From NCBI GenBank assembly GCA_028291515.1, contig JAQGHU010000088.1, positions 124,001-188,000 of the forward strand: a stretch of DNA of 64,000 nucleotides, in the 5' to 3' direction. A program made the position numbers and the translations under genes. The DNA is from Schlesneria sp. (lineage in GTDB: Bacteria; Planctomycetota; Planctomycetia; Planctomycetales; Planctomycetaceae). A model generated the notes under the pieces. It ran no database searches and was not told where the DNA came from. It saw only the letters and a program-made list of their open reading frames with translations. Every line of letters begins with the position of its first letter. Positions within the stretch are counted from its first letter, which is position 1. Below, in pieces: positions 1 to 64,000 of the stretch.

Positions 1-642
<642 letters not shown>

Positions 643-666
643 GCCGCAGATCCCTGATCAAACACT

Positions 667-1620
667 ATGGCAACACCTGAGCAACGCTCGCCGCATGCAG
701 ATTCGGTCGCAGGATTCATGGATCCCACGACCCTGATGCATTTGAAGTCGCTGGAACTACGAGCGCGGCATGTCGTGGAAGGATTCATGACGGGGCTGAA
801 TAGAAGCCCCTATCATGGCTTCTCGGTCGAGTTCACCGAATATCGACAATACACGCAAGGGGACGACCTACGCCATCTGGATTGGAAGTTGTTTGCTCGT
901 AGCGACCGGTACTACATCAAGCGATTCGAAGACGAAACCAATCTGCGCTGTCTGCTGTTGCTGGATACCAGCCGGTCCATGAACTTTGGCTCAATCGGCT
1001 ATTCCAAATCAGAATATGCTCGCACGCTCGTCGCGACGATGGCGTATTTCCTGAACTCGCAACGTGACGCCGTGGGGTTGGCCACGTTTTCGTCTGAGAT
1101 CGACGACTACGTGCCACCGCGTTACCGCGTGGGTCATTTGCGACGCATCCTCGTTTCTCTGGAGCGGGCGGCCGAGGGAACGTCGACTCATCTGGCGACT
1201 CCTTTGGAGCAGATTGCCGAACGATTGAACAAACGCGGGATGCTGGTCTTAGTCTCGGACTTACTCGCACCCCTGGAAACGCTCGAGCTCAGCCTGGGGA
1301 CACTTGCCGCACGCGGACAGGAAGTGATCGTCTTCCACGTGCTGGATCCTGAAGAGTTGCAGTTCGACTACGAAGTCCCCGAGCTCTTTGAGGATCTCGA
1401 ATCACGGCAGCAGTTGTACGTCGATCCACAGACCATTCGAGCCGATTACCTGAAGCGGTTGGGACAACATCTGCAGTCGATCGAATCCATCTGCTCGCGG
1501 TTGGGGCTGACCTATCATCGACTAACAACGAATTCGCCTCTGGAGCTAGCGCTGCCAGAAGTCGTTCGCGTGCGGATGCAGTCTCGCGGCAACAGTCGCA
1601 CACGAATCGCGAGAAGGTGA
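667..1620 (+). CDS. DUF58 domain-containing protein
   Basis: A 317-residue protein of the DUF58 family. The signature segment is present: a GLNRSPYHGFSVEF stretch followed by YTQGDDLRHLDWKLFARSDRYYIKRFEDE, then a VWA-like fold with the metal-site motif LLLDTSRSM around residues 96-104. No signal peptide or membrane segment is obvious. It starts 24 bases after the MoxR stop and ends 10 bases before the BatA-like gene, so the three are probably one operon. DUF58 proteins are routinely paired with MoxR ATPases and are thought to be adaptors or substrates of the ATPase. The precise role is not known. Confidence 0.93.
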   Translation: MATPEQRSPHADSVAGFMDPTTLMHLKSLELRARHVVEGFMTGLNRSPYHGFSVEFTEYRQYTQGDDLRHLDWKLFARSDRYYIKRFEDETNLRCLLLLDTSRSMNFGSIGYSKSEYARTLVATMAYFLNSQRDAVGLATFSSEIDDYVPPRYRVGHLRRILVSLERAAEGTSTHLATPLEQIAERLNKRGMLVLVSDLLAPLETLELSLGTLAARGQEVIVFHVLDPEELQFDYEVPELFEDLESRQQLYVDPQTIRADYLKRLGQHLQSIESICSRLGLTYHRLTTNSPLELALPEVVRVRMQSRGNSRTRIARR

Positions 1621-1630
1621 AAAGAGTCGC

Positions 1631-3739
1631 ATGACCCCACTGGCCCCCCTCTATCTTCTCGCCGCGATTGCAGTCGCTGGACCGATCCTGTTCCATTTGT
1701 GGCGGCGAACTCCCCGCGGCCGTCGCGAATTTTCGACCTTGATGTTCTTGACGCCGTCTCCTCCGCGAGTCACCTCGCGCAGCCGGATCGAGCACTGGCT
1801 GTTGTTGCTGCTGCGCGGTGCGGCATTGTGTCTGTTGGCCCTGGCGTTTTCTCGCCCATTTTGGCGAACAGCGATTACCGGACCCGAAAAAGCGACGGAA
1901 GACGAACTGGTTGCGGTGCTGATCGACACGAGTGCCAGCTTGCGTCGAGATGGTGCCTGGCCGGATCTGATTCGGCAAGTGAATAATCACCTGTCGCAAT
2001 TGCCGGCGACGACCGCGGTCGGTCTGTTTCGCTTTGATGACCGCTGGTCGCTCGTTGCTGACTTCGCGGAGTTGAAACCGCTGGAACCGGCGGCCCGAAA
2101 CGAGCTGATTAAGTCGCGACTAGCGGAACTGCAGCCAACTTGGGGTGGGACCAACCTCGGGGAAGCTCTGGTGCGCACCGCGTCGTCGCTGCAAGAAATT
2201 CAAACCGACCGATCCATTCCTGTGAAGCTGCGGATCCTGTTAGCGAGTGATCTCCAGGTGGGATCGAAGTTGGAGGGTTTGAATAGCTTTGAATGGCCAA
2301 GTGATCTTCGGCTGGAGATTTTGACCGCTCAACCAAAGTCCTATTCGAATGCCAGCCTGCAATGGGTGGAACGAAACCTGGATCTGCCAGACGATGTCCT
2401 GCGAGTTCGTGTGAGTAACGCTGCCGACTCGCGGAAGGATCAGTTTCGATTGAAATGGACGGGTGAAGATTCGGTCGAACAATCGGTGTACGTTCCGCCA
2501 GGACAGAGTCGGGTCGTGACACCTCCGAAGAGACCCAAGGATGCCGCTGGCACAGCGCTCGTGCTGTCGGGGGACGACAATGAATTTGACAACACGATCT
2601 ACATCGCCCCGATCAAGGAAGAGTCCCGGTTGGTCGTCTATTGTGGAAACGACCTGGCGGATGATATCGCAGGTTTACGTTTCTACCTGGAAGGAGTCTA
2701 CGCCGCGTCGCAACGCTACAAGATCCAAGTGGTCGGTTGGAAGGATGCGTTGTCGGCAGCGAAGACAGATCGACCTGCCTTCGTGGTGCTGGCTGATCCC
2801 GATGCCGATGCGGCAGACTTTGTGAAGTCGTACCTCGCGCAAGGGGGAACCGTCCTGGTTGCTGCCCGCTCGAAAGAGTCGGGCGTGGTGTCACTGAACC
2901 AGTGTGGCCTGGGTGATCTGGAATTGACCGAGGCGATCGTGAAACGCGATGCGATGCTCGGAGACATTGATTTCGAGCATCCGTTGTTCGCGCCGTTCGC
3001 CGAATCGCAGTTCAGCGACTTCACCGGGATTCGATTCTGGAAGCACCGACATCTGGCCGGATTTTCGCTCCGAGCAAAAGAACAAACCGATCCCGCACCG
3101 CATTCGGGGCAGGTGCTGGCTCGCTTTGACGACGGGGACGCGGCGTTCGTTGAATTCAAGATCGGCCGCGGACATGTCTGGTTGCTCACAGGAGGTTGGA
3201 ATCCTGCCGACAGTCAGTTGGCACGGTCTTCAAAATTCCCGCCATTGATGTATCGCATGCTGGAACAGGCTTCCGGAGTCACTTTGCAATCACAAAACCT
3301 CGCTGTTGGCAGCGGGATATCATGGCACAATCAGGTGGATTCAACGGCTAAAGGAGAAGTACGCCTTCCGGATGGGAATATCATCAAGGATGTGGCGACG
3401 GACTCGCCGTTCGAGGGGACTTCGATTCCGGGTCTCTATACCCTGGGAACGGGCGACCGGAATGACATCGCGGCGATCAATTTGCCGGCCGACGAAAGCC
3501 GCACCGCACCGCTTCCTGTTGAGCAATTGGAAGCATTGGGTATCAAATTAGGTGCCGTCGAAACCGCCGAGCAAGTCCGCCGCGCTAAAGAACGCGAACG
3601 GCAATTACAGGTTGAAGAGCTAGAGCAGTCGCAGAAACTCTGGCGTTGGGGAATTCTGATCGCGATCGCGCTGCTGTTCACCGAGACATGGCTGGCGGGT
3701 CGCAGGGCCGTGGCGACATCGACGGATGCGGTTGTCTAG
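1631..3739 (+). CDS. BatA-like membrane protein with VWA domain
   Basis: A 702-residue membrane protein. The N-terminus carries the BatA-type double membrane segment: one helix at about residues 5-22, then a FHLWRRTPRGRREFSTLMFL linker and a second helix in the LLLLLRGAALCLLALAF region. A VWA domain follows, with a degenerate metal-site motif LIDTSASLR at about residues 97-105. A long middle region of unknown fold comes next, and a final hydrophobic helix lies near residues 675-690, just after a Glu/Gln-rich coiled stretch. It is the third gene of the MoxR-DUF58 operon. The likely role is a periplasm-facing partner of the MoxR ATPase; the assembled target is not evident. Confidence 0.88.
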   Translation: MTPLAPLYLLAAIAVAGPILFHLWRRTPRGRREFSTLMFLTPSPPRVTSRSRIEHWLLLLLRGAALCLLALAFSRPFWRTAITGPEKATEDELVAVLIDTSASLRRDGAWPDLIRQVNNHLSQLPATTAVGLFRFDDRWSLVADFAELKPLEPAARNELIKSRLAELQPTWGGTNLGEALVRTASSLQEIQTDRSIPVKLRILLASDLQVGSKLEGLNSFEWPSDLRLEILTAQPKSYSNASLQWVERNLDLPDDVLRVRVSNAADSRKDQFRLKWTGEDSVEQSVYVPPGQSRVVTPPKRPKDAAGTALVLSGDDNEFDNTIYIAPIKEESRLVVYCGNDLADDIAGLRFYLEGVYAASQRYKIQVVGWKDALSAAKTDRPAFVVLADPDADAADFVKSYLAQGGTVLVAARSKESGVVSLNQCGLGDLELTEAIVKRDAMLGDIDFEHPLFAPFAESQFSDFTGIRFWKHRHLAGFSLRAKEQTDPAPHSGQVLARFDDGDAAFVEFKIGRGHVWLLTGGWNPADSQLARSSKFPPLMYRMLEQASGVTLQSQNLAVGSGISWHNQVDSTAKGEVRLPDGNIIKDVATDSPFEGTSIPGLYTLGTGDRNDIAAINLPADESRTAPLPVEQLEALGIKLGAVETAEQVRRAKERERQLQVEELEQSQKLWRWGILIAIALLFTETWLAGRRAVATSTDAVV

Positions 3740-3759
3740 CGTCGGAATGTGGTGGTTGA

Positions 3760-5178
3760 ATGCCAATGGAAGGGCGATCAGCAGTAATGCCTTCAAAGTG
3801 CGAGCCAAATCCGCCATCCGCGCATCTCGTGGGGATTTGCGGTGCCGGAATGAAGGCACTGGCTGAACTGCTGGACGGCTACGGGTGGCGACTCTCCGGT
3901 TCCGACCTACAGCCCGCGAATTCCTCCATCGAGTCGCTCGCGCTACATGGGATGAAGTTCTTCCAAGGCCACGCCGCCAGCAACGTTCCCCCTGAAGCTC
4001 AGTGCCTGATCTATAGTCCTGCCGTTCTCACTACCAATCCAGAACGGCAAGAGGCAGCACGGCGCGGTATCCCAAGTTGGTCATACAGCCAGATGATTGG
4101 CGAGTTGATGAAGCCGCGGACTGGGATTTGTATTGCCGGGACGCATGGCAAAAGTACCACGACCGCCATGGTCGGTTGGATCCTGAGCGTCGCGGGCCGG
4201 GATCCGGCCGTCCTGGTGGGTGCGGAACTCTGCGACAGCGGGCAAAGCGGCCGAGCAGGTCGTAGCGACCTCTTAGTAGCGGAGAGTTGTGAATTCAACC
4301 ATAGTTTCCTCGACTTCCAGCCCAAGCATGCCGCAATTCTGAACGTGGAAACAGATCACTTCGACTATTACGCCGACCTGGCATCCATGATCGAAGCCTT
4401 CCGCCAGTTCTCTGATCGTGTCCCCGGCGACGGCGTCTTGGTTGTAAATGGCGACTCCGCTGCGACCATGCAAGCGGTTCAAGAAGCATCCGCCAGACGG
4501 GTCACATTCGGGACGCAATCATCCTCCGACTGGTGTGGCGAGCACCTCGTCGACGATACGGCCGGTGTACGCTTCAGCGTCGTGAGTCGAGGAAAGTCGT
4601 GGGGGCAGATCAACCTGCAGCTGCACGGCAGACACAATGCTCAAAACGCCCTCGCCGCGGCAGCCCTGTGCGCTGAAGTTGGCGTTTCAAGAGAAGATAT
4701 CATCTCGGCCCTGCGTTCCTTCGGTGGTATTAGACGCCGGTTCGAAACGATCGGCGAAAGAAATGGTGTGGTCTTGATTGGTGACTATGCTCACCATCCG
4801 ACGGCAGTTCGCGCGACCTTGGAAACGGCTCGGCAAGTCTATGGTTCCCGCAAGATCTGGTGCGTCTTTCAGCCCCATCAGGTTTCACGCACAACAGCCT
4901 TGATGAATGATTTTGTGGCCAGTTTTTCTGATGCAGACGAAGTCTTGATTCTGCCTGTATTTGCGGCACGAGAGCAAGTGACCGACGAGCCGATTCGGGT
5001 CTCGCAAGAGCTGGCTCGGAGGATCACAAGTACAGGGCGGGCCGCGCGTTTTGTCGAGTCACTTGACCAGATCATGACAACTGTAGACGATGCGGCGCGA
5101 CCCGGCGATGTGTTAATCGCCATGGGGGCTGGAGACATTGACCGGATTAATCATGAGTTCACTCGATCAGTTTGCTGA
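3760..5178 (+). CDS. murC: UDP-N-acetylmuramate--L-alanine ligase
   Basis: MurC adds L-alanine to UDP-MurNAc, the first amino acid of the peptidoglycan stem peptide, in the cytoplasm. The 472-residue protein shows the N-terminal Rossmann glycine motif ([14 protein letters not shown]), the ATP-binding loop GTHGKSTTT at about residues 127-135, the [10 protein letters not shown] metal/ATP segment, [15 protein letters not shown] in the central domain and [13 protein letters not shown] before the C-terminal domain. A second in-frame ATG nine codons in (3787) is an equally plausible start. The gene overlaps murB by 26 bases. Mpl-type ligases share the fold, but the murB-ddl-ftsQ neighbours favour MurC. 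Such a ligase fits the later demonstration that planctomycetes do make peptidoglycan. Confidence 0.93.
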
Positions 5179-6031
5179 AATCGTTAGGCGAGACGAATCG
5201 CTCGCACCTTATACCTGGCTGAAATTAGGCGGCCCGGCTCAATACTTTATTGAACCGCGCGACGTGGACGAACTGGTCCGCGTCGTCCGTGTCTGCTGCG
5301 ATCAGGCCATTCCCGTCCGCGTATTGGGTGGCGGATCGAACCTGATCGTGCGCGACGAGGGCGTCAGCGGGGCGGTGCTGCGGCTAAGCCACCCCAGCTT
5401 TGCGGAAGTTCATATTGAGGGAAATCGTGCCGTGGCCGGTGGCGGCGCGTTGCTCTCGCATGTGATTTCCGAAACAGTTCGCGCCGGGTTGGCGGGACTG
5501 GAGAATCTAGCTGGGATCCCCGGAACCATTGGCGGCGCTCTGCATGGAAACGCCGGCGGTCGCCATGGCGAGATTTCTCAGTACGTGCGGAAGGTTACGG
5601 TACTGACGGCCAGTGGTGAGAAGCTGGTTCGATCCGAAGACGAATTACTATTCGACTATCGCCAGAGCAACTTCGATGAGTTGCTGATTCTGGACGCCGA
5701 ATTCGAGTTGCAACCAGATGCCCAGGACGAAATCCTGCAGCGTCTGCGTAAGATCTGGATCACGAAGAAAGCCTCCCAGCCGCTCAGTTCACAGACTGCC
5801 GGTTGCGTCTTCAAAAACCCACGCGGTCAGCGGGCCGGCCAACTCATCGAGCAAGCGGGTCTAAAGGGAACGCGCATCGGTGGAGCCGAAATCAACGATC
5901 GCCATGCTAATTTCATCGTAACTCATGACGGTGCTTCATCCAGTGACGTTTTGCGGCTGATGGATCTGGTCCGATCTAAAGTGGCCGACCAGTTCGGAGT
6001 CCATCTGGAGCCCGAAGTCAAGATTTGGTAA
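5153..6031 (+). CDS. murB: UDP-N-acetylenolpyruvoylglucosamine reductase
   Basis: MurB reduces the enolpyruvyl group of UDP-GlcNAc-enolpyruvate to give UDP-MurNAc, using NADPH and FAD. The protein has the FAD-binding [17 protein letters not shown] segment, [17 protein letters not shown], the [11 protein letters not shown] segment and a YRQSNF substrate-site motif. The C-terminal part holds [11 protein letters not shown], with the Ser/Cys position used for proton transfer. I chose the ATG at 5153, giving 293 residues; an upstream in-frame codon at 5138 would lengthen it by five. The start lies inside murC, so the two are probably translationally coupled. Confidence 0.95.
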
Positions 6032-6112
6032 GTTCCGACTCAGCGCTCGCGTTTCACGGATGAAAATCGCAGATACGAATTTAGATTCGTCTCAACTCAT
6101 GGAGGAGATGGG

Positions 6113-7009
6113 ATGTTATTGTCGGTTATGCATGGAGCTTGCCTGATACTGGCGACCGCGCTCGGTGCAGATGAACCTCTCGCCGCGCCGCCGCGCCTGA
6201 AGACCACGGCCGACGCCATTCCTGCAGTGAAGAAGGCCAGGCATTATCTGGTTCAGGTGAAGCTGATTGAAGTCGACGAGCAAGGTCGCGAGACCGTGCT
6301 TGGCGAACCGAAATTGCAGACGACAGGTGGTAATGCCGGCCTTTCAATCGATCACGCAGACGGGCGTCGATTCGAATTCACGATGAAACTGACGGATCGA
6401 CTTGGGTCCAGCGATGAATTGATTCCCGCGAAATCGGTCGTTAGTCCGACCGATGGGGTCATCAAGAAGCTGGATCAAAAGATCGACTTGAGTCTGCTGC
6501 ACCAACCTCGTAAAGACGTTCTGCGCGAGATCTCCAGGCGAGCTGGCGTCAGTTTCGCGATTGATCCAGAGAGCAGTCGCGAAATTCTGGCGGGGATGGA
6601 AGTCCCCATCGACATCAAAGTCAAAGATGAGGCGATTGCATCGATCCTGGATCAGGTGATTGAGCCACTGAAGCTTGAATACACCGTCAGGCACGACGTG
6701 GTGCTCATTGCCGCGGCAGAGAAACTGGTGCCGCTGCCAGAAGATTTCAGCATCAAGACTTATCACGTGGCGGACCTGGTGACGAACGCTGACAACGACG
6801 ATGAGACCCCGGATTTGGTGCCGCTGATTGAACGGATCAAAGCGATGGTCATGCCCGCGTCCTGGGATCGCAAACAGGCGGCCGCGTCGATTCGATCATT
6901 CAACTCCACGTCGTCTGTAGTCGTGCGACAAACGGCGACCGGTCATGCTGCGATCGAAAGATTCCTCGATAAAATTCGCCGGGATCCGCCGATGAAGATT
7001 TCCGAGTAA
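6113..7009 (+). CDS. Secreted protein with secretin N-domain-like (STN) region
   Basis: A 298-residue protein of unknown function. It opens with a hydrophobic stretch (residues 1-19, ending near ATALGADEP) that looks like a signal peptide. Residues about 118-200 (DLSLLHQPRKDVLREISRRAG, then PIDIKVKDEAIASILDQVI) resemble the STN/secretin N0 fold, and the tail (SSVVVRQTATGHAAIERFLDKIR) resembles the last part of a secretin N1-like or GspD short domain. No beta-barrel secretin domain follows, so it is not an outer-membrane secretin. It sits between murB and ddl and is probably co-transcribed with them. A spacer of 81 bases and a GGAGGAG ribosome site (around 6102-6108) precede the ATG. Confidence 0.75.
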   Translation: MLLSVMHGACLILATALGADEPLAAPPRLKTTADAIPAVKKARHYLVQVKLIEVDEQGRETVLGEPKLQTTGGNAGLSIDHADGRRFEFTMKLTDRLGSSDELIPAKSVVSPTDGVIKKLDQKIDLSLLHQPRKDVLREISRRAGVSFAIDPESSREILAGMEVPIDIKVKDEAIASILDQVIEPLKLEYTVRHDVVLIAAAEKLVPLPEDFSIKTYHVADLVTNADNDDETPDLVPLIERIKAMVMPASWDRKQAAASIRSFNSTSSVVVRQTATGHAAIERFLDKIRRDPPMKISE

Positions 7010-7091
7010 CTTCCACCTTCAACCTGACAGAATTAGCGGACAAGAGACCCTGGGGCCACCAAGGTCTTGCGCAGTAAACAAGGACGTTGAA

Positions 7092-8081
7092 ATGGCTGAC
7101 GCAAAACATCCCTGGCGCATCGCGGTCTTAGCCGGCGGCGATTCCGATGAGCGCGAAATCAGCCTGCAGAGTGGTGCCGCTGTTCAGCAGGCACTTTCAG
7201 CGAGAGGCCATTTTGCACTGCATCTGGATCCCTCATTCGTGGACGTGAAAGGGGTCGATTGGCGCCAATTCGATGTGGCTTTCCTGGCTTTGCACGGTCA
7301 GTTTGGTGAGGACGGTCAGGTCCAGCGTATTCTGGAAGATGCCGGCATTCCCTATACAGGAAGCGATGCCACTGCGTCACGACTCGCGTTTAGCAAGTCG
7401 GCCGCCAAGGAACGATTCCTGCAGTATGGCGTGCCCACTCCCGAATATTCGCTGTTACATTACACGGACGATTTGTCGCGTATCGAACGCATCACCCGCG
7501 AGATCGGTTACCCGCTGGTGATCAAACCGGATTGCCAGGGTTCAAGCTTGGGGATCACGATCGTCAAGTCTCCGGACGCCGTTTCCGCAGCCCTGAAGCA
7601 TTGCTTCCACTTCGATGGCTTTGCTGTCGTCGAGCGAGCAATTATTGGGACCGAGTGGACCGTTGGATTGCTGGATGACATGGTTCTGCCGCCGATTCTG
7701 ATCGAAACGGACCGCGAGTTCTTCGATTGGCAGGCCAAGTACGAAGACGATAACACGCGGTATCTGTTTGATTCATCGTTTCCTTCACACGTCCTGGATC
7801 GCATTGCGGATGTGGCGAAGGACGCCTGTCGTGCGCTGGGAACCCGTGGCATGGTCCGCGTCGACTTGCGCGTCGACGAACAACTGAATCCGTGGCTTCT
7901 CGAAGTGAATACGATCCCCGGTTACACCAGCCATAGCCTGGTCCCCAAGGCCGCTGCTCGCATGGGCATCGAATTCGGTGAACTCTGCGAACGCTCGATC
8001 GAATCGTGCTTGCGGAAGGAACTGCCTCATCCGCATATCTTGCCGAGAACTTCCGTTCGACGCACGGCGAACGACAACTAG
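7092..8081 (+). CDS. ddl: D-alanine--D-alanine ligase
   Basis: Ddl joins two D-alanines using ATP to make the terminal dipeptide of the peptidoglycan stem. The 329-residue protein has the N-terminal GGDSDEREISLQSG motif, FLALHGQFGEDG, the IPYTGSDATASRLAFSKSAAKE segment and the ATP-grasp lysine region YPLVIKPDCQGSSLG. The C-terminal metal-binding part reads LLEVNTIPGYTSHSLVPKAA. Length and motif order are typical of the family. It lies between the secretin-N-like gene and ftsQ in a peptidoglycan/division cluster. Confidence 0.96.
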   Translation: MADAKHPWRIAVLAGGDSDEREISLQSGAAVQQALSARGHFALHLDPSFVDVKGVDWRQFDVAFLALHGQFGEDGQVQRILEDAGIPYTGSDATASRLAFSKSAAKERFLQYGVPTPEYSLLHYTDDLSRIERITREIGYPLVIKPDCQGSSLGITIVKSPDAVSAALKHCFHFDGFAVVERAIIGTEWTVGLLDDMVLPPILIETDREFFDWQAKYEDDNTRYLFDSSFPSHVLDRIADVAKDACRALGTRGMVRVDLRVDEQLNPWLLEVNTIPGYTSHSLVPKAAARMGIEFGELCERSIESCLRKELPHPHILPRTSVRRTANDN

Positions 8082-8200
8082 GTGACGCGGCCGATTCGGC
8101 GTGAATTGCCGAAGAGCGAATGGTCGATTGAAGATCTATTGGCGGTGAGTGCTCGCTGCAAGTCGATCCCCTCTCGATCGTTCGTCGGCAAGAATCGTTG

Positions 8201-9133
8201 ATGTCTCACCCTTCTTCATCACTCAATGACGATCGTGGCGCAGCAAAGCCGCCTCCATTTGCTGCTCGTTTTTTTCGACCGGTCCGATTGGCGAAGTTTG
8301 CCTGCCTGGTCGGCCTTAGCGTCTTCATCCCATATCTCATTCCGCATATTCCAAACCTGGCATCACGCGCGGAATATCGGCTTGAAACCACGAAGATTCA
8401 ACTCAAGCCCGCCATCGAACGTCCTGTTCCCATGGACCTGATTGAACAAGTACGTCGGCAAAGTGAGTTGCCGCACGAGTTGTCATTACTTGATCCCAAG
8501 CTGTGCAAAACGGTCGGCGACGCTTTTGCGAATCATCCCTGGGTGGCAAGAGTGATCTCTGTGCGCCAGTCGTTTCCCGCGGAAGTGGTTGTCGAACTCG
8601 AATTTCGACGACCAGTGGCGATGGTGCAAGTGAAGGGGGGGCGAATCCCCATCGACGCCTTTGGTTTTGTATTGCCCAGCGAAGATTTCACCGTCGCAGA
8701 TGTTTCGCGATTCCCGACGATCCGCATGGCCGGGGCAGGGAACCTCTCTCGAGACGGTGGCCGAATCAACCAGGCGGGATTGATCGGCGCGGGCCGCATT
8801 GCAGAATTACTCGCCCCTTCGTGGTCTCACCTGGATCTCGAGGCGATTGAACTACCTCGAGCGGCAGGGGGAGTGGAACCATCCGACTTGCAGATTCAGC
8901 TACAGTCGAAAAGCGGTTCCACCATCATTTGGGGCCGAGCACCAGGCAGCGACCATCCCGGCGAATTAACACCGGCTCAAAAGTTGGGCCGTCTAGAAAA
9001 GTATCTTGCCGAATATGGCGGATTCGATCGTCCCAGCGGTCCCTATGAAATCGATATCCGCCATTGGCAAGAAATCACGCGGCGACCGGTCGGCAAGGCG
9101 CAAGCCCTGCGAAAAAACAGCCGAATCCGCTAA
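8201..9133 (+). CDS. ftsQ: FtsQ/DivIB-type cell division protein
   Basis: A 310-residue bitopic membrane protein. A cytoplasmic Arg/Lys-containing head is followed by one membrane helix at about residues 33-50 (LAKFACLVGLSVFIPYLI). Then comes a POTRA-like region (LCKTVGDAFANHPWVARVISVRQSFPAEVVVELEFRRPVAMV) and a FtsQ-like C-terminal part. In other bacteria FtsQ links FtsB/FtsL to the divisome. Its place directly after murC, murB and ddl is the classical dcw order and supports the call. Planctomycetes generally lack FtsZ, so its job here may differ. ATG at 8201 is preferred over the TTG just upstream. Confidence 0.82.
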   Translation: MSHPSSSLNDDRGAAKPPPFAARFFRPVRLAKFACLVGLSVFIPYLIPHIPNLASRAEYRLETTKIQLKPAIERPVPMDLIEQVRRQSELPHELSLLDPKLCKTVGDAFANHPWVARVISVRQSFPAEVVVELEFRRPVAMVQVKGGRIPIDAFGFVLPSEDFTVADVSRFPTIRMAGAGNLSRDGGRINQAGLIGAGRIAELLAPSWSHLDLEAIELPRAAGGVEPSDLQIQLQSKSGSTIIWGRAPGSDHPGELTPAQKLGRLEKYLAEYGGFDRPSGPYEIDIRHWQEITRRPVGKAQALRKNSRIR

Positions 9134-9163
9134 ACGACCGTGCGCGACGGTGGTTGTTTTGGA

Positions 9164-9187
9164 TTGAGTTCGGGTACCCGGACTCAA
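9164..9187. repeat. 24-base near-perfect palindrome after ftsQ
   Basis: The sequence TTGAGT-T-CGGGTACCCG-G-ACTCAA forms an inverted repeat with one T.G wobble pair, about 30 bases after the ftsQ stop. It lies between two convergent genes (ftsQ and the sugar isomerase-like gene on the minus strand). No long T-tract follows on either strand, so it is at best a weak bidirectional terminator. Confidence 0.5.
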
Positions 9188-9269
9188 CGCTAAGGAGTCC
9201 GACACCGTGGCACCCCGCTCATGATTTCACTGAGCGGAATCGCGCACGGCCAATTAGCCCGCCGCTCCC

Positions 9270-10013
9270 TTACAGCAAGGTCTCGAGCAGCATTCGGATT
9301 TTGCGTAGCTCCAGCGCCCGATCCTGGTCCTTCAACAGGGCAGGAAGAATCTCGACGGCGAGTGCTCGCGTATAGTTGTAGCGACGCAGTTGACTGATGA
9401 TGCGGCTGTAATCGACTTCACCCAGTCCCACCGAGACTTGGATTTCGGTCGGTGACGTATCACGCAAGTGTGTGTGATAGACATAGGGATAGACTTGGTC
9501 GTGCGACTGGTTGGCGTAGCGTCCAGTCATGTAGTAGCTGGGATCCAAGGTCAGACCCAATCCAGGGACAGCTTGGCAAAGTTCGACCGCTGTCTGTGGG
9601 TCTTCCGTCAGAAATCCCGCCTTCGTCTTAAGCGAAACTCGAATTCCGGAAAAATTGGCCGCTGCCAGGCGGCTCCGGAGCCGGTCGATTTCTTCGTTGA
9701 ACGGAGTTCCCAACGGTGCCGCAGGAATCGTGATTTGTGTGATTTTCTGCATCTTTGCCAGGCGGCAGAGTGCCTCGAAGGTCGCCGCGGGGACATCGTC
9801 CTCCACACAGATCGCGATGGGAGTCAGGCGAGTCCACTCGCGGAACTGCGTAAAGAAACGCTCTGGACTGGCTGCAACATATGACGGCTTCATATGTTCC
9901 GTTTTTTCGTCCATCCAGATTTCGATCTTGTCGTACCCAAGATCCGAGATCTGTGTGCATGCCTCAGACAGGCTGAAATCTTCAAAACAACGTGATGACG
10001 CTGCGACAAACAC
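9270..10013 (-). CDS. Sugar phosphate isomerase/epimerase family (TIM barrel)
   Basis: A roughly 247-residue protein of the xylose isomerase-like TIM-barrel family. Visible features are the early FSLSEACTQISDLGYDKIEIW segment (first barrel strand), GIRVSLKTKAGF, LGLTLDPSYYMTG and the VYHTHLRDTSP histidine segment, all positions that usually bind the metal. Substrate cannot be assigned. A GTG at 10043 also opens the frame, but a GTG at 10013 has an AAGGGAG ribosome site seven bases upstream and gives a better N-terminus, so I chose it. The gene converges on ftsQ and diverges from the Cys-rich lipoprotein gene. Confidence 0.82.
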   Translation of the reverse strand: MFVAASSRCFEDFSLSEACTQISDLGYDKIEIWMDEKTEHMKPSYVAASPERFFTQFREWTRLTPIAICVEDDVPAATFEALCRLAKMQKITQITIPAAPLGTPFNEEIDRLRSRLAAANFSGIRVSLKTKAGFLTEDPQTAVELCQAVPGLGLTLDPSYYMTGRYANQSHDQVYPYVYHTHLRDTSPTEIQVSVGLGEVDYSRIISQLRRYNYTRALAVEILPALLKDQDRALELRKIRMLLETLL

Positions 10014-10283
10014 TCCCACACTCCCTTGATGGACGCATCGCACTCAATTGAGGCGGGTTTCTCGCGTAGATTGCCGCCTGGGTCGCCCACGACCGTTGGT
10101 AAGTTAATCCGATTGGGCAGATTCTGCAAGAACCGATAGTTGTTCCCGGCGGGAGGATTGTAATTGAGATGCGGAATATTCTTGTTTTGACGATGAAACC
10201 GCCGATAAGAGACGGTAAGCGATCGGAATAGCCGAGTTGCCGTCCGCCGTTCTTTCGGCCGAACAGTTCTCAGGGGAAGTTTC

Positions 10284-10853
10284 ATGAGTATCAAAGCAAG
10301 CTGGGGATTGACCGTTCTGCTGGCCGCCACAGCACTGGTTGGCTGCGGACAGTCAAGACCTTTGGTTCGCGGACAGTCTCCCACCACCAGCCCAGCCGTC
10401 GCCTGTCCCGCTGATGCGGAGGGCCCGATCATCGGATCCGCTCCAGGCTATGCCGAACAGGCACATCCATCGTATACCGGGCACGGTGGCCATGACTTCC
10501 GCGTGTTTAACCGAACCTACGACAACAACTTCGGTTACGAGGGCGGATACTATGCTGGTCCTCAGGGTTACTACACAGACCGCGATCGAACTTATCGAGC
10601 CGGATCTGCAGGCAGCACAGGGACCGCCGGTGGATGCCCCGCCTGCGAGTATGGACGCGGTTGTCCAGCTGACGGTTGTCCCCACTGCGGCTGTAATGCT
10701 GGCTGCGGCCCTGGCGGCTGTCCTCAGCACTACCAAACGTACCGATTTAACTGGCCGCAGAACATGGTTTATCCGTCAAACGATATGCCACCAGCAATGG
10801 TCCAGTATCCTTACTATGTCCACAAAGGCCCATCGGACTTCTTCATGAAATAG
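10284..10853 (+). CDS. Cys/Gly/Tyr-rich putative lipoprotein
   Basis: A 189-residue protein I cannot match to a named family. It starts with a lipoprotein signal peptide (lipobox LVGC at about residues 18-21). The middle is rich in Tyr, Gly and Asn. Residues about 117-150 hold a cluster of nine cysteines in CPAC, CPADGCPHCGC and CGPGGC arrangements, followed by a Tyr/Pro-rich tail (YPSNDMPPAMVQYPYYVH). The cysteines could bind metal or form disulfides in the cell envelope; both are guesses. A GGGGAAG site precedes the ATG. It is transcribed divergently from the isomerase-like gene across a 240-base gap and is followed by two strong hairpins. Confidence 0.75.
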   Translation: MSIKASWGLTVLLAATALVGCGQSRPLVRGQSPTTSPAVACPADAEGPIIGSAPGYAEQAHPSYTGHGGHDFRVFNRTYDNNFGYEGGYYAGPQGYYTDRDRTYRAGSAGSTGTAGGCPACEYGRGCPADGCPHCGCNAGCGPGGCPQHYQTYRFNWPQNMVYPSNDMPPAMVQYPYYVHKGPSDFFMK

Positions 10854-10870
10854 GCCTCCATCTGTGTGGC

Positions 10871-10899
10871 GAGAAACCCAGTCAGACTGCGGCTTTCTC
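10871..10899. repeat. Hairpin after the lipoprotein gene (first of two)
   Basis: GAGAAACC pairs with GGCTTTCTC (one bulge) and the inner CAGTC pairs with GACTG around a single A. It lies 18 bases after the lipoprotein stop. It may end transcription or stabilise the 3' end of the mRNA. Confidence 0.5.
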
Positions 10900-10914
10900 A
10901 TCAAAACTTGCGTC

Positions 10915-10956
10915 GCTTCAAAGCCCGCCCTCATTTCGAGGAGCGGGCTTTGAAGC
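10915..10956 (+). terminator. Strong 14-bp stem hairpin, probable terminator
   Basis: GCTTCAAAGCCCGC is followed by its exact reverse complement GCGGGCTTTGAAGC, with an inner CCTC/GAGG pairing around ATTTC. This is the strongest inverted repeat in the 218-base gap between the lipoprotein gene and the receiver-domain gene. No T-run of more than three follows, so the terminator label is tentative. Confidence 0.5.
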
Positions 10957-11071
10957 ATTCTCACGACCTTGATAATATTCCTTGTTGGCATTTATATTGC
11001 TACGTCGTGGCTTCGCTTGGCGTGCTTCGCGCCGCAATTCTCAACGTCCCCACGCACAGGAATTCGCCGCG

Positions 11072-11719
11072 ATGACACCTTGCGATCCGCAATCACCCCT
11101 AGACTTGCTCAAGCGGGCGGTTGGCACTGCAATTCATGACATCAACAATTTGCTGCTGGTGATATCCTGTTCAAGCAGCAAATTGCTGGAGCAAATTCCA
11201 GCAACCGACTTGGGAAGGGACGCTGCTGTCAGTATTGGTGAGGCAACTGAGCGAATCGCCGAGATTACTGCTCAATTGCAAATGCATTTGGCTGGACCTC
11301 AATCGGCCGGGGAACCGCAGCCCCATCTTGCCGGCGAAGTCACGCAAAAGGGGACTGAAGAAACCGTCCTCATTGTTGACGATGATCCACAGGTTCGTCA
11401 ATTCATAAAGACGGCGCTCATTCGTGGTGGTTATCACGTACTCGAAGCGCGGCACGGACCCGCAGCCATTGCTCTGGCCTTGCGGCATCGTGGCTTGATC
11501 AATCTATTGGTGACTGACATGCTCATGCCAGAGATGACCGGTCGTGAACTGGCGGACGCCCTCAGAACAGATGTTCCGAGCCTACGCGTGCTATACTTGA
11601 GCGGACTAGACGGCAGCGCGGACTTGTCGACGCAACCAAGCGCGCTTGATGCATTCGTCCAAAAACCTTTTCGAATGCCAGAACTGCTATTGAAGATTCG
11701 GGAAATCCTCGATAAATGA
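11072..11719 (+). CDS. Receiver-domain protein with N-terminal H-box helix, no ATPase domain
   Basis: A 215-residue protein. The N-terminus has a helix that looks like a histidine-kinase dimerisation/phosphoacceptor region of the HDxNNLL type (HDINNLLLVI, His22). No catalytic ATPase domain follows. Residues about 96-213 form a CheY-like receiver: acidic pair in LIVDDDPQ, phosphoacceptor Asp149 in LLVTDMLMPEMTG, conserved Ser in YLSGLDG and Lys in VQKPF. The protein may shuttle phosphate between a kinase and the FixJ-like regulator encoded 139 bases downstream. I chose the ATG at 11072 because upstream in-frame codons give an Arg-rich leader unlike a protein N-terminus. Confidence 0.82.
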   Translation: MTPCDPQSPLDLLKRAVGTAIHDINNLLLVISCSSSKLLEQIPATDLGRDAAVSIGEATERIAEITAQLQMHLAGPQSAGEPQPHLAGEVTQKGTEETVLIVDDDPQVRQFIKTALIRGGYHVLEARHGPAAIALALRHRGLINLLVTDMLMPEMTGRELADALRTDVPSLRVLYLSGLDGSADLSTQPSALDAFVQKPFRMPELLLKIREILDK

Positions 11720-11858
11720 ATGTATTAAAACACACCACGATCCCTCCTATCTGTTCCGTGGTAGACCACGGCTTGACTGTGGATGATGCAATGTGATCAA
11801 TATACCGTTTTCGCGAATTGGCAGTGTCGCCGACCTCGTGGTGTCGAAAGGGTTCAAA

Positions 11859-12521
11859 ATGGACCAGCACCCGGAAGTCTATATCGTCGATGACGATCCC
11901 GGAGCTCGCCGAGCTCTTGCTGTCGTTGTCGCATCGATGCAGCTCAATGCTGTAGAGTGTGCCAACGCTGAGGACTTCCTCACCGGGTATACCGAGGATC
12001 ATCCGTCGTGCTTGATCACGGATCTCCGAATGCGCGGGATGAGCGGGCTTGATCTTCTTCGACACCTCAAAGCGGAAGGTCGGGTCATCCCGACGGTGAT
12101 CGTGACCGGTTATGCCGAAACGCCGATCGCTGTCGATGCGATGCAAGCTGGCGCGGTGACCTTCCTGGAGAAAACGGCACCGACTCAAAAGATCTGTGAC
12201 GCCATCACGCACGCTTTGAAGCTGAGCTATCAACTGCTTGCGAAGAAGGCCGAGCGAGAACGCATTCAACTGGTCTGGAAATCAATCAACACCGAGGAAC
12301 GACATATCCTCGAGCTGGTCTCCCACGGAAAATTGAACAAAGAGATCGCGTTCGAGATCAACGTCCCGTTACGAACGATTGAAGATCGACGACGACGACT
12401 GATGGCCAAGATTGGCGCGACGTCCGTCGTGGATCTGATCCGATTTGCCGTCCGACTTGAAGAACTCGCGGAAGAAGGTGGATCGTCGCAGTCGGTAGCC
12501 GCGAGTCTGTTACGCGAGTAA
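11859..12521 (+). CDS. FixJ-type response regulator (REC-LuxR)
   Basis: A 220-residue two-domain regulator. The N-terminal receiver has VYIVDDDPGARRAL, phosphoacceptor Asp55 in CLITDLRMRGMSG, VTGYAE and the EKTAP lysine segment. The C-terminal LuxR/GerE helix-turn-helix reads HGKLNKEIAFEINVPLRTIEDRRRRLMAKIGATS at about residues 155-188. FixJ-family regulators bind DNA as phosphorylation-induced dimers. The ATG at 11859 has a GAAAGGG ribosome site; an upstream GTG at 11793 is a weaker alternative. No cognate kinase lies next to it, but the H-box/receiver protein upstream may be its partner. Confidence 0.9.
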   Translation: MDQHPEVYIVDDDPGARRALAVVVASMQLNAVECANAEDFLTGYTEDHPSCLITDLRMRGMSGLDLLRHLKAEGRVIPTVIVTGYAETPIAVDAMQAGAVTFLEKTAPTQKICDAITHALKLSYQLLAKKAERERIQLVWKSINTEERHILELVSHGKLNKEIAFEINVPLRTIEDRRRRLMAKIGATSVVDLIRFAVRLEELAEEGGSSQSVAASLLRE

Positions 12522-12523
12522 GT

Positions 12524-13514
12524 TCACAGGGCACGATGGACGCGTGCGAGAAGCCGCGATACCGCCCCCTTCCATCGTGCGAAATCGGCCTCGATTGTCG
12601 GCGTGTGACCTGTCTTCTCAAACACGACCAACTCGGAAGCGCGATCATCCGTTTCTTGCTTCCTGCAGCGTTGCGTTCGGATCGTTTTCGCCGTGCAGGA
12701 ACAAAGTTGGGCAGTGGCAACTGTGGGCGTACTCGACTGGATTGTGTTCACCGCTATTGAACCCGGTACAGATTCCGCCCCAGAAGATCAGTAAATTCGC
12801 CGCGGGATAGGCCGGCAATCTCATCAGTCTGAATCGGTTTCCCACGGTTGTCTGCAGGCGATCAAACACCGATTCCAAGATCACTGCATCGACCTCGGAT
12901 TTGTGAGTGTGCATTGCGCGTAGTATCGCAGCAGCACCCATTGATCGGCCGTAGACAATCAGCGGCTCATCTTCCGAGTCTTCGCGGATACAGGTGATCG
13001 TTGCCGCCACATCTTCAGCTTCGCTGTATCCAATCGTCGTATAGTTCTCGCTCGATCCGCCGCTCCCTCGGAAGTCGACGAGCCAAACGACATACCCCAG
13101 TTCATGAAAGGCCTTTGCTTCTGCAAGCAAATCACATTTCGCCCCCGCATAACCGTGGAGTAAGAGCACAGTTCCTTGCGATCTGTCCACGGGCAGCACC
13201 CAGGCTTCCAGCACGATCTTGGAACCGACCTCAATTCGCTTCGTGTGGAAATCGATGCCAATGTCCAAAGGTGTTCGATCGTTCTCAGGGCGGGGCACCC
13301 TGACTCCTGTCGCCAGCACCGCGATTTTTCCGAACGTCGAAAGCTGGTCAGGTCGCGGAGTTCGCGAACCGTCCCGAACGAACCACAGCATCGCTCGTGC
13401 ATGCTGATAGGCGAGGACATTCACACTGACTAAGCAGACGCCAAGGAGAATCACTGTCGCAAGCCACGGATGTTGGCGTACCCATTTCGCTACTGATCGG
13501 ATACGCGTTAGCAT
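12524..13514 (-). pseudogene. Alpha/beta hydrolase, frameshifted near the C-terminus
   Basis: A membrane-anchored serine hydrolase-like gene (helix at about residues 18-34) whose frame breaks near its end. The first frame runs from 13514 and contains the oxyanion segment LLLHGYAGAKCD, nucleophile Ser191 in GRSMGA and acid Asp278 in LHGENDP, then stops at 12645. The +1 frame continues from the same region to 12524 and carries VVFEKTGHTPTIEADFARW, exactly where the catalytic His belongs. A one-base insertion (or two-base loss) between about 12648 and 12700 would explain this. It is either a recent pseudogene or a sequencing error. It ends two bases from the convergent FixJ-like gene. Confidence 0.8.
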
Positions 13515-13640
13515 CTGGAACGCTCGAGGGAAGAAATCACATTCGCCGGGTTGCCGTATTGTACTCGATGCTCACATAGTCAGGAACGTTGCCAGAAGTC
13601 GGCTGACGCTAGCGCCCACAACACCCAGGGACGATTTCAC

Positions 13641-14876
13641 GTGTCGCTTCGTTTGAATCCTGCCACCAGGTACCGCACCGCCTGGCTTGTCGTAGTGTTG
13701 TTAATGCCGGTGGCGCTACTGAATTATCTTGATCGACAGATGTTGGCATCGATGCAAGCCTCGGTGATGTCCGACATTCCCAGCATCGGTTCCGAAAAAA
13801 ACTGGGGCTTCATGCTGGGGCAATTCAAATGGGTCTATGCTTTCCTCAGCCCTGTTGGCGGCTACGTCGCGGATCGCTTCAGTCGCCGGCTGACCATCTG
13901 CGGTAGCCTGTTTGTCTGGTCGGCGGTGACTTGGTGGACGGGACACGTCACCAGCTTTGATCAGTTGCTGCTCGCGCGATCACTCATGGGAATCAGCGAA
14001 GCGTTCTATATTCCAGCCGGTTTGGCACTGATCGCCGATTATCATACCGGTACGACTCGGTCACGAGCGGTCGGTCTACACCAGATGGCGATCTACGGGG
14101 GAGTCATCTGCGGAGGCTTTGGCGGCTATCTCGCCGCATCGCCGGACTTCGGCTGGCGCTTTGCCTTTGAGATGTGCGGGCTGTTGGGAATGCTGTACGC
14201 GATTCCTCTGGTCGCATTGTTGCGCGACGCCCCCAAATCTCACGTTGTTGTTGACCAGCCGAAGGCGTCTCCGCTTCGCGCGGCTCGCGAGTTGTGTTCG
14301 AATTTCTCGTTCATTCTGCTGGTGTTGTATTTCACTCTCCCGGCGCTGGCGGGATGGGTCGTGCGCGACTGGATGCCCTCAATTTTGAAAGCCCAGTTTC
14401 AAATCGGTCAGGGACAAGCGGGTGTCGCCGCCACGTTCTATTGGCAAGTTGCTGCCATCCTGGGGGCATTCCTCGGCGGATTGCTTGCCGATCGTTGGAT
14501 GCAGTCGAACGTCCGCGGCCGAATCTATGTCAGCGCGATTGGAATGACTTTGATCGTGCCAGCCATCTTCGGTGTCGGAAACGCGAGTTCGCTGACGATG
14601 GCCGTCGCGTTCCTCATCCTGTTCGGCCTGGGATGGGGATTCTTCGACTGCAACAACATGCCAATTTTATCGCAGATCGTCCGGCCCGAACTTCGAGCAA
14701 CCGGCTATGGCCTGATGAACATGGTCAGCATCAGTTGTGGCGGATTCGCAGATTGGGGTTTCGGTGCCTTGCGCGATTCAAAAGTGCCACTGAACGTGAT
14801 CTTCAGCTTGTTTGCCGGAGCAGCGATTTTCTCGATCGTGCTCGTCCTGCTGATTCGCCCTCGTGCCGAGTTTTAG
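13641..14876 (+). CDS. MFS transporter
   Basis: A 411-residue major facilitator with about 12 membrane segments. Signature features are LLNYLDRQMLASMQ in helix 1 and the loop 2-3 motif GGYVADRFSRRL; the helix-7/8 side has GGLLADRWMQ. The form is closest to the ACS/hexuronate-glucarate type symporters, which take up organic acids, but substrate cannot be read from sequence. A GTG at 13641 with AGGGA upstream gives an N-terminus (SLRLNPATRYRTAWLVVVLL) typical of the family; a TTG at 13551 is possible but less likely. The gene converges on the propeller gene. Confidence 0.87.
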   Translation: MSLRLNPATRYRTAWLVVVLLMPVALLNYLDRQMLASMQASVMSDIPSIGSEKNWGFMLGQFKWVYAFLSPVGGYVADRFSRRLTICGSLFVWSAVTWWTGHVTSFDQLLLARSLMGISEAFYIPAGLALIADYHTGTTRSRAVGLHQMAIYGGVICGGFGGYLAASPDFGWRFAFEMCGLLGMLYAIPLVALLRDAPKSHVVVDQPKASPLRAARELCSNFSFILLVLYFTLPALAGWVVRDWMPSILKAQFQIGQGQAGVAATFYWQVAAILGAFLGGLLADRWMQSNVRGRIYVSAIGMTLIVPAIFGVGNASSLTMAVAFLILFGLGWGFFDCNNMPILSQIVRPELRATGYGLMNMVSISCGGFADWGFGALRDSKVPLNVIFSLFAGAAIFSIVLVLLIRPRAEF

Positions 14877-14910
14877 AGGTCTGGATCCGTCCACTCGATT
14901 GGAGAAACAC

Positions 14911-16035
14911 TCACACAAATCGAACGCAGTAGATCGGCGGCAGATGTTGCGACACCGTCTGCCAGGAATCGCCCTGATCCTCTGTGACCCACAGCGAACC
15001 CGTGGTCGAACCGAATGCGAGTCGATCTCCTGACTCATCAATATCCAACCCATGCCGATATGTCAGGTCATAGGCATGATCTTGAGGCAGGCCGTTTCGT
15101 AAAATATCGTAGGTTGCCCCGCCGTCTCGAGTCCTGGCCACGACAACCTTCCCATCCGCTGGCAATCGATGCTCATCTTTAACGCCGGGAACGAACCACG
15201 CGGTGTTTGCTTCGCCTGGATGAACCGCCACTGCGAAGCCGAATGATGTCGGTGACACGCTTTTTAGATGTGAGACATCTTGCCAGGACGCACATCGGTC
15301 TGTTGAACGGAAGATGCCATTGTGATGCTGAGCCCACAGGGCATCGGGATTCGATCGACACTGCACGACGCGGTGTACGTCTTGGACGTTCGGATTTTCT
15401 TTTTGTTCCGGGGGCGTGTAAGCAGACCAGATCCCATTGGCTTGGCAGTCCCACGTGGTTCCGCCATCGTTCGTCACCCACACGCCGCCGCAAGAGACGC
15501 CGATCGTCACCCGTTGCGATTCCCGCGGGTCGACGCAGACCGAATGAATGCCGGGCAAATCCGCTCCGCCCCCCATCCATTCCATGCGCCGCGGGTCATT
15601 CCACAATGATTCCACAAGACTCCAGGAGCTTCCGTGGTCGGTGGACTTGAACAGACCTCCTGGCAGTGTGCCGCACCAGAGCACTCCCGGTTCGTCCCGT
15701 CCGCCTGCCTCGAGAGCCCAGATCCGATCCAGCTTCCATTCGATCGTCCGTCCCCACATATCCTTTTGGACTTCCCCTTCCGGTTGCTTCGGATAAGAGG
15801 GGACGGCAATCTCGGTCCATGTGTTTCCTTGGTCGGTGGAACGATGCAGCTTCGATCCGAAATGGCCGTGATACAAGGACGCATAGATCGACCCGTCGCG
15901 TCGATCGGGCAACGTCATGATAACATGCTCTGCCAGAAACGAAATTCCGGTGATTTCCCATGGAACGCTTTTCCGCCCTGTTCGCTCGATCAGGAACAAA
16001 CCCTTCCGCGTTGCTGCCAGCAGACGGTCACTCAT
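14911..16035 (-). CDS. Asp-box beta-propeller protein (sialidase/sortilin-like)
   Basis: A 374-residue protein with at least six Asp-box turns: STDQGNTW, STDHGSSW, TNDGGTTW, STDRCASW, TRDGGATY and TEDQGDSW, spaced as propeller blades. No signal peptide is visible (it begins MSDRLLAATRKGLFLIERTG), so it is probably cytoplasmic. The Arg triad and Tyr/Glu nucleophile of true sialidases are not recognisable, so I do not call it an enzyme. It is the last gene of a minus-strand run; the MoaD/ThiS-like gene stops 30 bases upstream, suggesting joint expression and function. Confidence 0.85.
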   Translation of the reverse strand: MSDRLLAATRKGLFLIERTGRKSVPWEITGISFLAEHVIMTLPDRRDGSIYASLYHGHFGSKLHRSTDQGNTWTEIAVPSYPKQPEGEVQKDMWGRTIEWKLDRIWALEAGGRDEPGVLWCGTLPGGLFKSTDHGSSWSLVESLWNDPRRMEWMGGGADLPGIHSVCVDPRESQRVTIGVSCGGVWVTNDGGTTWDCQANGIWSAYTPPEQKENPNVQDVHRVVQCRSNPDALWAQHHNGIFRSTDRCASWQDVSHLKSVSPTSFGFAVAVHPGEANTAWFVPGVKDEHRLPADGKVVVARTRDGGATYDILRNGLPQDHAYDLTYRHGLDIDESGDRLAFGSTTGSLWVTEDQGDSWQTVSQHLPPIYCVRFV

Positions 16036-16065
16036 GGCAAGTTCTCTTGATCAGGGGCAGGTCGA

Positions 16066-16335
16066 TTAACCGCCGGACAATGCCTGCATCACATAGACTT
16101 CGGCATCAGGTAAGACTGGGTCGCTTAATGATAGCCGGTCGCGAATCATCGTGCCGTCAATGAAAACGATCATGTGCTTGCGGACAGCACCGTGTTCATC
16201 GAGCACATAGCCCCGTGCTCGTTCATTCGTCGAAAAAACTTCGTCAAGAACCTCGCGCACCGTTCCGCCGCCAACCGTACTGGGCGGACAGGCGACGTGT
16301 CGCTGGATGTTGTCCGTGAACACCACGTGAGGCAT
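16066..16335 (-). CDS. MoaD/ThiS-like ubiquitin-fold protein ending in Gly-Gly
   Basis: An 89-residue protein of the beta-grasp ThiS/MoaD type. It has a VREVLDEVF helix, a HMIVFIDGTMIRDRLSLSDPVLPDAEVYVMQALSGG second half, and a C-terminal diglycine with no extension. In this family the C-terminus is adenylated by an E1-like enzyme and becomes a thiocarboxylate sulfur carrier, or in some archaea and bacteria a protein modifier. No E1-like (MoeB/ThiF) gene or MoaE lies in the window. The gene starts one base after the enolase-superfamily stop and ends 30 bases before the propeller gene, so it is embedded in that operon and may serve those proteins rather than cofactor synthesis. Confidence 0.85.
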   Translation of the reverse strand: MPHVVFTDNIQRHVACPPSTVGGGTVREVLDEVFSTNERARGYVLDEHGAVRKHMIVFIDGTMIRDRLSLSDPVLPDAEVYVMQALSGG

Positions 16336-16336
16336 C

Positions 16337-17692
16337 TTAGAACCCCAAGCCAGGTCCGTTCAATTCAAATGTGCCAACGGTTCCATCGGTAACCTCGAAC
16401 ATGGCTGGAAAGCCCTTGACCCAGGGCTTATTCGCCGCGGGGCAATATTGTCGGCCATTCCCCTCAATCGCGGTGACAGTCGGGATCCGTGCGGCCAGGC
16501 TGGCCGAATGCAGGAACGAATAGCCAGGGCAGGTCAAGTCCTGCACACACAGGAACATTCCGAACTTCTGAGCCGCAGCACCCAGCAGCAATGACTCGGT
16601 GTGTCCTTTGCAGGCCTTCAACGCCACACCGGTGTATCCCATGTCCCTGGCCAGCAGCAACGAATCGTAATCTGTGAGCGATTCATCGATGACGACGGGC
16701 TTCAGTTTCGCCGCTTCGTGCATCTTATGGTCAGGGTGAGCCTTCAGGTCTCGGTTTGTCGGTTGTTCGATGTACTGGATGCGGTCAAAAGTAATGGCGG
16801 ATTGTTCGCGCACCTTGTTCAGGAAGGCGATGACATACTCCGGATTCGGGCACTTCTCATTGAAGTCCAACGAATAGAACCATTGCTTGCATCCGCGAGT
16901 GGCTTGTGCTTGTTCGGCAACTTGATTCACCGAGAGGGTGCGATCAACATCCCAATCAAAGTTGTCCCCCGACAACTTGATCTTCATGTGGGTCAGTCCA
17001 TTGAATGCGATCCATTGGCCCAATGTTTCAGGAAGGCCGTCGCCGACCTTCTTTTCCATATCGCCATCGGTCAGCGGATCAAGGGCTCCAACGAGATGAT
17101 AAAGCGGCATCCGCTCCTTGGGCTCTCGCAGTGTGTACTTGTCGAGATACTCGCCCGCAAACTGATCATCCAGATACTCTTCCAGATCATACGACATGAA
17201 CTTGGAAGACAATGTGTTGTAGCTATTCACGCCGTGCAATCGCCCATAGGCGTCATGCAGGGCGGCGTCAAACGGACTGGCGGCGACAGCCAGTGCCAAC
17301 TTGGGAATCGGCTCAGCCAGCTTCAGCCGGTTGGACAGCGTCTTGCCAAGATGTTCGTACTCGGCGGACAAGTGATACGACAGCTCGAGCGGATGTCCCG
17401 TCTCGTTGCAACCGTACCCCAGTTCGACAACGGCTTCAGCAAATTGCTTGACCGCGTTTTCAGCCTGCTCTGTCGTGACCTTATCGCTGGGCCAGGCCCA
17501 GACATTGCCGATGGGCATGCTGCCGAACCCGCTGGCATGGCGCTTGCCATCCCGCGATTCGACCTCCACATCGACGTTGATCAGAAACGACTTGGACTGA
17601 ACTCGTCCGCCGAACTTGATGGGAGTCCGAAACGTCACGGACTCGAAGGCGCAGCTTGCACTGCGAATGCGAATGTCGGTCGCTTTCGTCAT
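16337..17692 (-). CDS. Enolase-superfamily protein (mandelate racemase-like)
   Basis: A 451-residue member of the enolase superfamily. The barrel shows a Lys pair in HMKIKLSG, then metal-ligand carboxylates in order: SLDFNEK (Asp), YIEQPT (Glu) and VIDESL (Asp/Glu), and a second acid/base Lys in ALKACKGHTESL. This KxK...D...E...D...K pattern is that of the muconate-lactonising/dipeptide-epimerase branch. Substrate is unknown. The protein is longer than usual (about 370-400), with an extended capping domain. It is probably co-transcribed with the MoaD/ThiS-like and propeller genes downstream, and lies 117 bases downstream of the ATP-grasp gene. Confidence 0.85.
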   Translation of the reverse strand: MTKATDIRIRSASCAFESVTFRTPIKFGGRVQSKSFLINVDVEVESRDGKRHASGFGSMPIGNVWAWPSDKVTTEQAENAVKQFAEAVVELGYGCNETGHPLELSYHLSAEYEHLGKTLSNRLKLAEPIPKLALAVAASPFDAALHDAYGRLHGVNSYNTLSSKFMSYDLEEYLDDQFAGEYLDKYTLREPKERMPLYHLVGALDPLTDGDMEKKVGDGLPETLGQWIAFNGLTHMKIKLSGDNFDWDVDRTLSVNQVAEQAQATRGCKQWFYSLDFNEKCPNPEYVIAFLNKVREQSAITFDRIQYIEQPTNRDLKAHPDHKMHEAAKLKPVVIDESLTDYDSLLLARDMGYTGVALKACKGHTESLLLGAAAQKFGMFLCVQDLTCPGYSFLHSASLAARIPTVTAIEGNGRQYCPAANKPWVKGFPAMFEVTDGTVGTFELNGPGLGF

Positions 17693-17809
17693 GGTCTTCT
17701 AAAGAGGAATTAGAGTTAGTTGGGCGACAGAAATTGGCGACCAAATTCGAGGCTGATCTTATCGGGGGCGGTCCGGCCGATCAAGAACGGAATGGATTGT
17801 GGGACGACT

Positions 17810-19036
17810 CTAAATCTTTGGGGCGTCTTCTGCTATTGCAATTTCCGGACGGAGGAGATTGTTTCCACCGACATTCGAGTCGCCTGGCGGGCACGTGACA
17901 TGATGCTCTTGCAGCCGCGTGCGGACATTTTTTGCTCTGTCTTCAAGTCCTTGTAAGCAGATTTCGTGCGTATCACCCATGGCCATGACGCTGCAAATCG
18001 GCCATGTGGCATCGATTTGCGTTCCTGGAACCGGAACATCGGCAATCGTCGGTAATTCCCACTCCGATTGAGAATCGGCGGATTCGCTGAATGCAGGAGC
18101 CACCAGAAAATTTCTCGCATAAAGTATCAGTTTGGCCAGAACAGGAGCAGTGGTGGAGGTTTGCTTCTGACGGTTGGGGCCCTGAATTCCTGCTAAAAAA
18201 GATCGCTGCCAAGCCAGCTCGATGATTTCCACAGACGCCGTGTAGCGTGGATTCACTTCCAGGATCCAGGGTGTTCCATTCGAATCGGAGATGAAATCGA
18301 TTCCAAAAATTCCTCGCAAGCAACATTTCGAAACCAAAAGTTCTGCGGCGGCAGTCAGCGAGAGTCGAAATCCTTCAACCCGGGCGTCTTGCAGGGGGCC
18401 AATCGATCCGCAGTACATAAATGGATCGGGCACCTTCGAAAGCTCGGCGTTCTCCAGTTGTTGGGTCACGCCAAGGAATTCAACGCCGTCATCGTCGTTG
18501 TAGAATGCCGCAGAATGGGCGACGCCGTGGATCCGAGATTGGTAAAAAAACGGCTCTGACTCGCTAAATTGAGGACTGGACTGCTCCCAGACAGAGACTG
18601 CACGTCCACCGGCACTGGAGATTGGCTTCCGAATCCACGTTCCGTCTCGCGGCAGAATGGCCGTCCCTGGAAGGACACGTAATGTCGGGATGGCCCCCTG
18701 CGCCAGGGTTCGATTCAGCCAGAAGGGATCACGGATCAACCGCAGTGAGGTGGCCGATGTCCCCAGCAGCGGCCCGTACGGAGCGTCCAGACGATCCATT
18801 TGTTCGACCAGATCGGGATGGTTTTCGATCCCGCCGGTGTAGAACCAGCCGTCCGCGTTGATGTGGGCGACATCCTGGGGAAGACTGAAGGGATAGTTTT
18901 GGACGTGGACCACTTCCGCGATTTGTCGCGTATCCAGATCCGCAAACAAATCCGCACAAATGGGCTGCAGGCCCGCTCGGCGAGCTGACCATGCGGCGGC
19001 TCGCGTGCTGCCCCCGACGATCAATACTCGTTTCAT
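17810..19036 (-). CDS. ATP-grasp protein, probable C1/methanopterin-associated ligase
   Basis: A 408-residue ATP-grasp protein. Visible are the pre-ATP-grasp Rossmann-like start (MKRVLIVGGSTRAAAWSARR), the ATP-binding lysine segment GTWIRKPISSAGGRAVS and the metal-binding segment GIDFISDSNGTPWILEVNPRYTASVEI. These are carboxylate-amine ligases. It is divergent from fae and near mtdC; ATP-grasp genes are known companions of methanopterin-linked C1 genes and are thought to act in cofactor synthesis, such as glutamylation. That role is inference here. Upstream in-frame codons reach 19228, but the ATG at 19036 gives the proper Rossmann N-terminus. Confidence 0.8.
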   Translation of the reverse strand: MKRVLIVGGSTRAAAWSARRAGLQPICADLFADLDTRQIAEVVHVQNYPFSLPQDVAHINADGWFYTGGIENHPDLVEQMDRLDAPYGPLLGTSATSLRLIRDPFWLNRTLAQGAIPTLRVLPGTAILPRDGTWIRKPISSAGGRAVSVWEQSSPQFSESEPFFYQSRIHGVAHSAAFYNDDDGVEFLGVTQQLENAELSKVPDPFMYCGSIGPLQDARVEGFRLSLTAAAELLVSKCCLRGIFGIDFISDSNGTPWILEVNPRYTASVEIIELAWQRSFLAGIQGPNRQKQTSTTAPVLAKLILYARNFLVAPAFSESADSQSEWELPTIADVPVPGTQIDATWPICSVMAMGDTHEICLQGLEDRAKNVRTRLQEHHVTCPPGDSNVGGNNLLRPEIAIAEDAPKI

Positions 19037-19295
19037 CGATGTCAAAGTCCTGAAATAGGGAGAAACAGGGCAATCCAATTCGGTTGCCCGATCATTCAAA
19101 CCCAATCTGAGCGGCAAGCACTTTTCTGACCACGAATCTGAGCGGCTAAAGTCCCGTTTGATGGTCCGACCGCTGGAAAACTGCTGTTGTGATTGGTATG
19201 ACTTGCTGCGTCTAGCGGCGACGGTCACGCGACCGGACTCCCCTTTCTATCAAGGGTGAGGGCCGACTTCGAGATTTACTGAACAGGATTACACC

Positions 19296-19796
19296 ATGTC
19301 GTTTTATGTTGGGGAAGCCCTCGCCGGCGAAGGCAACGAGATTGCGCACATCGATCTGCTGATTGGCGACAAGTCCGGTCCGGTCGGGGTCGCATTCGCC
19401 AACGCGCTAGCCGATCAAAAGGCTGGACACAGCAACCTGCTCGCCGTTTTGACGCCAAACCTGGCCGTCAAGCCTTCGACCGTCATGATCACCAAGGTCA
19501 CGATCAAGGGTGCCAAGCAAGCCGTTCAGATGTTCGGCCCAGCTCAATACGCTGTTGCCAAGGCTGTCGCCGATTCGGTCGAAGCCGGCGTGATTCCCAA
19601 GGATCAAGCTGAGAAGCTGGTCATCGTCTGCGGCGTCTTCATTCACTGGGAAGCCAACGACAACAAGAAGATCTTCGAATACAACTACGAAGCCACCAAG
19701 ATGGCCATCGCCAGCGCGATGAAGAATGCCCCCAGCGTCGACGAGATGCTGGCCAAGAAGGATACCGCGAAGCACCCGTTCTCGGGTCTCGAATAA
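19296..19796 (+). CDS. fae: Formaldehyde-activating enzyme
   Basis: Fae condenses formaldehyde with tetrahydromethanopterin to methylene-H4MPT, in the cytoplasm. The 166-residue protein matches the family over its full length: the N-terminal [20 protein letters not shown] with the conserved His18, [23 protein letters not shown], and the [18 protein letters not shown] and [11 protein letters not shown] segments. It starts a plus-strand pair with mtdC and ends before a clear hairpin. In planctomycetes this pathway is known from comparative genomics and is thought to oxidise or detoxify formaldehyde or to handle C1 units. Confidence 0.97.
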
Positions 19797-19827
19797 TTCG
19801 TTCCCGCGGCGCGATAGACGAAACTAG

Positions 19828-19862
19828 CCCACGGGATATCAGATCCCGTGGGTTTTCTCTTT
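19828..19862 (+). terminator. Terminator-like hairpin between fae and mtdC
   Basis: CCCACGGGAT pairs perfectly with ATCCCGTGGG around ATCAG, followed by TTTTCTCTTT. It ends 25 bases before mtdC, so it may reduce read-through and set a high fae to mtdC ratio. Confidence 0.8.
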
Positions 19863-19886
19863 GCACTCTGACTGAAGCGCCACCAC

Positions 19887-20753
19887 ATGAAGAAGATTCT
19901 CATCCAGTTTGATACGGACTCGCTACCGAGTACGTTCGATCGAGTCGTCGCCCTGGATGCGGGGGCGGATGAAATCTTCAGCTATGGCGGCATCACGCCG
20001 GAAAACGTCGAACCATTGGTTCACGGTGCCATCTTCACTCGTAGTCCGTCGGACCTAATGCATACTGCCATCTTCATCGGGGGTAGCAATGTCGCCGCTG
20101 GCGAGGCCGTTTACGAGCGTGTGAAAAATACGTTGTTTGGTCCATTCTCGGTGTCGATCATGATGGACTCGAATGGGTCCAATACGACGGCCGCTGCGAC
20201 GGTCCTCTGTGCCATGCATCACCTCAATCTGGCCGAAACGTCAGTGCTTGTCTTGGCGGGGACAGGGCCGGTTGGGTTCCGCGTTGCACAATTGTTGCTG
20301 AGTCAGGGGGCTCGTGTCTCGCTGGCGTCGCGATCACTGGATCGTTCCAAAGCAGCCTGCGACCGCCTCGCAAAGATCTGCGATTCTGCGAAAGTAACGC
20401 CTTGCGAATCGTCAACTGCCGCCGGTCTGGATGCCGCGGCAGAAGGCGTCCAATTAATCGTCGCTGCCGGGGCCGCCGGTGCGGAATTAATCTCGGAAGA
20501 CCAATGGCGATCTGTGACGGGCCTGAAGCTGGCCATCGATTTGAATGCCGTTGCGCCCGCCGGGATCGGCAGTGTGGAAGTGATGGACAAAGCGACGGAA
20601 CGCCACGGCGTCGTGACCTACGGGGCAATCGGCGTCGGCGGCACCAAGATGAAAATTCATCATGCCGCCGTTCGCAGATTATTTGAATCGAATGACCGTC
20701 GCTTCGATACCACAGCACTGTTCGAACTGGGGCACCACTTGCTTCCGCGCTGA
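19887..20753 (+). CDS. mtdC: NAD(P)-dependent methylene-tetrahydromethanopterin dehydrogenase
   Basis: This enzyme oxidises methylene-H4MPT to methenyl-H4MPT, the step after Fae. The 288-residue protein starts KKILIQFDTDSLPSTFDRVVALDAGADEI, has the substrate-side SIMMDSNGSNTTAAATV, and a Rossmann glycine motif LVLAGTGPVGFRVAQLLLSQGARVSLASRS. MtdA, MtdB and MtdC share this layout; the planctomycete context favours MtdC, and cofactor choice (NADP or NAD) cannot be read with certainty. Later pathway genes (mch, fhc) are not in the window. Confidence 0.88.
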   Translation: MKKILIQFDTDSLPSTFDRVVALDAGADEIFSYGGITPENVEPLVHGAIFTRSPSDLMHTAIFIGGSNVAAGEAVYERVKNTLFGPFSVSIMMDSNGSNTTAAATVLCAMHHLNLAETSVLVLAGTGPVGFRVAQLLLSQGARVSLASRSLDRSKAACDRLAKICDSAKVTPCESSTAAGLDAAAEGVQLIVAAGAAGAELISEDQWRSVTGLKLAIDLNAVAPAGIGSVEVMDKATERHGVVTYGAIGVGGTKMKIHHAAVRRLFESNDRRFDTTALFELGHHLLPR

Positions 20754-20898
20754 CTGTCGCACGATCAGGCAACGCTGCGAAGTATCTTCCCGAAAGCCGT
20801 ACCACTGGATTGACCGCTTCGGACCGCGCAGTGCGATTGTTGTCCCGATCTGAAATGGAACGCGAAATATTTCTTACTGCCGTACGCCCACTCCAACC

Positions 20899-23031
20899 TT
20901 ATCGTGAGCTGCCCGTCGTTGCTTTGGCGTATCTCGCCAGTGCCATCAAAGGAAAATAGAGGCAGTAATAGTGATACCGCAGGTAGAAGACCCGCGGAAA
21001 TCCAGTCCCTGTAAATTCCGTTTCCGTCCAGGTCCCCTTCGGCTGCTGTGTCGTCAGCAGGTAATCGACACCCCTCTGAACGGCGACGGAATCGGCTTCG
21101 CCTGCCGCGATCAAGCCCAGCAGAGCCCACGCCGTTTGCGAGGCGGTTGGAATGCCGGTCCCTCGCAAGCTGGGATCATCATAACTGCGAGCGGTCTCGC
21201 CCCACCCACCACACGATTGTTGCTTGGCCTTCAACCATTCGACCGCCTTCTTTAGTCGCGGATCACTTGCCGGAATCCCGTTTGCCACCAGACCTACCAG
21301 AACCTGCCATGTTCCATACAGATAGTTCACGCCCCAGCGGCCGTACCAGCAGTGGTCGGGCTGCTGATCGTTCCAGATGAAATCGAGAGCCCGTTTGTGA
21401 ATGCTGCCGTCTGCAGGAATGCCCAGGCCTGCGAATGACTCCAAGACACGGGCCGTAATATCCGACGTGCTCGGATCGATCATCGCATTATGATCGGCGA
21501 ACGGAACCTTCGTCAGGACTTCCCGCGTATTGTCTGCATCGAAAGCCCCCCAGCCACCGTCGCTGCTTTGCATCGACTTCAGCCAACGCACGCCGCGACG
21601 AATCGCATTGACCATCGGTGCGGCCGCTTCCAACTCAGCAATCGCCTTTTCGGCGTTGGCCGAGCGACCGCTGAACACGACGGGACTCTCAGAGTTCTGT
21701 GGAACCGTGCCGCCCGTCTTCGGTTCGTCGAAGATTTCCATCGTCCATTCGCGTCCGGCTCCTTCCGGCAAGCATTTGCCAAGGGCAATCAGTGCCATGC
21801 AAGTGTCATCAATGTCGGGATAGAACTCGTTGTTGTATTCGAAGTACCACCCGCCGGGTTCAACGTTGGGATGCGATAATGACCAGTCTCCGGGATGTCG
21901 CACTTCCTTGGACAGAATCCAGTCAATCGCCTTCCGTATGGCAGGGTCGTGTCGTGACACACCCGCATCACGCAATGCGATCATGGAGATGATCGTATCC
22001 CAGACGGGAGAGAAGCAAGGCTGCAGACGGACCTGCTCGTTCTCACGAATGCAGAGCTTATCCAGCTCCAGCATTTGCTGAACGATCACTTCCGAATCGT
22101 CTTTGTAGCCCAGGCAGCGCAGCCCGATGATCGTCCAGACTATCGGCGGAAAGATCGCGCCCAGACCGTCGCTCATCTTCAGGCGATCCAGAATCCACTG
22201 TTCACACAGCTTGATCGCTCGCTTACGCAGCGGTTTGATTCCCAAGCCTTCGCCAAGCTTGATCGCGCTGTCAACCTTTTGAAAGAACTTCGTCCAGTTC
22301 AACCAGCCGTGTGATCCTTCGTGGTTCACGCCGCCGATAGTGCGCGGCAGCGTCTTCGCTGGAGTTGCGTAAAGCTCGTCAATCTGATGTTCTGGCGGCA
22401 ACTTGGTCTTGGGCTGGCACGCCCACAGCAGGCTAAGTGGGACAATAATCGTCCTCGACCACGACGACATTTCATAGATGTTGAACGGTGCCCACTTCGG
22501 CAACAGGATCATTTCAGGCGGGACCGCCGGACACAGGTCATACGGAATGATCCCCAACATCGCCAAATAGAAGCGAGTGAAGCTGTTGACCTGCTCCATC
22601 CCGCCGGCTCGCAGAATCGCCTCGCGCGCACGGATCATGTAGTCCGCTTTGGGGTCGTGCCCCGTGATCTTCAGAGCCAGATACGCCTTGACGGATCCGC
22701 TGATCTCAATCGGCCCGCCGGGAAACATCGCCCAGCCACCGTGGTCACATTGCTGATCCAGCATGTAGGTGGCACATTCACGTGCCTTTTGCGACTGCCC
22801 TTGCCCCAGGAATGAAAGGAGCAGGATGTACTCGGACTCCAGGATCGTGTCCCCCTGAAGCTCCGCACACCAGTGCCCATCCGCCTGTTGCAGGCTCAAC
22901 AGATGATCGCGAGTTCGCTCAATTGCTGGCGTCAGGCGGGCCGCGAGTAACGCCAGGTCGACAACGTGCCCCTTGGCCGAGGTCACTGCTGCACCACTGT
23001 TCCCGAAAGATCTCATATCACCCGAACTCAT
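20899..23031 (-). CDS. shc: Squalene-hopene cyclase
   Basis: The enzyme cyclises squalene to hopene, the first dedicated step of hopanoid synthesis, at the membrane. The protein has the catalytic aspartate motif DIDDT at about residues 406-410 and several QW-type repeats (QQADGHWCAEL, QQCDHGGWAMF, MQSSDGGWGAFD, QQSCGGWGETA, QQPKGTWTETE). About 710 residues is somewhat above the bacterial norm; an extra stretch of roughly 40 residues rich in charged and Ala residues follows the catalytic motif. The ATG at 23031 is chosen; an in-frame start at 23091 would add 20 basic residues. It lies downstream of a P450 on the same strand. Confidence 0.94.
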   Translation of the reverse strand: MSSGDMRSFGNSGAAVTSAKGHVVDLALLAARLTPAIERTRDHLLSLQQADGHWCAELQGDTILESEYILLLSFLGQGQSQKARECATYMLDQQCDHGGWAMFPGGPIEISGSVKAYLALKITGHDPKADYMIRAREAILRAGGMEQVNSFTRFYLAMLGIIPYDLCPAVPPEMILLPKWAPFNIYEMSSWSRTIIVPLSLLWACQPKTKLPPEHQIDELYATPAKTLPRTIGGVNHEGSHGWLNWTKFFQKVDSAIKLGEGLGIKPLRKRAIKLCEQWILDRLKMSDGLGAIFPPIVWTIIGLRCLGYKDDSEVIVQQMLELDKLCIRENEQVRLQPCFSPVWDTIISMIALRDAGVSRHDPAIRKAIDWILSKEVRHPGDWSLSHPNVEPGGWYFEYNNEFYPDIDDTCMALIALGKCLPEGAGREWTMEIFDEPKTGGTVPQNSESPVVFSGRSANAEKAIAELEAAAPMVNAIRRGVRWLKSMQSSDGGWGAFDADNTREVLTKVPFADHNAMIDPSTSDITARVLESFAGLGIPADGSIHKRALDFIWNDQQPDHCWYGRWGVNYLYGTWQVLVGLVANGIPASDPRLKKAVEWLKAKQQSCGGWGETARSYDDPSLRGTGIPTASQTAWALLGLIAAGEADSVAVQRGVDYLLTTQQPKGTWTETEFTGTGFPRVFYLRYHYYCLYFPLMALARYAKATTGSSR

Positions 23032-23174
23032 TTCAGGTCTCTTCCTTACTCGAATCCTTGAGCCAATTGGAGCTGAGTCAGTGCGGCTCAACTCAACAAT
23101 CGGCTAGATGCTAAGCGTCAAAGTGACTTCGTGCAACCACAGACGGACTTCCGCTGAGTCCCCTCTTCCTTTTC

Positions 23175-24539
23175 TCATCTCGGTGTCAGAGTCGTCATTA
23201 CACCCGGCTTCGGCCTGAGCGTGAATTGAACCCCCATCGTGATGTTCTGACCCGGATCCAAAGTGAATTGAAACCGTTGAGCGATCATTGCCATCGCCAG
23301 AGTCATTTCCATCATCGCAAACGTGTTGCCGATACAAATCCGCGGCCCCGCGCCAAAGGGAAAATAGGCGCAGTGCGGTAGCGTTTTTTCAAAATCATTC
23401 CGCCATCGCTCGGGAACAAAATCATCTGGCCGCTCGAAGTAGCGAGGATCTCGATGAACAACCGTTTCCGGCATCAGGATCGTCGTTCCACGCCGACAGG
23501 GATAACTAGCCACCTCGGTATCAACGAGTGCTTCGCGTCCGACGATAAAGGCTGGCGGATACAGCCGCATCGATTCCAGCACCATCGATTCAGTCTCTTT
23601 GAGTTGTAGTAAATCGTCCGTCGTCGGCGGCCGGCCGTGTAGGACTGTGTCGACTTCTGCATAGACGCGATTCGCCGCCTCAGGGTTCTGCCCGAGCAAG
23701 TACCAGGTCCACGATAAGGCCAGCGCCGTCGTTTCCTGTCCCGCCAGAAAGATCGTCAGGCATTCGTCGCGCAGTTGCTTGTCGGACATTCCGCCCGCAT
23801 TTCCCTCACCACGCGCTGCCAGCAAGCGAGACAGCAGATCGACTCGCTGTTCACCCGAAGCTCGTCGTTGTCGAATGAACCCGTACACGATCTCGTCCAG
23901 GTCCCGTACGGCCCGCAGCAGTCGTCGGTTTCCCGCTGTCGGAAACCACAATGGCAAGTGAATCGGTTGCGCGAGTCGGCGGACGAACTCTTCCTGAGTG
24001 ACATTCAGCGCCGTTCGCACCAGTTCTGCATGCTCATCTCCGTCAGCACCGAATAGCGTTTTGGACGCGATCCCCAGCGTCAACGCCATCATCTCATGCA
24101 ACACGTCGCGGCTCTCACCGGCCTGCCAGCGATTCAGCATCCGTTCGGTATGTTCGACAAACGTCGGCACATATTGAGCGATCTGCCCTTTCGCGAACGC
24201 AGGCTGAGCCAACCGGCGCTGCTGCAGCCAGAAATCGCCTTCGCTCGTCAGCAGTCCGTTGCCGAGGACGACCGGATTCAACCGCAATGCGAAATGCTTG
24301 CGAAACTGTTTCGCCTGAGTCACCAGCACCTGTTCGATCACAGAGGGCTCAGTGACGATCCAGATCTGGCGATAGCCGAACCGCAGGTAAACAACCCCGC
24401 CATACTGTTTCGCGATATCTCGCAGGAACCCGAGTCGGTCCGCTTGAAACGTCGCGAGGTTCCCCCACAACCAATGTCCACGTGGACCCGGTGGGCGGCC
24501 CTTCGATGTGGGGCGAGCAGCGACTGCACCTGTGGTCAC
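23175..24539 (-). CDS. Cytochrome P450
   Basis: A 454-residue soluble-type P450. The I-helix reads FLAGQETTALALSW (about 264-277), the ExxR motif is ESMR at 322-325, PERW follows near 376, and the heme loop is FGAGPRICIG with Cys402 as ligand. Substrate is unknown. It is followed 143 bases later on the same strand by squalene-hopene cyclase, so a role in modifying a hopanoid or other terpenoid is a reasonable but untested inference. No ferredoxin or reductase gene is adjacent. The start gives a Pro-rich hinge (GRPPGPRGHWLWGN) typical of the family. Confidence 0.93.
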   Translation of the reverse strand: MTTGAVAARPTSKGRPPGPRGHWLWGNLATFQADRLGFLRDIAKQYGGVVYLRFGYRQIWIVTEPSVIEQVLVTQAKQFRKHFALRLNPVVLGNGLLTSEGDFWLQQRRLAQPAFAKGQIAQYVPTFVEHTERMLNRWQAGESRDVLHEMMALTLGIASKTLFGADGDEHAELVRTALNVTQEEFVRRLAQPIHLPLWFPTAGNRRLLRAVRDLDEIVYGFIRQRRASGEQRVDLLSRLLAARGEGNAGGMSDKQLRDECLTIFLAGQETTALALSWTWYLLGQNPEAANRVYAEVDTVLHGRPPTTDDLLQLKETESMVLESMRLYPPAFIVGREALVDTEVASYPCRRGTTILMPETVVHRDPRYFERPDDFVPERWRNDFEKTLPHCAYFPFGAGPRICIGNTFAMMEMTLAMAMIAQRFQFTLDPGQNITMGVQFTLRPKPGVMTTLTPR

Positions 24540-24591
24540 GAGTAACGCCCCTGGTTATGAACGACACAACTTGATGCATGTGACATCGCAA

Positions 24592-25557
24592 TCACCATGA
24601 TTCAACGCTCAGCGGATGAGTCGAAACAAACTGCTGCAATTCGTGCGAATTAAAGACTCCCGTCGTGGCCCCCATGCAGCGGACGCAACTCGCCCCCATG
24701 GCGGTCCCCAGTTCCAGGCACTTCCCCAACCCGACACCGCTCAACAGCCCGGAGATAAATCCGGCCACGAACGCGTCGCCGGTCCCCGTCGCATCAACTG
24801 GTTCGACAGGATAGACTCCCGACTTCAATCGTTGCGTCGATGAATTGAGGACTGCTCCACGACTGCCGCAGGTGATCGCGACGGTGCCGGCGCCGAACTC
24901 ACGAAATCGCTGCGTCTGTGTGACGACATCAGAGATTCCATTCAACAACTGAGTCGATTCGTCGTTGTTCGGAAAGAAGTAGTCCGTCCACGGCAGGACT
25001 TCCCGAATCCATCCCAACAGATGATCGCCAGACTCGGGCATGACGACATCCAGTACGGTCGTCACTTTCGCCTCACGCGCCATGCGGAACATCCGAATGA
25101 CCTTTTTGGGCGATAAGCCTTCGAGTAACCCGAAGCCGCCGACATACAGCACTTTAACTGCGGCGATATCCTCCTGCGTCAACTGGCTGCCGTCGTATTC
25201 GGCATTCGCACCCACGCAGTGAATGAATCTGCGATCTTCGCCCGTCACGTTCAGCACAAATGTGCTGCTCGTGGGAGCCGTCTGGCTCATCACCAGGCCC
25301 GAGCAATCGACCTCCGCTGCCAGGAGTCGATCTCGAACTTCGCGACCGAAGACATCTTCGCCAACTCGGCCCGAAACCCCGACGCGCAGCCCCAGTCGCG
25401 CCATGTCGACCGCGACGTTGGAGGCACAGCCACCGATCGTGAATTCGATTCGGTCGGTCCGTGCCAGACTACCCGGTGCCGGTATCCGGGCAATCGGCTG
25501 ACAGACCGAATCGGCGACAATGATCCCGGCACACAGGCATTCGAGCGACACAGGCAT
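24592..25557 (-). CDS. PfkB-family carbohydrate kinase
   Basis: A 321-residue ribokinase/PfkB fold kinase. It has the N-terminal GGCASNVAVDMARLGL glycine signature, GRVGEDVFGREVRDRLL, and the C-terminal DATGTGDAFVAGFISGLLSG with the catalytic Asp and anion hole. These enzymes phosphorylate sugars or nucleosides; sequence alone does not settle the substrate. It lies 44 bases downstream of purB, and 52 bases separate it from the P450 gene, so a shared transcript is possible. Confidence 0.9.
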   Translation of the reverse strand: MPVSLECLCAGIIVADSVCQPIARIPAPGSLARTDRIEFTIGGCASNVAVDMARLGLRVGVSGRVGEDVFGREVRDRLLAAEVDCSGLVMSQTAPTSSTFVLNVTGEDRRFIHCVGANAEYDGSQLTQEDIAAVKVLYVGGFGLLEGLSPKKVIRMFRMAREAKVTTVLDVVMPESGDHLLGWIREVLPWTDYFFPNNDESTQLLNGISDVVTQTQRFREFGAGTVAITCGSRGAVLNSSTQRLKSGVYPVEPVDATGTGDAFVAGFISGLLSGVGLGKCLELGTAMGASCVRCMGATTGVFNSHELQQFVSTHPLSVESW

Positions 25558-25601
25558 GTGTGGTTTCTTTCAGCGACTCAGATGGCAGACTCAGAAACTC
25601 A

Positions 25602-27032
25602 TCACACACGCAATTCATCGGCGGATTGATCTAGATCTGCAGCATAACGCTGGCGAATCGGCTGGATCACGTCGGTGATAAATGCATCGACCTGCTCAGG
25701 AGCTCGCCCCACAAACCGCTTGGCATCCAATGCCGAAGTGAGATCGACCTTCGCGAAACTGGGGTCGGTCTTCAAGCGAGCCATCAAGTCATTCGGCAGC
25801 CCCTGTTGCTTGACGACCTTCGCCGCCTCCAGGCTATGAATTCGAATCTGCTCGTGTAAATCTTGACGGTCGCCCCCTTCGCGAACACCGGCCATCAGGA
25901 TTTCTTCTGTCGCCATGAATGGCAACTCTTCGTCGAGATGTCGAGCGATCACTTTGGGATATACGACCAGCCCATCAACTACGTTTCGGTACAGGATCAA
26001 AATCGCATCGGTCGCGAGAAACGCCTGTGGAATCGTCAGCCGACGATTGGCACTGTCGTCCAGAGTTCGCTCCATCCACTGCGTTGCAGTGGTCTGAGCG
26101 GCCGATGATGCCAGGCTCATCACGAACCGCGCCAGGCCGCACATCCGTTCCGCTCGCATGGGATTGCGTTTGTAAGCCATCGCCGATGATCCGATTTGAT
26201 TCTTTTCGATCGGCTCTTCCACTTCCTTGCGACTCTGCAGCAATCGCAGGTCCGAGCCTGCCTTATGAGCCGACTGCGACAAGCCCCCCAGCACGTCGAT
26301 CACTTGGGCATCGACCTTGCGGGAATACGTTTGTCCGGTCACGGCATACGCACGGTCGAAGCCCATCTTCTGGCAGACGCGTCGGTCGAGTTCTTCGACA
26401 ATCTTGTGATCGCCATTGAACAGCGACAAGAACGTTGCCTGCGTCCCCGTCGTTCCCTTGGCACCACGCATCCGCAGCGATTCGATGCGATGTTCCAACT
26501 CTTCCAGATCGAGCACGAGATCATAGCACCACAAGGTGGCTCGCTTGCCGACGGTGACCGGTTGCGCCGGCTGGAGGTGCGTGAAGCCGAGGCAGGGCAG
26601 CGCGCGGTATTCCTCGGCGAACTTCGCGAGGCGGTCGATCGTCGAGACCAGCTTTGATCGCAGCATTTCCAGGCCGCGGCGCATCAGGATCAGGTCGGTG
26701 TTATCGGTGACGTAGCAACTGGTCGCACCCAGGTGAATGATCGGCTTCGCGGTCGGACAGATATCGCCATAGGCATGCACGTGAGCCATCACGTCGTGTC
26801 GCAGGATTTTTTCGTGCTTGGCGGCCCGTTCGAAATCGATGTCATCAACGTGCGACTTCAACTCTTCGATCTGAGCCTGCGAGATATCCAACCCCAACTC
26901 ACGCTCGGCTTCGGCCAATGCGATCCACAATTTCCGCCATGTCGAATGTTTCGTTTGCGGAGACCACAAACGGGACATTTCGGTCGAAGCATATCGGCCA
27001 ATCAGCGGGTTGTCGTAAACGTCATGATCCAC
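25602..27032 (-). CDS. purB: Adenylosuccinate lyase
   Basis: PurB acts twice in purine synthesis, releasing fumarate from SAICAR and from adenylosuccinate. The 476-residue protein carries the family signature [20 protein letters not shown], the [12 protein letters not shown] segment with the active-site His, [14 protein letters not shown] and [13 protein letters not shown]. The length fits the longer, eukaryote-like branch rather than the 430-residue type. It heads a minus-strand run that continues with the PfkB kinase. Confidence 0.95.
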
Positions 27033-27158
27033 GTCAAAAATTCCTCCAGGCGAGTCTGCCGTCGCCTTTCAATAAAGCTTGCTGCTGGTCTAAATCAGGT
27101 CCAATTTCTACACTTTAGGCCCAGCGTCACGGAAATGCGACCGTGGTATTGATGTTGG

Positions 27159-29102
27159 CTACTTCGTCGATGCGGTGCCGACGAGGGAGGCGATGGTGGA
27201 GACCAGGTGATGAGGGTCGATGGGCTTGGCCATGTGGACTTGGAAGCCGGACTGCAGCGCGCGGCGGCGGTCTTCGGGTTGGACGAACGCCGTGAGGGCG
27301 ATGGCGGGGAGAGACTTGGAAGTATAGCCTCGCACGCGGACTTCCCGCATCAATTCAAACCCATCTCGACCGGGCAGGCCCAGGTCGCTGACCAGCACAT
27401 GCGGTTGGAATTGATCGAGTTGAGCCAAGGCCTGCTGGACATCGCTCGCCTCGCGAACTTCGGCGTGACTTTCCGTCAAGATGCGCTTGGTGAGTTTCCG
27501 TGAATCCGGGTCGTCTTCGACGATCAGGACGCGCGTTCCTGTGAGATCGGCCAAGCCACTCAGATGGGCCTGTGGTTCCGATGTACTGGGTTGTTCGAGG
27601 TGAGGCGCGAATTCGGTCGGTAGTGTGACGATGAAGGTCGCCCCTTGTCCCAGGCCATCACTTTCGACGGTGACTTGTCCCCCATGCAGATCGACAAGTT
27701 GGCGGACGATGGCCAGGCCCAGACCCAGGCCACCGTGTTCGCGGGTGCTGCTGGAGTCGCCCTGTTGAAATCGCTCAAAGATTTTCGAGACCAGCTCGGA
27801 AGAGATCCCCTGACCGCTATCGGCAACGCGGATCTCGACGTAGTCGCCGACTTGCTGCAGGCTGACATTGATGTTGCCGCCGTGGGGCGTGAACTTCACG
27901 GCGTTGTTCACCAGATTCCACAAGATCTGCTGAATGCGCGACGGATCGCCTGGAATCAGGCAGCAATCGGGCTGCAGAGTCCTGGTCACGCGGATCGATT
28001 TTTCGTTTGCGGTGTGCTGGATTGCTTTGAGAGCCGCGTCGATCACAGGTGCCAAATCCAGCCGCTCCATATCCAGCCGCAGCTTGCCGGAGGTGATGCG
28101 CGAGATATCGAGCAGGTCGGCAATCATCTGGGCTTGGGCGCGGCTGTTTCGCTCGATGGCTTCCAGGCCTTCTTCGATGTCGGCTGGCGGCAGGTTTCCC
28201 AGACGCAAGACTTGCGACCAGCCGACAATCGCATTGAGGGGTGTCCGCAGTTCATGCGACAACGTCGCGAGGAAGTCGTCCTTCAGACGGTTGGCGCGTT
28301 CTGCTTCCGCTCGCGCGGCACGTTCGCTGAGGAGTAACGATTCCCGTTCGGATTCGTACTGCAGGCGGCCGGAGATATCACTGACGATTGCCAACCGCAA
28401 ATTCGGATCGGCATGCTTGGAGACGTGCCATTCGAGGTGGACGCGATTTCCGTCGGCACGGTGCAGCGGCAGGTCACCTTGCCAGGCAGGTTGTTCGAGG
28501 AGACTGCGTAAGATTTCTTCGACAGCCGAACGATTATCCAGGGCGACCAACTCTTCGATATTTTTGCCCAGAATCTGATCGCGGCCCATGCCGAGCAGTT
28601 CGCACATCCGGGGATTCACGTCGACATAGACGAGATGTTCGTCCAGCAGCGAAACGCCGGTGAGCGCATTGTCGAAGACCGCTTTGAAGCGCGCTTCGCT
28701 CTGACGAAGCTCAATCTCGAACTGCCGTGATCTGAGGAACGATCTGACGGTCGCGATGAGGACGGGGGGCTCAACGGGATGAGTTAAGTAGCCATCGGCG
28801 CCGGCATCCAGTCCGGTGACCTTGCTTTCGCTGCTGACGAAGCTGGCTGACAGGTGCAGGATCGGAACTCGGGACGTTGCTTCTCGTTCGCGCAGCATGC
28901 GGCAAACGGTGAAGCCGTCGATGTCTGGAAGGTTGATATCCAGCACCACCATGTCGACGCGATCTTTTGCCTTCGCCAGCGCTTCGGTGCCGGTGGCGGC
29001 CTCCGTTACCGACCAACCGACACTTTGCAGAATACGCGCGGTCGAGTAGCGGGTGCCTGGATTGTCATCGACGACGAGAATGGTCGTGTCGTTATTTAAC
29101 AT
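27159..29102 (-). CDS. Hybrid histidine kinase, REC-PAS-HK-REC
   Basis: A cytoplasmic hybrid kinase of about 647 residues with four parts. An N-terminal receiver has its phosphoacceptor in VVLDINLPD (about residue 55). A PAS domain follows (about 130-245, FDNALTGVSLLDEHLVYVDVNPRM). A HisKA domain carries His283 in SHELRTPLNAI, and a HATPase domain has WNLVNNAVKF, DSGQGI and GLGLGLAIV. A C-terminal receiver holds Asp573 in LVSDLGLPG. The ATG at 29102 has a GGGAGGA ribosome site and overlaps the stop of the upstream fusion protein by 11 bases, so translation is coupled. It is the last gene of the stressosome operon; no output DNA-binding domain is present. Confidence 0.93.
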   Translation of the reverse strand: MLNNDTTILVVDDNPGTRYSTARILQSVGWSVTEAATGTEALAKAKDRVDMVVLDINLPDIDGFTVCRMLREREATSRVPILHLSASFVSSESKVTGLDAGADGYLTHPVEPPVLIATVRSFLRSRQFEIELRQSEARFKAVFDNALTGVSLLDEHLVYVDVNPRMCELLGMGRDQILGKNIEELVALDNRSAVEEILRSLLEQPAWQGDLPLHRADGNRVHLEWHVSKHADPNLRLAIVSDISGRLQYESERESLLLSERAARAEAERANRLKDDFLATLSHELRTPLNAIVGWSQVLRLGNLPPADIEEGLEAIERNSRAQAQMIADLLDISRITSGKLRLDMERLDLAPVIDAALKAIQHTANEKSIRVTRTLQPDCCLIPGDPSRIQQILWNLVNNAVKFTPHGGNINVSLQQVGDYVEIRVADSGQGISSELVSKIFERFQQGDSSSTREHGGLGLGLAIVRQLVDLHGGQVTVESDGLGQGATFIVTLPTEFAPHLEQPSTSEPQAHLSGLADLTGTRVLIVEDDPDSRKLTKRILTESHAEVREASDVQQALAQLDQFQPHVLVSDLGLPGRDGFELMREVRVRGYTSKSLPAIALTAFVQPEDRRRALQSGFQVHMAKPIDPHHLVSTIASLVGTASTK

Positions 29103-31047
29103 ACCACGGCGTCCTCCCGTCGCCTGTTCTGTCATTCGTTTCTAGATGTTCCGCGCCATCGTAACGCAGCGGAACCGTCACTGAAAACGTCGAGCCCACA
29201 TTCAGTTCACTCTGCAAGGCGACACTGCCGCCAAGCAGTTCCGCGAACTTTTTGCTGAGCGACAACCCCAGTCCGGTGCCGCGCCACTTCCGCTGCGTCG
29301 GCGAATCGATCTGCACGAAGTCTTTGAAGATCGCCTGATGATATTCCGGGGCGATCCCAATCCCAGTGTCGGAGACAGCGAATGTCACTTCATTCTCGCC
29401 CGAGCGTCGAGCGGAAACGCGAATCTCGCCGGCGGAGGTGAACTTTAACGAATTGGAGATGAAGTTTCGCAGGATCTGCGAAAGCTTCTTGTCGTCGGTA
29501 TAGACGCGTGGCATCTCACCGGGTTCTTCCAGGATCAAGGACACGGCGTCATTGACGAGCAGTGGTTTGAACATGCCGCGGATGGCTTCGAAGAGGTCGA
29601 CCAGTTCAAACCAAGCAGGCGAGATGCTGATGCGGCCTGCTTCAATCTTGGCGAGGTCGAGCAAATCATTCACAGTTTCATTCAGTTCGACGGCCGCTTG
29701 CTGGACAAATTTGACTTGCCTGGTCTGTTCGCCGGTGAGGGGGCCGTCCATGTGGTCGAGCAGAATCCGGGCAATACTGCGGATCGATCCGAGCGGCGTG
29801 CGAAACTCGTGGCTCATGTAGGACAGGAAGCGACTCTTCAATTCGGACGCTTCGCGCAGGGCAATCGCATTGTTGTCGAGTTCTGCGTACAAAGCCACAA
29901 CGCCTTGGTTTGTTTCGGCGAGCTCACCGTTCAGGATACTGACCTGTTGCTCAAGCGACTGAATCTGAGCGCGCAGCGATGCATTCTCTTGTTCAAGACT
30001 GGGAGTGTCCGAGGTCATCAGGCCCTCGATCCTATTGCAGGCAGGCGAATCAACAACCACAGTCACATCATCTCGGCCGCGGCAAAAATCACGATAGAGC
30101 ACCGCTGCGATCAGGCCGGGATGCCGTGGCAGCAGTCCGGGATAGTTGTCGAACGACCAGCGCGTTTGCAGTCCATCCGAGTGCAGAATCAGCAACGCCC
30201 CGAGCGGGCATGGGTAATCGAACACTTGTGCTTTGCGGAATTGAATGCCGACGATGCCATTGTGCGAAAACAGCCCCCGCCCCGTGCTACTACCGGGTTC
30301 CCTCACCGATGCTGAGATGTTACCAACACCAGCATATTTCAGCTGCTGACTCTTGGTATCGACCTGCGCCACGGCCAGGGCCGCGCCGCGGGTTCCCTGC
30401 ATCCTGACGTGCAGATTCTCAAACATTGTCGCCAGCGGAAGGAACGGATCACGATCAAATGCCTCGGCTCCTTCGGCGGCGGCATTGGCTGCTTCTGGTC
30501 CATGACCCAAGCCGTCGATAACCAAGACCGAGAGCTGATGATCGCGTTCGCACACGCGCCAGGTATCGCCGCAAACGGTCTCTTGAGGTGCCGGGATATT
30601 GATGGCGCTCCATGTACTGCGGCGTTTGACTACACGCGGGGTTTCTTGTTCACCGACTTGGCAGTAGATCACCGTGCCCGCCGGGACGGCTGAATAGATC
30701 TCAAAAGTCAGGCTCAGCCGCTGGATGGCACCCATTCCATTACCGGGTGTCCCTCCAGTGGAGTAGCCATCGACCAGGCATTGCTGGAGATTGGCAATTC
30801 CAGGACCGCGATCGATCGCGATCACTTCGAGCAACTTTTGATCATTGACGATGTCGGCTCGAACGAGAATTTCTCCCTCTGTGCCGTAGCGAACCAGATT
30901 CGTGGCCAGTTCTGTGACGACCAAGGCGATGCGGCCCCGGCACGTTTCGTCCAATCCATGCTCGTCGGCGATCTTCGTAGCTTGCCGTCGCGCATCGCCG
31001 ATCTGGCTTTGGTCTCGGACCGGGATCCTTAAATGCATCGCCGCCAT
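29092..31047 (-). CDS. Fusion: RsbT/RsbW-like ATPase - PP2C phosphatase - histidine kinase
   Basis: A 651-residue protein joining three modules that are usually separate. Residues 1-135 form a GHKL ATPase of the anti-sigma/RsbT type (ELATNLVRYG, DRGPGI, GNGMGA). Residues about 145-335 form a PP2C/SpoIIE-type phosphatase of the RsbX kind (CGDTW, VIDGLGHG, HSDGLQTR, GRDDVTVVV). A coiled coil (about 350-405) leads to HisKA with His413 in SHEFRTPLGS and a second ATPase domain (NFISNSLKFT, DTGIGI, GTGLGLS). No membrane segment is seen. It follows rsbT with a three-base gap. It probably receives the stressosome signal and passes it into phosphorelay. Confidence 0.9.
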   Translation of the reverse strand: MAAMHLRIPVRDQSQIGDARRQATKIADEHGLDETCRGRIALVVTELATNLVRYGTEGEILVRADIVNDQKLLEVIAIDRGPGIANLQQCLVDGYSTGGTPGNGMGAIQRLSLTFEIYSAVPAGTVIYCQVGEQETPRVVKRRSTWSAINIPAPQETVCGDTWRVCERDHQLSVLVIDGLGHGPEAANAAAEGAEAFDRDPFLPLATMFENLHVRMQGTRGAALAVAQVDTKSQQLKYAGVGNISASVREPGSSTGRGLFSHNGIVGIQFRKAQVFDYPCPLGALLILHSDGLQTRWSFDNYPGLLPRHPGLIAAVLYRDFCRGRDDVTVVVDSPACNRIEGLMTSDTPSLEQENASLRAQIQSLEQQVSILNGELAETNQGVVALYAELDNNAIALREASELKSRFLSYMSHEFRTPLGSIRSIARILLDHMDGPLTGEQTRQVKFVQQAAVELNETVNDLLDLAKIEAGRISISPAWFELVDLFEAIRGMFKPLLVNDAVSLILEEPGEMPRVYTDDKKLSQILRNFISNSLKFTSAGEIRVSARRSGENEVTFAVSDTGIGIAPEYHQAIFKDFVQIDSPTQRKWRGTGLGLSLSKKFAELLGGSVALQSELNVGSTFSVTVPLRYDGAEHLETNDRTGDGRTPWYVK

Positions 31048-31050
31048 GAA

Positions 31051-31455
31051 TCACTTCCAACGGGTAATGGTCACCCGCGTCCCTTTGCCGACTTCGCTGA
31101 CAATATCAAAATCGTTGACCAGACGTTTGGCTCCGGAAAGGCCCATCCCCAATCCGCTGCCACTGGTCCAACCGTCCTTCATCGCGAGGGTCATGTCGGG
31201 AATACCGGGACCCTGATCCTCGAACGTCATCCGTAGTCCTGATTTGCCGCCGTCAATTAAGACTTCGCAGCGCATGGTGCCACCGCCGCCATAGACTACG
31301 GTGTTACGGGCCAGTTCGCTGGCGGCGGTCACCATCTTCGTTTGATCGACCAGGCTGAACTTCAGTTCGACGGCGAGACGACGGACAGCTTGACGGGCCA
31401 CCACCACATCTTGCTCAAGCCGAACGGGCAGCTCCTCACTCTTGACGAGTGCCAT
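31051..31455 (-). CDS. rsbT: RsbT-like serine/threonine kinase (stressosome)
   Basis: RsbT is the switch kinase of the stressosome: it is held by RsbR/RsbS, phosphorylates them on stress, and is then released to act on a downstream partner. The protein has the GHKL ATPase boxes ASELARNTVVYGGGG, DQGPGIPD and GSGLGMGLSGAKRL, and lacks any other domain. The ATG at 31455 gives a 134-residue protein of normal family size (MALVKSEELPVRL); an in-frame codon at 31500 would run into rsbS. It overlaps the rsbS stop by 20 bases and is followed after three bases by the fusion kinase. Confidence 0.93.
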   Translation of the reverse strand: MALVKSEELPVRLEQDVVVARQAVRRLAVELKFSLVDQTKMVTAASELARNTVVYGGGGTMRCEVLIDGGKSGLRMTFEDQGPGIPDMTLAMKDGWTSGSGLGMGLSGAKRLVNDFDIVSEVGKGTRVTITRWK

Positions 31456-31867
31456 AGCCTGCCTCCCCATCATCCGAATGGTGGCTGGCGTTGAGGCCAT
31501 CGCCTTCTTCCGCAGCCCGCTGGGCTCGCAGATAGGCCATCCCTTTTTCGATATTGAGCGCCATTTTCACACCGGGCAAAGACAAACCGAGTTCCACCAG
31601 TGTGATGGCCACTGCAGGTTGCATACCGACGACGACGGTATGGGCGTCGAGAATACGAGACATCCCCGAGATATTGGCGATCATGCGTCCGATGAACGAA
31701 TCGACCATTTCCAGAGCGGAAATATCGATCAGGACGCCGCGGGCACCCGTTCGTTCAATCATGGACGTTAAATCGTCCTGCAGCGTCATCGCCAACTGAT
31801 CATGCATGTCGACTTGGATCGACACGAGCAGGAATTTGCCCATGCGAAGAATTGGAATCCGGTCCAT
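31436..31867 (-). CDS. rsbS: RsbS-like STAS antagonist (stressosome)
   Basis: A STAS-domain protein of 143 residues. The core matches RsbS: IPILRMGKFLLVSIQVDMHD at the start and VLIDISALEMVDSFIGRMIA, with Ser57 in the VDS position that RsbT phosphorylates in Bacillus. A charged tail of about 25 residues (RAAEEGDGLNASHHSDDGE) extends beyond the usual end. It sits between rsbR and rsbT, 13 bases after the rsbR stop, in the canonical order. Confidence 0.93.
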   Translation of the reverse strand: MDRIPILRMGKFLLVSIQVDMHDQLAMTLQDDLTSMIERTGARGVLIDISALEMVDSFIGRMIANISGMSRILDAHTVVVGMQPAVAITLVELGLSLPGVKMALNIEKGMAYLRAQRAAEEGDGLNASHHSDDGEAGYGTRQE

Positions 31868-31880
31868 TGCGTTCCTTCAA

Positions 31881-32819
31881 CTAGTTTGCTGCCTTGGTTC
31901 GAGTGACAGCAAACCCCAGCTTTTTGAGAGCCAGGCTGAGTGCATCGGCCAGATTGGCCTTCGTGGTGACCCCCTGCAGGTCGACACCCAGGTGGACGAT
32001 GGTCTGAGCGATCTGTGGTCGAACGCCGGAGATGATGCAATCGGCACCCATCAGGCGGATCGCCGTGACAGTCTTGAGGAGATGTTGGGCGACCAGCGTA
32101 TCGACGGTCGGAACGCCGGTGATATCGATGATAGCCAGTTCCGCTCCGGTATCGACGATTCGCTGCAGCAGCGATTCCATGACGATCTGAGTACGGGCGC
32201 TGTCGAGCGTGCCGATCATTGGCAGGGCCAGGATCCCATCCCACATCTTGACGACGGGGGTCGAGAGTTCCAGCATCTCTTGCTGCTGCCGGTTGATCAG
32301 ATCTTCGCGGGTCTTCTGAAATGCCGCGATGGTGATCAATCCCATCTTGTCGAGCAGTTCGGTGGCTGCCCAAGTCTCTTCAGCGAATGCTTCGTGGTCT
32401 TTTGCTAGTTCCGCTCGCAATCGAGCAAACAACGGCTGCTTGAACGAGAAGATGAATCGAGCCGTTTCTTCGGAGGTAAAACCCTGCTGGACTCGCGAGC
32501 GTGAAACGTCTTCCAGGAAATCGACTGTCGCGTTCCACGCCTGGCTATGCACATCACCACCTGCGGCGGCCGCTTCACTGAGCAGGACCAGGAATTCTTT
32601 AGTCTGCTCTCGCAGTTGAGATTCACTGATTCGCGAATCCTTACCAGTTCCGGTCGCCTGCAGATTCTTGACCCATTCGGCGGCAAGATCGTCCTGATGT
32701 GCTTTTAGAATCTCTGCGATTCGCGATTTGCGGCATGTCTGTTCCCTGGTTACTCGTGCTGACGACTTCGCCAACGAAACTCGGCTTTGGATGAGTTGAA
32801 TTGCGGTGTGAACGCGCAT
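31881..32819 (-). CDS. rsbR: RsbR-like stressosome sensor with C-terminal STAS domain
   Basis: RsbR proteins form the stressosome core with RsbS. The C-terminal STAS domain (about residues 185-305 of 312) has IIDITGVPTVDTLVA and CIISGVRPQIAQTIVHLG; the threonines in VPTVDT and IAQTIV match the two positions phosphorylated by RsbT in Bacillus RsbR. The N-terminal half is helical and resembles the non-heme globin-like sensor region (EETARFIFSFKQPLFARLRAEL). I chose the ATG at 32819 over a GTG at 32837; the first 30 residues are poorly conserved and the true start could lie further in. It heads the five-gene operon. Confidence 0.9.
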   Translation of the reverse strand: MRVHTAIQLIQSRVSLAKSSARVTREQTCRKSRIAEILKAHQDDLAAEWVKNLQATGTGKDSRISESQLREQTKEFLVLLSEAAAAGGDVHSQAWNATVDFLEDVSRSRVQQGFTSEETARFIFSFKQPLFARLRAELAKDHEAFAEETWAATELLDKMGLITIAAFQKTREDLINRQQQEMLELSTPVVKMWDGILALPMIGTLDSARTQIVMESLLQRIVDTGAELAIIDITGVPTVDTLVAQHLLKTVTAIRLMGADCIISGVRPQIAQTIVHLGVDLQGVTTKANLADALSLALKKLGFAVTRTKAAN

Positions 32820-32994
32820 TATGAGCGCGTGCAACACCCTAAGCTACTTCGACAGCAAGGAAATGCGCTGAATGAGGGAATTAATCGGACACGAAGGAGC
32901 AAGCCGGGAAAGTGAATTAAAAATAGACATTAAGAGTCGCACAATTGTGCGCAACGGCACACGGAGGCTGGCCTGCTATTGGTGCCGTCGGGGA

Positions 32995-34230
32995 CTAGAC
33001 TGGATACTCGAATCTGCGGAATCGGACACAACCGAACCCAAAGCAAGCACCGCCCATGGCTGCCAGAATACCGCAACATTTCGCGACCAGTTGCAGATTG
33101 GGTTGTTCGCGGGTGAGTAGTTCCTGATAGCCGATTAAAGCCCAGGCGTGAGGTGTGGCGAGGCTGATGTTTTTCATGATCTCGGGCAGCCAGTCGCGCG
33201 GCATGTAGCAACCGCTGATTCCTGCCAACACAACGACCAGAAATGTGGAGTAGGAGGAGACTTGGGATTCAGTCCGAACGAACGTCGCGACGAGCAATCC
33301 TAGTCCCGTGGCGGCGAGCGATGTGGTCAGGATCACGGGTAGTAGCAATGCCGGGTGCGTTCCCCAGGACATCCCGAACATGAGTTTGCCCGAGAGGAAC
33401 AACAGGACGCTTTGCACGATCGACACCAGCAGGAACGGCAGCGTTTTACCCGTCAGCAACTGGACCGGGGTGACTCTGGTCGCCTGCATGCGTCGCAGCG
33501 TGCCGCGATCACGCTCGCTGATGAATGAACTGGCCATGATGTTCACCAGGAAGAAGGCGAAGAGCACCATGAATGCCGGGACCAACGTTTGATAAATGAT
33601 GTTGGTGGTCCGTTTCACCGGCTTCGATGAGCGTGACTTCGTGCTGCCCTCCTCGCTGGCTTCCTGCTTGTGTCGTTCGATCATTTGATCAACAACACGT
33701 GAAAACAGGGGTGACCGCCTGGTGACAGCAGGAGCAACCGACTGCATCACAGCGGCGAAGGCGACAAACTTCACCATGTCTTCCACGCTGACATAGGCGG
33801 CACCACAATCCACCTGGATATCGAGGGCCGCCAAACCTTCTTCCAATTTCCCATGCTGCGCGTCCAGCACATCCCCCATGTCGAGATCATCGACACGATT
33901 GTGGAAGTCTTTGCCGATCGTGATCGCCATGCCATTGCGACCATCCTGCAACTCACGCAGTGCCTCCACGTGATCGCGGGTTTTCGAGATTTTCAGTCCG
34001 CCGATGGAATGCAGATTGTCGTAAACAGCGGTCGAGAGCTCGCTTTGATCTTCATCGACAAAGCCGATGTTGATCAGCTTGACATCATCGCGTTGTGAGA
34101 GCATCTGGCCCGTCGACATCCCCAGGATGGCGATAAACACGATGGGTAACGCGAGCAGCGTAAAGAGCGCGCCGCGATCTTGGGCGATCAGGCGGAGGTC
34201 TTTTAATGTGATTACCCAGGCACCCATCAA
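32995..34230 (-). CDS. ABC-2 type transporter permease
   Basis: A 411-residue exporter permease with one N-terminal membrane segment (LFTLLALPIVFIAILGM), a long extracytoplasmic loop and about five C-terminal membrane segments, the ABC2_membrane_3 layout. RDRGTLRRMQATRVTPVQLLTGK is the conserved cytoplasmic loop before the membrane core. Its ATG overlaps the stop of the ATPase gene by four bases (ATGA). Substrate is unknown. Confidence 0.9.
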   Translation of the reverse strand: MMGAWVITLKDLRLIAQDRGALFTLLALPIVFIAILGMSTGQMLSQRDDVKLINIGFVDEDQSELSTAVYDNLHSIGGLKISKTRDHVEALRELQDGRNGMAITIGKDFHNRVDDLDMGDVLDAQHGKLEEGLAALDIQVDCGAAYVSVEDMVKFVAFAAVMQSVAPAVTRRSPLFSRVVDQMIERHKQEASEEGSTKSRSSKPVKRTTNIIYQTLVPAFMVLFAFFLVNIMASSFISERDRGTLRRMQATRVTPVQLLTGKTLPFLLVSIVQSVLLFLSGKLMFGMSWGTHPALLLPVILTTSLAATGLGLLVATFVRTESQVSSYSTFLVVVLAGISGCYMPRDWLPEIMKNISLATPHAWALIGYQELLTREQPNLQLVAKCCGILAAMGGACFGFGCVRFRRFEYPV

Positions 34231-35168
34231 TCCCTCAGCCTTCGGCCAGTAAGTTTCAGGAAGAGCGTTTCGAGACTCGTCTTTTGAGACGCAAGACTCT
34301 CCAGAGGGATGCCAGCACGATCCAAAATCTCAAAAACGCTTCGCAGACGGTTGGAATCGTCTCGTCGATGCAATGTCTGACTGACCTCAATGCGAGTCTT
34401 TCCCTGGTCGTCGGTCTCGATTTCGGCAATGCCCTGCAGCTTGGCCGCGACCTCGGCGGGTAGCGATTCGACTTCGATGGAAAGTTCCGCTTGATTTCGA
34501 TCGAGCAGTTCGTCGATCGTGCCTTCTTTCAGGAGTCGACCATGATCCATGATCGCGACGCGATCGCAGATGGCTTCGACTTCTTCCATATAGTGCGAGG
34601 CATAAAGCACGCCCGCTCCCTGCTTGCTGAGTTCTCGCACGCCGTCGAGTAAGTTGCTTCGCGACTGGGGATCGATCCCGACAGTCGGTTCGTCCAGCAC
34701 GACGAATTCCGGTTCGTGGACAAGTGCGATGCCGAAGTTCAGGCGTCGCATCATCCCACCCGAAAATGTCGCGACAGAGTGATTCGCGTTGTCCTTGAGT
34801 CCCGTGAGATGCAGGACATAATCAATGCGTTCTTGTAGTTTTTGGCCGGAGAGTCCATTGAGTCGACCGAAGAACCTGAGATTCTGGACGGTCGTCAATT
34901 CGGGATAGATGGCGAGGTTTTGAGGAACCAGCCCGAACCGCGATCGCATTTCTGAATTGTGAATATCGTAGGGTTGATCATCGAAGGAGATCGTGCCTGA
35001 ATCCGGCTTCAGCAACCCAATGATCATCATCATGCTGGTCGACTTGCCAGCCCCGTTGGGGCCGATGAGTCCGAAGATTTCTCCCCGCTTGACTTGCAGG
35101 TCCAAATCCTCAACGGCAGTCAGGTCGCCGTAGCACTTCCGCAAATGTGAGACCGTCAATCCGTTCAT
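34227..35168 (-). CDS. ABC transporter ATP-binding protein
   Basis: A 313-residue DrrA/CcmA-type ATPase. Walker A is GPNGAGKST, the signature is FSGGMMRRLNFG, Walker B is FVVLDEPTVGID and the switch His is in YASHYMEE. The extra C-terminal 90 residues are typical of exporters of this class. It couples translationally to the ABC-2 permease. It lies 42 bases downstream of the pyruvate oxidase gene, so the pair may be part of the polyketide synthase operon. Confidence 0.93.
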   Translation of the reverse strand: MNGLTVSHLRKCYGDLTAVEDLDLQVKRGEIFGLIGPNGAGKSTSMMMIIGLLKPDSGTISFDDQPYDIHNSEMRSRFGLVPQNLAIYPELTTVQNLRFFGRLNGLSGQKLQERIDYVLHLTGLKDNANHSVATFSGGMMRRLNFGIALVHEPEFVVLDEPTVGIDPQSRSNLLDGVRELSKQGAGVLYASHYMEEVEAICDRVAIMDHGRLLKEGTIDELLDRNQAELSIEVESLPAEVAAKLQGIAEIETDDQGKTRIEVSQTLHRRDDSNRLRSVFEILDRAGIPLESLASQKTSLETLFLKLTGRRLRD

Positions 35169-35210
35169 AACGTCGAAGATACCAGAATGGAGAGCACTTG
35201 TCGTCGCGTC

Positions 35211-36959
35211 CTACTTGAGACCCATCACACCGGCAATGTTGCGTAATAAGTTCACTTTGGCAAGGTCGATCACTTCATTGCCGCGACCGCTGAGAACCGC
35301 CTTGATCATGAATAAACCCAGACCACTGATTTGATCAAGTGTGATCGTGAGTGGCATCGAAAGTTCTTGTCGCGTGACGGCGATTTCGACCAGTGCCGGG
35401 CCATCGTGTGCCAAAGCCTGTGCAATCTTGGGACGCACATCCCGCGATTTCTCGACGGTGAGCCCCAGCAATCCCGAAGCGTCGGCGATCTTGGCGAAAT
35501 CAGGATTCTTCAAGTCGGTTCCGAAGTCGAGTATTCCCGCCGCTTTCATTTCCAGTTCGACAAAGCCCAGCGAATCGTTCTTGAAAACAATGGTTTTGAC
35601 GGGCAGGTTCATTTGACGCAGCGTCAACAGATCGCCCAGCATCATCGCGATTCCGCCGTCGCCTGACATGGCGATCACCTGACGCCCCTTGTGACTGGCT
35701 GCGGCACCAATGGCCTGAGGTAGAGCGTTTGCCATCGAGCCATGATTGAACGAACCCATCAACCGTCGCCGACCGTTCATCGTCAGGTATCTGGCGGCCC
35801 AGACAGTCGGTGTCCCGACATCGCAGGAAAAGATCGCATCGCTTGCAGCGAGTTCATCCAGCACCCGTGTGACGTACTGAGGATGAATGATGGACTCGTC
35901 CGCATCTTCAACAGCAAGGTCATTTAAGCTCTGGCGAGCCCTGGTATAGTCGGCCTTGGAGCCTTGCAGATGCTCTTCGTCCTGGTGCTGCTGCAAACGG
36001 GGCAGCAACAACTGCAGCGTAGCCTTGGTATCACCGACATAACCATAGTTGACGTGCGTGCGTCTGCCCAACTGTTCACCGCGCGCATCGATCTGCACGA
36101 CTGTGGCCCCCGTCGGGTAGAATTGCGGATAAGGGAAATCCGTTCCCAGCATCAACAGCAGGCTGCAATTCATCATCGCGTGATAACCGGAGGCAAAGCC
36201 CAGCAGTCCGGTCATGCCGACGTCATACGGATTGTCATACTCGATATGTTCCTTGCCGCGCATCGCATGCACGATGGGGGCTTTCAATCGAGCGGCCAAA
36301 TTGACCAACTCGGCATGAGCTCCCGCGCAGCCGGCACCAGCCAGAATGGTCACGTCCTTCGCATCATTCAGCAGCCCGGCGAGTTCGTCCAATTCCAAGT
36401 CGGACGGTGAAAGATTGGGCTTGGGTTCGGGGAAGCGGCCCGGTAAGATCTTGGACTTCAACTTCTGCATCACCAGATTGCCTGGCAGAATGATCACCGC
36501 GACGCCGCGCTTCGAGAGTGCGGTCTGCATCGCGATGTTCAACAGACGCGGCACTTGATCGGTGCTGGAGATGACTTCGCAAAAATGACTGCATTGAGCG
36601 AAGATGTGTTCGGGGTGCGTCTCTTGGAAGTAGCCTGTCCCCAGTTCTTGGCTGGGGATCTGCGAAGCGATGGCGACGACGGGGACTCGGCTGCGATGGC
36701 AGTCGTACAGGCCGTTGATCAGGTGCAGATTACCCGGTCCGCAACTGCCTGCGCAGACGGCGAGTCGCCCCGTAAGGTGCGCCTCGGCTCCCGCTGCGAA
36801 GGCGGCCGCTTCTTCATGGCGAACATGCATCCATTCGATCGTCTCATGTCGCCGAACAGCATCGGTGATGCCGTTTAACGAGTCGCCCGCCAACCCATAG
36901 ATTCGTTCGACTCCAGCGGAGGCGAACATCTGGACCATCACGTCACCGACCGTTGACAT
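35211..36959 (-). CDS. poxB: Pyruvate oxidase / pyruvate dehydrogenase (quinone)
   Basis: A ThDP- and FAD-dependent enzyme that decarboxylates pyruvate to acetate and CO2, passing electrons to quinone at the membrane. The 582-residue protein closely follows Escherichia coli PoxB: GLAGDSLNGITDAVRR, the catalytic Glu in MHVRHEEAAAFAAG, GSCGPGNLHLINGLYDCHR, MRGKEHIEYDNPYDVGMTGLLGF, the ThDP motif GDGGIAMMLGDLLTL and the C-terminal IKAVLSGRGNEVIDLAKVN lipid-activated tail. Acetolactate synthases share the fold, but the tail and the NPYDVGMTG region favour PoxB. It starts 36 bases after the polyketide synthase stop. Confidence 0.92.
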   Translation of the reverse strand: MSTVGDVMVQMFASAGVERIYGLAGDSLNGITDAVRRHETIEWMHVRHEEAAAFAAGAEAHLTGRLAVCAGSCGPGNLHLINGLYDCHRSRVPVVAIASQIPSQELGTGYFQETHPEHIFAQCSHFCEVISSTDQVPRLLNIAMQTALSKRGVAVIILPGNLVMQKLKSKILPGRFPEPKPNLSPSDLELDELAGLLNDAKDVTILAGAGCAGAHAELVNLAARLKAPIVHAMRGKEHIEYDNPYDVGMTGLLGFASGYHAMMNCSLLLMLGTDFPYPQFYPTGATVVQIDARGEQLGRRTHVNYGYVGDTKATLQLLLPRLQQHQDEEHLQGSKADYTRARQSLNDLAVEDADESIIHPQYVTRVLDELAASDAIFSCDVGTPTVWAARYLTMNGRRRLMGSFNHGSMANALPQAIGAAASHKGRQVIAMSGDGGIAMMLGDLLTLRQMNLPVKTIVFKNDSLGFVELEMKAAGILDFGTDLKNPDFAKIADASGLLGLTVEKSRDVRPKIAQALAHDGPALVEIAVTRQELSMPLTITLDQISGLGLFMIKAVLSGRGNEVIDLAKVNLLRNIAGVMGLK

Positions 36960-36995
36960 GCGACCACCTCCGTGCGACGGGAGAGACTGATCTGC

Positions 36996-38108
36996 TTACG
37001 ATTCGGAGTTCAGCAGCATGGCTTCAATTGTCAGGCCAGGGCCGAACCCGAGCGCGACAACTGGTCCCACCAGTGGTTGCTGCTTCATGTGCTTCAGCAG
37101 AAACAGCACTGTTGCGGATGACATGTTGCCATACCGAGCCAGAACTTCACGCGAACGCATGACATCATCGGTTGAGATGGACAGCGCCGTGACGCAGGCG
37201 TCCAGGATGCGTGGGCCGCCGGGGTGGATGGCCCAACCGCTGATGTCCTGAATTGTCAGCCCTTCTTTGGCGAGGAAATCGACCATCCACGCTCTCAGGT
37301 TTTGCTCAATGAGGGCGGGAACCTTCTGCGAAAGGGTCATTTCGAATCCATGATCGCGGATCCGCCAACTCATCGCACCAAGCGTCTTTGGCAGGACGTG
37401 TGATCCGCTGCGGATCAATTCGTATTTCGAATGAGACGGGATCTGACCAACTGGAGCATTGCGGCAAACCACGGCCGCGGATCCATCAGCGAAAAGTGCG
37501 TTCGCGATCACTTTTTCAGTGGACCAACCGTAGTGATGATGCAGGCTGCAGAGTTCAACCGAGCAAAGCAGCACGACCGCTTTTGGGTCGGCATCGACAT
37601 AAGCTTTGGCAACTCGCAAAGCGTTAAATGCGCCGTGACATCCCATGAAACCAAGGTGCGTGCGTGAGGTTTCCGGCGAAAGCCCCAGTTCCTGAATCAG
37701 GCCAATATCGAAGCCTGGTGCGCTGAATCCGCTGCACGAGACTGTGACCAGATGGGTGATCTCAGCAACATCCTGGTCGGCCTGCGACAGTGCGTCTTCA
37801 CACGACTTCAATGCCAGATTCAGTGCGTGCTCTTCGTACTTCTGCATCCGTTCGCCCGTCGTGGGACCGAAGTCATCCAGATCTCGGCGAGCCCTGAGAA
37901 ACGACTGGTCCTGGCGGAGTTCGTCGACGGGGACATCCAACAACACGGTGCCTCGGTGCTCGACGCCAGCCCCTTGATAGATCAGCTGCATGACTCGGCG
38001 CTGTTCATCTGACTCACAGCAAAGCTCCAGCGTTGTATCATAAGTTGCTGTCTGGGGGGCGCTATAGCGTGGGGAAGCGGTGCCAATCCCCGTCACAATC
38101 ATTGACAT
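36996..38108 (-). CDS. Type III polyketide synthase (chalcone synthase-like)
   Basis: A homodimeric ketosynthase that condenses malonyl-CoA units onto an acyl-CoA starter. The 370-residue protein has the complete triad: Cys157 in LGFMGCHGAFNALRVAK, His295 in WAIHPGGPRILD and Asn328 in YGNMSSATVLF. The GFGPG loop is present near the C-terminus (LGFGPGLT). Products of bacterial enzymes include alkylresorcinols and alkylpyrones; the chain length cannot be read here. An AAGGAA site eight bases before the ATG lies within a TTCCTTAAGGAA palindrome. No methyltransferase is adjacent; pyruvate oxidase and an ABC exporter follow. Confidence 0.94.
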   Translation of the reverse strand: MSMIVTGIGTASPRYSAPQTATYDTTLELCCESDEQRRVMQLIYQGAGVEHRGTVLLDVPVDELRQDQSFLRARRDLDDFGPTTGERMQKYEEHALNLALKSCEDALSQADQDVAEITHLVTVSCSGFSAPGFDIGLIQELGLSPETSRTHLGFMGCHGAFNALRVAKAYVDADPKAVVLLCSVELCSLHHHYGWSTEKVIANALFADGSAAVVCRNAPVGQIPSHSKYELIRSGSHVLPKTLGAMSWRIRDHGFEMTLSQKVPALIEQNLRAWMVDFLAKEGLTIQDISGWAIHPGGPRILDACVTALSISTDDVMRSREVLARYGNMSSATVLFLLKHMKQQPLVGPVVALGFGPGLTIEAMLLNSES

Positions 38109-38296
38109 ATCAATAGTTCCTTAAGGAATCGTCACCCCGGATGAACTCTCGTGAATCGCCCCGTCGAGAGAGCAGACGAAAGCTATTCTACGAGCTTAGT
38201 CAATCCGGCTAGCCCGTAATCTTCAATTGTCTACTTCACGATTCGCGGCATCCGCGATGAAATTCCGGCCGGACGCTGGCACGATCCGAAAGAGAG

Positions 38297-38542
38297 TTAT
38301 TTCTTGCGGCGATGCTGTGACTTCCCTATTCCGGTTGATACTGAACTTCGTGCTGGTGGATCGCTGGCTGGAAACGATTCTTCGGACGCTTCGTCAAATG
38401 CTTCTTCTGTGCATTCCGGGCCATTGCAGCCGCATTCTTGCTCCGCCTCGAGCCAGAACTGCACACCATCGCCCGCTGGTTCACCTGCTTCTTGCCATTT
38501 GCGATAAGCGGCGTCTCGTACCACGTCTTCGTTCATGACCAT
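38297..38542 (-). CDS. Small DUF2934 protein
   Basis: An 81-residue protein. Its first half has the DUF2934 pattern: VRDAAYRKWQEAGEPAGDGVQFWLEAEQE. The second half is acidic (EEAFDEASEESFPASDPPA), carries two cysteines in CGCNGPEC and ends in a basic tail. Function is unknown. An AGAGGAGG ribosome site lies 7-14 bases before the ATG, which supports translation. Confidence 0.82.
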   Translation of the reverse strand: MVMNEDVVRDAAYRKWQEAGEPAGDGVQFWLEAEQECGCNGPECTEEAFDEASEESFPASDPPARSSVSTGIGKSQHRRKK

Positions 38543-39057
38543 TTGTTCGCCTCCTCTAAGTGGCCCAGCTTCCCTGATCGCAACCCCATTGATGCTGACG
38601 TTGAATCGAGCACCAGATTACGCTGTCTCATTGCAGCATATCTTAATGGCAATTCACATACCGTAACAATTTTGCGAGCAAAGTGGTTAACGTCGGTGTA
38701 CGTCCGATCTTCTCAGGCAGTGAATGTCCGTGGCATCCGGAAAGATGGACAATTGGAAACCTAATTGGATGAAAACCGACCATTTGGTTTCCCTAACATC
38801 AGCGAAGACCGAGATAACGGCAGTCCGATTGCGATAGGAGGAGCACCTCCTGAGTGGCAGTCCCCGAAGGTCACGTCTGTCATCCCAAGTGGCCGAGCGC
38901 CCAGTCAAGAAATCAGGGCTGGCGCATGAAATGCGATTGTGTCCGCGCTACGAAACAATAGAACCAATCGTTAGGGTGTTCCCCAGCCGTCACGAGACCG
39001 CTTCGTGCAGCAGCAGCGGGGCTGATGATACTGATCGTGTCGTTTCGCAGGATATCG
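38543..39057. other. 515-base gap with no convincing gene
   Basis: Open frames here (for example 38687-38908 minus and 38889-39368 plus) have skewed composition and no recognisable domain. The gap holds an inverted repeat GGAAACC...GGTTTCC (38755-38761 and 38786-38792) and must contain the promoters of the divergent DUF2934 and MFS genes; I cannot place them. Confidence 0.5.
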
Positions 39058-40407
39058 ATGACTATGGCAGGTGGCGCATTTGGGCGGGCTCTCAGTCATC
39101 GCAACTATCGACTGTTTCTGTTGGGGCAGAGTATCTCGCTGATTGGGACATGGATGCAGCAGGTGGCAACAGCGTGGTTGCTGTACCGGCTGACAGCGTC
39201 GCCCTTGTTGCTCGGTCTGATTGGCTTTTCAAGCCAGATTCCCAGCTTGTTCTTGTCGCCACTGGGTGGCGTGATCGCCGATCGTTGGAATCTGCATCGG
39301 TCACTGCTCGTAACACAATGCTTTGCGATGGCGCAGGCGATTCTGTTGATCGTGGTCATCAGTGTTGAAGGGACCATTGTGTGGCCATTGATTGCACTGG
39401 AGTTCCTGCTGGGCGTGATCAATGCGTTTGATATGCCGATCCGGCAAGCGTTTCTGGTCCAGATGGTTCCGAACAAGGATCATCTGGGAAATGCCATCGC
39501 TCTCAATTCGTCCATCGTGAACGGGGCCCGGCTGGTTGGCCCGTCGCTGGCCGGGTTGATCATTGCGACCTGGGGTGAACTCGCCTGCTTCATCTTGAAT
39601 GCCGCAAGTTATATCGCCGTCCTATTGGCAATCCTGGCGATGCGAGACCTGCCTCCGCAGGTGACTCGTCCCGCTGCCCGAATTCGCGATCACTTAAGAG
39701 AAGGTTTCGCGTACGGGTTTGGGTTTGCTCCATTGCGAACGATCTTGCTGATGCTTGCGGTCGCCAGCTTTGTGTCGATGTCGATGAATGTGCTGATGCC
39801 TGTCTTTGCGAAGGATGTGCTGCATGGCAATGCGGGGACGCAAGGCTTTCTGATCGGGGCGAGCGGACTGGGCGCACTGGGGGCGGCAATCTACCTGGCT
39901 TCGCGAAAATCCGTGCTTGGTCTGGGACGCATCATTGTTGGTGCGGCGATTGCGCTGGGAATTGGTCAGATCGCCTTCTCTTACTCACCTAGCCTGATAA
40001 TCTCGTTGCCGATCCTGACGACCACAGGCTGCTGCATGATGTTGCTGATGGCATCGAGCAACACCCTGTTGCAGACGATTGTCGAGGATGACAAACGTGG
40101 ACGAGTGATGAGCCTGTACTCGATGGCATTTCTGGGGGTGGGTCCGATCGGCAGCTTGTTCGGGGGGACGTTGGCCAATCGGATTGGTGCTTCGGGATCG
40201 GTCCGCGTTTCAGGCACGATCATGATCGTGGCCGGAGTGTTCTTCGCGATTCGCTTACCGTCCTTGCGGGCTCTCGTTCGCCCGATCTACCAGAAAGCTG
40301 GCATTCTTCCGTTACCGGCCCCGCTTCCATCGGCTGCGGATTCTCAGACGATGCTGCAGGCGCTCGTGATCAAACCCGAGGCGGTCGATTCACATGGTCC
40401 CGTCTGA
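39058..40407 (+). CDS. MFS transporter, EntS/MFS_3-like
   Basis: A 449-residue transporter with about 12 membrane segments. The N-terminus matches the MFS_3 (enterobactin-exporter-like) group: ALSHRNYRLFLLGQSISLIGTWMQQVATAWLLYRLTASPLLLGLIGF. The loop 2-3 motif is GGVIADRWNLHR and the GxhhGPxhaG-type motif in helix 5 reads GARLVGPSLAGLI. Members export siderophores or drugs; the substrate here is unknown. The ATG at 39058 is preferred over 39025. Confidence 0.9.
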   Translation: MTMAGGAFGRALSHRNYRLFLLGQSISLIGTWMQQVATAWLLYRLTASPLLLGLIGFSSQIPSLFLSPLGGVIADRWNLHRSLLVTQCFAMAQAILLIVVISVEGTIVWPLIALEFLLGVINAFDMPIRQAFLVQMVPNKDHLGNAIALNSSIVNGARLVGPSLAGLIIATWGELACFILNAASYIAVLLAILAMRDLPPQVTRPAARIRDHLREGFAYGFGFAPLRTILLMLAVASFVSMSMNVLMPVFAKDVLHGNAGTQGFLIGASGLGALGAAIYLASRKSVLGLGRIIVGAAIALGIGQIAFSYSPSLIISLPILTTTGCCMMLLMASSNTLLQTIVEDDKRGRVMSLYSMAFLGVGPIGSLFGGTLANRIGASGSVRVSGTIMIVAGVFFAIRLPSLRALVRPIYQKAGILPLPAPLPSAADSQTMLQALVIKPEAVDSHGPV

Positions 40408-40628
40408 TCGCTGTCGCCTTACACCTGCCAGAATCGCGGCCGATTCCACAGCGATGACTAATTCTGAGTCAATTTGTGTCAGTGTGATCGGCGGCATGGC
40501 AATGGTGAGCCGCGCCGAAACCGCATCCCGCTTTTCGCAAGCGGAATGACCCTGCGGCATTGGAAATGCTTGGCTCAGCTTATCCAGATGTCACAACTTG
40601 AAGCTGTCGCTCAACGGGTCCATGTCAA

Positions 40629-42410
40629 ATGTCCAGGTTTAGAGGTCGTCTCATTCCGCGGTTCCTCGTGCTGTCCAAGCCCTACTTGGTATCGGACGAA
40701 AAATGGCGTGCACGAGGTTTACTGACGCTGCTGCTAGTGCTGATGCTGGCCAATACAGCGGCGACGGTTTTACTCAATCAGCAGGCGGGTGAATTTTCGT
40801 CGGCGCTGGCTGCTCGGGAATCAGATCGTTACTGGCGATCGATTTACTTCACGATCGGCTTAGTCGTGATTGCCGTGCCTGTGTATGGCTTTTACTACTA
40901 CGTGCGAGACAAGCTGACGATCTACTGGCGGCGGTGGATGACGACCCACTACCTTGAGCAATACTTCAACAACACCGCCTACTACAAGCTGGCATTCGCG
41001 GCCGATATCGACAATCCCGATCAGCGAATCGCGGAAGACATCAACTCGTTCACGCGGCAATCGATCTATTTTCTGCTGATCTTTACTGAGATGTTGCTGC
41101 AACTACTCGCTTTTTGCGGCGTGCTGTGGTCGATCTCCCATGGCTTGGTCTTCTTCATTCTGGTCTATGCTGTCAGTGGGACATTGATCACGGTGTTTCT
41201 GTTTGGTCGCCCTCTGGTCGGCTTGAACTTCTTCCAATTGCGGCGCGAAGCGGACTTCCGATTCAGCCTGGTACGAATTCGTGAGAACGCCGAGTCGATC
41301 GCGTTTTACCGCGGCGAAGAGCGCGAATCGAAATATGTCGGCAATCGCTTTACGGAAGTGTTCGCCAACTTTAATCGACTGGTCAACTGGCAACTGTTTT
41401 TGAACTTGTTTGAATACACCTACAAGTCGGCCACACTGATTATCCCTGGCGTCCTGCTGGCGCCTCAGGTCATGTCCGGTGATCTGGAAATCGGCAGCGT
41501 CGTGCAGGCGACGGGGGCCTTCGCGGCGATCTTCGCAGCGCTCAATGTCGTAGTGGACAAGTTCGATAACCTCAGCCTGTTCGCTGCCGGTGTGAACCGA
41601 CTTGATCGCTTCGCCAAGGCACTGGACGCAGCGTCGACCCCGCCCACCGATGATCGCGAACGGATCCAAACGGTTGAAGAGCAACGCGTGGCGCTCGAAC
41701 AACTCAGCCTGAACACTCCTGATTACAAACGAAAACTGGTGACAGACCTGTCGATGGAATTGGAGGCGGGTGGGGGACTGCTCATCGTCGGGGCGAGCGG
41801 TGGTGGCAAGAGTTCACTGCTGCGTGCCGTCGCTGGACTGTGGAATGCCGGGTCAGGATCTGTGATCCGACCTCCATTAGAAGAGATGCTCTTCCTGCCG
41901 CAGCGGTCGTACATGATCATCGGCAGCCTGCGCGATCAACTGCTGTATCCCGATAACAAGAAGAACGTCACCGACGAAGAATTCCAGCAGATTCTGGAGA
42001 GAGTTAACCTGCCGCATCTGATTGAGCGTTGCGGTGGATTGGATGTCGAAGCGGATTGGAGCAAGACGCTGTCGCTTGGTGAGCAGCAACGCCTGGCGTT
42101 CGCACGAGTCCTGCTGACCGAGAAGGAGTATGTGATTCTTGATGAAGCCACCAGTGCGCTCGATGAAAAGAATGAAGCCGAACTGTATGCCGCCTTGCAA
42201 GAGACGGGGACGACCGTGATCAGCGTCAGTCATCGTCCCCATGTCGCCAAATATCATTCGCACGTTCTGGTGTTGATCGATAGCGACGCCTGGCAATTGC
42301 AGACCGCTGTCGAATATGCCGCCGAAAGCAGTCTTGAACCAGCAGTGGAGGTTCAATACGCGGCTGTCGATCCAGGAGGAATCAAGGATGTCCAGACGCA
42401 GAACCATTGA
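40629..42410 (+). CDS. SbmA/YddA-like ABC transporter, fused permease and ATPase
   Basis: A 593-residue ABC protein with an N-terminal ABC_membrane_2 domain (SbmA/BacA and peroxisomal ABCD-type) and a C-terminal ATPase. The membrane part begins LVSDEKWRARGLLTLLLVLMLANT and contains NPDQRIAEDINSFT, the conserved EAA-like segment of this family. The ATPase has Walker A GASGGGKSS, signature LSLGEQQRLAFAR and Walker B YVILDEATSALD. Substrates of relatives include peptides, B12 and fatty acyl-CoA; the choice here is open. Its last 23 bases overlap the DUF1003 gene. Confidence 0.92.
   Translation: MSRFRGRLIPRFLVLSKPYLVSDEKWRARGLLTLLLVLMLANTAATVLLNQQAGEFSSALAARESDRYWRSIYFTIGLVVIAVPVYGFYYYVRDKLTIYWRRWMTTHYLEQYFNNTAYYKLAFAADIDNPDQRIAEDINSFTRQSIYFLLIFTEMLLQLLAFCGVLWSISHGLVFFILVYAVSGTLITVFLFGRPLVGLNFFQLRREADFRFSLVRIRENAESIAFYRGEERESKYVGNRFTEVFANFNRLVNWQLFLNLFEYTYKSATLIIPGVLLAPQVMSGDLEIGSVVQATGAFAAIFAALNVVVDKFDNLSLFAAGVNRLDRFAKALDAASTPPTDDRERIQTVEEQRVALEQLSLNTPDYKRKLVTDLSMELEAGGGLLIVGASGGGKSSLLRAVAGLWNAGSGSVIRPPLEEMLFLPQRSYMIIGSLRDQLLYPDNKKNVTDEEFQQILERVNLPHLIERCGGLDVEADWSKTLSLGEQQRLAFARVLLTEKEYVILDEATSALDEKNEAELYAALQETGTTVISVSHRPHVAKYHSHVLVLIDSDAWQLQTAVEYAAESSLEPAVEVQYAAVDPGGIKDVQTQNH
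42373..42379 (+). promoter_or_regulatory. Ribosome binding site deciding the DUF1003 start
   Basis: AGGAGGA stands eight bases before the ATG at 42388 and lies within the end of the ABC gene. It favours this start over the in-frame codon at 42316 and suggests translational coupling. Confidence 0.75.
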
Positions 42411-42915
42411 GGATATCACAAAGCGAAACGTCGCCACGATCGCGGCGATGCAGGCCGCGGCGGCGGGGAGCCGGACCTACGGAGAACGACTGGCAGACCT
42501 CGCCGTCAAATGGGTCGGCAGTTGGACATTCCTGATCGTTCAATCGGTCATGCTCGTCATTTGGATGATGTTCAATATTTTCGGTTGGATCAACCACTGG
42601 GATCCTTATCCATTCGTGTTGCTGAACCTGGTGCTGTCGTTCCAGGCCGCTTTCGCCACCCCGATTATCTTGATGAGCGAAAATCGACAGGCGCGTCTGG
42701 ACGAGCGACGCAATCATCTGGATTTGCAGATCAACCTGCTGGCAGAGCAAGAGAACACCGAGCAACTTCGTCTGCTACAGTTGCTCTGCGAACATGCCGG
42801 GATCCGCGTCAACACTTCCGAAATGCACGCGTTAGAGGGGACTGCCAATCCAGATTCGATCATTCGCCAGATCATCGAAAGCGTGGAATGCGCGCCTCCG
42901 GTGAAGGGGCGATAG
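42388..42915 (+). CDS. DUF1003 membrane protein
   Basis: A 175-residue membrane protein of the DUF1003 family. It has two membrane segments (about WTFLIVQSVMLVIWMMFNIFG and PFVLLNLVLSFQAAFATPIILM), followed by the conserved MSENRQARLDERRNHLDLQINLLAEQE region and a soluble tail. Function of the family is unknown. It starts within the ABC transporter gene and is probably co-translated with it. Confidence 0.9.
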   Translation: MSRRRTIEDITKRNVATIAAMQAAAAGSRTYGERLADLAVKWVGSWTFLIVQSVMLVIWMMFNIFGWINHWDPYPFVLLNLVLSFQAAFATPIILMSENRQARLDERRNHLDLQINLLAEQENTEQLRLLQLLCEHAGIRVNTSEMHALEGTANPDSIIRQIIESVECAPPVKGR

Positions 42916-42928
42916 CTGCTGCCCCCTA

Positions 42929-43450
42929 TCACTTCCGCTTTCGAAGGTGAGGGATGATCACCTTCCACGCTGCGATTTTATTGGCGAGCGACATCGTATG
43001 AGCGGGACTCGTCGATGGCATTCGCACGTATTTCAGGTCCAACGGGGCCAATGTTGGCACGACGTGACGCTGAAAGCATTGGGCGGCCGTCGCGCCGTTA
43101 AAACAGACCAGTTTAATCTGCGAGTGGTCTCGGAAGAAGGACGCAAAATCGTTGGGCTCAATGGAGCTTTTCAGAATATCGCCATCGAGACTGCCGGGTC
43201 TTTCACAGCAGCGGATCACGTCCCAAACGGCGACTCCGGCCTTATTCATCTGCAGGATTCGGTCGGCGTATGAAATCAAGGGATCGAATCCGACAATCTG
43301 CCCCATGACTTTCCAGAATGCGTTCTGGGGATGCGCGTAATACTGGCTGTCGCGCAGCGATCGCTCGCCTGGCATGCTGCCCAGAATTAAAACCGTTGCC
43401 GCAGCGGTCGAGATCGGTTGGAAACTGGTTCGGGTTGAAGGCATCGTCAA
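42929..43450 (-). CDS. DNA-deoxyinosine glycosylase (UDG superfamily)
   Basis: A 173-residue base-excision repair enzyme. The family pattern is present: LILGSMPGERSLRDSQYYAHPQNAFWKVM, the GVAVWDVIRCCERPGSLD segment, CFNGATAAQCF and the PSTSPAH loop. Family-6 (HDG) glycosylases remove deoxyinosine, hypoxanthine and sometimes uracil from DNA. It converges on the DUF1003 gene with 13 bases between stops. Confidence 0.9.
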   Translation of the reverse strand: MTMPSTRTSFQPISTAAATVLILGSMPGERSLRDSQYYAHPQNAFWKVMGQIVGFDPLISYADRILQMNKAGVAVWDVIRCCERPGSLDGDILKSSIEPNDFASFFRDHSQIKLVCFNGATAAQCFQRHVVPTLAPLDLKYVRMPSTSPAHTMSLANKIAAWKVIIPHLRKRK

Positions 43451-43713
43451 GTTCGGTAGTCCGCGTCGCTGGCTGGAAGATGGATCAAGATTCTTCGCAA
43501 TCTATTGCAAGTCGGCAAGGGACGGCCGTGATTGAACGTCACTCTGATCGCTCAAATACCGGCGCGTCCATTCATCGACCGATTCCTCTTCGATGCTGGC
43601 AATCTCGCGTCTCGATTGTCCCGCTTCCGGTGATCGCTCGATGGCATATCGTTTGCGAACGTCGGTCTGCTGAAAAACCGCAGCCATCACACAAAAACGG
43701 GGCTATCGAGATC

Positions 43714-45255
43714 ATGAGAAAGCAAATGGAAAAGACCGTCTCAGTTTGGATGGCTACTTGCGAACCAGTCGCCTATGCGGGGCTGACGGACAACATCGAA
43801 ACGGATATCTGCGTCGTCGGTGCCGGCATTGCTGGCCTCACGACAGCCTACCTGCTGCTGAAAGAAGGTCGCAAGGTCGTGGTCATTGAGAGCCGCCATA
43901 TTGGGGCCGGCCAAACTCAACGAACGACGGCGCATCTCGTCAATGCTCATGATGACTTCTACAGCGAGATCGAGAAGATCCACGGCGAGGCCGGCATTCG
44001 AGTGGCTGCGGAGAGCCACACCGCCGCAATTGCTCGCATCGAGAAAATCGTGCAGGACGAACAGATTGTTTGCGATTTCCGACGAATTCCGGGTTACCTC
44101 TTTTGTCCCCCTGGACAGTCCAATGACATCCTCGACAAAGAGCTCGACGCGGCGACTCGGGCCGGTATCGCTGGCTTGGAAATCGTCGGCCGCGTCCCCG
44201 TGGCCTCGTTCGACACAGGCAAAGCGCTGCGATATCCGAATCAAGGCGAATTCCATCCACTCAAGTACCTGACTCGCCTGGCTGAAATCATCCAGGCCGT
44301 CGGCGGCAAGATCTATACTGGTACCGCGATCAAGAAGGCCAAGGATGGAGCTCGAGTCACCATCGAGACTGAAAACGGACCGAAGATCACTGCCAATGCT
44401 GCTGTGATTGCGACGAATACGCCCGTGAATGACATGTACGCCATCCACACCAAGCAGGCACCCTATCTAACGTATGCCATTGGCTGTCCCATCGCGAAAG
44501 GGACGTTCCCTTCGGCACTAATGTGGGACATGGAATCACCGTATCACTACGTCCGCACGCAACCTCTCAATGAAAACCAGGACCTATTGATCGTCGGCGG
44601 CGAAGATCACAAGGCAGGTCAGGCAGATGACCAGGAAGCGCGACATGATCGACTGGAAGCGTGGGCACGCGAACGCTTCCCAGCGATGGAACCCGTGAAG
44701 TATCGCTGGTCCGGAATGGTGATGGAGACCACCGATGGCGGGGCGTTCATCGGTAAGAATCCGGGTGAGAAAAATGTTTATATCGCGACTGGCGATTCTG
44801 GAATGGGGATGACTCATGGCACCATCGCAGGCCTATTGCTGACTGACCTGATCTGTGGACGCGAGAATTCCTGGGCTTCGTTTTACGATCCTTCACGAAA
44901 GCCAATCGCCGGAAAGGCGATCCGAAAGTTCATGTCCGAGAACATGAATGTCGGCTGGGAGTATCTGAAAGATTGGACTAGCTTCGGCGATCGTCCTGAT
45001 GTCGAGCATTTGGAGAATGATCAGGGAACCGTCGTGCGCCGCGGCTTCCAGATGGTGGCCGTCTATCGGAACTCGAAGGGGAACCTGCACGAGCATTCAG
45101 CCGTCTGCCCGCACTTGGGCTGCATCGTGCATTGGAACAATCTGGAAAAGGTTTGGGATTGCCCGTGTCATGGTTCGCGATTCGACGCGGACGGAAAGGT
45201 CTGCTGCGGGCCCGCCATTTCACCGCTTAAGCTACTGCCGACAACTGAGAAATAA
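43714..45255 (+). CDS. FAD-dependent oxidoreductase with C-terminal Rieske domain
   Basis: A 513-residue fusion. The N-terminal DAO-type domain has the FAD motif VVGAGIAGLTTAYLLLKEGRKVVVIE and the AGQTQRTTAHL segment. The C-terminal domain, about residues 430-510, has a Rieske 2Fe-2S site: CPHLGC and CPCHGSRF, each with the required Cys and His. This layout is common in bacteria; the substrate is unknown. It starts at ATG 43714; the longer open frame upstream has no coding character and overlaps the divergent glycosylase gene. The MMPL gene begins 19 bases after its stop. Confidence 0.92.
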   Translation: MRKQMEKTVSVWMATCEPVAYAGLTDNIETDICVVGAGIAGLTTAYLLLKEGRKVVVIESRHIGAGQTQRTTAHLVNAHDDFYSEIEKIHGEAGIRVAAESHTAAIARIEKIVQDEQIVCDFRRIPGYLFCPPGQSNDILDKELDAATRAGIAGLEIVGRVPVASFDTGKALRYPNQGEFHPLKYLTRLAEIIQAVGGKIYTGTAIKKAKDGARVTIETENGPKITANAAVIATNTPVNDMYAIHTKQAPYLTYAIGCPIAKGTFPSALMWDMESPYHYVRTQPLNENQDLLIVGGEDHKAGQADDQEARHDRLEAWARERFPAMEPVKYRWSGMVMETTDGGAFIGKNPGEKNVYIATGDSGMGMTHGTIAGLLLTDLICGRENSWASFYDPSRKPIAGKAIRKFMSENMNVGWEYLKDWTSFGDRPDVEHLENDQGTVVRRGFQMVAVYRNSKGNLHEHSAVCPHLGCIVHWNNLEKVWDCPCHGSRFDADGKVCCGPAISPLKLLPTTEK

Positions 45256-45274
45256 TAGCCAGGGAGGGAGCGAA

Positions 45275-47668
45275 ATGTTTCAACGATTAGGTGATTATCT
45301 CTCCAAGTGGTGGTGCGTCGTCATTGGTTGTTGGTTGGTCGCATTCGTGTGGCTGCACCTCATCGCACCGCCGTTTAATGATCTGGCAAAGGAAGGTGAA
45401 TTCGTCTTTCTGCCCGAAACGATGCCTAGTCGTCAGGGAGAGGCGCTGATGAACAAGGCCTTCCCGGGACGGCAGACATCGAGCAACATCGTGATTGTCG
45501 CCAGTCGCGATGATGAAGGGGGACTGACTGATGACGATCGCAGCTTTATTGATGAAACATTGCGACCGGAGTTAGAAGGAATTCGCGACAAGGTCAATTC
45601 ATCCTCACCTGAAGCGCAGCAACGGGGAGACAAGCCGACTATTCTACTCGGACAGATCCACACCTTTTCCGATACGGGGATCGGCAACCTGCTGATCAGC
45701 GACGACGGGAAAGCGACCTTGGTCACGATCGAGTTGCCGATCGACTTTCAAGACACACGTAACTGGCTTCCAGTACAACAAATCTCGGATCTATTGGGAA
45801 CATTTCAGCGTGGTGACAAGCTACCAAAAGGTTTGCAGTTGGCGCTAACGGGAAGTGCCACATTAGGACGCGATCTGTCTACCGCGGAAGCGGCGAGTGC
45901 TCGAAACACAGGAACACTGACGATCGCGTTGGTGGTCATCTTGTTGGCGGTGATCTACCGCGCCCCGCTGATCGCGTTAGTGCCGTTGTTGACGCTGTTC
46001 ATTGCCGTCGATGTCTCGCTGCATCTGTTAACGGTGCTCGCCCAAGCAGGCTACGTGCCCCTGTTCAAGGGGTTGAAGGAATACACGACTGTCATCACCT
46101 ATGGCCCCGGAATCGACTATTGCCTGTTTCTGATCGCGCGTTATGAAGAGAACCTCGAAGCCTGTTCATCGCCGAAAAAAGCTCTGGCTGATGCGATCGG
46201 ACAAGTCGGGGCGGCGATTCTGGCTAGTGCCGCCACAGTGACGTGCGGTATCGGGATGCTGACGTTCGCGCAATTCGGCAAATTCCATGACGCCGGCATC
46301 GGAATCAGCGTGACGCTGGCGATTACGCTGGTGGCAACGCTGACTCTGACACCAGCTCTGCTATTCCTGGTGGGCCACTGGGCGTTCTGGCCCAAGCCTG
46401 GCGTTCGTTGCAGCGAGAACAAAGATCAAGGGGCCGAGCCTGGCGAACATGCAGTTCAGAAGGATTTGTTCCAACCGATGTGGAACTTCATGTCGGGCGT
46501 GATTGAAAGACATCCGCTACGGCTGTTGTTGCTGACGATCGCCGGGATGATGCCCTTTGTGGTGCTGGCCGTGGCGGTCTACGGAAACGTCAACTATGGA
46601 CTTCTGGAATCGCTTCCTAAAGCGGCAACGAGTGCGGCGGGTGCTCGGGAATTGGGCAAACATTTCCCCGCCGGGATCACCGGGCCCGTGAGTGTGCTGA
46701 TTCAGAATTCGGCAGTCGACTTCCGTGATTCTTCGGGCATCTCAATGATCGACGATCTGGTTGAAAAGCTGATGAAAGATCGAGAAGGGCTGCAGATAGC
46801 CGATATTCGAAGTGTCTCACAACCACTGGGGGCGGCTCATGATTCCACCGGGGACTCGGACTCGGAGTCCTCGTTTCAGAGCCTGTTGACCCGGAAAGCA
46901 AAACGTGATCGCAGTGTTGAGCACTATGTCACGAGTGCCGCTGATCTGGATGGTCACGTGACAGAGATAGAAGTCGTGCTGTCGACGAATCCATTTTCAA
47001 TTGAGAGCGTATGGGCGCTAGACCGTCTGAGTACCGCAATCAATGCGGCACTACCGTCGGAGCAGTCGAATAAGACGACCGTCGCGTTTGTCGGGCCGAC
47101 GGCCAGCGTGCGCGACGTCAACACGATATCGCGCAGCGACCAGCAGCGGATTTACCTGCTGGTCGTGATTAGCGTGTTCGCGATCCTGGTCGTCCTGCTA
47201 CGGTCATTCTTGTTGTCAGTCTACCTGATGCTGACTGTGCTTCTCAGCTATCTGGCGACGTTGGGAGTGACTTGGCTGGCTTTCTACGGACTTGATCCAG
47301 GGGGCTTTATTGGTCTCGACTGGACCGTGCCTCTGTTCTTGTTTGTCGTGCTGATCGCAGTCGGCGAGGACTACAACATCTTCCTCGTGACTCGCATCCA
47401 CGAAGAGCAAAAAGTGCATGGCCCGAAGAAGGGGATCACCGTCGCACTGGCCAAGACGGGAAGCATCATTACGAGTTGCGGATTCATCATGGCGGGGACG
47501 TTCGCTTCGCTAAGTATTGGCACCCTCGCGCGGATGCAGCAACTTGGCTTCGCCCTCGCATTCGGTGTCTTGCTGGATACGTTCGTGATTCGCCCCATCA
47601 TCGTTCCGGCGTTTCTGGCAGTCATGCATGATGATCGATACGGGAACCTGTCGAGATATCTGAAGTAG
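45275..47668 (+). CDS. MMPL-type RND transporter
   Basis: A 797-residue exporter with the twin MMPL layout: one N-terminal membrane segment, an extracytoplasmic loop, five membrane segments in the first half (GTLTIALVVILLAVIYRAPLIAL onwards), then the same pattern repeated. GPGIDYCLFLIARYEE and GEDYNIFLVTRIHEE are the paired conserved Asp/Tyr segments of helices 4 and 10 that carry protons. MMPL proteins often move lipids, including hopanoids in the HpnN branch. An AGGGAGGG ribosome site precedes the ATG at 45275. It is probably co-transcribed with the Rieske oxidoreductase. Confidence 0.92.
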   Translation: MFQRLGDYLSKWWCVVIGCWLVAFVWLHLIAPPFNDLAKEGEFVFLPETMPSRQGEALMNKAFPGRQTSSNIVIVASRDDEGGLTDDDRSFIDETLRPELEGIRDKVNSSSPEAQQRGDKPTILLGQIHTFSDTGIGNLLISDDGKATLVTIELPIDFQDTRNWLPVQQISDLLGTFQRGDKLPKGLQLALTGSATLGRDLSTAEAASARNTGTLTIALVVILLAVIYRAPLIALVPLLTLFIAVDVSLHLLTVLAQAGYVPLFKGLKEYTTVITYGPGIDYCLFLIARYEENLEACSSPKKALADAIGQVGAAILASAATVTCGIGMLTFAQFGKFHDAGIGISVTLAITLVATLTLTPALLFLVGHWAFWPKPGVRCSENKDQGAEPGEHAVQKDLFQPMWNFMSGVIERHPLRLLLLTIAGMMPFVVLAVAVYGNVNYGLLESLPKAATSAAGARELGKHFPAGITGPVSVLIQNSAVDFRDSSGISMIDDLVEKLMKDREGLQIADIRSVSQPLGAAHDSTGDSDSESSFQSLLTRKAKRDRSVEHYVTSAADLDGHVTEIEVVLSTNPFSIESVWALDRLSTAINAALPSEQSNKTTVAFVGPTASVRDVNTISRSDQQRIYLLVVISVFAILVVLLRSFLLSVYLMLTVLLSYLATLGVTWLAFYGLDPGGFIGLDWTVPLFLFVVLIAVGEDYNIFLVTRIHEEQKVHGPKKGITVALAKTGSIITSCGFIMAGTFASLSIGTLARMQQLGFALAFGVLLDTFVIRPIIVPAFLAVMHDDRYGNLSRYLK

Positions 47669-47689
47669 GGCCGTCCAAAGAAAAATAGC

Positions 47690-47716
47690 GGCCGGTGTTC
47701 CCGTTGGACACCGGCC
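47690..47716 (-). terminator. Terminator between MMPL and peroxiredoxin genes
   Basis: GGCCGGTGT pairs with ACACCGGCC around a nine-base loop. On the minus strand it is followed by GCTATTTTTC, so it most clearly ends the peroxiredoxin transcript; it may also stop the MMPL transcript. Confidence 0.8.
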
Positions 47717-47727
47717 ATTTCCGATTG

Positions 47728-48315
47728 TTACTTCAGTTTTTCGATCACTTGCAGAATGGCTTTGCTGTCATCCGCAGCCTTCACTTCGGTATCCTTCGAA
47801 GCGATCTTTCCATTCTTGTCGATGACGAATGTCCAACGCTTGATCGTCGCGGTTCGGACGAAGGCTTCGTCCTTATCGTCGACCTTCACCTTGGCGGTGG
47901 CTTCGCCGACGGTGACGGGAACGCCAAACTTCTCGGCCACTTTGCCATCGGCATCAGCCAGCAGGGCGAAGTTCAGTTCATGGTGTTTCTTGAATTTCTG
48001 ATGTGTTTCTACTGAATCGCCGCTTACGCCAACGACTTCCACGTCCTTGCCAGCCAGCTTGGCCATGTCATCGCGAAAACCGCAGGCTTGCTTCGTGCAT
48101 CCGCCCGTGAAGTCGGCGGGATAGAAGTAAACCACTACAATCTTCTTACCGATGTGATCGGCCGACTTCCAAGCGGCGCCGGTGTCGTCTTTGGCATGGA
48201 ATGTGGGGGCCGCATCGCCCACCTTGAGATCCACGGGATCCGCAGCGCGAGCAGTCCCCAGTGACAATGCCACAGCAGTCATCAAACACCAGCCGATTGT
48301 CTTCATCGTTTTCAT
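47728..48315 (-). CDS. Secreted peroxiredoxin, PrxQ/Bcp type
   Basis: A 195-residue thiol peroxidase that reduces peroxides. A signal peptide (about residues 1-24, ending LGTARAAD) sends it to the periplasm. The peroxidatic and resolving cysteines lie five residues apart in GGCTKQACGFRD, the PrxQ/Bcp pattern. YFYPADFTGGC and FALLADADGKVAEKFGV are typical. An insertion (VTVGEATAKVKVDDKDEAF) is longer than in cytoplasmic Bcp. An AACAGGAG ribosome site lies 10 bases before the ATG. Confidence 0.93.
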   Translation of the reverse strand: MKTMKTIGWCLMTAVALSLGTARAADPVDLKVGDAAPTFHAKDDTGAAWKSADHIGKKIVVVYFYPADFTGGCTKQACGFRDDMAKLAGKDVEVVGVSGDSVETHQKFKKHHELNFALLADADGKVAEKFGVPVTVGEATAKVKVDDKDEAFVRTATIKRWTFVIDKNGKIASKDTEVKAADDSKAILQVIEKLK

Positions 48316-48526
48316 TAGCGTTCATCTCCTGTTGATCTTCGAAACTTAACATCCATCAAACGTGGTTGAGACTATCAACACCCAACGGTGTGATAACCAC
48401 CAAGTAGCATAAGAGCGAGTTCATGGAACCTCAACCACGGTTGTGGCACGGATTCGGGTGGATTGATTGCTGCGCCGTGGATGGCGAGTAGCATATGGCG
48501 GCCTTCGGTTCATCACACTCTCGGAT

Positions 48527-49957
48527 ATGAGCATGCCGACATCGCAAGTCTTCTGGCGACTGTCATTGAGTTTGACGACTTTCGCGCTGGTGTCAGTCCT
48601 GGCCTGGGGGATTGTCTGCGGTTCGCCACCGACGGAGAATGAAGTCTCCGCGTTGCTGGGATGGCGACTGCGATGCTCGATTATGGTGATGGTCACCTTG
48701 GCTTCGGCGCTGGTCGTGTCACGCGCGCTCGTTCGCCCTCTGACTGAGCCACTCTGGGCCATCAATAAATTCACCAGGGATCTGGCCGAGGTCGACCCTT
48801 CGCTCGAACTCACGACCGGCCCGCGCGAAAACGAAGAATCGTCGACAGGAAATCTTCGAAGCGTTGGCCAGCAAGTTGCCGCTCGTCTGGTCAATCTGCG
48901 AACCGAGCAACATCGACTGGAAGAAAGTCACGATCGGCTGGCGGTTGTTTTGGAAGCGATGGTTGAAGGTGTGATATCAGTTGACCGTGATCAACGAATC
49001 TTGTGGGCCAATAAAGCGGCACTTCGGCTTCTCGATTTGAAGGTCGGTCGCATTGCAGACCATCCGCTGGAATCGGTTCGCCTTCACCGGTTGCAGGACG
49101 TGGTCAAGGAATCGATCGCCGGGGCCGAGACGCATAGTCTGGAGTTTGCGGTACCGCGAACGCAATCGACTGTCGTTGCAGTCGTGTCGCGGTTGCCCGG
49201 GACCCCTTGTCCCGGCGCGGTGATCGTGCTGCATGATGTCACCGATCTGCGTCGGCTGGAGAATTTGCGTCGAGAATTCGTCTCTAATGTTTCGCATGAA
49301 CTGAAGACGCCTCTCGCGGCGATCTCGGCTTATACCGAGACGTTGCTGGACGGAGCGCTCGACGATCCGGCGATCAATCGCGGTTTTGTCAGTCGGATCG
49401 AGGAACAGTCCGAACGTCTGAACACATTGATTCTTGACCTGCTCGAGTTGGCTCGGGTGGAGACGGATGATCATGCTTTCGAATTAGAACCGGTCAACGT
49501 CGGCACCGCGTTGCAAGCAAGCATCAACGAACATTTGAATATCGCAGAGTCGAAGAACCTGAGGTTAACAGGGGTTCCTCAATCGGAATCGGTCTGGACG
49601 CTCGCCGATCCTGGGGGACTTCGGACCATCATCGATAACCTGATGGACAATGCCATCAATTACACACCCGCGGGCGGAGCGGTGACCGTTCGCTGGTCGC
49701 TGGTGGAGGAATGGGTCTGTATCGATGTCGTCGACACCGGCGTGGGGATCGCTAAAGAGCATCAGGGTCGCATCTTCGAGCGTTTTTTTCGGGTCGATCG
49801 GGCTCGCTCCCGAGAGGTGGGTGGCACGGGCTTGGGGCTCTCGATTGTGAAGCATTTGTGCCACGTGTTTGGAGGGGAGATTAAGGTGCAAAGTCGTTTG
49901 GGGCAAGGGAGTACGTTCACCGTGCGATTGCGGGCCGCGACCCCGGTTGCAAAATGA
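48527..49957 (+). CDS. phoR: PhoR-like sensor histidine kinase
   Basis: A 476-residue membrane kinase. Two N-terminal membrane segments (about residues 8-28 and 44-66) lead to a HAMP-like linker and a PAS domain (about 130-230, LEAMVEGVISVDRDQRILWANKAAL). HisKA carries His257 in SNVSHELKTPLAAI, and the ATPase has DNLMDNAINYT, DTGVGIAKEH and GTGLGLSIV. Followed by pstSCAB-phoU-phoB, it is the phosphate sensor. The ATG at 48527 is preferred over a TTG at 48467. The order phoR-pst-phoB puts kinase and regulator at opposite ends of the locus. Confidence 0.9.
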   Translation: MSMPTSQVFWRLSLSLTTFALVSVLAWGIVCGSPPTENEVSALLGWRLRCSIMVMVTLASALVVSRALVRPLTEPLWAINKFTRDLAEVDPSLELTTGPRENEESSTGNLRSVGQQVAARLVNLRTEQHRLEESHDRLAVVLEAMVEGVISVDRDQRILWANKAALRLLDLKVGRIADHPLESVRLHRLQDVVKESIAGAETHSLEFAVPRTQSTVVAVVSRLPGTPCPGAVIVLHDVTDLRRLENLRREFVSNVSHELKTPLAAISAYTETLLDGALDDPAINRGFVSRIEEQSERLNTLILDLLELARVETDDHAFELEPVNVGTALQASINEHLNIAESKNLRLTGVPQSESVWTLADPGGLRTIIDNLMDNAINYTPAGGAVTVRWSLVEEWVCIDVVDTGVGIAKEHQGRIFERFFRVDRARSREVGGTGLGLSIVKHLCHVFGGEIKVQSRLGQGSTFTVRLRAATPVAK

Positions 49958-50006
49958 GGGTGAGCGCAGTTGAATGGTTCTACCGCATCTTCACAATTCC
50001 TCTCTC

Positions 50007-50034
50007 TTCACACATTCTTAACACACGGTTCGTC
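50007..50034 (+). promoter_or_regulatory. Candidate Pho box before pstS
   Basis: TTCACA, TTAACA and TTCGTC begin at 50007, 50018 and 50029, an exact 11-base period with five-base spacers. The form resembles the TTAACA-type direct repeats bound by PhoP in Bacillus. It lies about 100 bases before pstS and after the phoR stop. One more TTCACA occurs at 49990 but out of phase. Confidence 0.6.
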
Positions 50035-50132
50035 GCAAACTTGCAGTCCCCGGTCTAAGCTGCTCGCGCCTGAATCACGGGAAGCGAAGTGAAGTCGGAC
50101 AGGGTGTTTTTATTCGGTCGGAGAAATTGGGA

Positions 50133-51116
50133 ATGCATTTCGATAGAACGATTTATGGATTTAGTGCCGTTGCGGTCGCCAGCATGCTGGGGATCGCTGC
50201 CATGTGCGGCGGCTGCATTCAATCAGATTCGAAAGTCGATCCGACTGCGACGGTTAACGTCGAAGGCTCCAGCACCGTTTTTCTGATCTCACAGGCGATG
50301 GCCAATGAGTTCGAAAAGAAGTCGCCATGCAAAGTGACAGTTGGTCGATCAGGAACCGGTGGCGGCTATAAGAAGTTCGTCTTGCGACAGTGCGACCTGT
50401 GGAACGCCTCACGGCCGATCGCCGAAAAAGAGAAGACAGAGCTGCAAGCGAAGGGAATCGACTGGCTCGAACTGGAAGTCGGCATCGACGGCATTTCAAT
50501 TGCCGTACATCCGAAAAATGACTGGTGTACAGAATTGACTGTTGGTCAATTGCGGAAGATTTGGGAACCGGACAGCACTGTCAATAAGTGGAGTGATCTG
50601 GATCCAAAGTGGCCCGATCAACCAATCGAACTGTATGGTGCCGACACCGATTCCGGCACGTTTGAGTACTTCACTGAAGTGATCGTCGGTAAGAAGAACT
50701 CCAGTCGCACAAAGTATCAGGCCGCCAATGACGACAACGTCTTGATTCAGGGCGTTGCCGGAAGCCAATATGCGTTGGGCTACATTCCGTACGGCTACTG
50801 CGTTGAGAACAAAGATAAGATCAAGGTGATCAAGGTTTCGCCGACAGTCGATGCCGACGAAGCGGCAGCGCCCGCTGTCGAGCCTACGGTCGAGACGATT
50901 CTCAGTGGTGAGTACAAGCCGTTGGCTCGGCCGCTGTTTGTTTATGCCAATGTGGAAACTCTGAAGCGCCCGGAGATTGCCGACTTCTTGAAGTTCACCG
51001 TGTCCGAAGAATCGCAACCACTGGTCGCGAAGCGCGGATTCGTGCGAATTCCAGATGAGAAGCGCAAAGAAATGGAAACTCGGCTGGAAACGGCATTAAA
51101 AGCAGCTTCGAAATAA
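50133..51116 (+). CDS. pstS: Phosphate ABC transporter substrate-binding protein
   Basis: PstS binds phosphate outside the membrane for the Pst importer. The 327-residue protein has a signal sequence with a probable lipid-attachment Cys in CGGC (residue 28). Ligand-binding segments are visible: NVEGSSTVFLISQAMANEF, RSGTGGGYKKF and a DTDSGTFEYFTEVI segment. It is the SphX/PstS-type with the shorter C-terminus. The ATG at 50133 follows GGAGAAATT; a TTG two codons earlier is possible. Confidence 0.93.
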   Translation: MHFDRTIYGFSAVAVASMLGIAAMCGGCIQSDSKVDPTATVNVEGSSTVFLISQAMANEFEKKSPCKVTVGRSGTGGGYKKFVLRQCDLWNASRPIAEKEKTELQAKGIDWLELEVGIDGISIAVHPKNDWCTELTVGQLRKIWEPDSTVNKWSDLDPKWPDQPIELYGADTDSGTFEYFTEVIVGKKNSSRTKYQAANDDNVLIQGVAGSQYALGYIPYGYCVENKDKIKVIKVSPTVDADEAAAPAVEPTVETILSGEYKPLARPLFVYANVETLKRPEIADFLKFTVSEESQPLVAKRGFVRIPDEKRKEMETRLETALKAASK

Positions 51117-51181
51117 CGACAAGATTGAATTGTGCGCCCGTGGGGGTGCTTTCGACGACCAATACTTTTGGGCTGAGTTGA

Positions 51182-52162
51182 GTGTCCAGTACCGGACCAA
51201 TCCGCCGCGACAATCAATCTTCTCTGCGACGAGTTTTCTCGTGGCAGCGATTACAGGAGGAAGCCATTCGCTTCGTGCTGTTTGGTTGCGCACTGCTATC
51301 AGTCTTGACGACAGTCGCGATCATTTTTGTGCTCGTGACAGAGTCATTGGTCGGCATTCCGCCCCATACGGCGTTCTTCCAGGATGTCAGCCTGAGCGAA
51401 TTCTTTTTCAGCACGGAATGGGCACCGCAGTTCAGTGGTTCGCAGCAGCACTATGGCGTCATGCCACTGGTCTGCGGCACGTTACTGATTACGGGTATTT
51501 CCGGTCTGATCGGGCTGCCCGCGGGCTTAATGATTGCGATTTACCTGAGCGAATATGCGAGCCCCCGAGCGAGATCTGTCTGCAAGCCCGCCCTGGAGAT
51601 CCTGGCCGGCGTTCCCACAGTCGTTTACGGCTACTTCGGCCTGCGGTTTGTCACGCCGTACCTGATTATGCCGCTCTTCAAATCCATGGGCTTTTCGGTC
51701 TATGGCTTTAACGCGCTTTGCGGCGGGATCGTTGTCGGGATCATGATTATCCCCATGGTCGCCTCATTGTCAGAAGATGTGATGCGGGCGGTTCCCAATA
51801 GTTTGCGTGAATCGGGATATGCGCTCGGCGCAACAAAGTTTGATGTCAGCGCACGGATCGTCGTGCCATCGGCATTGTCAGGGATATTGGCCTCTTTCTT
51901 GCTCGCTCTTTCTCGCAGCATCGGTGAAACGATGGCTGTGGCGATCTGTGCTGGTAACTCACCGAATCTGACTCTCAATCCATTTTCGTCGGTGCAGACG
52001 ATGACGGCGTTTATCGTCAACGTCATGCAGGGCGAAGTGGTGGCGGGTTCGACGTTGGAAAAGAGTCTGTATGCCGTCGCCCTAGTCTTGTTCGTGATTA
52101 CGCTGGTGATGAATCTGATCTCGCAAATGGTCCTGAGCCGATATCGCGAGGTCTACCAATGA
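51182..52162 (+). CDS. pstC: Phosphate ABC transporter permease
   Basis: One of two membrane subunits of the Pst importer. The 326-residue protein has six membrane segments and the binding-protein-dependent permease loop [52 protein letters not shown] is the conserved core of PstC. The GTG start at 51182 is plausible though not certain. The stop overlaps the pstA ATG by four bases. Confidence 0.94.
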
Positions 52163-53157
52163 GCCTTCACGGCAAGATATACGAACGTCGGCTGGTCTGG
52201 CGTCACCGGATTGGTTTGATCTTCGAGTGGGTCTGTCGGATCGCGACGTTCCTGTCACTCGGCATTCTGGCCGTGCTATTGTTTTCGATCGGCAGGCAGG
52301 CGTTTGGATGGCTTGGCTGGGGATTTTTGACACGCAGTAATTCGTACGAAGCCGATCAAGCGGGAATCATGGCCGGGCTGATCGGCAGTCTGTGGCTGGT
52401 TGGCCTGACAGCCATCATGTCTGTCCCGCTGGGTGTCGGGGCGGCAGTCTACCTGGAAGAGTACGCCAAGCCGTCGAGGCTGACGAAGTTCATTCAGCTC
52501 AATATTTCCAATCTGGCCGGCGTGCCATCGATTGTTTACGGAATACTCGGCTTTACGGTCTTTGTGCGAATGTTTGGTTTACGCGATCGACCGGAACGAT
52601 TTACCTGCTCGCTGGGGTTCGCTCAGTTCAGCTTCGAACTGCCGCTCGGTCGAGTCGTTCTGTCGGGTGCTTGCACCTTGACGCTGCTGAGCCTGCCGGT
52701 CGTGATCATCGCCGCGCAGGAAGCGCTTCGCTCGGTTCCACCATCGCTTCGGCATGCCTCGCTCGCACTCGGTGCGACCAAGTGGCAAACGGTGCGTTAT
52801 CAAGTTTTACCTGCTGCATTACCTGGTATCATGACCGGCGTGATTCTGTCGTTGTCGCGTGCGATCGGCGAAACGGCTCCGCTGGCCGTGCTGGGGGCCG
52901 CGGCTCAATTGAGCTTTGCACCTGGTCGGATTCACAGTATCGGCGACGCGGTGCAGCACCCCAGCAAGATCCTGCAGGCACCCTTCGACCAGTTCACTGC
53001 GATTCCACTACAGATCTACGGTTGGATCAATGAACCAAAAGCAGCCTTCGAACATGTGGCTGCTGCGGGAATTATCGTACTGTTGATTGTCTTGCTGCTG
53101 ATGAACGGAACTGCAATCTTCATTCGTCAAAGGTTTCAGAAAAAGATTCGGTGGTAG
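52159..53157 (+). CDS. pstA: Phosphate ABC transporter permease
   Basis: The second Pst membrane subunit, 332 residues. The EAA-like loop is [24 protein letters not shown], followed by [20 protein letters not shown], a marker of Pst[17 protein letters not shown] and [14 protein letters not shown] are also diagnostic. ATG overlaps the pstC stop. Confidence 0.95.
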
Positions 53158-53205
53158 CCGGTCGCTTGGACCTGCTACTGTCTCGTCTCTTGATTGATAT
53201 CAATC

Positions 53206-54036
53206 ATGGCACTTGTCAAAGCATTTACGCAGTTCGTCGAGCCTGTCGACCCCCCGGCCGTTGCGGTGGGCGAAAGCCGTCGTCCGCCGAAAATCGAAAC
53301 CGTGCAGATGGGGTTCTTTTATGGAACGCATCAGGCACTGCGGGATATCTCGCTGAAAATCAACGAACGGGCCGTGACGGCGCTGATCGGTCCCTCGGGC
53401 TGCGGTAAGAGCACATATCTTCGCTCGTTGAACCGGATGAACGACATCATCGAAGGGACGCGTGTCACGGGATCGGTGATGCTCGACGGCGAAGACATCT
53501 ATGCTCGCGAAGTCGACGTCGTTTCGTTGCGGAAGCGAGTCGGCATGGTGTTCCAGAAGTCGACTCCATTCCCGAAGTCGATCTTCGACAACGTTTCGTT
53601 CGGACCACGCATCGCAGGGCTGACCAATCGAGCTGAACTGACAGAGATCGTCGAAAAATCGCTGCAACAAGCGGCGTTGTGGAACGAAGTCAAAGATCGT
53701 ATGCGTGAATCGGCCATGGCGTTGTCGGGTGGCCAGCAACAGCGGTTGTGTATCGCTCGTGCATTGGCGACCAGTCCAGAGATCCTGTTGATGGACGAAC
53801 CGGCGTCCGCGTTGGACCCGGCTTCGACATCGCGGATCGAAGATTTGATTTTCGAACTGAAGCAAAACTACACGATCGTGATCGTGACGCATAACATGCA
53901 ACAGGCGGCCCGCATCAGCGAGGTCACGGCATTTTTCTATCAAGGACGACTGGTGGAGGTTGGCCAGACCAAGCAACTATTCACCAATCCGACGCAAAAG
54001 GAGACGGAAGACTATATCACAGGACGATTCGGTTGA
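53206..54036 (+). CDS. pstB: Phosphate ABC transporter ATP-binding protein
   Basis: ATPase of the Pst importer. Walker A is [19 protein letters not shown], the signature is [16 protein letters not shown], Walker B is [13 protein letters not shown], and the switch His is in [19 protein letters not shown] at the end is the PstB C-terminal signature. The ATG at 53206 is preferred over the TTG at 53194. Confidence 0.97.
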
Positions 54037-54106
54037 GCTGGCGCTTGCACCGCAAGCACAACATTACAGTTGAACCGCTTGAGATCAGTCTTCGGGAAAC
54101 AGGGCT

Positions 54107-54805
54107 ATGTCAATCCATTTGATTCGAGATCTGGATCATCTGCATCGATCCGTGCTGACGATGTGCGGTCGTGTCGAAGAGATGATTCACGCGGCGGTCG
54201 ATGCTCTGCATAAGCCGGACTACGAACGCGCGCGGGAAATCATCCGCTGGGATGACGAAGTCGATCGGATGGATGTCGAAATCGAAGAAGAATGCTTGAA
54301 GCTACTGGCGCTGCATCAGCCTGTGGCGATCGACCTGCGTCGCATTACGACAGTCCTGAAAATTGGTGCCGAACTGGAACGTGTGGCCGACCTGGGTGTC
54401 AGTATTGCCGAACGCGCTTGTGGGATCGTGCGATCTCCTGAGATCACCGTGCCCGACGACATGAAAGACATGTCGGCGCAGGCACTGGATATGTTGCATC
54501 GCAGTATCGACGCCTATGTTCACCTGGACATTCGCACGGCTCGCGAAGTGTGCCTGCAAGACGAAGCCATTGATAAGTTGAATCGCGAAATCATCGAAGA
54601 GTTGACCGATCTGATGAAGCGTCGGCCCGATCTGGTGGAACCGGCCATGCATTTGTTCTCGGCTTCGCGCCAAATCGAACGCATCGCCGATCATGCGACG
54701 AACATTGCTGAAGATGTGATTTATCTGGTTCAAGGCGAGATTGTCCGTCACCGAAATCGCGCGGAATCGGGGACGGCATCACGACCGGCTGGGACGGCTC
54801 CGTAA
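54107..54805 (+). CDS. phoU: PhoU phosphate regulator
   Basis: PhoU relays the state of the Pst importer to PhoR and limits phosphate uptake. The 232-residue protein contains two PhoU repeats with the metal-binding motif ExxxD (DDEVDRMDVEIEEECLKLL and the repeat QDEAIDKLNREIIEEL) and RQIERIADHATNIAEDVIYLVQG at the end. It lies 70 bases after pstB and before phoB. Confidence 0.95.
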   Translation: MSIHLIRDLDHLHRSVLTMCGRVEEMIHAAVDALHKPDYERAREIIRWDDEVDRMDVEIEEECLKLLALHQPVAIDLRRITTVLKIGAELERVADLGVSIAERACGIVRSPEITVPDDMKDMSAQALDMLHRSIDAYVHLDIRTAREVCLQDEAIDKLNREIIEELTDLMKRRPDLVEPAMHLFSASRQIERIADHATNIAEDVIYLVQGEIVRHRNRAESGTASRPAGTAP

Positions 54806-54814
54806 ACAAGTTTC

Positions 54815-54832
54815 GCTGCGGGATCCCGCAGC
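54815..54832. repeat. 18-base perfect palindrome between phoU and phoB
   Basis: GCTGCGGGATCCCGCAGC reads the same on both strands. With no loop it could be an operator or, in RNA, an imperfect hairpin that modulates phoB expression. It lies 10 bases after the phoU stop. Confidence 0.5.
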
Positions 54833-54936
54833 TGCAAATATGACCAACTGATAGCGCCGGACGACGAGCCGCAGGTTCGTTCGTGAAGTCCTTGGCGATC
54901 GACAACGCGCATCCCATACTCCAGCGAGTCGACTTT

Positions 54937-55638
<702 letters not shown>

Positions 55639-55662
55639 GAAGGTTCCGCCCGTGGAAGGCTG

Positions 55663-56871
55663 CTATTTCGCAATCTTCCATAGGGTGGAGTCACTGCGAA
55701 TGTAGATCGCTCCGCCTGACACGGCTGGCGTGCAGAGAAACATTTCTCCCAAGTCATTGGATCCGACGACTTCGCCACTTGTGTCGCCGGGTTTAATGAC
55801 TTGGCCCACCCCTTTTTCGTTGAAGATGTACAGAAGTCCATCGGCGACGAAAGGTGTCCCGCTGAAGGGACCTTCCAGGCGCAGCTTCCATTTCTCTTCA
55901 CCCGTCTTCAGGTCGGCAGCAATTAGAACTCCGGCGGCATTCACGGTGTATAGTCGCCCGTCGTAGGCAATTGGGCTGGCCGTCCCGGGGCCAAGCTTAT
56001 TGCCTTTCCAGAGAACTTCCGGGTTCGCGCTTCCTTTGGGTGGTTGCAACGCGGTAATCCCCTGAGACGGCAGGTAGATGATGCCTTCGGAGACGACTGC
56101 GGATGGAATGGTGGAGGCACCGGCATCATAGTTCCAGGCCGCTTTGCCTGTGATCGGATCAATGGCAGCAAGGCCCGCGGATGACTGCAGCAGCACCAGA
56201 TTGTCGTCAGCGCCGGTTTCCTTCGTTAACGTAACCGCCGAGGTCCAGTTGGCCCGTTTAGGCCGTTCGATCGTCCAACGAGACAGACCGGTTGCTACAT
56301 CGATGCCGGTCGCGAGCGACTGGCTGTCGTTCTCGACCTGCGCCACTACTGTGTCGCCGATGACGACCGGGGACGATGCCATTCCCAGACTGTTGCTGAC
56401 ATTGGGATGATCATAGGTCAGACCGCGATACCATTGCAGATTGCCATCCAGATCCAGGCAGATCAGGTCATTGCTCGAGAAGAGGGCAAATACTCGCTGG
56501 CCGTCGCTGGCTGGAGACGGAGTTGCATTGCAGATCTTGGGGAAGGTCATCGTTCGACCAGTGGCTGTGAACTGGCGATCCCAGCGCACGCTGCCATCGG
56601 TGGTGTTTAAGCAGACGACATGCAACCGATCCTGACGGAAGCCGCTGGAGCACGTCAGAAATATGCGATCACCAACGACGATCGGTGAACTGAGTCCGCG
56701 GCCGGGAAGCTTCACTTTCCAGGCGATGTTTTCTGTCGGAGACCACTTGATCGGCAGTCCGGTTTCTGTCGAGATTGAGCTTCCATTAGTCCCTCGAAAC
56801 TGCCGCCAGTCGCCCGCTTGAAGAGTGCCGACACTGAATCCGATCATCCAAACCAAAAAGAAGAAACGCAT
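55663..56871 (-). CDS. PQQ-like beta-propeller protein, secreted
   Basis: A 402-residue secreted protein with a signal peptide (residues 1-19, ending VGTLQA) and PQQ-type propeller repeats: DWRQFRGTNGSS, AWKVKLPGRGLSSPIVVGDRIFL, DGSVRWDRQF, KAAWNYDAG and EEKWKLRLEGPF. These resemble BamB and quinoprotein alcohol dehydrogenases but without their catalytic residues, so binding of protein or sugar is more likely than redox activity. Its start lies 57 bases downstream of the partner gene's stop, so the two are probably one unit. The ATG at 56871 is chosen for the signal peptide. Confidence 0.9.
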   Translation of the reverse strand: MRFFFLVWMIGFSVGTLQAGDWRQFRGTNGSSISTETGLPIKWSPTENIAWKVKLPGRGLSSPIVVGDRIFLTCSSGFRQDRLHVVCLNTTDGSVRWDRQFTATGRTMTFPKICNATPSPASDGQRVFALFSSNDLICLDLDGNLQWYRGLTYDHPNVSNSLGMASSPVVIGDTVVAQVENDSQSLATGIDVATGLSRWTIERPKRANWTSAVTLTKETGADDNLVLLQSSAGLAAIDPITGKAAWNYDAGASTIPSAVVSEGIIYLPSQGITALQPPKGSANPEVLWKGNKLGPGTASPIAYDGRLYTVNAAGVLIAADLKTGEEKWKLRLEGPFSGTPFVADGLLYIFNEKGVGQVIKPGDTSGEVVGSNDLGEMFLCTPAVSGGAIYIRSDSTLWKIAK

Positions 56872-56927
56872 AAACGACTCCAGACGGAGATAATTGACTG
56901 TTGAGAACGCTTTAATGTCGCCCGAGT

Positions 56928-58106
56928 TCAACGACTGACCTGCGATGTGGCTGTGGCAGGGCTTGGCAGAATCGCGGCACCGGTCGAATCGCAGATGCGG
57001 ATCTGATACTTGTAGTCCTGAGCCCATTCTTCGGTCTGCTCGTTCTGGCAGACCTTGAGCAGAATGACGTTCTGGCCCTGTTTGAGCTCGGTTTTCACCG
57101 AGTATTGGTCCAGTTGCACGCCGCGATGATATTCGTCGCGAGCAAAGACCAGTTTTCCATTCACCCACAACTTCCAGGCATTGGGAGTCCCCAATCGGAA
57201 TTCGACGGGACGGGCTTTGTCCGAGTCAAAGGTCGTCGTGGCATACATCACCGCTCCCTTGAACGGAGAGAGTTGCTTGGCGATGTTCAAAACTCCGTAC
57301 TCATCGGCCGTCGACACTTTCTTCCAAGTCACCGGGCCGTCTTTGCCGTCGTAGGTCGTCGCGAGGTCGATTCCTTTTTCTGGTGCATAGACCATGTCAA
57401 AGCCTTTCAGGCCAGTGTTGTCGAACGGACCCGCAATGGACCATTCCGTCAGGAAGCCAAAGTGCTTCTGCAGATTGATGGTCTGGCCCATTTCACGCAG
57501 CGGTGTGACAATCGCTTTGACTTGATCGTCGTCGACTGCTCCGGCAAGAGCTTCGCGGTAAAGCTTCAGCGCTTGCTCCGGCTGTTTTTCTTCCTGGGCA
57601 GCGGCCGCCGATTTGATGAGACGCTGGACGGCATCCCGACGAAATTCCGGGCTGGCGTCTTTAATCATGCCGGGGATCAGGCGGTCGGCGGCGGCGGGAT
57701 CCACCTTGATCAGCCACTCGTAAGCCAGTCGCCTTGCTTCCGCACGGCGGCTGGTATCCTTGATGAACGCTTCCAGCTTTGCCGCGGGGAGGTGACCTGT
57801 GGATTTCAGCTCGCGATCGGCCACGGCATCGACCGCACCGCGCAGCCAGTTGATGGCGAGCGGGCTGGCGTCATCGAAGGCATTGAGCAGTGGAAACAAG
57901 GAATCCGCGGGGCCGACTGATACTTCCTTCATCGCGGCGATCGCAGCCGGATGTCCCTGGCCCTCTGGCCCCACTGCACGAATTGCGACGATACTCTTCT
58001 CAAGCGTCGCCGCGGTACAAGTGCCTGTTGCGTAAATCAGAATCAGGCCGACCGCCATTGTGCGCCTAAGCCAGTGGCCGGCACCTGCAACTTGAAGACA
58101 ATTCAT
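56928..58106 (-). CDS. Secreted protein of unknown function, HEAT-like and C-terminal beta domain
   Basis: A 392-residue protein with a hydrophobic N-terminus (RRTMAVGLILIYATGTCTAATL) that looks like a signal peptide. The N-terminal half is helical with HEAT/armadillo-like stretches (SPEFRRDAVQRLIKSAAAA). Residues about 220-380 contain a beta-sandwich-like region (FRLGTPNAWKLWVNGKLVFARDEYHRG; LKQGQNVILLKV), reminiscent of carbohydrate-binding PA14 or galactose-binding-like folds. Identity is not established. It is upstream of the PQQ-propeller gene on the same strand. Confidence 0.75.
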   Translation of the reverse strand: MNCLQVAGAGHWLRRTMAVGLILIYATGTCTAATLEKSIVAIRAVGPEGQGHPAAIAAMKEVSVGPADSLFPLLNAFDDASPLAINWLRGAVDAVADRELKSTGHLPAAKLEAFIKDTSRRAEARRLAYEWLIKVDPAAADRLIPGMIKDASPEFRRDAVQRLIKSAAAAQEEKQPEQALKLYREALAGAVDDDQVKAIVTPLREMGQTINLQKHFGFLTEWSIAGPFDNTGLKGFDMVYAPEKGIDLATTYDGKDGPVTWKKVSTADEYGVLNIAKQLSPFKGAVMYATTTFDSDKARPVEFRLGTPNAWKLWVNGKLVFARDEYHRGVQLDQYSVKTELKQGQNVILLKVCQNEQTEEWAQDYKYQIRICDSTGAAILPSPATATSQVSR

Positions 58107-58506
58107 TTCCGGAGATCCTTCTTTGTCGGCCTGGGCCTTAATACATACCGTCCTGTGGGCGAGCAGGGATGATTGTAACCAAGTTAACTTCGCTTAGGGA
58201 ACGGTCGCGTGTGTTGGAGCGGCACAACTCATAGCACGCTATTGGGTTGTCCGACCGTTCACGTAGCCAATGTCGTCAAGACCTTGGGTGAATTGTCATT
58301 CGAAGTTGTTCGCACATCGACCTCCCCCAACTTCTTGGCGAGATTCGCTACGCAAGCGGCGGGCTGGCAGTCATAGACTTGGGGCGCCGAGCAAACCTAA
58401 TTGGTTCGGAGATTTGGAGATTTTCTCGAATGTTTCTCGGCTTGAGCGGAGCACGGCAATACCTCAAACCCGACGTGAACTGGAACTTGCGTTTCAAGTA
58501 GGGCCT
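58107..58506. other. 400-base gap
   Basis: No gene is convincing. A plus-strand open frame at 58270-58581 is rich in Arg and Ser and runs into the LRR gene on the opposite strand, so I treat it as chance. The gap holds the promoter of the upstream-facing secreted-protein gene and the 3' flank of the LRR gene. Confidence 0.5.
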
Positions 58507-59325
58507 CTAGGGGTACGCCGGTTTGATGCTGCAATTTGGCAACGCCTTCAAAAGTGTGGCTCGGGCTTCGTCGGTCACTAGCAGAATGCCGAGGTCGAGG
58601 TGTGTGAGACTGGTTGGTCCTTGGAGATGTCTGAAGCCAGCAGAAGTGAACTGCGAATCTTTGAGGATGAGGGCCTCAAGCTTGGGTAGCCTCTTGAGAT
58701 GCTCCAAACCAGGTCCGTAGACCTGCGTGCGAGTAAGGTTGAGCCGCCTGAGATTGACCAATACTTTAAGGTGATCCAATCCAGCATCACTAACTTGGGT
58801 ATGACTGAGGTCGAGGTATGTGAGGCTGGTTAGTCCCTTGAGATGTTCCAAACTGGCATCAGTAACCTGGGTGTCACCGAGATTGAGATATGTGAGATTC
58901 GTCAATGCTTCGATACGTTCCAAACCCAGGCCAGAAACCCGCGAGCTCCTTAGGTTCAGGGAAGTGAGTTTAGGCAGCCTCTTGAGAGTCTTCAATTTGG
59001 CGTCGATGTCTTTTGTTCGTTGGAGACTAAGGCTTTCGAGTTTGTTTAGCGATCTCAATTCTGCCAGCAGGTTCTCAGATACTAGATCGCCATGGAATCG
59101 AACTTTGGAAATACGATCGAACCACGGCAGTCGGCTCGCTACAGATGGTGGCAGCCAGTCTGGCCAAAAATAATCAAACTCAATATAGCCCTCGTAAGAT
59201 TCAATCTTCCTCGCGATCCGCTGTTCCTGCTGAAACGTGGCGTAGACATTGACTGCTCCGTATGCCGCCGCCAGCAGCACCGCCGCAATCATGAGTCGCA
59301 CATTGTATCGCCTCAGAAACCGCAT
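58507..59325 (-). CDS. Membrane-anchored leucine-rich-repeat protein
   Basis: A 272-residue protein with one N-terminal membrane helix (VRLMIAAVLLAAAYGAVNVYA). From about residue 115 there are at least six leucine-rich repeats of about 24 residues: LTYLNLGDTQVTDASLEHLKG, LTYLDLSHTQVSDAGLDHLKV, LRRLNLTRTQVYGPGLEHLKR. This is the GDTxVTDxxLxHLxxL form common in planctomycetes. Probably protein binding at the envelope; partners are unknown. An in-frame start at 59370 is possible. Confidence 0.87.
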   Translation of the reverse strand: MRFLRRYNVRLMIAAVLLAAAYGAVNVYATFQQEQRIARKIESYEGYIEFDYFWPDWLPPSVASRLPWFDRISKVRFHGDLVSENLLAELRSLNKLESLSLQRTKDIDAKLKTLKRLPKLTSLNLRSSRVSGLGLERIEALTNLTYLNLGDTQVTDASLEHLKGLTSLTYLDLSHTQVSDAGLDHLKVLVNLRRLNLTRTQVYGPGLEHLKRLPKLEALILKDSQFTSAGFRHLQGPTSLTHLDLGILLVTDEARATLLKALPNCSIKPAYP

Positions 59326-59386
59326 GAAATCCCCCCCGTGGCTGACACGTGCAACGAAACACGCCTTCAAAATCGAACCATTGCAT

Positions 59387-59938
59387 TCACGGTGAGCTTA
59401 ACTTGAACCGATTGGGATCCGGAATTGGAACCGAAACGTCGTATCCAAGAGTATTGAAGATCTCCTGTATATCAGTCCCATCCCTGCCGGACGTCTGGTA
59501 CTGGCGCCACCACTCATCACAGAACTTCTCCGTTCCTTTCTCGGACAGGACCGATTCCGCGACCAGAGTGCCGTGACTGTAGATGAGGATTGCATTGGTT
59601 CGAGCGGGGACTGTGTATTGCCGTTCCGTACCGGGCAAGAAGGTCACTGAGTCTGGTTTGCAGACCGGGCCATGGTCACCCTTTTCGTCGACGACCAAGA
59701 TTAAATTTAATGGGTCATCGATATAGATCCGATTCCCGTTTTTGTCGAGGTAACGATGGCCGATGTGCCAATCTGGCCCTCCTGCAAAACTGCGAATCTT
59801 CTCGGTATTGAGGATATGGAACATCGGTCGTGACCCCAGCGGCACTCGAACGATGTATTGCAATAAACAACACGAGGCGACCAGACTCGTAACTAAGCCC
59901 ATCGCTCCGAACACAATCCAGAAAAAGAAACGTGCCAT
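59387..59938 (-). CDS. Membrane protein of unknown function
   Basis: A 183-residue protein with one N-terminal membrane helix (FFFWIVFGAMGLVTSLVASCCLLQYIV) and a soluble remainder with no domain I recognise (GHRYLDKNGNRIYIDDPLNLILVV; PARTNAILIYSHGTLVAESVL). It is upstream of the LRR gene with a gap of about 61 bases, so the two may share a transcript. Confidence 0.7.
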   Translation of the reverse strand: MARFFFWIVFGAMGLVTSLVASCCLLQYIVRVPLGSRPMFHILNTEKIRSFAGGPDWHIGHRYLDKNGNRIYIDDPLNLILVVDEKGDHGPVCKPDSVTFLPGTERQYTVPARTNAILIYSHGTLVAESVLSEKGTEKFCDEWWRQYQTSGRDGTDIQEIFNTLGYDVSVPIPDPNRFKLSSP

Positions 59939-60069
59939 CTCGTGTCAGTCTTGTGCTCGCGGAACTGGCGAGAACCAGAGTACTTGTCTTAGGACCTTTG
60001 CGTTGCTGTGCGGAGAAACCCAACGGATAGGGGGCAGAACTATGATGGTCGCAGGGAAACAGCAACAGT

Positions 60070-60999
60070 TCATTGTTGATCATCGCTAGTTGATTTCATT
60101 TCTCTCCAAGGAGGAATAAATTCAAACTCTGCTTTTTGCTTTTTCAGGCGTTCATTGATATCTGCAGCATATCGATCAAGTTCGTCGAGGAGCCCTACTT
60201 CCGCCAGCATCTCGCGATCGCATGTGACTAGTAGGCTGCAACCGCCGTCGAAATGGATGTCGAAGGTCTTCCCCACAGGTTTGTCACGATCGGGTGCGAT
60301 GTTTCGCAGTTGATACTGATCGAGAATCTTGCGAAAGATGTCTTGCTGGGCTTGCGCATCTGTTGCCGTACGGACCAGTTCCACTTTCGAACGATCATGC
60401 CACACAGTAGTCTTCTTTGGGCTAATGACCAAGTCCGAGATCATCACTTCCCAATCAGTCGCGTTCGTTGGCAGGCGATCGGCTTGCTTCTTGGCTGGAT
60501 GCAGAATCCTGCTTCGCTCGATTCCCTGTACGCCGTACTTCTCGAAGACCGAAGTTGCTCGATTGAGTTGATCAGCGACTCCCAGCGACGCCGCTTCGCC
60601 AAAACAGAGCCTGATTTTGATCTTATGTGATCGTTCATCACAAAGTTCGAGTATCCAGAACCCATCTTCCTCGGCCATTGGCAGGGGTCGAACTTTGTAG
60701 GAGTTCAATAGTTCACGCGTGATACTGAATATGGCTGAGGTGTCAACCTGACTCATCTGCTTGAAGAAGTCTTGGGGATTGCGTCCGGTGGCGTGCCTGC
60801 AGAGCTTTCCTGTCGAGTCCAAGGTGACCCGCACGATGTTTTCACGAGGAAAAAAGAGGTGGTATTCTACCTTCCAGTTGTCCAATTGAGCGGGAACGAG
60901 CTCGTTCAAGTCATTGCGAGGGGGCTTTTGCGCCTGGGTCATCGTCGCGCCTAGCACCGCAACGATGGCACCCATCAAGATTAGCCGAGTCGATTTCAT
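60070..60999 (-). CDS. Secreted protein of unknown function
   Basis: A 309-residue protein with a signal peptide (LILMGAIVAVLGATMTQAQK). The rest is a soluble alpha/beta protein without a recognised domain; the final 30 residues are charged (RLKKQKAEFEFIPPWREMK). It stands 131 bases upstream of the small membrane protein gene on the same strand. Confidence 0.7.
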   Translation of the reverse strand: MKSTRLILMGAIVAVLGATMTQAQKPPRNDLNELVPAQLDNWKVEYHLFFPRENIVRVTLDSTGKLCRHATGRNPQDFFKQMSQVDTSAIFSITRELLNSYKVRPLPMAEEDGFWILELCDERSHKIKIRLCFGEAASLGVADQLNRATSVFEKYGVQGIERSRILHPAKKQADRLPTNATDWEVMISDLVISPKKTTVWHDRSKVELVRTATDAQAQQDIFRKILDQYQLRNIAPDRDKPVGKTFDIHFDGGCSLLVTCDREMLAEVGLLDELDRYAADINERLKKQKAEFEFIPPWREMKSTSDDQQ

Positions 61000-61152
61000 G
61001 GTCAGGATGCTAACATAGTTTGCCGTGCGGTCCTAATAGATCGGAAGTCGTCTACCTCTGTTTTGTCAGGGACCTTGAGGTGTGACGGAGTCGGCCTTGA
61101 CCGTCAATTTGGCTATACTCGCTTGATCAGTATTTCTTGCGCGAGGGAGTTT

Positions 61153-61587
61153 ATGAAGCTGGATGAGTTGACCGCCGAATTGGCCGAGTTGGATAGTACG
61201 GAGAAGCTGGAATGGTTGGTTGAGTTTGCCGACCAATTGCCGGCGATTTCGAGCCGCCGGGCCGCGGTCCCGTTTCCGGAGACGTGTCGGGTCCAGGAAT
61301 GTCAGACACCGGTGCATCTGTGGGTCGATGTCAAGCAGGGGCGGGTGCATTTGGAGGCGGATGTGCCGCAGAAATCGCCGACCGTTCGCGGTTTAGTGGC
61401 ACTGGTGGTGGTGGGCCTGGAGGGGGAATCCGTTGAAGCCGTGCGGAATCTGTCGGATGATCTGATTTCGGCGTTGGGGCTTGGTTCGGCGTTGGGAATG
61501 ACGCGGCAGCAGGGATTTCGTGGGGTGGTTGCGCGGTTAAAGCAGGCGGTACGAGTTGCCCAAGGGGAGGGTGCCGTTCCTTCCTGA
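61153..61587 (+). CDS. sufE: SufE-like iron-sulfur assembly protein
   Basis: SufE accepts persulfide from the cysteine desulfurase SufS for Fe-S cluster assembly. The 144-residue protein has the typical start (LDELTAELAELDSTEKLEWLVEFADQLP), the RVQECQTPVHLWVD active-site segment with Cys50, and the C-terminal GLGSALGMTRQQGFRGVVARLK. Cys45 is an extra cysteine near the active site. SufS is not in the window. The ATG at 61153 is preferred over the one at 61063. Confidence 0.9.
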   Translation: MKLDELTAELAELDSTEKLEWLVEFADQLPAISSRRAAVPFPETCRVQECQTPVHLWVDVKQGRVHLEADVPQKSPTVRGLVALVVVGLEGESVEAVRNLSDDLISALGLGSALGMTRQQGFRGVVARLKQAVRVAQGEGAVPS

Positions 61588-61941
61588 ACTCGGGAAAATT
61601 AAGAAATTCCTCTCCCAATTACGAATTTCTGCGGTATGCTAGGCCCCTAATCTCTCTGACAAGCCGAACTTGGGCCTCAGCGAGTCCTGCCCATGATCTC
61701 GGTCGAAGTTGGTCCTCGCCCCATATGGTTTTCTGCCGCGTCTCAAGATTTTGCGGCCACGCCGAGCGAGTCACCAGCTCTCGTTGGAATCAAGAAGGCA
61801 GGAATTCGTTTGCGTAGAATGCATCCGTGCCGCCAATGCATCGAGTTGATCGAACCCGTTTGATTGACTCATTTTAGTGGACTGAGCGGAGATTTTCGAG
61901 CCAATTCGGCTCGCAAATTAGAGTGAAGGAACTAGAAAGTG
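61588..61941. other. 354-base gap
   Basis: No gene or repeat is apparent. It begins with an AT-rich stretch after the sufE stop (AAAATTAAGAAATTC) and ends with an AAGGAA ribosome site before the DUF309 start, so it carries that gene's promoter. Confidence 0.5.
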
Positions 61942-62505
61942 ATGATGGAAGCAACCGTCGAAGCCGTCAGGCTCCTCCCGTCAACCGATTTGCCGGGTTA
62001 TACGTTCGTTCCAGGATCGGACACGCCGCATCCTATTCGCGATCCACGTGGCCACAGCTACCAACGGAAATCACCTCCGCCACGCATGCTGACGCCGACC
62101 AATTGGGCCGAAAATCGCCACTACCTGCTGGCGCTGGATTTCTTTAATCATGGCTTTTACTGGGAAGCTCATGAAGAATGGGAGCGTTTGTGGCGCGCTT
62201 CCGGCCCCGACACTGCCGTGGGAAAATTCCTGAAGGGGTTGGTGAAGTTGTCGGCCGCTGGGGTGAAGGTTCGCGAGAACAGCATCCACGGCGTTCGTCG
62301 ACATGCGGCTTCGGCTGGCGAAGTTTTTGCCGATGTCGCGGCTGAAGTCGGATCGGAATATTTCTGCGGTCTGGAGTTCACTCTACTGCAGTTTGCTGCC
62401 GATCGTGCCGCCCAGATTTCTTACAAGGAACGTATCAGTTCGCCGCACAAGCCATCGCGCGTGTTCCCGTTTGTTCTGCAGACGGAGCCGATGCCACTGG
62501 CCTAA
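61942..62505 (+). CDS. DUF309 protein
   Basis: A 187-residue protein of the DUF309 family. The core is present: [21 protein letters not shown], then [19 protein letters not shown] and [13 protein letters not shown], with His residues that could bind metal. About 50 residues precede the core and are not conserved. A GTG at 61939 also fits the AAGGAA site; I use the ATG next to it. A strong terminator follows. Confidence 0.88.
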
Positions 62506-62530
62506 GTTGATAATTCAGTTTGTGAAATGA

Positions 62531-62567
62531 AAAGCCGCGAGTGATTCACTCGCGGCTTTTTGTTTTT
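62531..62567 (+). terminator. Strong rho-independent terminator after the DUF309 gene
   Basis: AAAGCCGCGAGTGA pairs with TCACTCGCGGCTTT around a single T, followed by TTGTTTTTT. The stem is perfect over 14 pairs and lies 25 bases after the stop. Confidence 0.92.
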
Positions 62568-63090
62568 TGTGGCGCGAGTTTTCTCGGCGATCACCTGTGA
62601 GCTCGGGGACGTACACGGTGCGCGCGAGGGGGCAGCGTGGCGAACCGAAGCCGCGTGTTGTCGAATCACCAAAGTTGGCCATCCCGTGGTCGACGGTGGA
62701 TCGCTCTTCATGACTCGCGTCGGGTTCATCGATTACTCGCCGAATCTTCACAAACAGGTGGTTGCCCACTGTCGCCGTTCGTGCGACGCATAAAACCAAG
62801 GCGATGATTTCAGGATTCGACCTGCGCCCCTTTTGTTCAGGCGAGAAAGTTTTCACAGGGTGTTCATCGATTGTTCACATTGCGGCCTAAACTAACCCCC
62901 AACAGAACGACCAGACAGGCCTCGGGCCTTTCAGTGTTGAATTACGCTAGCCAACAGGAGGGCGTCGTTTATGGCGTAGTGCGTTCTTGTCGCCGGTAAG
63001 ACTCAGGGAAGAAAATCGCAAGCAGGAAGCAGTTGTTCAACATTGTCGTGTTTCTGTCCTGGTTAGGTACATCTAAAGGAAATTGTTCGA
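62568..63090. other. 523-base leader region before the DUF1559 gene
   Basis: No gene is convincing; a plus-strand frame at 62560-62793 is Arg-rich and has no domain. It contains the periodic TTCACA array at 62852, a TAAACT -10-like element nearby, and a long leader of about 200 bases to the DUF1559 start. Confidence 0.5.
62852..62893 (+). promoter_or_regulatory. Three-copy 11-base-periodic TTCACA array with -10-like element
   Basis: TTCACA, TTCATC and TTCACA begin at 62852, 62863 and 62874, exactly 11 bases apart with five-base spacers. A TAAACT element starts at 62888, eight bases after the last copy, where a -10 box would be expected for a Pho-type activated promoter. The arrangement matches the array before pstS, so PhoB control of the DUF1559 gene is a reasonable inference. 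Confidence 0.55.
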
Positions 63091-64000
63091 ATGCCGAAAG
63101 TGACCGTCCGCAAGAAGGGTTTTACACTGATCGAACTGCTGGTCGTGATCGCGATCATCGCTGTTCTGATTGCACTGCTGTTGCCAGCCGTGCAGCAAGC
63201 TCGTGAAGCGGCCCGCCGCACGCAATGCAAAAACAATCTGAAGAACTATGGATTGGGAATCCACAACTACGAAAGCACTTTTAAGGTTTTCCCAAGCGCT
63301 GGCGAAAGCACCGATGAATCGACCGCCGGAGCGACGACACGTCGATTCTTCCCCGTTTCCACTGCAACTGCGATCCTGCCGTTCATCGATCAGGCTCCGC
63401 TGTACCAAGCATGGAACTTTAGCGTTCACTACACCAATGCAGCGAACGCCGGCTTGGCGAAATCGAAACTGCCGTCGATGGTGTGCCCCAGCAATGGCGT
63501 CACCGGACCTGACCCACTTGGTTACGGAATGACCGATTATATGCCCGTGGCATACGTCGATTTTGCTGCCAACGGTGCTCGTGGCGGCGTGGCTGGTTCA
63601 TACACCGCCAACGTTACAGGGGTGGATAAAGCTGGCGCTCTGGGCTTCTGCAACGGTATTGCCGCTTGCACCGATGGCCTGAGCAACACCGTCATGGTGA
63701 TCGAAGACTCGGGTCGTCCCACCGCCAATGGTGGCTCATACGACATCAGTAGTGCCGGCGCGGCATTGGGTGGCAGCCAGGCATACGACAGCTCGCAATT
63801 GGCTCTGTCGAAAAATCAGACACCGTACTCGGCCGGTGGTACATTCGGCGTTCCTGGTCGTTGGGCCGATCCAGATAGCGGCAGCGGAATTTCTGGACCA
63901 CCGAACATGAACGGTCAGTTCATCAACAACAATAAGGTGCCGACCGGCGGCCCCGCCGCTTGCTTGTGGAGTGTCAACAATTGCGGTCCGAACGATGAAC
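63091..64000 (+). CDS. DUF1559 protein with type IV pilin-like N-terminus, 3' end missing
   Basis: The frame is open to the end of the window (303 residues visible). The N-terminus is a prepilin type: [36 protein letters not shown], with cleavage expected between Gly10 and Phe11. The DUF1559 body follows: [31 protein letters not shown] and [18 protein letters not shown]1559 proteins are greatly expanded in planctomycetes and their role is not settled; secretion through a pseudopilin system is likely. An AAAGGA ribosome site precedes the ATG. Confidence 0.95.

Follow-up and report, generated by a model that had tools for sequence, protein, structure and literature searches.

The window (the whole stretch of 64,000 nucleotides that was analysed) carries a stressosome operon on its minus strand. 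The ORF listing together with Pfam bore out the five minus-strand ORFs that had been predicted at positions 27159-32819, and the features recognized there are given below.

31881..32819, minus strand: rsbR, RsbRD_N sensor domain and STAS (Pfam)
31436..31867, minus strand: rsbS, a single STAS domain (Pfam) with a conserved Asp-Ser
31051..31500, minus strand: rsbT, GHKL switch kinase, HATPase_c (Pfam), with an intact ATP site
30058..31047, minus strand: GHKL ATPase plus SpoIIE/RsbX-like PP2C phosphatase, HATPase_c_2 and SpoIIE (Pfam)
29833..30012, minus strand: conserved, coiled-coil-like linker directly before HisKA, window form ETNQGVVALYAELD...
29092..30018, minus strand: linker-HisKA-HATPase_c histidine kinase (HK; Pfam), a separate gene of 312 aa in the congener G012
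27159..29135, minus strand: hybrid kinase, REC-PAS-HisKA-HATPase_c-REC (Pfam)

The operon, formed by rsbR, rsbS, rsbT, the gene of the GHKL ATPase and RsbX-like phosphatase, the HK, and the REC-PAS-HK-REC hybrid kinase, is real, and since the gaps between its genes are short or negative, its co-transcription is likely. The true start of rsbR is uncertain, because its first codons differ in frame from those of G012 over a short stretch ahead of the sensor domain, where two length changes amount together to nine bases; an ATG lies at 32819 and the listed ORF begins at a GTG at 32837. For rsbT, translation might plausibly begin at an internal ATG some 16 codons downstream, which would shorten the overlap with rsbS.

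RsbR and RsbS match solved structures far better than chance would allow, and the same genes recur together in eight phyla. The best solved match of RsbR was 7o0i_B, deposited as an anti-anti-sigma factor (E 4e-34), and chains named RsbR were matched at E of about 3e-33, while the best match of RsbS was a solved RsbS (E 3e-30). Three Thr positions in the STAS region of RsbR were kept in 74, 76, and 75 of 76 loci. The Ser of RsbS was kept in 77 of 78 loci, the remaining one being a gap; its conserved Asp-Ser presumably corresponds to the Ser59 site. RsbT matched four solved chains, all of them anti-sigma F (SpoIIAB), at E of about 1.5e-6, and the putative name RsbT rests on the place in the operon and on the family models. 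Eight residues of its ATP site were identical in 78 of 78 loci. In the ATPase domain of the phosphatase gene, seven ATP-site residues were identical in 79 of 79 loci and the eighth in 78 of 79. The best solved matches of the phosphatase, searched with the G012 copy, were 3zt9 and the RsbX structure 3w40, and the protein has a GHKL domain in addition.

In the window, the ATPase-phosphatase and the kinase lie in one open ORF (31047-29092) with HATPase_c_2, SpoIIE, HisKA, and HATPase_c (Pfam), and a fused ATPase-phosphatase-kinase had been proposed from it. The comparison with other genomes did not confirm this. Homologs of the fusion protein were found in 2 of the 15 genomes of the genus, the window genome included, and G012 is the only other one with the operon. 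Its homologous DNA is 90% identical to the window and encodes an ATPase-phosphatase of 342 aa and an HK of 312 aa, whose genes (7018-8046 and 8043-8981 of locus L021) overlap by 4 bp. What joins both frames in the window is a one-base length difference within roughly the last twelve codons of the phosphatase. Apart from it, the only length differences from rsbS to the end of the operon are an in-frame gap of nine bases, which comes after it, and two one-base gaps at the kinase end that cancel each other. No phosphatase-kinase fusion was seen among 94 loci examined, 81 of which hold both domains, and a fused protein as the ancestral state was ruled out by the two genes of G012 and by the absence of fusion from those 81 loci. 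The fusion in the window is therefore due to an error in sequencing or else arose very recently. That ATPase, phosphatase, and histidine kinase truly share one polypeptide, which would couple resetting with output, we regard as improbable: the window ORF does stay open across the junction and the one-base difference falls outside any long homopolymer, but the genes overlap without being fused in G012, the fusion is missing from all 81 loci with both domains, and the junction DNA is near-identical to that of G012 and simply read in another frame. Because of the two genes in G012 and the lack of fusion at any locus, the unit was treated as six genes.

Between the window and G012, the HK and the hybrid kinase each had a dN/dS ratio of 0.048. 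The ratios of rsbR, rsbS, rsbT, and the phosphatase were in the range 0.12-0.23, and that of the neighbour gene at 25602-27032, presumably purB, was 0.018. The value for the HK means that this kinase, with its bare linker, is maintained by purifying selection.

For the comparison of gene order, a linker alignment was scanned against genome contigs; of the matching stretches, at least 593 in number, the best 80 were retained, so that the sample, being picked by linker and by rank, is biased. At least 4.2 kb of upstream sequence was available in 67 of these 80 loci, from which the family models were grown. RsbR, RsbS, and RsbT lay within 4.5 kb, on either strand, in 66 of the 67, the GHKL-PP2C gene was present in all 67, and the strict order R-S-T-phosphatase-kinase on one strand was found in 64, always among the best 80 of at least 593 linker matches; with this limit, the order of the operon proved conserved. 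In L038 the RST genes are reversed and in L060 only rsbR is, and in L086 the phosphatase and the kinases are present but the preceding 4.3 kb lack rsbRST. The gene after the kinase starts with a receiver in 65 of the best 80 of at least 593 matches, and has both receiver and HK in 61 and neither domain in 13, some of these at contig ends.

The loci belong to eight phyla: Cyanobacteriota, Acidobacteriota, Pseudomonadota, Planctomycetota, Gemmatimonadota, Myxococcota, Rokuibacteriota, and Binatota. A reading of the arrangement as a feature of planctomycetes did not hold, since the module spans those eight phyla and a scan of 392 planctomycete genomes, in which up to 15 candidates each were scored, detected the linker-HK in a small number (at least 6). 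A planctomycete-specific operon was thus ruled out by the occurrence in eight phyla and the rarity within planctomycetes. RsbS (E up to 1e-15) was detected in at least 12 of the 392 genomes, with at most 10 candidates scored per genome. RsbS and linker occurred together in three of the genomes searched (G000, G021, and G285); the remaining three genomes with the linker have their kinase at the edge of a contig, preceded only by the end of the phosphatase, and the RsbS locus of G037 is cut by the contig end. Eight of the 12 genomes with RsbS gave no linker match at 1e-6. The downstream ORFs were inspected in four of these eight and encode a sigma-54 activator and a TPR protein in L029, an RsbU_N-PAS-PAS protein in L031, a PAS-HK-REC protein in L033, and one protein with no domain match in L032.

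Among 194 genomes of the phylum to which the cyanobacterium G442 belongs, RsbS (alignment A4) was present in 9, which corresponds, excluding the centre genome, to 9 RsbS loci in 8 genomes. Six of the nine loci (L163-L168) have the full RST set, the GHKL-PP2C gene, and an HK with the linker preceded by an RsbT-like domain, called here RsbT'; two of these kinases carry no receiver. Both loci of genome G532 (L169 and L170) have an RsbU_N-HK beside RST and PP2C, and the ninth (L171) has an HK without RsbU_N just upstream.

This RsbT' domain was found ahead of the linker in the kinase ORF in 67 of 67 loci, and a receiver was present on 71 of the 77 kinase ORFs that lie wholly within their contig, in both cases among the best 80 of at least 593 linker matches. 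In 82 of 82 loci the RsbT model gave RsbT' a higher score than did the model of the ATPase domain, and in a FastTree analysis of 80 sequences the three families (RsbT, RsbT', and the ATPase domain) were each monophyletic, the supports being 0.89, 1.0, and 0.99. The N-box Asn and the G1 Asp of RsbT' were each kept in 69 of 82 loci; as these residues are missing in part of the set, in some species RsbT' probably works as a binding domain. The kinases of the window and of G012 have neither RsbT' nor receivers, and Pfam detected no RsbU_N (PF08673) in the HK of G012 or in any of the five proteins of the window operon. Three forms of the kinase N-terminus thus occupy the same slot of the operon: RsbT'-linker, RsbU_N, and, in the window lineage, the bare linker. 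This lineage, which has probably lost RsbT', holds a stripped-down copy of a stress-sensing module found in several phyla.

The linker itself is a concrete candidate for the contact with RsbT. Of 50 genomes selected because they contain it, 49 gave a single match (4-64 candidates scored per genome) and the fiftieth, G486, showed a second one at E 6e-5; the linker is found beside rsbT in 66 of the 67 loci among the best 80 of at least 593 linker matches. As the loci were chosen by the linker, its own conservation is a biased measure. By direct reading, the hydrophobic spacing before the linker motif fits a coiled coil. Among 34 chosen aligned rows, G012 alone shows Gln in place of Arg following Thr-Asn, and the first part of its linker is three residues shorter; the window linker has the same Gln and the same shortening, by reading. 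With three linker residues and the Arg missing and no RsbT', the action of RsbT on the kinase could have ceased in the window lineage, and RsbT' may be the real partner of the linker.

Regarding the hybrid kinase, receivers usually carry a Lys at a position where its first receiver in the window has His. This Lys was missing in 62 of 64 first receivers (Gln in 37, Glu in 11, His in 9, and others in 5), and the phospho-Asp was present in 64 of 64; on an alignment of its own the first receiver had Lys in 0 of 63, two cells being dependent on the alignment. The last receiver has Lys in 50 of 50. Since the Lys is missing in most sequences and the phospho-Asp is kept, the first receiver is, judging from its residues, atypical. 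In the second receiver of the linker-kinases the Lys is also mostly missing at the same column, where the alignment is less sure. The terminal receiver of the hybrid kinase had led to the claim that another phosphotransfer protein must exist elsewhere, and the Hpt counts, which do not follow the operon, gave no support to it: the window genome and G012 have 12 Hpt domains each, and congeners that lack the operon have 3-15. In the window genome three small ORFs, of 123, 154, and 167 aa, are among those with an Hpt domain. Consequently, no Hpt co-conserved with the operon was seen at the level of domain counts in the window genome and its congeners.

The sigB operon of Bacillus subtilis is organized as rsbRSTUVW-sigB-rsbX. 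The window operon has in common with it the RST core and an RsbX-type phosphatase and differs in carrying kinases instead of RsbU, RsbV, RsbW, and SigB. The wiring of stressosomes to two-component systems is already known from Heinz et al. 2022 (PMC9237108), whose excerpted text lists HisKA/REC downstream modules for globin-type stressosomes, in a survey restricted to globin-type RsbR. By comparison with the RsbRSTX module of that excerpt (Vibrio D1/D2), the present one shares RsbR-RsbS-RsbT, an RsbX-like phosphatase right after RsbT, two-component proteins next, and the lack of SigB; on the other hand, the window RsbR has RsbRD_N and not globin, the phosphatase has an N-terminal GHKL domain whereas that of the paper is a single-domain PP2C, and the HK has a specific linker together with, in relatives, an RsbT-like domain. 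The same excerpt states that no RsbU_N was found in most of the downstream kinases surveyed, that RsbT and the downstream kinase D1 of Vibrio gave no positive interaction, and that phosphorylation of the downstream kinase by RsbT was proposed (PMC9237108). According to the excerpted text of PMC12143880, free RsbT of B. subtilis binds the N-domain and linker of RsbU and orders a coiled coil, and HKs with RsbU_N occur in operons with rsbT. Those kinases resemble the present module in the HK beside RST and in the N-terminal element next to the linker; the window HK, however, lacks RsbU_N, a position taken by RsbT' in its relatives. The RsbK-RsbY system of Bacillus cereus also has a hybrid HK tied to general stress control of the PP2C type, but in the excerpt of PMC3999984 no rsbRST genes adjoin it and the kinase acts upstream of the phosphatase. 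In the titles and abstract openings of the open-access papers listed (longer listings being limited to 12-20 papers) we found no RsbT-like domain fused to an HK linker. Nor was a description of the set of GHKL-phosphatase and RsbT'-linker-kinase found among those listings; the likeliest place for such modules to be described is Pane-Farre 2005.

The original prediction had the stressosome acting on histidine kinases and not on RsbU, RsbV, RsbW, and SigB. An HK output is also our best reading, because the kinases follow the stressosome genes and the order is conserved. From the gene arrangement we infer the protein-protein contacts and the direction of signalling, and we lean towards a stressosome module with a histidine phosphorelay output, in which released RsbT would switch on the linker-HK and the phosphatase would reset the system. 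RsbR and RsbS would assemble into the sensor scaffold, with the switch kinase RsbT bound to it; upon a signal RsbT would phosphorylate RsbS and RsbR and then leave. Free RsbT would engage the dimeric linker of the neighbouring HK and alter the autokinase activity of this HK, a step that may be likened to the ordering of the RsbU linker by RsbT in Bacillus. Phosphate would then pass from the HK to the hybrid kinase and from there to a further carrier, and the ATPase-phosphatase would dephosphorylate RsbS and RsbR. In most relatives the HK carries its own RsbT' beside the linker, and the window lineage, through a probable loss, would have been left with the bare linker. With RsbT'-linker-HK, RsbU_N-HK, or bare linker-HK in the same slot, it is simplest to suppose that RsbT is received by the kinase, the linker being the shared point of control. 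More tentatively, it is possible that the cross-phylum six-gene module arose when an ancient RsbT duplicate (RsbT') was joined to the linker, the kinase being gated by exchange between trans-acting RsbT and its cis mimic; the window lineage would be a natural cis deletion in which RsbT alone reads the linker. If so, RsbT would activate histidine kinases in general, acting through a coiled-coil linker with no need of RsbU_N.

Other relationships between RsbT and the kinases were considered. RsbT might act on the downstream kinase by Ser/Thr phosphorylation, in a transient contact and not by docking on the linker, as proposed for kinases without RsbU_N in the excerpt of PMC9237108. The tested ATP-site residues of RsbT, identical in 78 of 78 loci, agree with it, but RsbT needs its active site for RsbS and RsbR anyway, so this conservation does not discriminate, and the precedent for RsbT in the excerpt of PMC12143880 works via RsbU_N and linker; we consider this route rather unlikely. 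The kinases could otherwise be an input, with the phosphorelay tuning the stressosome or its phosphatase as RsbK does on RsbY in B. cereus. The hybrid kinase of the window includes a PAS domain of its own, and the hybrid kinase of B. cereus is able to activate a PP2C phosphatase (excerpt of PMC3999984); nevertheless, the phosphatase of the operon bears a GHKL domain and not a receiver, the kinases come last in the gene order, and the two loci of the cyanobacterium G532 carry RsbU_N in the same slot, and an input role seems improbable. Finally, the main partner of RsbT might be encoded elsewhere in the genome, as an RsbV/RsbW-like pair or an RsbU-type phosphatase. The observation that sigma factor, RsbU, RsbV, and RsbW are absent held for the operon; elsewhere in the genome, a STAS and HATPase_c_2 pair, RsbV/RsbW-like, lies on another contig (C46). 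Against such a partner, no sigma factor of the SigB/F/G type exceeded the TIGR02980 cut-off in the genome (best 126 bits versus 234) and the adjacency of RsbT to the kinases is conserved, which leaves this option highly doubtful.

How stressosomes reach two-component systems in bacteria lacking SigB is an open question (PMC9237108). With released RsbT acting on the linker-HK as the preferred reading, the bare-linker HK makes it testable how RsbT gains access to a kinase without RsbU_N, and comparing the three N-terminus forms would reveal whether RsbT gates kinases through the linker. Should it not do so, the finding would be one more stressosome operon.

The spread of the module was examined in a quick tree built with 49 of 79 rows, after loci missing any of the four segments had been excluded and 30 rows, mostly cyanobacterial and from Caballeronia, had been dropped by thinning. 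The window and G012 formed a pair on a long branch with support of 0.94. The nine planctomycete rows made up more than one clade and required 5 label changes, against a mean of 8.4 with shuffled labels (1 of 500 shuffles as low), but well-supported branches force only 1 change, and for this reason neither transfer nor loss was preferred as the mode of spread. An ABC permease flanking the operon has homologs at 59-65% identity in seven congeners, with short flanks that hold no rsb genes. G012 has a second copy of this permease, also at 59%, so the congener homologs may be paralogs, which weakens their reading as empty sites.

The hybrid kinase that closes the operon carries two receivers, and the first of them was compared with its counterpart in the same gene of related stressosome loci.
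Hybrid kinase, first receiver (window 28731-29087)
The conserved Lys was absent from this domain in 62 of 64 modules, the position being occupied mostly by Gln, Glu or His across the 64, and the phosphorylatable Asp was retained, both in the window and in the related loci. In the last receiver of the same kinase the Lys was present (50/50).

Two further loci were found in the genome that holds the operon:
L035:3126-7798, contig C19: hybrid kinase with the domains PAS-HK-REC-REC-Hpt, and after it a fusion of a receiver with an RsbW-like ATPase, and a STAS protein
L036:7750-8812, contig C46: pair of STAS and HATPase_c_2 proteins (RsbV/RsbW-like)
The first of these, like the operon, ties a phosphorelay to partner switching, which makes it the second such connection in this genome; it apparently runs in the opposite direction to that of the operon. 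No SigB-type sigma factor was detected above the cut-off in this genome, which holds the pair on C46.

Stressosome loci of other genomes showed different arrangements:
L170:4319-8043, cyanobacterial: two rsbT-like genes in tandem and an RsbU_N-histidine kinase
L031:7741-11223, planctomycete: rsbR, rsbS, rsbT and phosphatase genes beside an RsbU_N-PAS-PAS protein
L029:3658-7549, planctomycete: the same gene set beside a sigma-54 activator
The neighbours in both planctomycete loci are unlike those of the window operon; the overlap-filtered ORF list of L029 contained no separate rsbT ORF.

At the beginning of rsbR (window about 32730-32820), the codons that lie between two length changes are in a frame that differs from that of the congener G012, and the start codon is therefore uncertain. 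The operon is flanked (20899-25557 and 35211-38108) by genes for a squalene-hopene cyclase, a cytochrome P450, a PfkB kinase, a TPP enzyme and a type III polyketide synthase, which possibly belong to secondary metabolism.
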